From a virus: 38,180 nt of DNA. Shown here piece after piece: positions 1-38,180 of this stretch (positions within the stretch are counted from its first letter, which is position 1; each line of letters begins with the position of its first letter). A model generated the notes under the pieces. The model was given only the letters and a program-made list of their open reading frames with translations. It did not search any database and was not told where the DNA came from. The stretch covers positions 1-38,180 of the IMG/VR virus record IMGVR_UViG_3300046009_006369. The stretch is one strand, 5' to 3'. Position numbers and translations under genes: made by a program.

Positions 1-1062
1 ACCTAAATTTTGACCACCATCTAGTAGAGAAATTTCCGTACCTTTACCGCCTTCTCTACGAGGAATCCAGAAATCCTCCAACATTGATTGGTGATTTCTT
101 TCATCTTTAATTTCACCCGATCTACTATCATAGGTAATTTTATTTCTATATTTGTTCATCAAACTAGAAATATATTGTTCAGCTTTTTGCTTAGGAAGAT
201 TGCCTACATCTACATAAAACACTCTTCTTTCCGGTGCTCTTGATATTCTATAGATGACAACAGCATCCTCTATTTGACGCAACATATTAATTGGTCTTAT
301 TGCTTTTTGTAGATATCCTACAACACGCTTAGATGCACTATCGACCATACCTGAAGGAACATAGCAAACAGAGTCTAATGCTATTTTAAGACCACCCACG
401 GTTGTAGGCATTATTGAGTCTTTTTCTAGATCAGTATAAACATAAAACTCTTCCATTTTTTTCACTAATGCAATATTTACACCATTAACATTTTTTGTTT
501 CTTTTTCTATTTTTCTGATTTTTTGTATTTTAGTTGGATCAATTGGTCTTAATTCTTGAATACCTTTTTCTGGATATTCTGTATCAATTATTATGTGAAA
601 GAAAAGTTTAGAATCAATATACCATCTTCTAAAAATATCATCTGCTTTATTAGAAAAGTTTAAAAGTTTTTTAATTTCTTTAAATTCTTGATTTATTTTA
701 TGTTTGATGTTATCTGAAACAGTTTCAACATAATCCAAATCTAATTTAATACAGTCTTGATCGTCATCAAATACAATAGAATCGTTTACAATATCTTGTA
801 TTGCTCTATCTACTTCAGGATACAACGCCATAGACCTATACTGTTGTATCTGCGTATTTTCTTGTATTAATGCGCCACCAAAATCAAAGTAACTACTATA
901 AAACCCACCTTCAACTATGTAAGTTCCATCATAGTCATCTGGTGAAGTAAAGGAGGGCTGGGACTTTGGTTGTTCCAGCCCTCCTTGCAACGGTTCATTT
1001 GTGCTTATTTCGGTTTTTTCTTTTTTACCTATAGAAAACCCGAAGATATCTTTTAATCCCAT
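1..1062 (-). CDS. 20: Portal vertex protein gp20, 3'-truncated by window edge
   Basis: The portal forms the twelve-subunit ring at the capsid vertex through which DNA is packaged and to which the neck attaches. The frame is open from ATG at 1062 to base 1 without a stop (354 codons), so the C-terminal part lies outside the window. The translation starts MGLKDIFGFSIGKKEK and contains the segment RISRAPERRVFYVDVGNLPK (about residues 275-294), very characteristic of T4-type gp20. It is followed by a KAEQY..SLMNKYRNK stretch and LEDFWIPRREGGKGTEI near residues 330-346, also typical of the family. The ribosome site is AGGAG, 12 nt before the ATG. Residues about 26-38 (GGLEQPKSQPSFT) form a Pro/Gln-rich linker encoded by a perfect inverted repeat, listed separately. 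It follows tail tube gp19 by 38 nt, the T4 gene order. Identification is by recognised family motifs and synteny. Confidence 0.95.
   Translation of the reverse strand, partial: MGLKDIFGFSIGKKEKTEISTNEPLQGGLEQPKSQPSFTSPDDYDGTYIVEGGFYSSYFDFGGALIQENTQIQQYRSMALYPEVDRAIQDIVNDSIVFDDDQDCIKLDLDYVETVSDNIKHKINQEFKEIKKLLNFSNKADDIFRRWYIDSKLFFHIIIDTEYPEKGIQELRPIDPTKIQKIRKIEKETKNVNGVNIALVKKMEEFYVYTDLEKDSIMPTTVGGLKIALDSVCYVPSGMVDSASKRVVGYLQKAIRPINMLRQIEDAVVIYRISRAPERRVFYVDVGNLPKQKAEQYISSLMNKYRNKITYDSRSGEIKDERNHQSMLEDFWIPRREGGKGTEISLLDGGQNLG
950..986 (-). other. Perfect 12-bp inverted repeat inside 5' end of gp20
   Basis: On the mRNA strand the left arm is AAGGAGGGCTGG (986-975), the loop is 13 nt and the right arm is CCAGCCCTCCTT (961-950). 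The pairing is perfect and unusually GC-rich for this AT-rich sequence. It lies 76-112 nt into the portal reading frame. There is no U tract after it, so it does not look like an intrinsic terminator. The left arm contains a full Shine-Dalgarno-like AAGGAGG that would be paired with CCTCC. The role is unknown: it could be an mRNA-stability or ribosome-pausing element, or simply a coding coincidence. Confidence 0.6.
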
Positions 1063-1100
1063 AATATAAAATTCTCCTAGTTAAGTGTCGTTATAGCGAA

Positions 1101-1712
1101 TTATAAACCACCCTGTGTATACTGCCAGAAATCGTAAGCCAATGTAACTGTAAACTCTGAGAATGTATCTGTCAAGTCATATGACAAATCAATCGGTGAA
1201 AGATCTATTGGGAAGCAATTTCTCAACAGTATTGATTGAGCGTGTCCAGTTTGACCCTCACTTGGAGAATCGCTGTGCCCGGCAGAATATGTTTGCGAAG
1301 GGTTATCAACATATAACACTTGCCAATCTGAAGTTAAATCATAGTTAATTGTGTGAACTTCTCTATGATTCATTCGATTAATCCATTGTTCAAACATTGC
1401 TCTAAGATCATGATTAGGCATGCTTGAATCATAGATTTGAATGGACCAATCTTGATATGTTCTTTCTCCTGAGAATTTAACTACTCTTCCCTGCCAAGCA
1501 ACAGGTATTAAACCTATGCTTGAACCGGGTAATTGTGTTGCCTTGCAATATACTTCAAATGGAATACTAGAACTTTGCGAAGGACTTGGTGGTCCTCCAC
1601 CAGTGCTAGCAGATGCAAGTGCTGATTGTGGAAATGTTCCCACAATTCTAAAGCGATTTGGTCTAGTTCCATTGAATGATGTTCTAAACTCTGATAAATT
1701 TCTTGTTGCCAT
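1101..1712 (-). CDS. 19: Tail tube protein gp19
   Basis: This is the subunit of the inner tail tube through which DNA leaves the particle. It is 203 residues, longer than T4 gp19 (163). The start MATRNLSEFRTSF..TRPNRFRI, the middle PFEVYCKATQLPG, KFSGERTYQDWSIQIYDS and W.NRMNHREVH, and the ending TVTLAYDFWQY are typical of the T4-type tube family. The extra length appears to come from two Ser/Gly/Pro-rich loops (near residues 33-47 and 140-160). Start ATG 1712 is preceded by AAGAGG at suitable spacing. A perfect T4 late promoter (TATAAATA) sits directly upstream, so this abundant protein probably has its own late transcript. It lies between sheath gp18 and portal gp20 as in T4. Confidence 0.93.
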   Translation of the reverse strand: MATRNLSEFRTSFNGTRPNRFRIVGTFPQSALASASTGGGPPSPSQSSSIPFEVYCKATQLPGSSIGLIPVAWQGRVVKFSGERTYQDWSIQIYDSSMPNHDLRAMFEQWINRMNHREVHTINYDLTSDWQVLYVDNPSQTYSAGHSDSPSEGQTGHAQSILLRNCFPIDLSPIDLSYDLTDTFSEFTVTLAYDFWQYTQGGL

Positions 1713-1728
1713 ATTTTTTCCTCTTAAA

Positions 1729-1736
1729 TATTTATA
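1729..1736 (-). promoter_or_regulatory. T4-type late promoter for gp19 (TATAAATA)
   Basis: An exact match to the T4 late promoter consensus TATAAATA lies in the 53-nt gap between gp18 and gp19, 16 nt before the gp19 start. Using T4 spacing (last A at -6), transcription would begin at the G of GAGG around base 1723, so the mRNA would start with its own ribosome binding site. Assignment rests on motif identity and position only. Confidence 0.75.
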
Positions 1737-1765
1737 CTGTTATAATTTAAAAATTTAACTATTTT

Positions 1766-2986
1766 TTATAATGGTTGATTTAAATTTTTATTAGTAAATG
1801 TCAATCTGACATAGTTAATGGCAGTAATTGGTTTTACTAACACATCAGCAACAAATATTCTTTGTTGAATTAAATCAGGAGTGTTGTTTGAACTATCGCA
1901 AATTACTTTAAAATCTTCAATGCCTCTTTGAGCCTTGATTGTATTTAATGTAGTTTCTGCTGTAAGTTTAAATCTTTCTCTTGTAAACTCATCATTTTGT
2001 TCGAATAGTATTGCTCTTGCTACAGGAGACAATAGTTTTCTTAGAGAGATAAACAATCTAGAAACATTTATTCTAGAAAGTGTGCTTGTATCTCCATTTG
2101 GATCTCCGGTCTTGTCTCCGAAAAGAACTGTTCCTTCTCCGGGGAAAGTTACAATTGGATTATATCCAACATCATACATTACATCTTGTTGTGCTTCGGT
2201 TGGGTTCTTTTCTAAACGAACAACACTCAATATTCTTCCGCGTGTTCTACCGGCAGGAGAGAACCAAGGATAGAAATCTCTGTCTGTTCTTGCCAAACAA
2301 CCTGCAACATCGGGAGACAGATTTGTTGTTATTAAATTACCAGAGGAATCAAAGTGTAATTTGTTTCCCCATGTGTGAATGAAAAATTGACTATTACCGA
2401 TTGAGGGTGCTGTTGTTGGTGGATTTGCGCTATCGTCACAAATTACTCCAATGGCACCAAAATCAGTTTGAGTTTTTGCTTCAATTACGGCTACAACATC
2501 ATTTTCTGCTGTTGCTCCGGTTGTTCCCATAAACATTACATCAAAATCTATTTCATTTGGAATTAGTGATGTATATGGATTTATTGTGTTCTGAACAGAT
2601 CCGGTTGCGCCTACATAGCACACGGAACCATATTGCAAGAAGTTATGAACAGCCCACCACTCACCCTTCCATGCAGGATTTAGTGCACCTGTTGTGTTAC
2701 TTGCAGCAATATATGCAGCTGCAGAAGCACCAATATTTGCTTGTAATGTTCCTCCAGTGATACCGTTTGCAATCAATTCCTTTTCCGTGAATGTTCTTAA
2801 ACGAGCATACCAATCGTTTACGTTTTCGGCGAGCAACCATCCTTGCTCTTTTTCTGCGGTTGCGCCCATTTTTAGTACTAAACCATTGCGAGAAACCATA
2901 GCTCCTACAGCAGGTCCAGCAATTTCTTGAAACGGCGATGATAAGGATTCATCTACTATTCTTATTGTAACATTTGGTCTTGCCAT
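1766..2986 (-). CDS. 18: Contractile tail sheath protein gp18 (short form)
   Basis: The sheath subunit polymerises around the tail tube and contracts at infection. The 406-residue protein starts MARPNVTIRIVDES, a usual gp18 N-terminus. Its last third is the most conserved part of the family: GRILSVVRLEKNPTEAQQD, VTFPGEGTVLFGDKT, INVSRLFISLRKLLSPVAR and FEQNDEFTRERF, followed by a C-terminal arm strand (ITAINYVRLTFT). T4 gp18 has 659 residues, so this copy seems to keep the core and C-terminal domains and to lack most of the surface-exposed insert domains. Start ATG 2986 has AAAGGAG upstream. It sits between gp17 and gp19 as in T4. The family call is firm; the statement about missing domains is inference from length. 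Confidence 0.93.
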   Translation of the reverse strand: MARPNVTIRIVDESLSSPFQEIAGPAVGAMVSRNGLVLKMGATAEKEQGWLLAENVNDWYARLRTFTEKELIANGITGGTLQANIGASAAAYIAASNTTGALNPAWKGEWWAVHNFLQYGSVCYVGATGSVQNTINPYTSLIPNEIDFDVMFMGTTGATAENDVVAVIEAKTQTDFGAIGVICDDSANPPTTAPSIGNSQFFIHTWGNKLHFDSSGNLITTNLSPDVAGCLARTDRDFYPWFSPAGRTRGRILSVVRLEKNPTEAQQDVMYDVGYNPIVTFPGEGTVLFGDKTGDPNGDTSTLSRINVSRLFISLRKLLSPVARAILFEQNDEFTRERFKLTAETTLNTIKAQRGIEDFKVICDSSNNTPDLIQQRIFVADVLVKPITAINYVRLTFTNKNLNQPL

Positions 2987-3052
2987 TATCTTCTCCTTTT
3001 AATGAATAATCGTAATGTTCAAAAATATATATTATTTTTGCTATTTTCATTC
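2987..3052 (-). other. gp17-gp18 spacer with AT-only stem-loop
   Basis: This 66-nt gap carries the gp18 ribosome site (AAAGGAG) and an AT-only hairpin on the mRNA, AAAAATA-loop-TATTTTT. The stem has no G or C, so terminator activity would be weak. No TATAAATA-type late promoter is visible here, unlike in front of gp19. Confidence 0.35.
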
Positions 3053-4792
3053 TTAAAACCACATTGACATGTCAATTGGAGGTTCGTAGACCACTTTTGT
3101 TACAGGTTTGTCGTTTATTAACCAGTAATCCTCTCCTACTTTTTCTGATTTTTCTGCCTCTTTTGTCCCATCATCAAAAAAACCAAATGGTAAAATATCA
3201 GATTCTATTTTTTCTATTTCTTGTTTGTACATATCTAAACGAATGTCTAAGTCTGTTAAATTTTTGAAAAAATCTTGTCTAGTTGCCCAAGCAAAGAAAA
3301 CCAAACACATTACTAAATCATCATTGTGACCATCATCCGCTTCAAAACTATTTCTTTTAGCAATAAAGGTAGTTAATTCGTCAATTATGTCTATATCTTC
3401 AATTAATAATTTATCCTGTTCGATTAAATTTTTTAAAACAGAACAACCTATCTTTTTTACAACGGTTGTTGTTCTCAATCCCATTTGCTGATTACGAGTA
3501 CCAAACTCAGTCAAAACTTGACCTTTTCTGCCTAATGAGTTTACTTTTATAAGATTTTCATATTCCAAATCTCTATGTAAAATATCTGCCACCTGACCAC
3601 CTATGTCATTAATTTCCACCAAGCAATAGGCATCATTATATTTTTTGCCTATTGATCGTGCAATTGAAGGTAAAACCAAAGGAGAAACTATGTTGTTTCT
3701 ATACTTTGCTACTATTTTATATGGAGTTTGGGTAACATCTATTACCACAATTGTACTATAATCTTTACCCTGTCCACGCGAAGTATCAATTGTCATAAAG
3801 TAAACATGATCTTTTTTTATATCTGTTTCTTCTGAGTCTGAACTCATTTTTATTGGTTCTTCATAAATCCAAAATCCATCTTTATTTCTTACAATAGGTG
3901 GTTTATAAATCAAAGTATTTAATTTAGATGAAGCAATTAAGGTATTGCTAGATCCAACGAAATCACATTCAAATTCTTGTAAAAACTGCCGCTCTGATGT
4001 ATTTTGAATTGTTCTTTTTTTCCACTCTTCATTTCTGAGAGGACCACCGGGATATTCCGGTACTTGACTCCAATGTACTTCAATTGGAACATATTCGTTT
4101 TGATGATTAATAGCACCTTTCCAAAATTGATAAAACATATTCAAACCATTTGGCGTTGATATAATAATAACTTGCGTAGTTTTTCCTGCGCTTACTGTTG
4201 GATAAACTGAACTAAAAAATTCTTCGGATACACTAGTAGGAACGTGGGCAAACTCGTCTAATAAAATTATATTAAATGAACCACCACGAATTGCACTTGA
4301 ACTTGTAGCAGCAGCAATAATTTTAGACCCATTTTCTAATTCAATTGAATTTTTGTTCCATTCTTTTACACCCTGTTGCATCCAAATAGGAAGATATTCG
4401 TATGCCATTTTAATTCTATTTAAAACTTCTCTTGCAGCAGTTTGTTTGTTTGCAAGAATGGCAATATTCATATTTTGTTTAAATAATGCTTCTCTTAGTA
4501 AATGACCAGGACCAACAGTTGTAGTCTTACCTGACTGTCTTGGTAATTTACAAATTACATGCCGGTTTTTTGCTACCGTATCTATTATTTTTTCCTGATA
4601 ATCATAAGGTATAAATGGAACTACACCTTTATCAAGAGAAACTACTTTAATGTATGTTTTAGCAAAATATAAAGGATCATTTGCACATTTTAAATATTCC
4701 TCAATTTGCTCTTTGGTGAAGTCGATACTAACACCAACTGGTTTTAAATTTTTATTGCCAAGATAACCTTTTTTGTTGTATTTACTCGGCAT
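3053..4792 (-). CDS. 17: Terminase large subunit gp17 (packaging ATPase/nuclease)
   Basis: This motor docks on the portal, drives DNA into the capsid with ATP and cuts the concatemer. It is 579 residues (T4 gp17: 610). The N-terminal ATPase shows Walker A RQSGKTT (85-91), Walker B IILLDE (175-180, with D179 and catalytic E180) and the coupling motif STPNG (212-216). The C-terminal RNase H-like nuclease shows D336 in MTIDTSRGQGKDYS, E393 in LVEINDIGGQ, and D491/D492 in HNDDLVMCLV. These match T4 D401, E458 and D542 in context, and the first spacing (57 residues) is identical. The start ATG 4792 lies inside the end of gp16 (11-nt overlap) with GGAGG just upstream, suggesting translational coupling. 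All catalytic residues look intact. Confidence 0.96.
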   Translation of the reverse strand: MPSKYNKKGYLGNKNLKPVGVSIDFTKEQIEEYLKCANDPLYFAKTYIKVVSLDKGVVPFIPYDYQEKIIDTVAKNRHVICKLPRQSGKTTTVGPGHLLREALFKQNMNIAILANKQTAAREVLNRIKMAYEYLPIWMQQGVKEWNKNSIELENGSKIIAAATSSSAIRGGSFNIILLDEFAHVPTSVSEEFFSSVYPTVSAGKTTQVIIISTPNGLNMFYQFWKGAINHQNEYVPIEVHWSQVPEYPGGPLRNEEWKKRTIQNTSERQFLQEFECDFVGSSNTLIASSKLNTLIYKPPIVRNKDGFWIYEEPIKMSSDSEETDIKKDHVYFMTIDTSRGQGKDYSTIVVIDVTQTPYKIVAKYRNNIVSPLVLPSIARSIGKKYNDAYCLVEINDIGGQVADILHRDLEYENLIKVNSLGRKGQVLTEFGTRNQQMGLRTTTVVKKIGCSVLKNLIEQDKLLIEDIDIIDELTTFIAKRNSFEADDGHNDDLVMCLVFFAWATRQDFFKNLTDLDIRLDMYKQEIEKIESDILPFGFFDDGTKEAEKSEKVGEDYWLINDKPVTKVVYEPPIDMSMWF

Positions 4793-5246
4793 CTTCTTCC
4801 TCCACCTCTACTATTTCATCTGAAGATTTAAATTGACTTCGAGACTGATTTAACAAATTTTGTAAATCTGTAGTAGATCCAACATATATTGAATTGTTAG
4901 TTGTATTATTTACAGTAACATTTTGCTTTTCTGCTTCATTTGTTTGTTTATGAATATCAATTAAATCTTTATTCATTTCACTTACAGTTTTCATAAGCAG
5001 TGCAGCAACTTCATATGCTCTTGGATGATCTCCAGCAGTAGCAACTTTCATTATTCCATCTACCGCATCAAATCCAGTATTAATTAAATCTTTTAAATTA
5101 TCACGGGCAGTATTGAAGTCTGTATTTAATAAAGTTTCTCTTTGTTGTTTTTTAATTTCTTCAAGTTGTTTTTTATCTACAACTATTTCTTTTGGTTTTG
5201 ATTCATAATCTATTTCTAATGCTTTTGATATATTTTCATTGGACAT
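4782..5246 (-). CDS. 16: Terminase small subunit gp16
   Basis: The small terminase recognises phage DNA and regulates the gp17 ATPase. It is 154 residues (T4 gp16: 164). It contains the conserved central helical segment NTARDNLKDLINTGFDAVDGIMKVA...HPRAYEVAALLMKTVSEMNKDLIDIH (about residues 45-99), predicted to be the coiled-coil oligomerisation core. An Asn/Thr-rich linker (VTVNNTTNNSIYVGST) follows, and the tail is acidic (EIVEVEEEDAE). The start ATG has GAGGTG upstream, 9 nt after gp15. The 3' end overlaps gp17 by 11 nt. Family, size and T4 gene order agree. Confidence 0.92.
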   Translation of the reverse strand: MSNENISKALEIDYESKPKEIVVDKKQLEEIKKQQRETLLNTDFNTARDNLKDLINTGFDAVDGIMKVATAGDHPRAYEVAALLMKTVSEMNKDLIDIHKQTNEAEKQNVTVNNTTNNSIYVGSTTDLQNLLNQSRSQFKSSDEIVEVEEEDAE

Positions 5247-5254
5247 TTTTCACC

Positions 5255-6019
5255 TCATACTGAATTGTTTCCATTTGTTGAAGTTGCACTTCCTGTTGTT
5301 GAATCACCTGTCCAACCAAAACTGCTAACAAAGTTGCTTGCACTTGCGGTAGATCCTTTAAATAAATCAAAGAAATCTATATCAACAGTTTCTATACTCT
5401 TTCCGGGCAATTTTTCTTTTATTTGACCGTATATGTAAAACTTTGCACTAAAATCAAATACCGTCGTAATCAATCTTCTAGTGGAGTAATCTCCTTCATA
5501 ATCTTCTGTAGTATTTACTGAATTTAATATTATTGGAATATCAACTTTTTCCGAGAGTATATTAAAATTTAAAGTAACAGGAAAATCTGGAGAAAATTGT
5601 GGAAGAATTTGTTCAATTATTTGTAAATTATCTGTTATGTTTCTAGTAAAAACATATAAACCAAAATTTATGGTGTATGGTACTCCTGACCATGTACCGT
5701 ATTCAATACTATTCTGCACTTTTGTTGATCTTTGTAATTTATTTATTTTTCTGAGAGGATCATAAATCATGCTAGTTATATCAAATCCCAAACGAGGTAA
5801 AGTTATCTGAACCCCACGATTATCTGTGATTTGACTGTCTTCTTTTAATTTTCTGACAAATTTTTCTTTTGGACCATATGTAATTGGAACTCTAGTTTTT
5901 TCTAATACAACATCATTTTGATCAAATTTACAAATATAAAGTTGATTAAACAACGAACCAAAAGCAATAACCAACTTTCTTATAGATTGATTGTAATAAC
6001 TACTTTCTATTCCAAACAT
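5255..6019 (-). CDS. 15: Tail sheath stabiliser / tail terminator gp15
   Basis: In T4 the gp15 hexamer caps the tail at its head-proximal end and joins it to the neck. This protein has 254 residues (T4: 272). The start MFGIESSYYNQSIRKLVIAFGSLFNQLYI matches the family N-terminus. It also has ITLPRLGFDITSMIYDPLRKINKLQ (about 72-96) and a central YNFGLYV/ILPQFSPDFPVTLN block, both characteristic. The C-terminal 25 residues are Ser/Thr/Gly/Asn-rich and probably flexible. The start ATG shares one base with the gp14 stop (TAATG), indicating coupled translation. Position between gp14 and gp16 supports the call. Confidence 0.9.
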   Translation of the reverse strand: MFGIESSYYNQSIRKLVIAFGSLFNQLYICKFDQNDVVLEKTRVPITYGPKEKFVRKLKEDSQITDNRGVQITLPRLGFDITSMIYDPLRKINKLQRSTKVQNSIEYGTWSGVPYTINFGLYVFTRNITDNLQIIEQILPQFSPDFPVTLNFNILSEKVDIPIILNSVNTTEDYEGDYSTRRLITTVFDFSAKFYIYGQIKEKLPGKSIETVDIDFFDLFKGSTASASNFVSSFGWTGDSTTGSATSTNGNNSV

Positions 6020-6954
6020 TAGTATTTACCTTCTGAGAATGGATCTGTTTCTGTAAAATCAAATATAGAAAGAGATGATTTTTGTATTAAATCATTATCT
6101 TTACTTGCAGTTGCACCCGTTTGCGGATCTATTTCAAGAACCACATTAGAAATGCTTGTGTTTATAATAGAATGCACTGCATTTGTTGTTTGACCAATAA
6201 TAGTTTCATTTGTTCCTGTATTAAAGGTTCCATCAACATTTCCAAGATACAATGTGTTATAAGTTGTCCCTAGAACATAATCAAGAACAACACCATACGC
6301 GGTTGCATTATTAAATTGTCCTGTTGCTCCTGATATTCCAGCAACTTGATACGCATTTTCTCCCAGTTTATATGTTTTATAATTTGAATCTTGTGCTGTA
6401 ATTCCAACTAACATTTTAATTGCGTATTGTTTTCTATCTGTTTCAATTCTATCCAACCCAGGCCAACCCGTATCAATTGTTTCGTTGTTATAAGTAAACA
6501 ACTCACAGAATAAAGTAAATGTTGTTAGTTTTCCAAATTGATAAAATGGATCTTTTGCATCTACTTCATTAATTTCAAATAGAGATTCAGATAAAGGAAA
6601 ATAGATTAAATCTCCGCTCCTCGGAAAAAGTATATTTGCATGTCTTCTTGTGACCTCTTGTTTAAATCTTGTTTTTGATACTACAAGGGTTATTCTATTT
6701 GTAATGTTAATACCAAACTTACTAACTACATCATTTTGACCGTCAAAGTCATAAATATTTTTGATATACATTTCAAGTGAGTATGCATTTTTAAATTTAT
6801 TTTGAACATCTTCTCCAAATAATTCATCTAAATTTACAAACTCTCTTGGTATATACAGCATATCCCTTCCGGTAGCTTGTATAGTCTCTATAGTCAATTC
6901 ATCGACTAAATCTTGCTCACCTTTATAATCTTTAAAAAAGGGATTTACTGCCAT
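6019..6954 (-). CDS. 14: Neck protein gp14 (head completion)
   Basis: gp13 and gp14 form the neck connecting the DNA-filled head to the tail. This one has 311 residues (T4 gp14: 256). The start MAVNPFFKDYKGEQDLVDELTIE, the motif DMLYIPREFVNLDELFGED (about 32-50), then YSLEMYIKNIYDFDGQ..VVSKFGINITNR and RSGDLIYFPLS are typical of T4-type gp14. The extra length is a loop with GATGQFNNATAYG and a Thr/Asn-rich stretch (about 205-280), before a C-terminus (LSIFDFTETDPFSEGKY) that is itself typical. RBS AGGATAAT overlaps the gp13 stop region, and the genes are 1 nt apart. Confidence 0.92.
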   Translation of the reverse strand: MAVNPFFKDYKGEQDLVDELTIETIQATGRDMLYIPREFVNLDELFGEDVQNKFKNAYSLEMYIKNIYDFDGQNDVVSKFGINITNRITLVVSKTRFKQEVTRRHANILFPRSGDLIYFPLSESLFEINEVDAKDPFYQFGKLTTFTLFCELFTYNNETIDTGWPGLDRIETDRKQYAIKMLVGITAQDSNYKTYKLGENAYQVAGISGATGQFNNATAYGVVLDYVLGTTYNTLYLGNVDGTFNTGTNETIIGQTTNAVHSIINTSISNVVLEIDPQTGATASKDNDLIQKSSLSIFDFTETDPFSEGKY

Positions 6955-6955
6955 A

Positions 6956-7759
6956 TTATCCTACCATAAAATCTATAGGCAATTCATAAGAAGTCAAGAG
7001 TTCCATTTCAATTGCTTGAATCTCTGCTTGCGCTTCTTGATATATTGCTGCTCCCTTGAGCGTGATACCGCCAGGGAGCTGAACGCCGTCATATTTTGCC
7101 ATATTTGCTCCCCATTGTCTTTTAATGAGTGCTATTATGTATTTTCTTAATAGACGGTCGTTATAAATTTCAGTATATTTATCCGGGTCTAAAAGAACAA
7201 AGGCTTCAATTACCATGTATTGTCCTACACGCAAATCTGCCTTTGTACCAATAATGTGTAATCGGTTTGTTACTTTACTAAATGTAATACTTTTTTCTGG
7301 TTGGAAAAAATCTTGAATTAATTTAATATATCTTTTGGCAGAATCATAAGATGCTAAACCAAGAGAGGGACTTCCTCCTAAACCACGATTAATTCCAAAG
7401 TAGTCAGTTAACGCAAGTTGATAACGAATATCAAACATGTCCACGCTAGTAAGATTTCCGAATTGAAATACTTTAACAACGCTTAGTATATCATTTCCTG
7501 TAGGACCATCTCCCCCCGGTCCATTTGTTGGACCGATATCTCCGGTTTCAATATATCCGCGGTCTATATCAGTCTGGGTCAATTGATATTTAAAATATGC
7601 CCGTTCTACTCCATCAAAATGTCTTTCAGCAAAGAATTGAAGTGCTTCATCAACTCTATCTTCACATTGCTGATAATCGACATTTATTTTAACTACGGGA
7701 TGACCTAATGCTCTTAAGGCATAATCTATTAAATCTTCCTTCGATGAAAGTAGTCCCAT
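6956..7759 (-). CDS. 13: Neck protein gp13 (head completion)
   Basis: This is the head-proximal neck ring subunit, acting with gp14. It has 267 residues (T4: 309). Recognisable family segments are the start MGLLSSKEDLIDYALRALGHPVVKINVD, then QCEDRVDEALQFFAERHFDG (about 31-50), the FGNLTSVDMFDIRYQLALTD block, and LLRKYIIALIKRQWGANMAKY with the LPGGITLKG segment near 215-235. It heads the gp13-gp20 block and follows the fibre cluster, as gene 13 follows wac in T4. Its ribosome site AAGGAG lies in the right arm of a perfect inverted repeat that also contains a late promoter, so translation probably depends on which promoter made the mRNA (see the hairpin entry). Confidence 0.92.
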   Translation of the reverse strand: MGLLSSKEDLIDYALRALGHPVVKINVDYQQCEDRVDEALQFFAERHFDGVERAYFKYQLTQTDIDRGYIETGDIGPTNGPGGDGPTGNDILSVVKVFQFGNLTSVDMFDIRYQLALTDYFGINRGLGGSPSLGLASYDSAKRYIKLIQDFFQPEKSITFSKVTNRLHIIGTKADLRVGQYMVIEAFVLLDPDKYTEIYNDRLLRKYIIALIKRQWGANMAKYDGVQLPGGITLKGAAIYQEAQAEIQAIEMELLTSYELPIDFMVG

Positions 7760-7762
7760 TTA

Positions 7763-7794
7763 AAAATCTCCTTACTTATTTATAAGGAGATTTT
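7763..7794 (-). promoter_or_regulatory. RBS-sequestering hairpin with embedded late promoter, gp13
   Basis: On the mRNA strand the left arm AAAATCTCCTTA (7794-7783), an 8-nt loop and the right arm TAAGGAGATTTT (7774-7763) pair perfectly over 12 bp. The right arm contains the gp13 Shine-Dalgarno sequence, 4 nt before the ATG. A perfect TATAAATA late promoter (7784-7777) spans the arm/loop junction. With T4 spacing its transcript would start at 7771, GGAG, and lack the left arm. Read-through mRNA would hide the RBS; late-promoter mRNA would expose it. The right arm ends in five T residues, so weak terminator activity on read-through is also possible. Confidence 0.72.
7777..7784 (-). promoter_or_regulatory. 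T4-type late promoter for gp13 (TATAAATA)
   Basis: This is an exact consensus match in the 41-nt gap upstream of gp13, followed by AGTAA and then GGAG. The predicted start (base 7771) is the first G of the Shine-Dalgarno sequence. It overlaps the inverted repeat described separately. Confidence 0.75.
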
Positions 7795-7800
7795 ATTGAA

Positions 7801-8358
7801 TTACGCCGGTTTTTGTTGTTCGGGTTTTGGAGGAGGCGCCGGCGGGTCGTGTGTAGTAACAGGAACCTGTTCTAGATCTTTATATGAAACATTTTCGATA
7901 TAATATCTTCTTGTTATGGGTGAAACTGCTTCATCCGGTGTAGATGGTTTATAATTCAAGAATCCTGGCATTTGCAATGGACAATTAAGTTTTGGGTAGT
8001 CTAGTTTACTGTACTCATCACCCTCAGCAACTAACCAAGTGCCTTTTTTGTCACCGCAACCACATCCACCGCAATAATGTTTACCCGGTGTAGTGCTTTC
8101 CTTCAAGTGTTCGCATGGAGGAAGTGGACCACCTTGTGCTTGATTTCCAAAACAACTTAAAACTCTGAGTTGTTTTATTGGTTTATTTACTTTTTCATTT
8201 TTAAAACCACGGGAAGCAATAGCCGTAGCAAAACTTTGTATCATTCCAATTTTATTGCTTATGGTATTTTCTTGTGGTTTAACTTGTTCTTTTCGAAATT
8301 CTATTTCACTTTGTTTATTGTTTTCGCTCATATTATTTTTCCTACAATTACACCCCAT
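7801..8358 (-). CDS. Small Cys-rich conserved phage protein, putative metal-binding
   Basis: The function is not recognised. The protein has 185 residues. The N-terminus MGCNCRKNN has a CxC pair. A central block carries LSCFGNQ...GGPLPPCEHLK (about 68-86) and the cluster HYCGGCGCGDKKGTW (about 94-108), then YSKLDYPKLNCPLQMPGF. Nine cysteines and a histidine in a compact central region suggest zinc or iron-sulfur binding, but no named domain is certain. The C-terminus is Pro/Gln/Lys-rich and probably disordered (PPAPPPKPEQQKP). There is no signal peptide or membrane segment. It has its own late promoter and a strong GAAGGAG site, and sits between the Cys-rich adhesins and neck gp13. It may be a minor virion protein or an assembly factor for its Cys-rich neighbours; this is inference. 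Confidence 0.8.
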   Translation of the reverse strand: MGCNCRKNNMSENNKQSEIEFRKEQVKPQENTISNKIGMIQSFATAIASRGFKNEKVNKPIKQLRVLSCFGNQAQGGPLPPCEHLKESTTPGKHYCGGCGCGDKKGTWLVAEGDEYSKLDYPKLNCPLQMPGFLNYKPSTPDEAVSPITRRYYIENVSYKDLEQVPVTTHDPPAPPPKPEQQKPA

Positions 8359-8374
8359 AATATAACTCCTTCAG

Positions 8375-8382
8375 TATTTATG
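8375..8382 (-). promoter_or_regulatory. Late promoter (CATAAATA) for the small Cys-rich gene
   Basis: This one-mismatch form of the T4 late consensus is followed by CTGAA and then GGAG, and lies 16 nt before the ATG at 8358. It overlaps the TAA stop codon of the preceding 510-residue gene (8380-8378). The predicted start, base 8369, is again the first G of the Shine-Dalgarno sequence. Confidence 0.6.
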
Positions 8383-9910
8383 TCAAGATAATTTTTCTAA
8401 AGAAAAGCAAAGAAAGTCTTTGATTTATTCCAGCAATAATTTCTGTACCATATTCTGTTATATTTGAATAATTTAAATATTGAGAATAAATTAAACTATT
8501 TGTTCTTAGAGTTGAAGTCATACAAGGTAATTTTGATGTAATAATAATATCTCTTAGTATTTTATTTTGAAGATATTGATTTGCAAAAAATTCTAATTCA
8601 AAAATAGACGGAATGTAAAAATCCATAAAACCTTTTCTATTTTTACCAGTTATACTATTTGTTAATAGTGTTTTAATTCCATAAAAAGAAACATTATCAC
8701 CATAACAATTATAAAATCCGTCATAGATTGATGTCTGTGTGGATGAAACATTTAATGTTTCATTTAATTCAACAAATGTTGTTGTATATAATTGAGGTTC
8801 TATTAATAGTGCCCACTTTTGATCAATTTTGGTTCCAGGACCGTTTGAAGTTGATTTTATAGTTTTTGGTTGTGATATTTTTTCAGATCTATTTACATAA
8901 AGATTTGAAGAAGTAGAAGAAATGGGCGAACCCATATTATACATTCCTACGAATATTCCACCTTTATAAAAATCTCCAATTGAAAGTTTCAAAGAATCAA
9001 ACTCTGTTAAATTCATTTGTTCGGGTTCAATTAAACGAATACCCTCTTTTACTGGAAGAGATGGTTTCAATAAATGATCATAAATTTTTAAATCTCCTTG
9101 AGTCTCTATCCAATATCCATCTTTGCATTTGTTCTGTGTAGTGTATGATACAGAGAAAGTATATCCATCATTTTCTTTTATTGTTTCAAAGCAAGATCCA
9201 TAAGGTTCATTTGTTTCATTTTCTGTTTTTGTAACCATCAATGCTGCAATTGATGGTGATGTACAATTTGCTTGACTATTTTCTGGAATTAAATTTCCGT
9301 TACAAAGTTTTCCGGGAGAGTATACAGAAGAATAAGAAGAAGAACTTAAAGTTTCACAATCTTGTTCTGTGCAAACATTACTACAAGTAATACCGAGTGG
9401 AATATTTAATTCATCTGTATAAATGTAACAACAAGATCTGGGAACTCTTACATCAAAATTGCATACAGTTTCTCTTATAGTTCCGGGTTCGTATTGTTTA
9501 AGACAAAAAGATATTGCCTCTGCTTCATTAATAAAAGTTGAAGAAGATGGACATTTTCCTTGTGTCCATTTTCCACCAATTCTATTACACTCGCATTCTG
9601 TAATATTGTCTGTTAATCCTTTTGTAGATAAACTAATTGGTTTATCACATTCATAATTTGGTGGAGTTGAATACAATTCTGTTTCGTCAAAATTATTTGC
9701 AGAACAACTACAGCAACAACCAGTTGCGCCTACTGTTGGACAATTTATTTCATCAATTGAACCATAATAAAAATTTCCTCCGCTTTGAAAACATTCTAAA
9801 AATGTTTTTTGAGTTTTTTCTCCCAGAGAATCACAACAAACCCCTGTAGATTTTAATTCGGGAGAATAATCTATTGTACTTTTTGTTCTTGTTCTAAATT
9901 GAATACTCAT
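8378..9910 (-). CDS. Cys-rich protein with divergent Lcl-type (DUF1566) C-terminus
   Basis: This 510-residue probable virion adhesin has no N-terminal collagen-like stretch. Cys-rich segments begin at once: TGVCCDSLGEKT...C...GGNFYYG (about 22-50), GCCCSCSANN (about 64-73), ECECNRIGGKWTQGKC (about 105-120) and SCCYIYTDE, with further CxxxC pairs. The second half resembles the Lcl C-terminal domain of its larger neighbours: IGDFYKGGIFVGMYNMG (about 310-326) corresponds to their IGDIYDNAIVIGIFN, and MDFYIPSIFELEFFANQ (about 427-443) to their DWYIPSYDELAFIA. The following YWSST motif is absent or degenerate (IYSQYLNYS), and the end RLSLLFFRKI is only vaguely like the usual R.RPVR. It may be a reduced paralogue. 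The start ATG 9910 has only a weak upstream site. Confidence 0.8.
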   Translation of the reverse strand: MSIQFRTRTKSTIDYSPELKSTGVCCDSLGEKTQKTFLECFQSGGNFYYGSIDEINCPTVGATGCCCSCSANNFDETELYSTPPNYECDKPISLSTKGLTDNITECECNRIGGKWTQGKCPSSSTFINEAEAISFCLKQYEPGTIRETVCNFDVRVPRSCCYIYTDELNIPLGITCSNVCTEQDCETLSSSSYSSVYSPGKLCNGNLIPENSQANCTSPSIAALMVTKTENETNEPYGSCFETIKENDGYTFSVSYTTQNKCKDGYWIETQGDLKIYDHLLKPSLPVKEGIRLIEPEQMNLTEFDSLKLSIGDFYKGGIFVGMYNMGSPISSTSSNLYVNRSEKISQPKTIKSTSNGPGTKIDQKWALLIEPQLYTTTFVELNETLNVSSTQTSIYDGFYNCYGDNVSFYGIKTLLTNSITGKNRKGFMDFYIPSIFELEFFANQYLQNKILRDIIITSKLPCMTSTLRTNSLIYSQYLNYSNITEYGTEIIAGINQRLSLLFFRKIILT

Positions 9911-9922
9911 TTTTATTCTTTA

Positions 9923-9930
9923 TATTTAGG
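9923..9930 (-). promoter_or_regulatory. Weak late-promoter-like element (CCTAAATA)
   Basis: TCCTAAATATAAAG overlaps the TAA stop of the 1597-residue gene and lies 13 nt before the ATG at 9910. It differs from TATAAATA at two bases, and no good Shine-Dalgarno sequence follows. Its position copies the stronger stop-overlapping CATAAATA elements elsewhere in the window, which is the main reason to list it. Confidence 0.25.
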
Positions 9931-12900
9931 AACCACATGGTGGATAATTATTACATTCTGGGCATAACATTTCTACACAAGAACCATCTTCTAATGTAAC
10001 CCTTTTTGTGTTTTCGGTTGTAGTTAGTCCTAACACACAAGACTCAGCCAGATTTGTTCTTTTTGGATAATGAAGTGAAAATTCGTCCCTATAGCAAACT
10101 GCACCACCCCCAACAAAATTTCCTCCATTACCGGGAACATCAGTACAAGGATCAGCAACTATACATCCATTTACTCCATTTACTGGCGGACAACAGAAAA
10201 AACTTCCATTTCCTGTTTGCCATAAATCACACACACTAACATTTGCTCCCGTTGATGTAGAATCCCAAAGACACCTTCCTCTTTCAAATCTAGATGTGTC
10301 TTCACCTGGACCAATGTATGTTCTGTTTTCACAACCACACTCATTTGGATCATAAGGAAAACAATTCATATCTTCCGCAGTAAGTAATTTTGCCCAACCA
10401 GGCCAACATGAACCATCTCCAGTATTATTTCCTAGAGTTAATTGACAATTTTGTTCATTACCCCATAAGCAGTCAGCATCACAATCCCTGCACGATGAAT
10501 TTCTTGTTCCGTAAATTGGAACAACTATTGTCATTGATCCCGGTGAAGGTTGATTGCATATATTTTTATGATATTTTGTAAACGAAGAGTCTTTCCAAGC
10601 TTCTCCATTATTAAAAGGTAATCCTTCATAAAAAACATTAGCAGTCGGGAAAGTACTCATATTATAACGAAGATTTCTTCCCAATATTCCTCTTTTGAAT
10701 GTTCCTTGATCGCCAGGTTTACTATGATATATTTCTCTTATCAAATCCATTAGTTCTTCTTTTGGATTAATAAAATTACAACTGCCCCCTGACCATTGTA
10801 TTTTTCCAGTAAACCCTTCCGCACCCCCTTCACATCCCAAAAAATCCGTTAAATTTGCATTCCAATTGCTATTTTCAAGATCTCCTTCGTCAGAATATAA
10901 AACTGTACCAACTGCATTTATTTGATTCCAACCTTTTCCTACACTAAATATTCTAGAAAACTCATAGATTCTATTAGACTCAGACTCTTCAGATTCGGAA
11001 TTCCATCCGCCTTCTGGTATTGACCAACCAGAATAATAACAGGAAAAGGATGAACCATCAAGTAGTCCATACTCAAACCCTTGAAGTGGTTTTAATGCTG
11101 CATTATAAATGTAAGCATCAGATACCATTGTATATGGATCATATAAAATATATCCTGGCACTTCATCAAAAGTAACATTTAAACAAGATAAGACCGAGTA
11201 TATAGTTTCAGTACAACCAAAATATCTTGAATGACATGCACATTTTCCCGGCAAAGTAGATATGTTTTCAGAGCCAGGAGGAGAACAACCCATAGGGTTT
11301 CCGTAAACAGATTTTTTATAAGTAATCCAAGGAGAATTTCCTAAAGTTCCTAATTGTTTATCTAATGTTTCTGAAATTTTTGTATTAAATAATGTTTTAT
11401 TTTGTTTATATTTTGAGAAATAATTTTTCCACCAATATGGACCTGTTTGACCACCCCTAAAAGAGTTTATCATATTGAGAATATCATCATATGGTAATAA
11501 ATTTAAATTTCCAGAAACCCATTTTTTAAGTTCAGACAAACATCCCCTTGCTTGATTTGTATATGTAATTCTACCCCAAATTGGAGGAAATGGTGCATAA
11601 TTACCTTGTTTTATAGTTTCTTGATATGGTTCTACACGAGAAAATCCTAAACCAACATTATATTCTGATGCTAAAAAACTCCACCAAGGTTCAACATCAC
11701 TGGGTGTTGTATCTTCTTCTTCAATTGGGTCACAAAGTGTAGCAATAGAAAGATAATCTCCAGTATAACCAAATCTTTTCAAGCAATTTGTTTTATTTTG
11801 TTGTTCGTTTTGCTCAGAATTTGTTTTTGCATATGAACCTATATAAGAACAATAAAATGTTCCTCCGGCCATTACTATTGAACCGTTATCATTATATTGC
11901 TTATACGCAAAATTCATCAACGGATTTTGTGCTGCATCTACATTTCCTACAATTTTTTTAGGATTATTTTCTGCAATCCAAGGCAATGCACTAAAATTTT
12001 CTAAGTAATAATATCCTCTTTGTTCATCATAATTCATTTCTGCTATGGGTTTTTCTTGATCTCTTGGATAATCACCTATTCCAACATCAGGAACAATTCC
12101 TCCCCATTCGACGGTAATACCTTGTGTGGATAAATCTAATAATCTTTTCTTTTCTGGGGTTACTACTATTGCAGATCTATATGGAGCTTGTCCGGCATGT
12201 ATGTTGTGTTCAAGCCATAAACCATACTCATCGTTAGGAATCCAATTGTTTTGTTGACTTATATTTAAGTTTACTCCCGGAACATTTGGATTATAAAATT
12301 TTCCGGGTCTATATGGATTTACTTGTGCTACATCAGGAAAACACCAAAAACATGCCACAAATTCAGTTGGTCCTACACAACCATCTACTGCACATGTGGA
12401 ATTTTCTGCTCCAACAACTCCTCCTTGTTCAACACATACACTTGGAATTAAATCCTGACAAGTGACATCTCCATCAAAACTAGTAAAACAACATGTTCTT
12501 GGAGTATCTTGATTTTGACAATTATATGTTGAGCAATTAGTTCCATCTGGTGCTCTAGTTCCACCCGATGCAGCACAATCTTCTGGTGTTTTTTCTGTGC
12601 ATTGTCCATTATTGCAACAAGCAACTGTTGGTGGTGGTGGTTCTACACAATTAAAATCGGCACAATCTCCTTCACCTTTAATAACTCCACCCAAATCTAA
12701 ACATTGTTGTTGGGTTTCTGTTTGAACACAAACATTATTCAAACAACAAATAATATTTCCCTCATTGCCACATGCATTTGGAGTACAAATTGATCCATAA
12801 GGACCCGGAGTACCACTCAATGATTCACAGGTACATGGATCTCTAAAATAGCATTCTCCTGTGTTTTCACCATCGGGTGTTATTGGATTGCAGCATCTAA

Positions 12901-14719
12901 CAGTTGGTCCTGCAAATGGTTCACAATAACATCTTCTCACATCTTCGCCAAATATATCACCATCTGAATTATTGTACTCACAAAGAGAACCATTTGGATT
13001 TGGTGTTCCTCCTTGTTCTACACACCACTGTACAGTAACATTTTGACAAGTAAAACTATAACCACAGTCATCACAATAGGAGTTGTCATCAGGATTAGTT
13101 TCTACCTGTAAAAAGCAACACCCGACCAACGGATCTGTTGGACATAAGCAAGAACAATTAAATTCATTGCATTTTTCATTTTCGCCTGCAAATTTTCCAA
13201 CAATATTTGGTTGATTTGCTAATGTTGAATAATTATCACAATAATATTTTGAAACTCCATCAATGCATCCGGCACTTTCTCCAGTTTGACTATTACATAA
13301 ACAACAAGAACCAACTACATTGATATCACAGCATAATTTATTTGCAGTACAATTACCATTTTTAATTGCAACTCCACCTAAAACTTGCTCACATTGTATT
13401 CTTGTATAATTATTTCCTAAACAGACACCATCTTTACAACAAGCAACTTGTTCTTTGCATGGATCAAAACAGAATCTACCATCAGAAATATTTTCTGCCC
13501 AGTTTTCGCCATCGGGATTGTTTGGATATGTGTTGCATGTTATATCGGAATAAAATTGTCCACCAAACTGTTCACATTCACTAATTGAAACATTTTCTAA
13601 ACACTTTCCTGATGTGCAGCAAACTCCGGGATTCGTAAAGCATGTGTCTGTGCAGGATTTAAGTGGTCGAAATACTCCACTTAATTTATCACATGTTTCT
13701 TTTGTAACATATTCTCTGCATTTTGTTTGATTGCTTGGATATTCAATATAACAACAAGATCCAGTATTTATTGCAGGTTCACATGTTTCTACATTTTGTA
13801 AATCTAAACCTCTCTGTGATACTGTTGCATACCAATTTATTCCACCATCAAATGTTAAAATATTTACTAAACTTTTACCACAGGTTAGGTAGTTTTCACC
13901 GGGTTCAAAATATACATTCTCTGGAAATTTCCAAATTCTATCTGATTCTATCAAAAGAACAGCAGTTACTATTTCATTTGTTTTGAATGATCCGGTAAAT
14001 CCTGCAATTCCTATTGGGGTTTTAACAATATAAAAGGATGAATCTTCTATATTGACATATATTCCTTGTGTAGTTCCTTCTGCAAAATTTTCTAATTCCC
14101 CATATATTCCAACAAGTTGTCCTTCTTTTACAGGACCAACTGTTTTTACAACAGCGGCATCGTTTAAATAATTTCTATTTCTAAAATCTAAATTAGCAAT
14201 TCTACCTTCAGTATAAGCACTAATTTTTACATCTGTGCTAGATGCTAAATCTTGTTGTTTTAGATACATTAAGGTATCTGCGGACAAACCGGGTGAATCT
14301 AAATTACCAGCAACTTCATCATAAATTGTATCAATGTACAAATTGTTGTCGTCTATAGAAGTTACCAAAGATCCTAAAGCACTTATACCCTTTATATTTA
14401 ATTGACCTTTCAGTGGAGTATCTGTTAATATTCCATTATAATTTCCTGAAATTTCAATAGTGTTTTGTGCAAAAGTTGTACCAGTATAACCAGTTGCACC
14501 GTAAAAATTTCCAATAACTTCGCCAGTACTGCCATCAGAATAATAAAAAGTAATTTTTCCTATTTCTGCCTGACTTAAAACTACATATTTTCCATAATTT
14601 CCCGTTGCACCTGTGGCACCACTAATACCGGGATTTCCGGTAGGACCAATAGAACCAGTAGGACCTGTTGGCCCCTGTGGTCCCGGTATATTTCCTCCTA
14701 AAATAGCACTACTATACAT
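9926..14719 (-). CDS. Giant collagen-like, Cys-repeat tail fibre/adhesin (1597 aa)
   Basis: This is probably a tail-associated fibre or adhesin; no enzyme domain was recognised. The N-terminus has a Gly-X-Y stretch (PGPQGPTGPTG...GATGATGNYG, about 12-43), expected to form a collagen-like triple helix. Residues about 45-310 resemble fibre modules of its neighbours (EGQLVGIYGELENF...IGIAGFTG). Residues about 320-800 hold around nine CC-led units of the type ACC.NG.C...TPEDC...GGT...GT.C.....C, probably small disulfide-linked or metal-binding domains. The last 800 residues, rich in Trp, Tyr, Asn and Cys, match nothing I know and lack the Lcl motifs of the 960- and 1081-residue neighbours. It has its own late promoter and GAAGGAG site. 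No signal peptide is visible, as expected for a virion protein assembled in the cytoplasm. Confidence 0.85.
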   Translation of the reverse strand: MYSSAILGGNIPGPQGPTGPTGSIGPTGNPGISGATGATGNYGKYVVLSQAEIGKITFYYSDGSTGEVIGNFYGATGYTGTTFAQNTIEISGNYNGILTDTPLKGQLNIKGISALGSLVTSIDDNNLYIDTIYDEVAGNLDSPGLSADTLMYLKQQDLASSTDVKISAYTEGRIANLDFRNRNYLNDAAVVKTVGPVKEGQLVGIYGELENFAEGTTQGIYVNIEDSSFYIVKTPIGIAGFTGSFKTNEIVTAVLLIESDRIWKFPENVYFEPGENYLTCGKSLVNILTFDGGINWYATVSQRGLDLQNVETCEPAINTGSCCYIEYPSNQTKCREYVTKETCDKLSGVFRPLKSCTDTCFTNPGVCCTSGKCLENVSISECEQFGGQFYSDITCNTYPNNPDGENWAENISDGRFCFDPCKEQVACCKDGVCLGNNYTRIQCEQVLGGVAIKNGNCTANKLCCDINVVGSCCLCNSQTGESAGCIDGVSKYYCDNYSTLANQPNIVGKFAGENEKCNEFNCSCLCPTDPLVGCCFLQVETNPDDNSYCDDCGYSFTCQNVTVQWCVEQGGTPNPNGSLCEYNNSDGDIFGEDVRRCYCEPFAGPTVRCCNPITPDGENTGECYFRDPCTCESLSGTPGPYGSICTPNACGNEGNIICCLNNVCVQTETQQQCLDLGGVIKGEGDCADFNCVEPPPPTVACCNNGQCTEKTPEDCAASGGTRAPDGTNCSTYNCQNQDTPRTCCFTSFDGDVTCQDLIPSVCVEQGGVVGAENSTCAVDGCVGPTEFVACFWCFPDVAQVNPYRPGKFYNPNVPGVNLNISQQNNWIPNDEYGLWLEHNIHAGQAPYRSAIVVTPEKKRLLDLSTQGITVEWGGIVPDVGIGDYPRDQEKPIAEMNYDEQRGYYYLENFSALPWIAENNPKKIVGNVDAAQNPLMNFAYKQYNDNGSIVMAGGTFYCSYIGSYAKTNSEQNEQQNKTNCLKRFGYTGDYLSIATLCDPIEEEDTTPSDVEPWWSFLASEYNVGLGFSRVEPYQETIKQGNYAPFPPIWGRITYTNQARGCLSELKKWVSGNLNLLPYDDILNMINSFRGGQTGPYWWKNYFSKYKQNKTLFNTKISETLDKQLGTLGNSPWITYKKSVYGNPMGCSPPGSENISTLPGKCACHSRYFGCTETIYSVLSCLNVTFDEVPGYILYDPYTMVSDAYIYNAALKPLQGFEYGLLDGSSFSCYYSGWSIPEGGWNSESEESESNRIYEFSRIFSVGKGWNQINAVGTVLYSDEGDLENSNWNANLTDFLGCEGGAEGFTGKIQWSGGSCNFINPKEELMDLIREIYHSKPGDQGTFKRGILGRNLRYNMSTFPTANVFYEGLPFNNGEAWKDSSFTKYHKNICNQPSPGSMTIVVPIYGTRNSSCRDCDADCLWGNEQNCQLTLGNNTGDGSCWPGWAKLLTAEDMNCFPYDPNECGCENRTYIGPGEDTSRFERGRCLWDSTSTGANVSVCDLWQTGNGSFFCCPPVNGVNGCIVADPCTDVPGNGGNFVGGGAVCYRDEFSLHYPKRTNLAESCVLGLTTTENTKRVTLEDGSCVEMLCPECNNYPPCGS
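14591..14695 (-). repeat. Collagen-like Gly-X-Y coding repeat (1597-aa protein)
   Basis: This stretch of 9-bp-period sequence encodes Gly-Pro-Thr, Gly-Ala-Thr and related triplets at residues about 9-43. It has the same style as the repeats opening the 1081- and 960-residue proteins. Confidence 0.8.
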
Positions 14720-14739
14720 TAATTAATCATCTCCTTCAC

Positions 14740-14747
14740 TATTTATG
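14740..14747 (-). promoter_or_regulatory. Late promoter (CATAAATA) for the 1597-aa fibre gene
   Basis: CATAAATA is followed by GTGAA and GGAG, and it overlaps the TAA stop of the 1081-residue gene (14745-14743). Predicted start is base 14734, the first G of the Shine-Dalgarno sequence. Layout is nearly identical to the element at 8375-8382. Confidence 0.6.
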
Positions 14748-17700
14748 GGCAAGTACATGAACGGCATTTTGTGAAATCGTAATTATTATAAGCATCTATG
14801 ATTTCCAAATCTGAACACCCGACGACTATTGGAATTCTACGAACAGGTCTTAAACGAGCAGTAGAAGAAGATCTATCTAATGCTACAATTGCTCCATATT
14901 TATTGTTTGAATCTTTAGTAAGATTCTGAGCCAGCATTTTTTGACCATTACATATTTGATGCGAAAGATCGAATGCCTGATTATCTGTTAATCCAAATTC
15001 TCCACCAACAAATCTTGATTTAATATTTATTGAGGGACTTGTCGATTCTATTTCATAATATTTTTTTAATGTATGGTTGTTGGAGTTCCAAGATGTTACT
15101 CGGCAAACACTAGTAGAAGACCAGTATAATGCGGAATCTAATGTTTCAATTACTCTATGACCATCATCACCAGTGACTAATATTGATTGATTTAGGGAAT
15201 CAACATTTTTAGCAATATAATTTAATTCAATAATACTCGGAATATACCAGTCACTATAACCATTATAATTTACATCGTTTAATTTTGATATTTGACGAAT
15301 TGCAGTATTTTCGGGATTCAGATTTTCCCATAATTGTGAATAATAATATTCAAAATTTTCTTTACTTGATACGATTTCAGATCTATTTGCATTGGGTACA
15401 TTGTTCCAAAGATTTATATTTTGACTCACAAATCTATCGTATGATTTTGTATCAGTTCCATCATTGTCATAATCTCTGAACCAAAATTCAGGTTTAGTTT
15501 TTGAATACGAATCGTGTATTCTTGTATTCAATAGACCATCTACAGGAGAAGTTGAAATTGGTTCTATAAAGTAATTTGGTATATTTGTTTCCGAACCCGG
15601 TCCAACTCTAGATTCAAACATATCTGACCATTTTACTTGTGTAAATTTTGCTGACGCATAAGTTATTTCAACATCACTTGGTGCTAAAATTAACGCCCAA
15701 ACTTGGTGTATAGCTCTTGACCCATAAAATTTTTCTGCCAAATATGAATACAGACCAGCACCTACACTAAATTGTGTTGGTAAACCGTTAACCTCCGTCA
15801 TAATATTACAAGATTGATTATCAAAGGAAGCATTTAGTGTTGGTTCAAATGAATTTGTTCCAGAAAAGAATGCTTCATCGGGCCATGTATATTCTACTTC
15901 ACCTGTAACTTTTGTTACTTTTGCTTTGTACAGTTGTTGTATATAAGACGCTCCAATTTTTATAAAGCATTTATTTGCATATTCTTTTTGTGTAGGTACT
16001 CTTGGGTGGGTTCTTACAAATGAATATTTCCAATAAGCATCTGTTGTTGGATTAGAACCCTGATATGGTTCGCATGATTTAAATTTCCATGTTTCTGCGT
16101 CGTCACCAAAAACTTGTCCTCTCGGATTGCACAAACATTCAAGTGGTTCTCCTAACATTAAGTTTGGTTGATTGAAAGTATTGCAAGAATTTGGATAACC
16201 AATTATTCCAACTAAATAACCTCCAGCTAATTTAGTACCTATTTCATAACATGGATCATTTAATGTTAGTCTGCAAGTAGTTTGTGGAACTCCATTTTCA
16301 GTCGTATAATACTCAGAAGAAAAAGAAACACCACAGCAACTTGTAGTTTCACATGTTGTTGCATATCCCATAAATGTACCATTTTGTTCATAACATTCCA
16401 GTGCAGTTATATTGTTTTCGCAAGAACCTGTTCTACAACAAGCTCCAGTTGCAAAGTTACAACAACTTTGTGCGAATTGATTAGTACAACCATTTGCATT
16501 AAATACTGCACCGGGAATAGAATCACATTCAATTTTTGTTAGTTCTAAACAATTTCCTTTGACACAACAACCTCCGGTTTTTCCTATATCACATTGATTT
16601 GTCGGACAAGAAAATATAGTTGATCCCTCGTATATTGTGTTTGAACAATATTGGTCAGGGAAGAAAGCACCACCAAATTTTTCACATGTTTCTATATTTG
16701 TGTTTGTGCATTTTCCATTTACACAACACGCACCTGTTGGATAACAATCAGTAGACCCTGCTCGTTCTACGCAAAGTTTTTTACTAAATTTACCACCAAT
16801 AGAAACACAGTAATCCTGACTCACATAATCTGAACATTTATTATCTTCTGCATTACTACCCAAGCAATAGCAACAAGAACCCATTTTATCTAAACTGAAT
16901 AATTGTGGTAGAAATTGATTTCTTCCTTTTTCAAAACTTATACCAAGTGGTAATAGTTGAATATCAACTGTTCCCGTTTGACCATAAAAATATTTTTGTT
17001 GTAATTCAAAATATGGACTTATTCGTGTATTCCATGCACCCAATAGTTGTGCCAAATCATCACCATCAACATTACCATCTGAATTTAAATCTGCCGAAAT
17101 GCCAGGATTAAGTCCCCAACTAGATAGTAAAATTGCTAAATCATTTCCATTTACACTACCATCTTTATTAAAATCCGCAGAATTTATTGGTATATTTCCA
17201 TCAAATCCTGCTCCGGGTATTGTGTATGTGCCGCTTGAAGATTGAAATTTTGGAATCCAATTTTCAATAATTACAGATTTACCAGAAGTTATTCCTAACA
17301 AGTTTTGAGTAAAATGAACAATAGTGGAAAAATTTTGATCTGTAGTTCCGTCCCAAATGTTTCCAGTATTTCCAAATATTGGTTGTCTGAATGTATTAAA
17401 AGCAACACTGAGTTGTTTTGTTATGTCATCCCAATAGGTTCCTGTTGCTCCCCTTGCATCTCCCCCTGCACCAGAGACATAAAGTATCTCACCTGTATTT
17501 CCCATCGGAAAAGTATCAAAAGTTTTTCCAACAAGGGTAATATAATTAGCGTTTACTATTTTTGCGATTATATCATTTGTTGGAGAATCAAATTGAAAAA
17601 CTCGAACAAAAGGAGATTCATTATAACTTATTTTTATTTCATTTGATGCATTTTCAGGAGGTTCTGCAAAAAATGGAGAAAATGCAGTTTCACCTAACCC

Positions 17701-17988
17701 AAAAGTAGAACCACTTAGTATTATAAAACTATCTGTAAAGTCTATCGGAGGATTACCTGTTAGTCCTATTGTTACAGGCCCGGTGTTTCCAAGATAGAAG
17801 GTAACAGAACCGGGATCAGAATAAGTAGCACCAGTTATTCCATAACCAGTATTTCCTTTGTTTCCAACAACACTAGGCCCTGTTGGTCCAGTGGGTCCTG
17901 TTGGGCCTGTAGGACCGGTTGGTCCAGTAAAACCAGTTAGTCCCGAGTCGTATTTGAAATTTATGTTAGAACTACCAATTATGCTCAT
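14743..17988 (-). CDS. Collagen-dockerin-Cys repeat-Lcl-type adhesin (1081 aa)
   Basis: This is a probable host-binding tail protein. Domain order: short anchor MSIIGSSNINF; collagen-like G-P-T run (about 16-53); fibre-like beta region (about 55-265); dockerin-type paired calcium loops D272-N274-D276-N280-D283 and D300-N302-D304-D308-D311 (about 268-320); Cys-repeat region with units such as GACCVNGKCTNTNIETCEKFGG (about 368-556); and a C-terminal domain with IGTKLAGGYLVGIIG (about 583), SDWYIPSIIELNYIA (about 910), ALYWSSTS (about 952) and ARLRPVRRIPI (about 1043). The last set matches the DUF1566 / Lcl C-terminal domain, which in Legionella Lcl follows a collagen-like region and binds host polysaccharide. 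The start ATG overlaps the preceding stop (ATGA). The binding target is unknown. Confidence 0.87.
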   Translation of the reverse strand: MSIIGSSNINFKYDSGLTGFTGPTGPTGPTGPTGPTGPSVVGNKGNTGYGITGATYSDPGSVTFYLGNTGPVTIGLTGNPPIDFTDSFIILSGSTFGLGETAFSPFFAEPPENASNEIKISYNESPFVRVFQFDSPTNDIIAKIVNANYITLVGKTFDTFPMGNTGEILYVSGAGGDARGATGTYWDDITKQLSVAFNTFRQPIFGNTGNIWDGTTDQNFSTIVHFTQNLLGITSGKSVIIENWIPKFQSSSGTYTIPGAGFDGNIPINSADFNKDGSVNGNDLAILLSSWGLNPGISADLNSDGNVDGDDLAQLLGAWNTRISPYFELQQKYFYGQTGTVDIQLLPLGISFEKGRNQFLPQLFSLDKMGSCCYCLGSNAEDNKCSDYVSQDYCVSIGGKFSKKLCVERAGSTDCYPTGACCVNGKCTNTNIETCEKFGGAFFPDQYCSNTIYEGSTIFSCPTNQCDIGKTGGCCVKGNCLELTKIECDSIPGAVFNANGCTNQFAQSCCNFATGACCRTGSCENNITALECYEQNGTFMGYATTCETTSCCGVSFSSEYYTTENGVPQTTCRLTLNDPCYEIGTKLAGGYLVGIIGYPNSCNTFNQPNLMLGEPLECLCNPRGQVFGDDAETWKFKSCEPYQGSNPTTDAYWKYSFVRTHPRVPTQKEYANKCFIKIGASYIQQLYKAKVTKVTGEVEYTWPDEAFFSGTNSFEPTLNASFDNQSCNIMTEVNGLPTQFSVGAGLYSYLAEKFYGSRAIHQVWALILAPSDVEITYASAKFTQVKWSDMFESRVGPGSETNIPNYFIEPISTSPVDGLLNTRIHDSYSKTKPEFWFRDYDNDGTDTKSYDRFVSQNINLWNNVPNANRSEIVSSKENFEYYYSQLWENLNPENTAIRQISKLNDVNYNGYSDWYIPSIIELNYIAKNVDSLNQSILVTGDDGHRVIETLDSALYWSSTSVCRVTSWNSNNHTLKKYYEIESTSPSINIKSRFVGGEFGLTDNQAFDLSHQICNGQKMLAQNLTKDSNNKYGAIVALDRSSSTARLRPVRRIPIVVGCSDLEIIDAYNNYDFTKCRSCTCP
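17029..17187 (-). other. Dockerin-type duplicated Ca2+-binding domain within the 1081-aa adhesin
   Basis: Two copies of the pattern D.N.DG.V(N/D)G(N/D)DLA.LL..W occur, at residues 272-291 and 300-319. Positions 1, 3, 5, 9 and 12 of each loop are Asp or Asn, as in EF-hand-like dockerin type I loops. The terminal Trp and the LLG.W ending resemble dockerin-like pairs common in planctomycete secreted proteins. No cohesin domain was recognised in the window. Confidence 0.8.
17830..17943 (-). repeat. Collagen-like Gly-Pro-Thr coding repeat (1081-aa protein)
   Basis: Near-identical 9-bp units encode GPT triplets at residues about 16-53, with seven consecutive GPT-type triplets in the centre, then degenerate Gly-X-Y (GNKGNTGYGITG). 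Slippage between units could change fibre length. Confidence 0.85.
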
Positions 17989-20867
17989 GTTATTTCATCC
18001 TCGGATAATTTAACCAGTCTCCAATATTTATTATTACTGGAGTTGTCTAATTGATATTTTTTGTCGCAACGAATCATTTTAATTGGTCTTACTTTATACT
18101 CATTTGTGGTTCTATTTGCTTTCGCAGTAGTAAACAATGTTTCTTCTCCATCCGAATTAAAATTAATTGCCCATGCCAGAGAACCATGCGTTAAACCACT
18201 TGGATGATTTAAAATCATTTCATTTTCAGTTATATTTAATGAACCAGTAGAAGACCAATACCAACCATCCATTGGTGTTCCTGAGTTTTCCAATAGTTTA
18301 GAATTGATGTTTATATCAGATGTCTTAGTACAAGTTGTGGCAATAAACGCAAGTTCATCATAACTTGGTATATACCAATCACTTATGTACTTGTTTGTAA
18401 CGGGATAAGTTCTGTTAAACAAACTTAAAGCCCTAGAACAAGACATATTATCAGATGATTCGGTTGGAACATATGAAGTTTGCGTGAAATTGTTTCCTGT
18501 TAATCCTGCATGATAAGCATATTCTGCATTTATCATTCTTGCAGTATTCAATATTCCAAAATTTCTAGTCCATTTTCCATTGAATGATATATTAGATCTA
18601 TTTTCTTGCCAAGTATTTGCATCATTTTGTTTTCGAATAAATGCACAATCAAAGAATGAATAAGTGTTTAAGTTATTTTTTGTTTCTTCAATATTATAAT
18701 CGTAAACATACCCCTCTTTAAACTGTAAATTGTCTATACTAAGTTCAGAAATTTTTCTTGTGAATGGATTTAGCAATGGACCCCAAGCATTTGCTCCATT
18801 GTTCCATATGAATTCAAACTTATTTGCTTTATTTGAAAACTCTATGATTTCATTGTTTTCGTTTAAAGTGATTGGATGTAAAGACATCAATACAATGTAT
18901 GAATCAGAATTTATATCACAAAGATTATTTCCAGTAAACCCATAACCACTAAAATCGTATGTCGAAACATATCTCTGACAAACTGATTCTTTTTCGTGTC
19001 CTTCAGTTAGTGTATTAAAAGTTGCATCTAAAGATTCAGAAAATACTGAATTTCCTAAACACTCTTGTTGATTTGGATTGAAAATTCCAATAACAATTGC
19101 ATTGTCATATATGTCACCAATCTTTAAAGATTGACCATCTACAACATCGAGACATGGTATAGTTTTTCCTGAACATGCAAATGTTTGACAATTTGTACCA
19201 TCACCAAAATAAGTTTTATTGTTTTCTATACATGTTTTTCCAGATACATTATTTTCACATGTCACCCCGGAATCACAACAACCACCAGTTCCGCCATAGC
19301 ACACTAACACTCCACTATTAGTAGAACATTTTGTACCTATTCCCTGAAAATATCCGCTGCAATTTTCTAAAGTTGTTTCTATACATGATCCACGCCCATC
19401 ACAACATGCACCTAAGTTTTTAAATGCGTTTTCACAACTAAAATCTAAACAGGTTTGTTTTGTATTATTAAATGGATTCCAAACAAAACTTAGATTAGAA
19501 TCATTTGCAATCGTGGCGCAATCGCAATATTTCAAAGATTGACATGTTACTCTATTATTTCTGCTATCTTGAAGACAACAAGCACCCAAAGAATTGCAAA
19601 ATGTTTGACCTGCCAAATATGTTATACCTGATATAAAATAACCATTGCAAGTTGAGTTTAATGATTCTTCTGCCGTACATCCTTGAGTGCAACACACACC
19701 TGTAGTGATGCCTAAATTTTTACCAAAACTTGGATTTAAAATTGATGATAGTAATTGCACATTTTGTTGACAATGATATAAATTGATTGAATCAGGATCT
19801 TTATTTGTAATTTTTATGGAATTAGAATCTAAGTTGGTTAAACCATAACCAATTATGTTTCCATACCAACTATTTCCAATAGAAATAAAATTAATAAATG
19901 TATATGAATTAGCAGTGGTTGGTAAACACGGAATGTCTGCTAAAGGCCAATTTATAGGCGAAACATCATCATATAACCAGTTAGCAAAAGTTGGTTTATT
20001 GGTAGATGTTACATATTCAACTGGAACGCTTGAATTATTTCCGGGTGGAATTATTACAGTTATGGAATATGAATTATTTGTATTTTGTGGTTTTTTTAGT
20101 GCGATAACATACCTAGGATTTTGAGGAACACCATCTACTTGATTTTCTAGATATGTCGGATATAAGAAAAAATGATTTCCTTGTGTGTGGTCAATCCACC
20201 ATGTTTTAGTATAGTTTGTAAGATTGTCGTGTGTTAATCCTAAAAATCTTTGTACCACATTACTTGTCTGTGCATCAATACTTCTTGTTGAGGAATTATA
20301 AGAAGAACCAGTAATTCCTCTTTGAGTATTACCTAAAACATTTTGTACTAATTCACCATCTGATCCACCATTTAATTCTAAAAATGCAACATTAATTAAA
20401 CTATAGGAAACATCTATAGATTTACCGTCTTCTGAATAATTAATAGTTACAAATGGATCACTGTTTGTAGATATATTTCTAAATGTAACCTTATCAATTG
20501 TATAGGTTACTCCTGCTTCATAATCATAATAACTTTGTGTATTTAAATCTTGTTTTAAAACATTAGGTATTGCAGTATCTAAACTCAATCCTTCAATTTG
20601 AAGATATGCATAACCAGTTAATCCTTTTATTTCACTAAAACTTTTTACAATCGTTCCATTATCAAAAAAATGATTTAATTTTCTGTCTGATTCATATGTT
20701 ATATTTTGAATACTGGGGCCAGTTCCACCAGTATTTCCATAAGCAGTAGCACCAGCATTTCCTGTTGGTCCTGTTGGGCCAGTGGAACCTGTTGGTCCAG
20801 TAAAACCAATTAAAAAAGGTATTTTTTCTATTGGTATGTTGCTACTACCGTATATAAATTTTGACAT
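17985..20867 (-). CDS. Collagen-Cys repeat-Lcl-type adhesin (960 aa)
   Basis: This is a paralogue of the 1081-residue protein and a probable tail adhesin. Order: anchor MSKFIYGSSNIPIEK; collagen-like run GFTGPTGSTGPTGPTG (about 21-52); fibre-like region to about 385; Cys-repeat region (about 387-567) with units such as GACCDGRGSCIETTLENCSGYFQGIGTKC; and an Lcl/DUF1566-type domain with IGDIYDNAIVIGIFNP (about 578), SDWYIPSYDELAFIA (about 825), GWYWSSTGS (about 866), AWAINFNSDG and YKVRPIKMIRC (about 921). It lacks the dockerin pair. The start ATG shares one base with the preceding stop (TAATG), and its 3' end overlaps the next gene by 4 nt (ATGA), so the trio 379-960-1081 looks translationally coupled. 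Carbohydrate binding is inferred from the Lcl family. Confidence 0.87.
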   Translation of the reverse strand: MSKFIYGSSNIPIEKIPFLIGFTGPTGSTGPTGPTGNAGATAYGNTGGTGPSIQNITYESDRKLNHFFDNGTIVKSFSEIKGLTGYAYLQIEGLSLDTAIPNVLKQDLNTQSYYDYEAGVTYTIDKVTFRNISTNSDPFVTINYSEDGKSIDVSYSLINVAFLELNGGSDGELVQNVLGNTQRGITGSSYNSSTRSIDAQTSNVVQRFLGLTHDNLTNYTKTWWIDHTQGNHFFLYPTYLENQVDGVPQNPRYVIALKKPQNTNNSYSITVIIPPGNNSSVPVEYVTSTNKPTFANWLYDDVSPINWPLADIPCLPTTANSYTFINFISIGNSWYGNIIGYGLTNLDSNSIKITNKDPDSINLYHCQQNVQLLSSILNPSFGKNLGITTGVCCTQGCTAEESLNSTCNGYFISGITYLAGQTFCNSLGACCLQDSRNNRVTCQSLKYCDCATIANDSNLSFVWNPFNNTKQTCLDFSCENAFKNLGACCDGRGSCIETTLENCSGYFQGIGTKCSTNSGVLVCYGGTGGCCDSGVTCENNVSGKTCIENNKTYFGDGTNCQTFACSGKTIPCLDVVDGQSLKIGDIYDNAIVIGIFNPNQQECLGNSVFSESLDATFNTLTEGHEKESVCQRYVSTYDFSGYGFTGNNLCDINSDSYIVLMSLHPITLNENNEIIEFSNKANKFEFIWNNGANAWGPLLNPFTRKISELSIDNLQFKEGYVYDYNIEETKNNLNTYSFFDCAFIRKQNDANTWQENRSNISFNGKWTRNFGILNTARMINAEYAYHAGLTGNNFTQTSYVPTESSDNMSCSRALSLFNRTYPVTNKYISDWYIPSYDELAFIATTCTKTSDININSKLLENSGTPMDGWYWSSTGSLNITENEMILNHPSGLTHGSLAWAINFNSDGEETLFTTAKANRTTNEYKVRPIKMIRCDKKYQLDNSSNNKYWRLVKLSEDEIT
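18025..18032 (-). promoter_or_regulatory. Possible late promoter (AATAAATA) for the 1081-aa adhesin
   Basis: An AATAAATA element lies inside the end of the 960-residue gene, 37 nt before the next ATG at 17988. This form fits the looser NATAAATA pattern reported for T4-like cyanophage late promoters. Chance occurrence in AT-rich coding DNA cannot be excluded. Confidence 0.25.
20712..20807 (-). repeat. Collagen-like Gly-X-Y coding repeat (960-aa protein)
   Basis: The 9-bp-period units encode GPT/GST/GPT and then degenerate Gly-X-Y triplets at residues about 21-52. Confidence 0.8.
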
Positions 20868-22006
20868 TACATTAATAACCTTGTTTCTACAGCAGTCAAT
20901 CTAGTTTCTAAATCATCAAGAATTGTATTTACATTGTCAAATGTTATTGCAGTTCCTAATTTTACTGTTTCTGCTATGACTTCTTTTATTGAAACTGTTT
21001 GTGGAACATTTACAGATAATTTATTAGAAGTTAATTGAATTGCAGGAACAACGGATACACTTACTGAATTTCTATTTACATCTAATATACTAAAGGGTGA
21101 AGGAACTGTTATTATTGGTGTGTAAATCGAATATACACTTGATGAATCAATTTCAATTGTGCCTCCTTGAACTACAAGTTTTTGTGATGTTGTAGTTGTT
21201 GCTGCAACACCAGACCACTTTACATAGTACTTTGTGTCAGAACTAGTAGCAACTACAATTCCAACCGTGTTAGGATCATCTGTTCTATAAATTGTTTTAT
21301 TAATGTTTCTGCTATCTGCAAAGTATCCATTTTTTACTGTTAACTCTTCAACAAAACCAAATTGTTTTCCATATTTCTTGTAAAACTCGTCATACAATCC
21401 AATTCTTAATTCATGAGAAATTCTAGCATCAACATAATTATTTGGAATATCTGTTGCATTTCCCGGAGTTTCATTGGTAGATCTTAATATGTAAATAACT
21501 TGTCCAATTGGTTCTTCACCAAATGCTTCTACCTCACCTCCAAGTCTATAACCAATATAATTCATTACAGTTCCAGTATAACTCCCGTGAGGTGCAACTT
21601 GATATATCGGTTTAATTATATTTCCAATTTCAGAAGGTGCTTCTACTTGAACTTTACCTGATGTAATTCCACTTAAAAAGTAAACATCCGCGCCACCAGC
21701 ACCACCTGTTGCTCCTGTAATTGTGTATATTGAACTTGATGGCAAAACTATAGATCCATAAATTACAACATTTAAAGTTCCAGCAGTTTTTGTTTCAACA
21801 ATACCAAATACTTCTGCTGTGTTTGAAAATGTGGCAATTGATTTTTGAAATTCACCAGACAACCCATTGTAAAATATAACATCTCCTGCGGTTATGCCCA
21901 AAGAATAACTTCCATTGGGAATGGTTGTCATTAAACGAGAACCACCTTGTGTTATTGAAACAAATGTTTGGGAAGATTTAATATTACTACTACTAGAACA
22001 GGTCAT
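20867..22006 (-). CDS. Tail fibre-like virion structural protein (379 aa)
   Basis: No named family was recognised with certainty. The start MTCSSSSNIKSSQ echoes the GSSNI anchor of the collagen adhesins downstream. Residues about 40-125 (GDVIFYNGLSGEFQKS...TAEVFGIVETKTAGTLNVVIYGSI...VYFLSGITSGKVQVEAPSEIGNIIKPIYQV) resemble a beta-rich module repeated in the 754-residue neighbour and in many phage fibres. GATGGAGG is a short Gly-rich hinge. The last 25 residues (NVNTILDDLETRLTAVETRLLM) form a heptad pattern, suggesting a trimeric coiled coil. Start ATG 22006 has GAGGAAAAATAA upstream. It overlaps the 960-residue gene by one base. A fibre or fibre-connector role is inferred. Confidence 0.8.
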   Translation of the reverse strand: MTCSSSSNIKSSQTFVSITQGGSRLMTTIPNGSYSLGITAGDVIFYNGLSGEFQKSIATFSNTAEVFGIVETKTAGTLNVVIYGSIVLPSSSIYTITGATGGAGGADVYFLSGITSGKVQVEAPSEIGNIIKPIYQVAPHGSYTGTVMNYIGYRLGGEVEAFGEEPIGQVIYILRSTNETPGNATDIPNNYVDARISHELRIGLYDEFYKKYGKQFGFVEELTVKNGYFADSRNINKTIYRTDDPNTVGIVVATSSDTKYYVKWSGVAATTTTSQKLVVQGGTIEIDSSSVYSIYTPIITVPSPFSILDVNRNSVSVSVVPAIQLTSNKLSVNVPQTVSIKEVIAETVKLGTAITFDNVNTILDDLETRLTAVETRLLM

Positions 22007-22016
22007 TTATTTTTCC

Positions 22017-24281
22017 TCATATTGGGTAATCTGCATCTGCTACTATGTGATAAAATACATTATCATAATTTACCGCCCCACCGGCAATACAAACCTTTAT
22101 ACCATCTTTTGATGCATCAGTTACAACTGTGTCTGCACCTAATTTTGCAACTCTTGCAACCGAGTTATATCCTATCGTTCCTGAAGAATTTTTAAGATTT
22201 CTTCCAGAAGATCTATTGTAGGCATCATTTGAAGTTCCGGTTAAAGGTGAATAAACTGTAACTGAAGGAGTTGTTCGTAATTCATTTTCCCAAGGAATAA
22301 ATTTACACAAAGCATTTGGTAACAAAGTATAAGATAAAGTATTATATGTTGGGTCTTCTTTATTCACCATAGTAGAAAGACCTATTTTTTGATCCAAAGA
22401 ATATGTTGAATAATAATACTTTTTACAAAGTTTTAATCTTTCTTGAATATCTTTGTGTATATGTACTGGAGTATTTACAATTCCACCATATAAACAAACG
22501 GATGCTATACTTACAAATAAATTTGTTGATAGGGATACTGAATCTAAATTTGCTTTATTGATTAATGGTTTAAAATTAAATCCAATTTCAAAATAATCAT
22601 TTTCTAATGCAGAGCCGGGATTTGGTAAAGTTGGAACTTCATATTGAACTACAAATTTTTGCCAACTAGTATCCAACGAATGATTTTCCATTGTGTGGTA
22701 ATCAATTATTGTGGTTCCATTATACCTTGAAATATAACTTGAAATCTCATAATTAGAATTAGAGCATTTTGCATAAAAACTTAAAGTAATTGTTTGTGAG
22801 TCAAAAGATTTAGCATCTGGTAAAACATGACCAATTAAATGATGATCTATTCCGTAACCACCAGAGGCACCAGTACCACCACTCAATCCTAATGCTTTTA
22901 CATCAATATAATATTTTGGATTTCCTTCTACATCAGATTGTATATCAGCAAATTCTTGTCGTGTAATGTAATATGATTTTGCCGCTGTAGGACCAGAAAC
23001 ACCATCATGCCTTCTCCACATGTCAGCAAAACAAACACTGTTAATTTCGGTGTATGAAGAATCTCTTCCAACATCTGGTCTTTGCCAAATTGTAAAATCT
23101 CCGTTTAATAAAAGATTTTCTGTTTGGTTATCACTAGTTGAACTTACGGATGCACCCAACAGTCCACTATTTAAAGATTTTCTTGGATTATTTAGGATTG
23201 TAAATTTTCCTGCACTATATTGCATTCCAAAAACTTTTCCAGAATAATTGACATTAGAATCTACAACCAAATTACTGGTGTCCAATAGTGCATTGTAATC
23301 ATTCTTAAGATAATACACACCAACACCACTAGTCAACGCTAAATCTAAATCTCCACCAGTTGCAATTTCAAATATTGTATCTGAACCACTTGTAGTTTTG
23401 GATGCAATCACACCCACTGCAAAATCTTCTTCTCCACGAAGTTCTCCTGCATTTGTAGATTTACTTAAAAACCAACCTTGAACTATAGTTCTTCCATCCG
23501 GTGCGTTTTCGTTAAAATATTGTGTTAGTACTGGATTATATGATAAAACACTTCCAATAGACCATGAGGATGTTGTTGCTGTTGGAAGAACAACATAAAC
23601 TCTATTCATTCCTGTTGCACCAGAAACACCTGCTCCAGCACTTAAATAATTTCCTCTATAAGGCATTACCAATCCACAGTCTGCACTGATTCCAAGCAAA
23701 ACAGGCTTAGAAACATAACCAACTGTATTTGGTTCGGTTGAAGATATTCCACCAGTTATAGATTCAGATAGGAAATAGAAACAACCGGGATTTAGAGTTT
23801 CACCCCCATTTATTTGCGTGAAATCACCTGTAACTTTTCCTAAAAGTGTAATGTAGGAAGCAGTAATACCAAGGTTTGATATAATTCCAATACTTTCCGC
23901 AGTTTGTTGTGTATTTGCTATTGCTGCTGTATAACCCGAATCTACTATTCTTACAGGCATACCAAAACTAAATCCGGGTGTACCTGAAGTGATTCCAAAT
24001 ACTTTATATCCAACATTTGGTAAATCAACTAAACCTGTAAATTTAATTTCTCCTCCAAATGTTAATCCTGCTATAACATTTCCAGAGGTTCCTCCAATAT
24101 TTAATGTAAGAATTCCATCTGTTCCTGTTGATGCTAATACACCATCACCGCTTGTTGCTCCGTAAACCTTTAAAAGATTTAATTTTGCAATAATTTCTGT
24201 GTTTTCTTTTACATACCAATCATAAAATGTGGTATTTGATTGGAGTGTGTCGATGATATATGTGTTATTTGTTACAGGCAT
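22017..24281 (-). CDS. Tail fibre protein with carbohydrate-binding-like domain (754 aa)
   Basis: This is a probable receptor-binding fibre. The N-terminus TLQSNTTFYDWYVKENTEIIAKLNLLKVYG is a typical virion-attachment start in marine T4-like fibre proteins. Two beta-rich repeat modules follow, for example ESIGIISNLGITASYITLLGKVTGDF...CFYFLSESITGG...GYVSKPVLLGIS (about 110-215) and VGVIASKTTSGSDTIF...GVYYLKND (about 275-330). Residues about 385-605 (NLLLNGDFTIWQRPD, FADMWRRHDG, TLSFYAKCSN, SWQKFVVQYEVP, FFEIGF-like strand, VCLYGG) have the layout of a jelly-roll carbohydrate-binding module found in phage fibres. A C-terminal domain (ERLKLCKKYYYSTYSLDQKIG...) of about 140 residues follows, as is usual after this module. 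RBS AGGAATAT. Confidence 0.85.
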   Translation of the reverse strand: MPVTNNTYIIDTLQSNTTFYDWYVKENTEIIAKLNLLKVYGATSGDGVLASTGTDGILTLNIGGTSGNVIAGLTFGGEIKFTGLVDLPNVGYKVFGITSGTPGFSFGMPVRIVDSGYTAAIANTQQTAESIGIISNLGITASYITLLGKVTGDFTQINGGETLNPGCFYFLSESITGGISSTEPNTVGYVSKPVLLGISADCGLVMPYRGNYLSAGAGVSGATGMNRVYVVLPTATTSSWSIGSVLSYNPVLTQYFNENAPDGRTIVQGWFLSKSTNAGELRGEEDFAVGVIASKTTSGSDTIFEIATGGDLDLALTSGVGVYYLKNDYNALLDTSNLVVDSNVNYSGKVFGMQYSAGKFTILNNPRKSLNSGLLGASVSSTSDNQTENLLLNGDFTIWQRPDVGRDSSYTEINSVCFADMWRRHDGVSGPTAAKSYYITRQEFADIQSDVEGNPKYYIDVKALGLSGGTGASGGYGIDHHLIGHVLPDAKSFDSQTITLSFYAKCSNSNYEISSYISRYNGTTIIDYHTMENHSLDTSWQKFVVQYEVPTLPNPGSALENDYFEIGFNFKPLINKANLDSVSLSTNLFVSIASVCLYGGIVNTPVHIHKDIQERLKLCKKYYYSTYSLDQKIGLSTMVNKEDPTYNTLSYTLLPNALCKFIPWENELRTTPSVTVYSPLTGTSNDAYNRSSGRNLKNSSGTIGYNSVARVAKLGADTVVTDASKDGIKVCIAGGAVNYDNVFYHIVADADYPI

Positions 24282-24294
24282 TTATATATTCCTA

Positions 24295-24954
24295 TTATCC
24301 TATTATTAAATTATTTAGATAACTGCAAACACCTAAAGTTGATACTTTACAAATTGGGTATGAAACTTGTGTTGCTACTTGCAAAACACTAGTTATTGAA
24401 ATCTTGTAACGGTGCGCTCCACACGAATTTGCATTTCTAAAACCAGCAGAATTGTCTGTAAAAGCGAATCCTTCATCTGCTTCACTAGAGCTGCAATTTA
24501 TAAATTCACTAGTAATATTTAATCCTACGGTGTTATTGTTTGAAACTGTTGATGTAAGAGCAAAATTATTGTAAATCCAAAATTTAATTCCACCAAAAAA
24601 ATTAACTCCACCAACTAAGTACCAACCGGGGTTTACAGTTAAAGTTGAATTTGTAAATGTAACTTGATTTGGATTTAGTGGCACAGCACCATCCCACATT
24701 GGAAATTTTAAATCTCCATCAGATTCACCTGTTAATGGCCAATTTTTAAATAAATCTTGTGTTAAAGTTTGTTGTATATAAAATTGTTCTTGTGTTTCAT
24801 TTAACTCTGCTGCCTGAAGAGCATAACCGGGTGTAAATGCAATCAAAGGATAATTTTTAGGAATCTCATTTAATCCTATATTTGTGGTAAATGATGTTAA
24901 CCTACTGAAATAGGGTCGTCCAGATAATGGGAGTATTGAAAATGGTTCTGTCAT
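24295..24954 (-). CDS. Virion structural protein, baseplate/fibre-associated (219 aa)
   Basis: The exact family is not certain. The segment IAFTPGYALQAAELNETQEQFYIQQTLTQDLF (about 39-70) matches a motif seen at the N-terminus of many phage baseplate or fibre proteins (PG.ALQ..EL...Q), where it begins the tail-attached part. A beta-rich region follows (FPMWDGAVPLNPNQVTFTNSTLTVNPGWYLVGGVNFFGGIKFWIYNN), then a C-terminal part with four cysteines. It lies directly after gp8-like and before the large fibre, the place of T4 genes 9-10. RBS AAGGATAAAA. It could be an adaptor joining the fibres to the wedge. Confidence 0.78.
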   Translation of the reverse strand: MTEPFSILPLSGRPYFSRLTSFTTNIGLNEIPKNYPLIAFTPGYALQAAELNETQEQFYIQQTLTQDLFKNWPLTGESDGDLKFPMWDGAVPLNPNQVTFTNSTLTVNPGWYLVGGVNFFGGIKFWIYNNFALTSTVSNNNTVGLNITSEFINCSSSEADEGFAFTDNSAGFRNANSCGAHRYKISITSVLQVATQVSYPICKVSTLGVCSYLNNLIIG

Positions 24955-24962
24955 TTTTATCC

Positions 24963-26723
24963 TTAAATTGATGATATACTAGTAATATTTATTATTTTAG
25001 TATTCGAAAGATTTCCTAAAGTTATATCATTTATCTTTTTCGAACTTGCAATTTTACCACTATATTGAACCAAAGGTGGTAGTTCATAAGTATCAACTGA
25101 AATTTTTTCTTCATTAATTACCAAAACATCAAGTTCTACTAAATTTTTTTCATTAACCGCAGTGATTTCGTATTTTGTTGTATTTTCTATTGCTGCAATT
25201 TTTACATTATCTGTTTTAATTTCTTCTACTAAACTTGATTCTAAAACAATTTCTGAACCAACATCTATGGTTTCTGTTGGAACAGTTAATACATTAACTT
25301 TTATATTGTTAGTTAAGGTTGTTGATTTAAATCTACTTAAAGTTTGACCGGCTACAACCTCTTTTACATCAGTTTGACTACCAGTTTGTGGATTAATTGT
25401 TTTTGTTGATTCTCTTTCTAAAGGATTTACAACTATTCCATAAAAATTAATTTTTTCTGGCAATGTAATTTCTGATGCTTTTATTTCTTCTAAGTTTATT
25501 CTTGCATTTGTTAAAATATTACTTGCACCCAATGTTGTAACTGGATCTGCACCCAACAAATCAACAAAGTCAATATTTACTGTTATAGAGGACAATAAAA
25601 GTTCTTCAGAAATTGAACCCTCTTCTAACAAACCACTAGGTATTGACAATCTATAATCTTTATAATCAGAACCCCCGTTTACAACTTCAATTCCATTTAT
25701 TACTATTTTTTTAGCAGAATTTTTATAAGTTTTTAAACGAATTACGCCATCAACACCAGTAGAACTTGTTATAGGCAATATTGGATTTTCTTGAGTTACA
25801 AATAATTGTGATGTAGCATAATTACTTAAATCTATAAAACAAGAAACAATAGAACCGTCTTTTGGTCCATTTACTTGTGCTTGATAAAGCCAATAATAGG
25901 GAGATGCAGTTGATATTGTATTATTGTCTATCAATTCTTTAATTTTTTCTAAAGTTGTTTTTATTGAAATTGTTTCAGTAGGTGTATTTGTACCAAAATA
26001 GTCTGAAACAAAATTTGATTCGTTGTCTGAAAATAAATTATAACATTCTGAACATGTTAAATTCGTTAAAGTGCTATAAAGATCACCTTTTGTATATGTT
26101 ATGCTTGTTTCTTCGCCTGTGGGTATAATAGTATTTTCTTTAAAGTAAACGCCACAATTTCCAGTATTTCCAGGCGAACCATCGCAAAAATTTGATATTT
26201 CTGAATATTTAGTGGCAAATTCATTTTCCGCGTAATCGTTTAATGAAACTACAGGCAACCAATTAGTATTAACAAAACGAAGCAAAGATGGTGTTATTTT
26301 ATATAAAGCCAACCAAGAATAACCATCAGAATAAGTTTGTGAACCAAATTCATGAGATGGTATTTGTGTAGAAACATTACTATAAATTAAATCTTTTCTA
26401 TTTAATGTATTATTAGTGATACAAAGATAAACTATACCATTTGATTTATTATATGCATAAAATTTACCAGTATTAATTTCTTGACTCGACCAAGGTACAT
26501 AGATATTGCTTCTAGACCAAGTATAGTTAGTAACAACAGCAACTACATCATTTCTACTAACTCTATAGGCAATTTCTGAATCGGTCCATAAAGTTCCATC
26601 TGATTGAATTGTATCATCGCTTTGTATTGCTTTTGTTGTATTACCAATTAAAACATATGTTTGGTCTTTCGATCCAACTCTATCTAATCTGTTTTGAACT
26701 AATTTTGCCTTTTGTGCTGACAT
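24963..26723 (-). CDS. 8: Baseplate wedge protein, gp8-like with long C-terminal extension
   Basis: T4 gp8 (334 residues) is a wedge subunit. This 586-residue protein has a similar first part: YVLIGNTTKAI (about 23-33) at the position of the T4 IFITFGRSEPW segment, LWTDSEIAYRVSRNDVVAVVTNYTWSRSNIYVPW (about 46-79), GIVYLCITNN, then SDGYSWLALYKITPSLLRFVNTNWLPVV (about 130-157), like the T4 DGYVWEYLFEI block. The rest (about 290-586) is beta-rich and repetitive, with many VNV/IEV/ITL strands, and appears to be an added domain. Gene order gp6-gp7-gp8 as in T4 supports the call. RBS AAAGAGAT. The match is by motif memory and a structure comparison would settle it. Confidence 0.62.
   Translation of the reverse strand: MSAQKAKLVQNRLDRVGSKDQTYVLIGNTTKAIQSDDTIQSDGTLWTDSEIAYRVSRNDVVAVVTNYTWSRSNIYVPWSSQEINTGKFYAYNKSNGIVYLCITNNTLNRKDLIYSNVSTQIPSHEFGSQTYSDGYSWLALYKITPSLLRFVNTNWLPVVSLNDYAENEFATKYSEISNFCDGSPGNTGNCGVYFKENTIIPTGEETSITYTKGDLYSTLTNLTCSECYNLFSDNESNFVSDYFGTNTPTETISIKTTLEKIKELIDNNTISTASPYYWLYQAQVNGPKDGSIVSCFIDLSNYATSQLFVTQENPILPITSSTGVDGVIRLKTYKNSAKKIVINGIEVVNGGSDYKDYRLSIPSGLLEEGSISEELLLSSITVNIDFVDLLGADPVTTLGASNILTNARINLEEIKASEITLPEKINFYGIVVNPLERESTKTINPQTGSQTDVKEVVAGQTLSRFKSTTLTNNIKVNVLTVPTETIDVGSEIVLESSLVEEIKTDNVKIAAIENTTKYEITAVNEKNLVELDVLVINEEKISVDTYELPPLVQYSGKIASSKKINDITLGNLSNTKIINITSISSI
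24986..24993 (-). promoter_or_regulatory. Possible late promoter (AATAAATA) for the 219-aa gene
   Basis: AATAAATA lies at the end of the gp8-like reading frame, 31 nt before the ATG at 24954. It fits the relaxed NATAAATA form of T4-like late promoters, but the AT-rich context makes it a weak call. Confidence 0.25.
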
Positions 26724-26734
26724 TGTTTATCTCT

Positions 26735-27910
26735 TTAACATGGGGATGGTGAACAAGTTACTCCGTCATTTGGACTAGTAAAACCGGCAGAATAACACAT
26801 TGTAAAGAAGTCAAAAATATTTATATCATTAAAACGAGAAGCGGTGATATTACCGTCCCAATTTGGAAAATAATGTGATGGTCCAGTAAAACCAAGAGTA
26901 AAACCAGAACTAAATCCGTTGCAACAAGTTAAACCATATAAATTAATACCATAAGTTACGCCTATTATGGTATTGTAGGTAGTTCCCATTCTATATGCAC
27001 TATAGTTTTTGAGAACTGGATATTCACATAAAAGATTTGTATCCTCTCCTTCTCCCGGACCCTCATAGTCTGATATTTCTTTTTCAAATACAACCCGTAA
27101 ACCGGCGGGATGGAGAACTTCTTTATAAACTTCAGTATATTCTTGTACAGGAAGACCAACTTTTAACAAGTAGGAATAGTCTTGAATCCAATCGCTATCC
27201 TGCAATCTTCCAAAATTTAAGTAACTTCCGCCTAATGTTTGTATTTGTGAATATGTTCCAGTAAGACCCGAAAATTCAAAACTCTCATGTTCAAATTTTC
27301 CCCCGTTTAGTCTTAAAATATTTTCTTTTGGATAATATATTTTTACATCTTCTTCATTAACCGAAAATAGTGTTTTAAAAAAGTATATAACCGCTTCTAA
27401 ATTTGTTTTTCTGAGATATACATTTCTTCTTATACCATTAATGAATGATTCAATAGCCAAATCCGTGATAGGACCACCATTTTCTGCTAAAAACCTTTCA
27501 TCAATACCAGATGCATATGTAAATAAAAAGTTTTTATAATATTGTTTTTTGGTGGTTTCTATGTCTATTAGATTTAATAATCTTTGAGATAAATTATATT
27601 CACCTCCACCCGGCAAATCACAATACAACCAGTCATAATATTTTTGAAGAAAATCAAATATAGAAACAGGATTTGCCTCTCCGTTGTCTATTCTTTCCTG
27701 TTTTTCGTAAACTACCCAAAGAGGAATGTATTTTGTTATATCAAAATTTGTTCCGCAATATGAAGAATTTAGAGAAGTATTAGTTAATCTGTTTAAATTA
27801 ATACCAGATGCTTCCGAAACATCTAAATCTATTCTTTCTTCATCTATTGTTGGAGAAAGTTCAATTAAAGTATGATTTATGTTTTTCGCTGTCGGAAAGA
27901 CTAAAATCAT
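26735..27910 (-). CDS. 7: Baseplate wedge protein, short gp7-like
   Basis: T4 gp7 (1032 residues) joins gp6, gp8 and gp10 in the wedge. This 391-residue protein resembles only its C-terminal part: IFDFLQKYYDWLY, the GIRRNVYLRKTNLEAVIYFFKTLFSVNEEDVKIYYP stretch (compare T4 GIEASYKFLFKVLYNEEVEIEI), and YSYLLKVGLPVQEYTEVYKEVLHPAGLRVVFE (compare T4 SNLPSSRW..DVIRFVHPVGFGFI). The Cys-containing end (CYSAGFTSPNDGVTCSPSPC) is odd for a wedge protein. I place the start at ATG 27910, which overlaps the gp6 stop as ATGA and has GAGGGAG upstream. An upstream TTG at 27937 would add nine residues but lies deep in gp6. A perfect TATAAATA near the 3' end may drive the next gene. Confidence 0.62.
   Translation of the reverse strand: MILVFPTAKNINHTLIELSPTIDEERIDLDVSEASGINLNRLTNTSLNSSYCGTNFDITKYIPLWVVYEKQERIDNGEANPVSIFDFLQKYYDWLYCDLPGGGEYNLSQRLLNLIDIETTKKQYYKNFLFTYASGIDERFLAENGGPITDLAIESFINGIRRNVYLRKTNLEAVIYFFKTLFSVNEEDVKIYYPKENILRLNGGKFEHESFEFSGLTGTYSQIQTLGGSYLNFGRLQDSDWIQDYSYLLKVGLPVQEYTEVYKEVLHPAGLRVVFEKEISDYEGPGEGEDTNLLCEYPVLKNYSAYRMGTTYNTIIGVTYGINLYGLTCCNGFSSGFTLGFTGPSHYFPNWDGNITASRFNDINIFDFFTMCYSAGFTSPNDGVTCSPSPC
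26818..26825 (-). promoter_or_regulatory. Internal TATAAATA late-promoter match ahead of gp8-like gene
   Basis: An exact T4 late consensus followed by TTTTTGAC lies inside the gp7-like reading frame (encoding DINIFD), 95 nt before the gp8-like start. It could give gp8-like its own late transcript. Sequence identity is perfect, but the distance is longer than at the other promoters. Confidence 0.35.
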
Positions 27911-29670
27911 ATAATAGAAACTCCCTCTTGCAAACAAGTTATAACATTATTCAATGATGAATTAAAATATCTATTTTTAAATGGTATTGTCAAAACATAA
28001 GAATTAGCGGCAATGTCATTTATGATAATAGTTCCTTTTGATAAATTTACACTACCAAAATCGCCAGGTATTTCTACACCAAATGTATTAAAAGCTTTTA
28101 TAGGAACAAAAATAGTCCTAGATGTTGCTTGGTTTGTTTTAATTCTTAGAGTTACTGTTTGACCAGTTTTTAATGTAAACGGAGTGGTAATTGCATAATC
28201 GTCTATTAAATTGTTTTTAATTTCATTCCCAAAATTATATGTTATTTGACCATTTGATAGAGTTATAGTTTGTTTAAAATATAAAGAAATGCTATCTTCA
28301 TTAATACTTACACCCCCAACATCTTTTTCTACAGAAGATTTTATATCAGATCCATTTATTTTAAAATTAAATACTTCTCTTTTTAAGAAATTATCATCAA
28401 CATATTTTTTTACTTGTTCCAATTTTCCCTGTTTTTCTTTTGCATCTCCGAATACACTAGTATATGCCATAGAATAAGTTAAATATAAATTAAATGATTT
28501 TGGTGTTACATATTCTGGTAAAATGGTAATAACGCATCTATTTTTTAAGAAATCTAATATCTCTTGTATTCTTGTAGGTTCTTGACCGGCAAGAGATACG
28601 AAAACTCTTCCATATCTTGGTGGATAAATTTCTTCTCCTCCGAATACAGCAAATTCATCAATGCTATTAACTAATTGAGCTTCTAATAAAAGAGAAATTA
28701 TATCATTTTTTGTAACTGCTCGACCCTGAGCAGAGAATAGTTTTGGTGCTAAAAATTTTATTGTATCCAAAGAAGGTTCGTCCAACCCACCTGAAGATTT
28801 TTCTCTTAAAATTATTGATAAATTATCAAATTCAAAATTTGGTGTACCACTAAGATTAAAAACAATTATATTATTTGCAACATCTCCACTTGAAACTAAA
28901 TATCTAATTTTTATAAAATCGCCAGGTTCTAAAGAAGTTCCCAACAAATTGGTTATACCAAATTGTATGGCAAAACCATCTATTAATCTTTCAACAAAGA
29001 ATATTTTTTGGTCAACATTATATGGAGAACCTATGTTTGAAGTTGCTTTCCATTGATAAAATTGACTTTCACCTTGTTTTTTTACTTCTACCGTTAGAGT
29101 CGATAAATCTACATCTTGATTTAAAATGTAATACTTTTGTTTATTTAAATCTAAATTTCCTATTGTTTCTACCAAAACACCTTGATTGTTATTGTCTAAG
29201 TAAAATAACTCTTTACCTTCTGCAACAATAATTTCAACTTGTCCATCTGCATCTATTTCTAAAGAATCTTCTAATGTATAAAATGTATATTCTAAACCAT
29301 CATTTGTAGTCCCTACAAATTTTTCGTGCTTTCCAACTCTTTCTCCCGGCTCAGTTAAACCAGTTAAAAGTAATTTTGCTCTTGAAGATGTTGGTCCCTG
29401 TACAGTATATCCAAGAGGTTTCACTAATGAAATTACAGATTCCAATCTCTGTGCAGAATCCAAAAACATTTCATTTGCAACCATGTTCATATAATATGCA
29501 TAGTAGAAAGTATTATATGCTAAAAGATTAATAAGCGTTTGAGTTACAGATCCCTCAAATGCATAATCTTTTAAAACAGGTTGTTCTCTTAAGTAAGTAG
29601 TTAGATTGGACTTTATCGTGTCAAAATCTAATGATCCTAACTGCGGAGGTGTGTTTGGATAATTTGCCAT
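27907..29670 (-). CDS. 6: Baseplate wedge protein gp6
   Basis: gp6 forms the inner ring that ties the wedges together. It is 587 residues (T4: 660). Family signatures are the N-terminus LDFDTIKSNLTTYLREQPVLKDYAFEGSVTQTLINLLAYNTFYYAYYMNMVANEMFLDSA (about 15-74), LVKPLGYTVQGPTSSRAKL, VTKNDIISLLLEAQLVNSIDEFAVFGGEEIYPPRYGRVFVSL (about 317-358) with the typical GGE..PP.YGRV core, and EILDFLKNRCVITILPEYV. These are shared by gp6/gpJ-like baseplate proteins. RBS AAGGAAAATTAA. The stop overlaps the gp7-like start. Confidence 0.92.
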   Translation of the reverse strand: MANYPNTPPQLGSLDFDTIKSNLTTYLREQPVLKDYAFEGSVTQTLINLLAYNTFYYAYYMNMVANEMFLDSAQRLESVISLVKPLGYTVQGPTSSRAKLLLTGLTEPGERVGKHEKFVGTTNDGLEYTFYTLEDSLEIDADGQVEIIVAEGKELFYLDNNNQGVLVETIGNLDLNKQKYYILNQDVDLSTLTVEVKKQGESQFYQWKATSNIGSPYNVDQKIFFVERLIDGFAIQFGITNLLGTSLEPGDFIKIRYLVSSGDVANNIIVFNLSGTPNFEFDNLSIILREKSSGGLDEPSLDTIKFLAPKLFSAQGRAVTKNDIISLLLEAQLVNSIDEFAVFGGEEIYPPRYGRVFVSLAGQEPTRIQEILDFLKNRCVITILPEYVTPKSFNLYLTYSMAYTSVFGDAKEKQGKLEQVKKYVDDNFLKREVFNFKINGSDIKSSVEKDVGGVSINEDSISLYFKQTITLSNGQITYNFGNEIKNNLIDDYAITTPFTLKTGQTVTLRIKTNQATSRTIFVPIKAFNTFGVEIPGDFGSVNLSKGTIIINDIAANSYVLTIPFKNRYFNSSLNNVITCLQEGVSII

Positions 29671-29680
29671 TTAATTTTCC

Positions 29681-30484
29681 TTATACTGGAGTGTATGGAT
29701 AATAAGTTAATGAATAAATTTTAGCATCTGTCGGAAGAGATCCACTTAAAAGTGTTCCTCCAAACTTAGTAAAAGGACGACCATTTATTGATACTGGTGT
29801 AGTAATAGAATCTGATTCAAATATAGTATTAAAAGAAGCTTCCGATGGATCACTATTGTAATATCTTATAAACCAATAGCCATATGCTAAACCATTAGTT
29901 TCTAAACTATTAAAATAAGAAGTTAAATCTGCTCCAAAATATTCCGAATTACTTATGTACAATGCTGGAATTGTACTAGGCCAGTTACTCATACATGTTG
30001 ATGTACAATCTCCAGAGCAAGCTGAAAGGAAAAATATTCCATCTTCGCCTGGATTGCAAGTTGCACCATCTGTGTTGTAATATTCAGAAAATATACCAGT
30101 GTTCAAACCATAAGAAAGTGTTCCCTGTAAACCCTGTAATCCTGAACCGGATGATCCCTGAATACCTTGAACACCCTGTAGACCCTGTAGACCCTGTAGA
30201 CCTTGAGCACCTAGAGAACCCTGAACACCCTGTAGACCTTGGGAACCTATAGTTCCCTGTAATCCTTGAGCACCTAGACTGCCTTGAATTCCTTGAATTC
30301 CAAATGATCCTTGAATACCAAAAGAGCCTTGTATTCCTTGCAATCCCTGACTTCCCTGTGTTCCTTGTGCTCCTGCCGTTATTCCTACCCCAACCCAAGC
30401 GGTAGCTGTTCCATCATATCTCCATGTATAATTTCCTATTGTGTGTGTGTCGCCGTCAAAAGCTGGATAAGGAAAACCTGCCAT
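29681..30484 (-). CDS. Collagen-like (Gly-X-Gln) structural protein inserted between gp25 and gp6
   Basis: The protein has 267 residues. N-terminus MAGFPYPAFDGDTHTIGNYTWRYDGTATAWVGVG (1-34) is like the short beta motif that opens many marine phage fibre proteins. Residues 38-121 are 28 collagen triplets, mainly GLQ, GIQ, GVQ, GSQ and GSL, rich in Gln and without Pro. A C-terminal domain of about 145 residues starts with a CNPGEDGIFFLSACSGDCTSTC cluster and is otherwise unrecognised (YWFIRYYNSDPSEASFNTIFE, TKFGGTLLSG). It is expected to be a trimeric fibre with a C-terminal knob. The start overlaps the gp25 stop (TAATG) with AAAGGAC upstream, so it is co-translated with baseplate genes and is probably a baseplate appendage. 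Function is inferred. Confidence 0.83.
   Translation of the reverse strand: MAGFPYPAFDGDTHTIGNYTWRYDGTATAWVGVGITAGAQGTQGSQGLQGIQGSFGIQGSFGIQGIQGSLGAQGLQGTIGSQGLQGVQGSLGAQGLQGLQGLQGVQGIQGSSGSGLQGLQGTLSYGLNTGIFSEYYNTDGATCNPGEDGIFFLSACSGDCTSTCMSNWPSTIPALYISNSEYFGADLTSYFNSLETNGLAYGYWFIRYYNSDPSEASFNTIFESDSITTPVSINGRPFTKFGGTLLSGSLPTDAKIYSLTYYPYTPV
30122..30373 (-). repeat. Collagen-like 9-bp-period repeat, Gln-rich
   Basis: About 28 tandem 9-bp units encode Gly-X-Gln type triplets, including runs of near-identical units (plus strand ACCCTGTAG, around 30172-30200). The Pro-free, Gln-rich composition differs from the Gly-Pro-Thr repeats of the adhesins at 14.6-20.8 kb, pointing to a separate origin. 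Confidence 0.88.
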
Positions 30485-30879
30485 TATCTTGTCCTTTCTA
30501 CACTTATCGTAACAGTATCTATTCTCTCAAAACTTAATATTTCATATACAATTTCTATATTTATTGTTCGAGCAGTATCTTCATCTAATTCAATTATTAC
30601 ATCTGTAACATTTACTCTAGGTTCATATAAATTTACTATATTTGCTATATGAACTTTATACTGTCCGGTTATACTTTCTACGACATTTTCAAATAATATG
30701 TCATAAATATAACCCGTAAAATTCAAATCAAAAGGTCTTTCACCAAATCTTGTTAAAACAATATTTTTTACAGATTCTTTTATTGAAACGGCATCTTTTT
30801 TCAAATTAATATCATTAGTAAAGAAATTTTTACTAAGAAACATTGGAAGATCTGAAAATGCGTTGTTAGTTATTCTCAT
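30484..30879 (-). CDS. 25: Baseplate wedge protein gp25
   Basis: gp25 belongs to the gp25/lysozyme-like (GPW) baseplate family and nucleates sheath assembly with gp6. It is 131 residues, almost the T4 length (132). Typical motifs are DLPMFLSKNFFTNDINLKKDAVSIKESVKNIVLTRFGERPFDLNFTGYIYDILFENV (about 11-67), with the family signature T..GERPF.P.FG here as TRFGERPFDLNFTG, then VNLYEPRVNVTDVIIE (about 87-102). A CATAAATA element overlaps the stop codon of the gene before it. No clear Shine-Dalgarno sequence precedes the ATG. Confidence 0.94.
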   Translation of the reverse strand: MRITNNAFSDLPMFLSKNFFTNDINLKKDAVSIKESVKNIVLTRFGERPFDLNFTGYIYDILFENVVESITGQYKVHIANIVNLYEPRVNVTDVIIELDEDTARTINIEIVYEILSFERIDTVTISVERTR

Positions 30880-30886
30880 ATATTCT

Positions 30887-30894
30887 TATTTATG
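30887..30894 (-). promoter_or_regulatory. Late promoter-like element (CATAAATA) for gp25
   Basis: CATAAATA overlaps the TAA stop of the 1849-residue gene. With T4 spacing the transcript would start near base 30881, leaving only about 2 nt before the gp25 ATG and no Shine-Dalgarno sequence. Either the message is nearly leaderless or the match is not used. Confidence 0.35.
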
Positions 30895-33800
30895 ACATTA
30901 GATATGCCGTTTTTGCATTATTTCCAATATCTGGTGGTTTTGATAATGTATCACGATTTAATGTTATTTCTACTAGTTGAACTGTTTCTTTTATGAATTT
31001 ATGAGTGATGCCTGTAATCATCCACTTACCATCTAAGTTTTTAGTCTGATTGATGTATAACTCTTCTGTCTTTGGATTTTCGTGTTTGAGGTAAATTAAA
31101 TCGCCTATATTTAATCTAGGGTTATTTGCAGATATTACTATAACTATTTGCTGTGAGGTTAATTGTTGTAATAATGCCGTTCTGAATAGCGGGACATATG
31201 CGGGAGTACTCCAAAAACTGGAATATGTTCGTGTATATGCCAAATATTCACCAAATTTTTCTCCTATTTCTGGACAATTGCAACTGCATGGATTGTTTGG
31301 ATCTGACCAAATACATCCAAGATACTCTTTGCCTAGATTTTCTTCAATAAGTTCGCACTCCTTTAACTTATTATAAAGATGGTAAAGTTCCAAATATGTT
31401 GGTTCTGTTTCTGTGGGTATTTGATCTTGTGCAGGACAATTGCAGTATGGATTTTCAGGAGGACAACTAGAGGAATCAACTAATCCTTCAGGATTTGCAC
31501 AAGTATATTCACTACAAATATTTCCATTTGATCTTGCAAATACCACAAACTGAGCAGCAAAGTTTTGATCAAATAAATCGTAATTTACATCTTCTATGGG
31601 CGGTGTAATTATTCCGTATTCAGTCTCTCCACTCAAATCATATTTCCAAACATCAGATGTTACTAGTCCGGGTCTATAGAGTGCGTAATCTGCATTTAAC
31701 CAATGAAGTATATCGTCTTTAAAGAATTGTCTAACTTCTTGTTCTAATGAATCATCTGTATGTGGATTAATGTTTTCAGCAGGATAATCTGTATCTTCAT
31801 TTTTATTTTTTAATAATTTAGAATTCAATCCCTGATTGTCTAAATGTTTTACCCATTTAGAGTCTTGATTTTCTTTTCCTAAAGTATATTCCGAATCGTA
31901 CTCATTATCCTGTATTTCGTTTCTTCTTGAGAAAGTAGAATCTGTTAGTATTTGAGTTCTGTAAGGTGGAGTCATTAAAGTTGGATATTGTGATTCTCTT
32001 GCATCTGCATCTTCGTTACTATAACTTTGTACTCCATAATTCATTTGTTTGGTATTAAAGAAAGTAGAAATTGCTGGTTCTAGTTTTTGATACAGGAAAA
32101 GATTTCTTGGGAAATAAAACGACCACCAAGATCTATGTGGTTTGAATTTTTTGTGGGAAGCAAGCAAATATCCAGAACCCATTGCAGTTTCGTTGTACTC
32201 ACTGTCTACTTCTTTTGCATGGAAACCGGGATTTCTTTTTACACTATACTTTTCTCCTGAATAGAAATTGATGTCATAAAAATTACCATTCTTCACTTCA
32301 GGAGTCATTGATTCTATATCTGTGGTATAATATGGGAATTCAACATTAAATCCCCGTTCAGGCCATAGATCCATTCCAGAGTCAGTTAAATCCGATCTAC
32401 CAAAGACAGGAGAATACTTGTTCCACCAAGAGTATTCTCTGGAAACATTTTTTCTCTCAATTTTATTCTTTTTAACTGCCACATCAAAACCATATGGGTC
32501 CATTCCGATGACTGCTACATTATTTCTTATTGTTTGTCTTCCTGTTGGACCGGGAGTGACTTGAACAAGATATGGTAAGAAATATTCAGAACCGGGATCA
32601 CGAACAAACCCATTCGGGAAATCTGCTATTCTGTCTAGACCGATTGGATTAATAAATTCGATACGAACATAAGAAGCAATTTCTTCTTTCTTTATGTTTG
32701 GTGGTTTTTTATTTTCTATCTCTTCATCAAATATATTGTAAGCATAAACATAACTTAACTCATCTATTTCTTCAGGATAATAATTTAAGTGTGTTTGTGC
32801 ATAACCCAAATCCGACCAAATTAATGGATTTGGAGTTTCGTTTTCTTGACCCGGTAAATTTTTTACTTCATTTTTGGTGGCAATTACATACTGTTTTTCT
32901 TTTGATTGTGATTCAGCCAATGATGTAACTCTATCGGACAACCAAGGACCATCATTAAGAGGATCAGTAGCAGTTGATCTATAGTATTTTAGTAATTTTC
33001 TTTTTGTTACAAACGCAGATTTTCCATTTCGAGTGTCGTATTTTTGATTGTAATATGGATGAATGTAAACTTCCTCTTGATCCCACCATGCAGAACCATT
33101 TACACTATAATCATTTGGATTATTGCTTTCATCATTTCCAAAATAAATATTGTATAACCACTCACCAGCACTTGCCCCGGTTATGCCCAAATTAGACTTT
33201 GCAAGTATCTCGTATCTGCTTCCCTTTATTTCTTTTCTAGTTATTTTTTTAACATTAAATAATGATAAATCTTGTTCCAGTCTAGTAGATCTACCACCAG
33301 AAACACCAGTAAAAATACTAGTCCCAAGTTCTTTTGAAACAAAGAACGCTTTTCTGTTCCACCATTCGTCATAAAGTTCTTGCCATTTTTCAACATAACT
33401 TTGCTCTATAGTTTCTTTTAAATAATTGTAAACATTTCTTTGATAGGTTATTATTTGTAATTCTTGTTCGCCAAGTCTTTTTGCTATTTCAACCAATACT
33501 GGGTTAAAGCAGTAATGATTGAAGCAATTTCCCTCATCGACGCAATCCATCAATTGATCCCATTTTTGATTGTATTCTATCTTTAATTCTTTTGGGGTAG
33601 ACCAAGGATAATCTGTCCAATATTCCTTGTTTATTATCATTAGATTATTTGGATTATTTCCAATATTATCTGTATCACTTAGATAGAAAACATCTGCATA
33701 ATAATTCTTGGAAGGAGAAAGCACAGAAGAGTAACGAGCAACATCTATTCCTGGACCATATAAAAATCTACCAGATGTTTCATAATTACTAAATAAACCT

Positions 33801-36439
33801 ATATTGGTGTTTCCTTCTTTTGAATCGGTAAATTTAGAAGATTCAATTGGTGTTCCCCATTCATTGTGTAAAAGATCATAAATACTCCGATTATAAACAA
33901 ATTTTCTATAACCTAACATATATTTTTCTTTAGAACAATTTTTTATAAAGTTGGGAACTTGTTTTAAATCTTGATTTTCTTTTAATACATAATTGTTTTC
34001 ACCTACAGGCACTTGGTTGGGTTCGTCACCGGCCGGTATCCATTTGTGCTCTAAACCATTTTCAAAATTAGGTAAAATAAAATAATCAGGAAGATCAAAA
34101 TACGGTAAAGATATTTTTGTGAAACCTGATGATAGTGGAACAGGTAATTGATAAAACGGATAACCATTATGAGTCAAACCAAATTTTGGAATAGAAGCAC
34201 CTATAGTTAAAGCAGCTACAGATGTTTTTAATTGAAATTCATCATTTTCTATTCTATTCGAAACTTTAGAGCGAATAATATTTCCCCTAGAAATATAAGG
34301 AGTTGCAAAAGAAACATTTTTTGTTATAAAATTCCATTGATTATCATTTGGATTTACTATTTCATATGGTATTATTACGAGAGAACCATTTTCATCTGAA
34401 GATACTTTTGTTGAACTTAAAATAAATTCATTTATCTTATGATTTGTTCCAATCGGCCACTGCCAATATGTGTTATTTTTATTTGGATACTCTGGTTCTA
34501 CAGAATCCTCTTGATTTTGCCAATCTGAAGTTTTAATTAAATCTTGATATGAATCTACTTCTATTTCTTCATACCAAGAATTTAAACTACCAATATATCC
34601 TTCAGCATTAGTAACAAAACTCTGTATTTCTTCGATTTTTTTATCCAAGAAATCAATCATCTCGTCGTATAATTTGAGACTGTCTCCAATTGCATATTTT
34701 ATATAATTTGGAATTTCTCTTTTTAAATTATAAAATTCACCAATAGTTTGATTATATGGTTCTTTAGTCAAATCATAAGAGAAAGTCAACCCATTTTCAT
34801 AACTCATTCCCCTTATATCATAATTAATTGCATCTGTAAAAGAACCAGCAGCAACTACTCTATACTCTTGTTGCATATCTGCAAAAATACCAGTTGCACC
34901 GTAAAGAATATTATAAGTGATTCCGCTTGTAAGACCTTTTAACTCTTCCAGTAGTTTATAGTCTGCTGTTCCACCAAAACTAGCATTACCCATGCAACAT
35001 ACAGCGCATCTATAGACTTCCCACATTCTTTTTATATTCTTTTTTCTTGCAAACTCTTGTCTTGCTTCTATTAGTGGAAGCCTTATCTTGTGATAAATAT
35101 CATAAAATTTAGAAATATCTAAAGATGTTATATTAAAATTTGGTTGATAAGTAATATTCGACCAACGAGAATCTGCTGTTCTTCCTAAGTAGTTCCACCA
35201 TATTGTTGCGGAGTTTTCGGGTTTGACTCCGAAACCTCTATCCGCAGAATGTTGTGACCATTCATTGAAAGGTCTATGATATTTTTCAGATCCATAAAAA
35301 GAGAAAACTATATCTTCTTGTTTATAAATTGGTTTATATATTTTATTTTCATTCGTTACTGTAGAAAAAGTATCAGAAACTAATTTATAGTCCTCTATAT
35401 GTAAAACTTTGTTAAAGTCACGGTGATAATCATAGTCAATATATTGATATGTCATTCCCCTAGCATCATCTAAGAAATCAGAGTAGGGATTGGTGTAATC
35501 TGGTTCTACCCTTTTGTAATAACCAAAAAGAGCAGAACTTTGCATCAGCTGCATCACATTGTATTGTTCGTCCACTCGAACAGATCTTACTTTTCTTTCT
35601 TCTTTTAAATCATCAGTATTTAAAATGTATACTGGTAATTCACTTTCTGGTTTTTCTTTTTGTTCTTTTAATATTTTTTCTATTGATTTAAAGTGCCATC
35701 CATTTAAATCTCTCCAGCAAAAGAAATTGACTGCATAGGGATTCTCTGTTGATACTGCGTGGTTGGATAAAAAATTTAATAATTGAACTATGTTTAATTG
35801 TTTTCGATCAAAACCAGTAGGTAAAGAAATTTCTTCTGCTCGCAACCAAATTCCATTTTTTGTTTCTTCTATTTCATAAATTGGATAATTAAATTTTTGA
35901 AATATTTCATTTATCAATCCTTTAATTCTACTGGTAGAATCTGGTTTGACTGAAATAAATCCAATAAAATCTTTATTAGATTTTAAAATATTTTCAGTAA
36001 AAGCAGTATTTAAAACTTCTTCACTTATAAATTCTAATCTATAAAGAACCGCTTTTTCAATTTGATTTACTCTTGGTGATTTTACAAAGTCATTAATTGG
36101 TTTTGCTTCATATATTTTAAATCGATATTCTAAATTATTATCTTTAGTAAATTTTATTATTATATCTTCAAAACCACTTAAGTTTACTTCTCCTGTCCAA
36201 TCTCCCTTATCATAAAGTTCAATATATCCATTTATAAATGGATTAAACATGCTTTGATTTATTTTTAATTCTATTAAAACATTATTTCCTGCGCCAGCAT
36301 TTTGTTGCGAAAACAATTGATACGAAACAACAGTTCCATCTTTTAATTTTTTTTCTATTCTAACATTTGATAGAAAAGATGGTGTTGGTGTACCGGATTG
36401 TAATTCTTCAGAATTTAAAACTGTATTTTCTTGTGCCAT
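30890..36439 (-). CDS. Giant baseplate hub-like structural protein (1849 aa)
   Basis: This is a probable central baseplate protein. Residues about 15-290 look like a hub/tube-initiator domain of the gp27 type: FLSNVRIEKKLKDGTVVSYQLF, FNPFINGYIELYDKGDW, FEDIIIKFTKDNNLEYRFKIYE, and KAVLYRLEFISEEVLN. The C-terminal 150 residues (LRTALLQQLTSQQIVIVI-like, NPRLNIGDLIYLKHENPK, DGKWMITGITHKF...QLVEITLNRDT) resemble the closing hub domain of the same fold. Between them lie about 1300 residues rich in Tyr, Trp and Asn with no recognised domain. A Cys cluster (about 1640-1740) includes NICSEYTCANPEG, PYCNCPA and NPCSCNCPE. It sits between gp53 and gp25; in T4 gene 53 is followed by gene 5, the hub lysozyme. 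No lysozyme motif was seen. RBS is weak (GAG, 9 nt from ATG). Confidence 0.75.
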   Translation of the reverse strand: MAQENTVLNSEELQSGTPTPSFLSNVRIEKKLKDGTVVSYQLFSQQNAGAGNNVLIELKINQSMFNPFINGYIELYDKGDWTGEVNLSGFEDIIIKFTKDNNLEYRFKIYEAKPINDFVKSPRVNQIEKAVLYRLEFISEEVLNTAFTENILKSNKDFIGFISVKPDSTSRIKGLINEIFQKFNYPIYEIEETKNGIWLRAEEISLPTGFDRKQLNIVQLLNFLSNHAVSTENPYAVNFFCWRDLNGWHFKSIEKILKEQKEKPESELPVYILNTDDLKEERKVRSVRVDEQYNVMQLMQSSALFGYYKRVEPDYTNPYSDFLDDARGMTYQYIDYDYHRDFNKVLHIEDYKLVSDTFSTVTNENKIYKPIYKQEDIVFSFYGSEKYHRPFNEWSQHSADRGFGVKPENSATIWWNYLGRTADSRWSNITYQPNFNITSLDISKFYDIYHKIRLPLIEARQEFARKKNIKRMWEVYRCAVCCMGNASFGGTADYKLLEELKGLTSGITYNILYGATGIFADMQQEYRVVAAGSFTDAINYDIRGMSYENGLTFSYDLTKEPYNQTIGEFYNLKREIPNYIKYAIGDSLKLYDEMIDFLDKKIEEIQSFVTNAEGYIGSLNSWYEEIEVDSYQDLIKTSDWQNQEDSVEPEYPNKNNTYWQWPIGTNHKINEFILSSTKVSSDENGSLVIIPYEIVNPNDNQWNFITKNVSFATPYISRGNIIRSKVSNRIENDEFQLKTSVAALTIGASIPKFGLTHNGYPFYQLPVPLSSGFTKISLPYFDLPDYFILPNFENGLEHKWIPAGDEPNQVPVGENNYVLKENQDLKQVPNFIKNCSKEKYMLGYRKFVYNRSIYDLLHNEWGTPIESSKFTDSKEGNTNIGLFSNYETSGRFLYGPGIDVARYSSVLSPSKNYYADVFYLSDTDNIGNNPNNLMIINKEYWTDYPWSTPKELKIEYNQKWDQLMDCVDEGNCFNHYCFNPVLVEIAKRLGEQELQIITYQRNVYNYLKETIEQSYVEKWQELYDEWWNRKAFFVSKELGTSIFTGVSGGRSTRLEQDLSLFNVKKITRKEIKGSRYEILAKSNLGITGASAGEWLYNIYFGNDESNNPNDYSVNGSAWWDQEEVYIHPYYNQKYDTRNGKSAFVTKRKLLKYYRSTATDPLNDGPWLSDRVTSLAESQSKEKQYVIATKNEVKNLPGQENETPNPLIWSDLGYAQTHLNYYPEEIDELSYVYAYNIFDEEIENKKPPNIKKEEIASYVRIEFINPIGLDRIADFPNGFVRDPGSEYFLPYLVQVTPGPTGRQTIRNNVAVIGMDPYGFDVAVKKNKIERKNVSREYSWWNKYSPVFGRSDLTDSGMDLWPERGFNVEFPYYTTDIESMTPEVKNGNFYDINFYSGEKYSVKRNPGFHAKEVDSEYNETAMGSGYLLASHKKFKPHRSWWSFYFPRNLFLYQKLEPAISTFFNTKQMNYGVQSYSNEDADARESQYPTLMTPPYRTQILTDSTFSRRNEIQDNEYDSEYTLGKENQDSKWVKHLDNQGLNSKLLKNKNEDTDYPAENINPHTDDSLEQEVRQFFKDDILHWLNADYALYRPGLVTSDVWKYDLSGETEYGIITPPIEDVNYDLFDQNFAAQFVVFARSNGNICSEYTCANPEGLVDSSSCPPENPYCNCPAQDQIPTETEPTYLELYHLYNKLKECELIEENLGKEYLGCIWSDPNNPCSCNCPEIGEKFGEYLAYTRTYSSFWSTPAYVPLFRTALLQQLTSQQIVIVISANNPRLNIGDLIYLKHENPKTEELYINQTKNLDGKWMITGITHKFIKETVQLVEITLNRDTLSKPPDIGNNAKTAYLMS

Positions 36440-36441
36440 AA

Positions 36442-37467
36442 TTAGTAACTCAAATTAATTTCAAATACTCTACCTGAACTATTTATTGCTTGCTCAAATA
36501 ATCCAAAAGTAGGAGAAAGGAATCCCGGTTTGAGTGCTTTAATTTGATACTTTTTACTATTTTCTTCCAACTCAACATCATATTTTGTTTTTATTTGAAG
36601 AATTGTAGGAATACCCTTTATATTTTCAGCAGAGTAACAGTATAGTGCTGTTCCATAAAAATTATCAGAGTCAGTTAAATACCCACCATCAATAGAGATT
36701 TTACTTGCGTTTGTTTTTGAATAATATTGAGTTACAGAACCATTTGCATTTACAGGATTTAATTTTATATAAGGTGAAATTACTTTTCCATCTGCCAAAA
36801 AATATTCTATTGCATTTTTTTCCTCATCTGCTCTTAATATTTTAAAAACACTAAATTTTGTTTCCGCTACAGAAGCGGTTGGAAATTCAATACCAAAATC
36901 AAGTAATTTTAATATGTCAGTAGAGTCTTTTCTTGCTACAGCAAAAATATCGCCCTCACTAAAAGTAATGCCAGCACCACCAACACAAGTCAAATATCTA
37001 AATTCAATATTCCAATCCTTAACTATAGCATATGTTGTATTATCTGCTGTCAAGGTACAACCAGAATAATTTTCTTCTTCTGCTCCAGAACAAGATCCAG
37101 TAATTTGTAATTTTATTATGACATCGCCAATTTCTATTGGTGGTTGTTTAAAAATATAATATGAAATTCCATTATATTTTTTATCTAAAGAGTTTAAAAA
37201 GGATGTCCATTCTACTGGCCAATCTGTATGGGGATTGACTAAATTATTTGATGCAAATAAAATCCAAGAATAGGCACTATTGTTGTAAAAATTAAAAGAA
37301 GCAACCTCTGGACTTGCTCCAATTGTTAATTGATGTGTATCAAAAACTGTTTCGTTGTTTAAAGTATTTTGACTAAAAACTGCTTTTTTAAACATGTCAA
37401 CCATTTCAAAACTTTTATTGTTTTGAAAAGAATATTGAATTTTTGGAAAGTTACTAAAATATGTCAT
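36442..37467 (-). CDS. 53: Baseplate wedge protein gp53-like
   Basis: gp53 clamps neighbouring wedges together in the T4 baseplate (196 residues there; 341 here). The N-terminal 100 residues fit the family: YFSNFPKIQYSFQNNKSFEMVDMFKKAVFS, then a LysM-like segment where SFNFYNNSAYSWILFASNNLVNPHTDWPVE (about 73-102) corresponds to the T4 AIYGNPQLYWVLLMCNDNYDPYYGW. The remainder (about 110-341) is beta-rich, with a C-terminal IKALKPGFLSPTFGLFEQAIN. The start ATG 37467 is 2 nt after the preceding stop; the ribosome site is weak. Position next to a gp48/54-like gene agrees. Confidence 0.78.
   Translation of the reverse strand: MTYFSNFPKIQYSFQNNKSFEMVDMFKKAVFSQNTLNNETVFDTHQLTIGASPEVASFNFYNNSAYSWILFASNNLVNPHTDWPVEWTSFLNSLDKKYNGISYYIFKQPPIEIGDVIIKLQITGSCSGAEEENYSGCTLTADNTTYAIVKDWNIEFRYLTCVGGAGITFSEGDIFAVARKDSTDILKLLDFGIEFPTASVAETKFSVFKILRADEEKNAIEYFLADGKVISPYIKLNPVNANGSVTQYYSKTNASKISIDGGYLTDSDNFYGTALYCYSAENIKGIPTILQIKTKYDVELEENSKKYQIKALKPGFLSPTFGLFEQAINSSGRVFEINLSY
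36480..36487 (-). promoter_or_regulatory. Possible late promoter (AATAAATA) for the giant hub-like gene
   Basis: AATAAATA lies near the end of the gp53-like gene, 41 nt before the ATG at 36439. It fits only the relaxed NATAAATA pattern and may be chance in AT-rich DNA. Confidence 0.22.
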
Positions 37468-37469
37468 GA

Positions 37470-38180
37470 TTATACCATTCTAGATATTCCGGTTGCAACA
37501 GCGTTACCGATTGTTGTCGTTGCTCCCCCACCCGTCCAAAAAGCAGTAGATCGGTTTACAATTGTTGAACTCTGTGGTAAAGAAGATCTCATTGCAGGTT
37601 CTAATTCCACAAAAGTCATATTTGCAGTTAATGCTATTGGTTTCAATTTACCAGCAGTATCCGCCACACCATATGAATCTTTTAAACCAGCTCTATTTAC
37701 TGTTATTTTTTCCAATAAAGATAATTGTGGTTGACCCGACCATGCTGGATCTATATTTGGACCATTACCTGGTCCTATTCCAAATCTCCATAATGGTGGG
37801 TGACAGACAAATTTTGAAAAAGGCGTTAGTCTTGCTTGTGGTAATGCAAATGCTTCAAATATTTCACATATTTCAGATGCCAATTCCGCATCACTTGCAT
37901 TTCTTGCAATAAATATTAATTTAATATTAAAAATTCTTTTTGCCACACCTTTAAACTTGGTATCGGACATATCCATATCAATTTTAGCACCGATACCTAG
38001 AGCCTCAGTAACAGTTGAGGCAATGTCAGGCAATTCTAACGGTGAAGGCACACCAACCGTATTAGCAATACCATTTATTGAGTCTATTGCCATTCCAATT
38101 AAACCATCTGTAGGATCTGCTGCTGTTTGGTTAATTAAATTTCCTTTGTCATTTACTATTGCTGTATCATATTGCACTCT
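37470..38180 (-). CDS. Tail tube cap / tube-associated baseplate protein (gp48 or gp54 type), 5'-truncated
   Basis: This frame is open to the right edge (237 codons to base 38180), so the N-terminus is missing. The GTG at 38177 is probably an internal Val rather than the start. The visible part includes KRIFNIKLIFIARNASDAELASEICEIFEAFALPQARLT (about residues 80-120 of the fragment), followed by KFVCHPPLWRFGIGPG, then IDPAWSGQPQLSLLEKITVNRAGLKDSY and LKPIALTANMTFVELEPAMRS. The HPP.W and 'T.NMTF.E.EP' strands are typical of T4-type tail-tube-associated baseplate proteins that top the hub and start the tube. Adjacent gp53 favours gp48, but gp54 is a relative and cannot be excluded. Confidence 0.65.
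   Translation of the reverse strand, partial: RVQYDTAIVNDKGNLINQTAADPTDGLIGMAIDSINGIANTVGVPSPLELPDIASTVTEALGIGAKIDMDMSDTKFKGVAKRIFNIKLIFIARNASDAELASEICEIFEAFALPQARLTPFSKFVCHPPLWRFGIGPGNGPNIDPAWSGQPQLSLLEKITVNRAGLKDSYGVADTAGKLKPIALTANMTFVELEPAMRSSLPQSSTIVNRSTAFWTGGGATTTIGNAVATGISRMV

Follow-up and report, generated by a model that had tools for sequence, protein, structure and literature searches.

A putative adsorption cassette with conserved lectin-type heads and one exchanged fibre tip in an uncultivated T4-like phage

Location and conservation of the A–E array

Five adjacent genes (A to E) in the structural operon of an uncultivated T4-like phage probably form an adsorption cassette, in which A, B and D, fibres with nearly fixed lectin-type heads, would be combined with a fibre, C, whose exchangeable tip would set the host range. 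One locus separates fibres with fixed lectin-type heads from a fibre with a swapped tip, the common stalk evolving in concert, and this offers a testable account of how the host range of a phage lineage may shift when no retroelement is involved. A first, putative clue to which host this uncultivated T4-like clade infects may come from it as well.

The window, by which we mean the whole stretch of DNA analysed, is the complete IMG/VR record IMGVR_UViG_3300046009_006369 (38,180 bases). Its minus strand carries a T4-like structural operon in the order gp53-, gp25-, gp6-, gp7- and gp8-type baseplate genes, adhesin region, gp13, gp14, gp15, terminase, sheath, tube and portal. The array spans 7801–20867, directly before gp13, and the boundaries that an earlier note on this DNA had given for its four adjacent large genes (A to D) proved exact. 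The same note had placed these genes in the interval between gp8 and gp13; both flanking genes were recovered by profile, but the array does not fill the interval, in which three more genes separate gp8 from A, and E separates D from gp13:

24963–26723, minus strand: gp8-type baseplate wedge, assigned at the level of profile comparison only
24295–24954, minus strand: 219-aa protein, like the N-terminal part of VrlC (phrog_358, 1.3e-9; weak hhalign)
22017–24281, minus strand: 754-aa tail fibre (phrog_4492 in the C-terminal half)
20867–22006, minus strand: 379-aa protein upstream of A, in several copies in some relatives (comparison with related contigs)
17985–20867, minus strand: gene A, 960 aa; collagen tract, shaft, degenerate six-Cys units, Lcl_C/DUF1566 head
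14743–17988, minus strand: gene B, 1081 aa; collagen tract, shaft, dockerin insert, six-Cys units, Lcl_C head
9926–14719, minus strand: gene C, 1597 aa; conserved stalk and exchanged tip
8378–9910, minus strand: gene D, 510 aa; Cys-rich N-terminal half, C-type-lectin/DUF1566 head, without collagen
7801–8358, minus strand: gene E, 185-aa Cys-rich protein (MGCNCRKNNM...)
6956–7759, minus strand: gp13, head-tail adaptor Ad2 (phrog_211 and profile comparison)

Pfam Phage-Gp8 gave no match with the wedge gene. The 379-aa protein is a probable fibre-type neighbour of A; in two contigs (L032 and L039, 1226–9999) three copies of it stand ahead of A, and the 219-aa VrlC-like gene is present twice. E sits between D and gp13 in those relatives that cover this stretch; it is 60–78% conserved, with a conserved start (MGCNCRKNN) and the motif CGGCGCGDK, adjoins gp13, and is perhaps a metal-binding protein.

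The earlier note had proposed searching viral contigs for the same domain order, and such a search recovered the order A-B-C-(C')-D-E, with the same orientation, wherever related contigs cover the region; adjoining gp13, it persists in contigs as low as 37% identity in A. A search of 50,697 phage records, a set that may exclude those closest to the window, gave no match for any of the five proteins, and no sequence relation of A–E to isolated phages was detectable. The terminases of cyanophage P-RSM4 and pelagiphage HTVC008M share 63% identity; that of the window is ~53–54% identical to both of them, 82–84% to those of the nearer related contigs and 62–77% to those of two more distant fragments. 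On this sequence basis we read the lineage as an uncultivated sister clade of the cyano- and pelagimyophages (Kyanoviridae). The cyanophage marker psbA is absent from two related records (G001 and G002).

Collagen tracts and six-Cys units

The earlier note had seen collagen stretches and tandem Cys repeats in various combinations in the four large genes. The features located were:

20745–20807, minus strand: A, GXX collagen tract, residues 21–41
19173–19694, minus strand: A, Cys-unit region, residues 392–565
17872–17943, minus strand: B, GXX collagen tract, residues 16–39
16336–16875, minus strand: B, six-Cys units, residues 372–551
12392–13756, minus strand: C, run of six-Cys units, residues 322–776

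Collagen was retained for A, B and C, with GXX runs of 7, 8 and 11 triplets, respectively (residues 13–45 in C; 0/2000 shuffles attained 7 triplets), and withdrawn for D, which has no such tract. The Cys repeat is strict in C and B (six and two CC..C..C..GG..C units; shuffled means 0.07 and 0.006) and only degenerate in A and D. Aligning the units of all relatives added a sixth Cys, the common form being CC-x(4-5)-C-x(7-9)-C-x(12-13)-C-x4-C, and the even number would fit disulphides. The N-terminal half of D is predicted with fair confidence (pLDDT mostly 70–90) to consist of repeated strand-helix elements. Cys makes up 3.5–6.3% of A to D and 4.3% of E; in the other sizeable proteins of the window it accounts for 0–2.0%.

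A Cys content as high as that of secreted proteins might suggest that A to D are produced during infection as decoys or other extracellular proteins outside the virion, and not as tail parts. We regard this as very improbable: the genes belong to the structural operon, with gp8 on one side and gp13 on the other, the collagen parts of the array proteins resemble phage tail fibres in profile searches, and the locus is regarded as tail fibres in published analyses (PMC7029224).

Gene C combines a fixed stalk with an exchanged tip

Along gene C three parts were distinguished:

13145–14719, minus strand: conserved stalk, residues 1–525, homologous to the A and B stalks
10040–12322, minus strand: tip, residues 800–1560, without recognisable relative among the related contigs
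9929–10039, minus strand: C-terminal tail, by eye resembling a ~35-residue tail common to otherwise unrelated tips

In a maximum-likelihood tree of the stalks, in which the long A and B branches may be joined falsely, A, B and C each formed a supported clade, and all three clades predate the contigs under comparison. As each clade is present in divergent contigs, the duplication is old. A, B and C are ancient tandem paralogues and probably trimeric fibres, each built of a collagen triple-helix tract, a shaft and then six-Cys modules of putative disulphide type.

Identity of C to its relatives was 30–70% along the stalk and fell to background beyond residue ~525, whereas A, B and D of related contigs are similar to the window proteins over their entire length. 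The C tips are unrelated types, among them proteins of 2,900–3,000 residues with PKD/Ig domains, and several of the types have a short C-terminal tail in common. No Lcl_C-type head appeared in C in any test made. The division of labour among paralogues that had been suggested for the array was borne out as a division between conserved A/B/D heads and exchanged C tips.

Two related records (G002 and G004) each carry two adjacent C genes, C and C'. Over codons 40–320, the C and C' stalks of G002 were 84–92% identical in DNA, compared with 52–79% for orthologues between G002 and G004. The tips of the two genomes pair by position (36–38%) and the stalks cluster by genome; the C stalks evolve in concert. 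The simplest account of this genome-wise grouping is gene conversion or recombination between adjacent C stalks; a recent duplication, after which matching tips were acquired in both genomes, is a less simple one. Recombination between homologous stalks would allow one C copy to stand in for another even as the tips diverge or get replaced. Between the window and its ~97% relative G001, the C tip had 12 non-synonymous and 7 synonymous codon changes as against 71 and 194 in A, B and D together (Fisher p 0.0026), a small sample of 19 tip codons from one genome pair. The exchangeable tip of C would be the likeliest determinant of host range; C tips could instead be enzymatic or protective and not receptor-binding.

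Lcl_C/DUF1566 heads of A, B and D

A DUF1566-like end had been described for three of the proteins, and heads were located in A, B and D:

18084–18452, minus strand: A, Lcl_C head core, residues 806–928 (DWYIPS, YWSST, KVRPIK)
15097–15309, minus strand: B, Lcl_C head core, residues 894–964
8390–9013, minus strand: D, predicted C-type-lectin-like head, residues 300–507 (structure model comparison)

The motifs YWSST and R.RPVR, which were part of that description, occur in A and B only. Sequence profiles support Lcl_C/DUF1566 heads at the ends of A and B. Pfam Lcl_C (PF07603) matched window B (E 2.6e-6, 28.1 bits) and window A (E 4.8e-4, 20.8 bits) below the gathering cut-off of 34.9, which one B orthologue exceeded (35.3 bits); at E 0.01 it matched 10/10 B and 8/11 A family heads. 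Within A, conservation is higher in the head than in the shaft. PDB sequence searches with the A and B head profiles gave no credible match, and no Lcl_C was found in T4, P-RSM4 or HTVC008M.

For D, a predicted head of this type is supported by profile and modelled structure. Pfam did not recover the head in window D, and Lcl_C was found in one of 15 family members (7.7e-4); hhalign related D to B (E 1.8e-6) and to A (8.3e-6) around DWYIPS, these E-values being per single pair and not per database. The comparison of the ends with Lcl that the earlier note had called for gave a usable result for D and none for A, whose AlphaFold2 head model was too low in confidence for use (pLDDT 37.5). The D model (pLDDT 64.3) aligned with 8q4e, the solved C-terminal domain of Lcl (Z 7.2, 119/131 residues, 3.4 A), and with 4eps (Z 7.4), values below 8 that may reflect just a common arrangement; ordinary C-type lectins scored Z 4.2 and lower. 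4eps was linked earlier to DUF1566 (PMC4159848), and the top viral-structure match of the D model was a phage DUF1566 protein. Foldseek of the D model against the PDB returned nothing at E <=0.001; the informative result came from this second alignment. In one contig (L026:2-3919), the D homologue is enlarged to at least 1305 aa with 126 Cys and two D-like copies.

As in Legionella Lcl, A and B begin with a collagen tract and end in a DUF1566-type head, and the D head is predicted to share the fold. The phage heads are divergent, a long shaft and six-Cys modules intervene, the phage collagen has 7–11 triplets only, and these are genes of a phage, whereas Lcl is an adhesin that a bacterium secretes. 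The earlier note's term, Lcl-like adhesins, went too far, because against the Lcl equivalog model NF046116, which requires 500 bits, B and C scored 10.5 and 11.2 bits in the collagen part only and A and D were unlisted.

The same note's idea of an Lcl-like array of several adhesins, in which A, B, C and D would each bind a different glycan as receptor, has in our estimate somewhat less than an even chance. The Lcl_C heads of A, B and D speak for it, as does the known role of DUF1566/C-type-lectin proteins in the tropism of other phages, the Bacuni phages among them (PMC8143477); like Mtd, such proteins are phage structural proteins with a head of C-type-lectin fold. Unlike these diversified proteins and typical receptor-binding ends, however, the A/B/D heads are conserved across contigs with wholly different C tips, and no diversity-generating reverse transcriptase (RVT_1) was found in four related records (G001–G004, of which G002 has 156.7 kb; the records may be incomplete). 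The Lcl binding lysines, moreover, are poorly conserved even within Legionella (PMC11162425), so that binding of sulphated polysaccharides by A/B/D is not implied. In the adsorption cassette that we favour, A, B and the shorter D would end in C-type-lectin-fold heads held nearly fixed, whose probable role is either to recognise a common surface glycan or to fasten the fibres to the particle.

T4 baseplate parts and the host recognition cluster

The array lies in the interval that in T4 holds gp9, gp10, gp11, gp12 and wac, yet no domain or profile similarity was detectable. In support of the earlier note, the gp9/10 N-terminal (PF07880), GP11 (PF08677) and gp12 Collar (PF07484) domains were absent from the window and three relatives, T4 as control being positive. 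Profile comparison likewise detected no relation of A/B/D to gp9–gp12, and the replacement of one particular T4 protein by each array protein was without profile support.

It is somewhat unlikely that A, B and D take over the structural roles of gp9, gp10, gp11 and the short fibre, forming a baseplate scaffold while only C and the 754-aa fibre contact the host. Their highly conserved heads, the conserved gene order and the missing gp9–gp12 domains would agree with such a scaffold, whereas collagen tracts and lectin-fold ends fit exposed fibres and a profile relation to gp9–gp12 is not detectable.

The claim that this phage in particular had replaced T4 parts could not be upheld. In the same interval, VrlC and a YadA-domain protein are encoded by cyanophage P-RSM4, whose entire record contains neither a gp11 nor a gp12-collar domain; a gp9/10-N match is retained elsewhere in P-RSM4. 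Between VrlC and gp14, pelagimyophages carry a hypervariable region called the "host recognition cluster", with an equivalent region in cyanomyophages, and collagen, Mtd-type and other binding domains were reported from their structural operon (PMC7029224). As the loss of T4 parts in this interval is common to marine T4-like phages, it is not special to the window phage. The array, between the 219-aa VrlC-like gene and gp13/gp14, matches the position of this cluster, which runs from downstream of VrlC up to the neck genes; both are variable and hold genes of fibre type. In contrast to the published cluster, a conserved A-B-C-D-E set is present here and no glycosyltransferase-type extra genes were recognised in the window interval. 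The kind of locus is already known; its contents, A–E, are new as judged by the phage records searched.

Origin of the modules and putative host

A DNA pattern for the six-Cys unit, with one common spacing, matched at least 119 bacterial genome stretches (~0.1 expected by chance in that genome collection, by our own estimate); among the matches listed, 65/80 loci belonged to Planctomycetota by title. The bacterial consensus is CCFxDGxC-x7-CxxxGGxxQGxGTxCxxxxC. A profile built from the phage units found 64/79 bacterial proteins and 0 shuffled ones, and the reverse search recovered the phage proteins. The unit thus appears, among the matches listed, to be mostly a Planctomycetota module. The Phycisphaerae (Planctomycetota) repeat proteins contain the same six-Cys unit; they are bacterial proteins, whereas here the unit lies between phage stalk and head or tip. 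B contains a further insert:

17023–17217, minus strand: B, type I dockerin insert with two Ca-loop-like repeats, residues ~258–322 (PF00404)

It scored 24.7 bits, above the cut-off of 22.9, was also found by a GC-type dockerin model, and is missing in three orthologues (L004, L005 and L007). Together, the six-Cys units and the dockerin point to secreted modules of Planctomycetota type, a putative hint at the host and no proof.

The cassette might accordingly mark Planctomycetota phages that borrowed or mimicked these modules, a reading compatible with the others but rather unlikely in our estimate. In its favour are the share of Planctomycetota loci given above, the mutual recognition of phage and bacterial profiles, and the dockerin insert. 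It is weakened by the presence of the unit in other phyla too, by the scope of the pattern scan (one spacing, the matches listed, several of the loci sharing a genome), and by a spacer-like (CRISPR-type) search of 20 kb of the window against 397 genomes of the Phycisphaerae-type class, which gave chance-level short matches only. No Lcl_C was found in six genomes bearing the six-Cys unit, so the heads are not traced to them, and a genome scan with C repeat peptides gave no confirmed match. Quite unlikely, in our view, is the fuller scenario of a Kyanoviridae sister clade that infects Planctomycetota (Phycisphaerae) and has built its attachment organ from secreted-protein modules of that host, with a stalk maintained by gene conversion and exchanging host-range tips.

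Further observations in the operon

Between gp25 and gp6 (29681–30484), the window encodes a 267-aa protein with a Q-rich collagen tract of 26 triplets. One contig (L006) has a 327-aa version with adjoining genes identical to those of the window, so the length of the Q-rich tract seems variable. The tail sheath (1766–2986) has only 406 aa, compared with 661–750 aa annotated in HTVC008M and P-RSM4. The genes gp14 and gp15 (5255–6954) are 85–86% identical to G001, while most of their neighbours are 96–100% identical, which suggests a recombination block.
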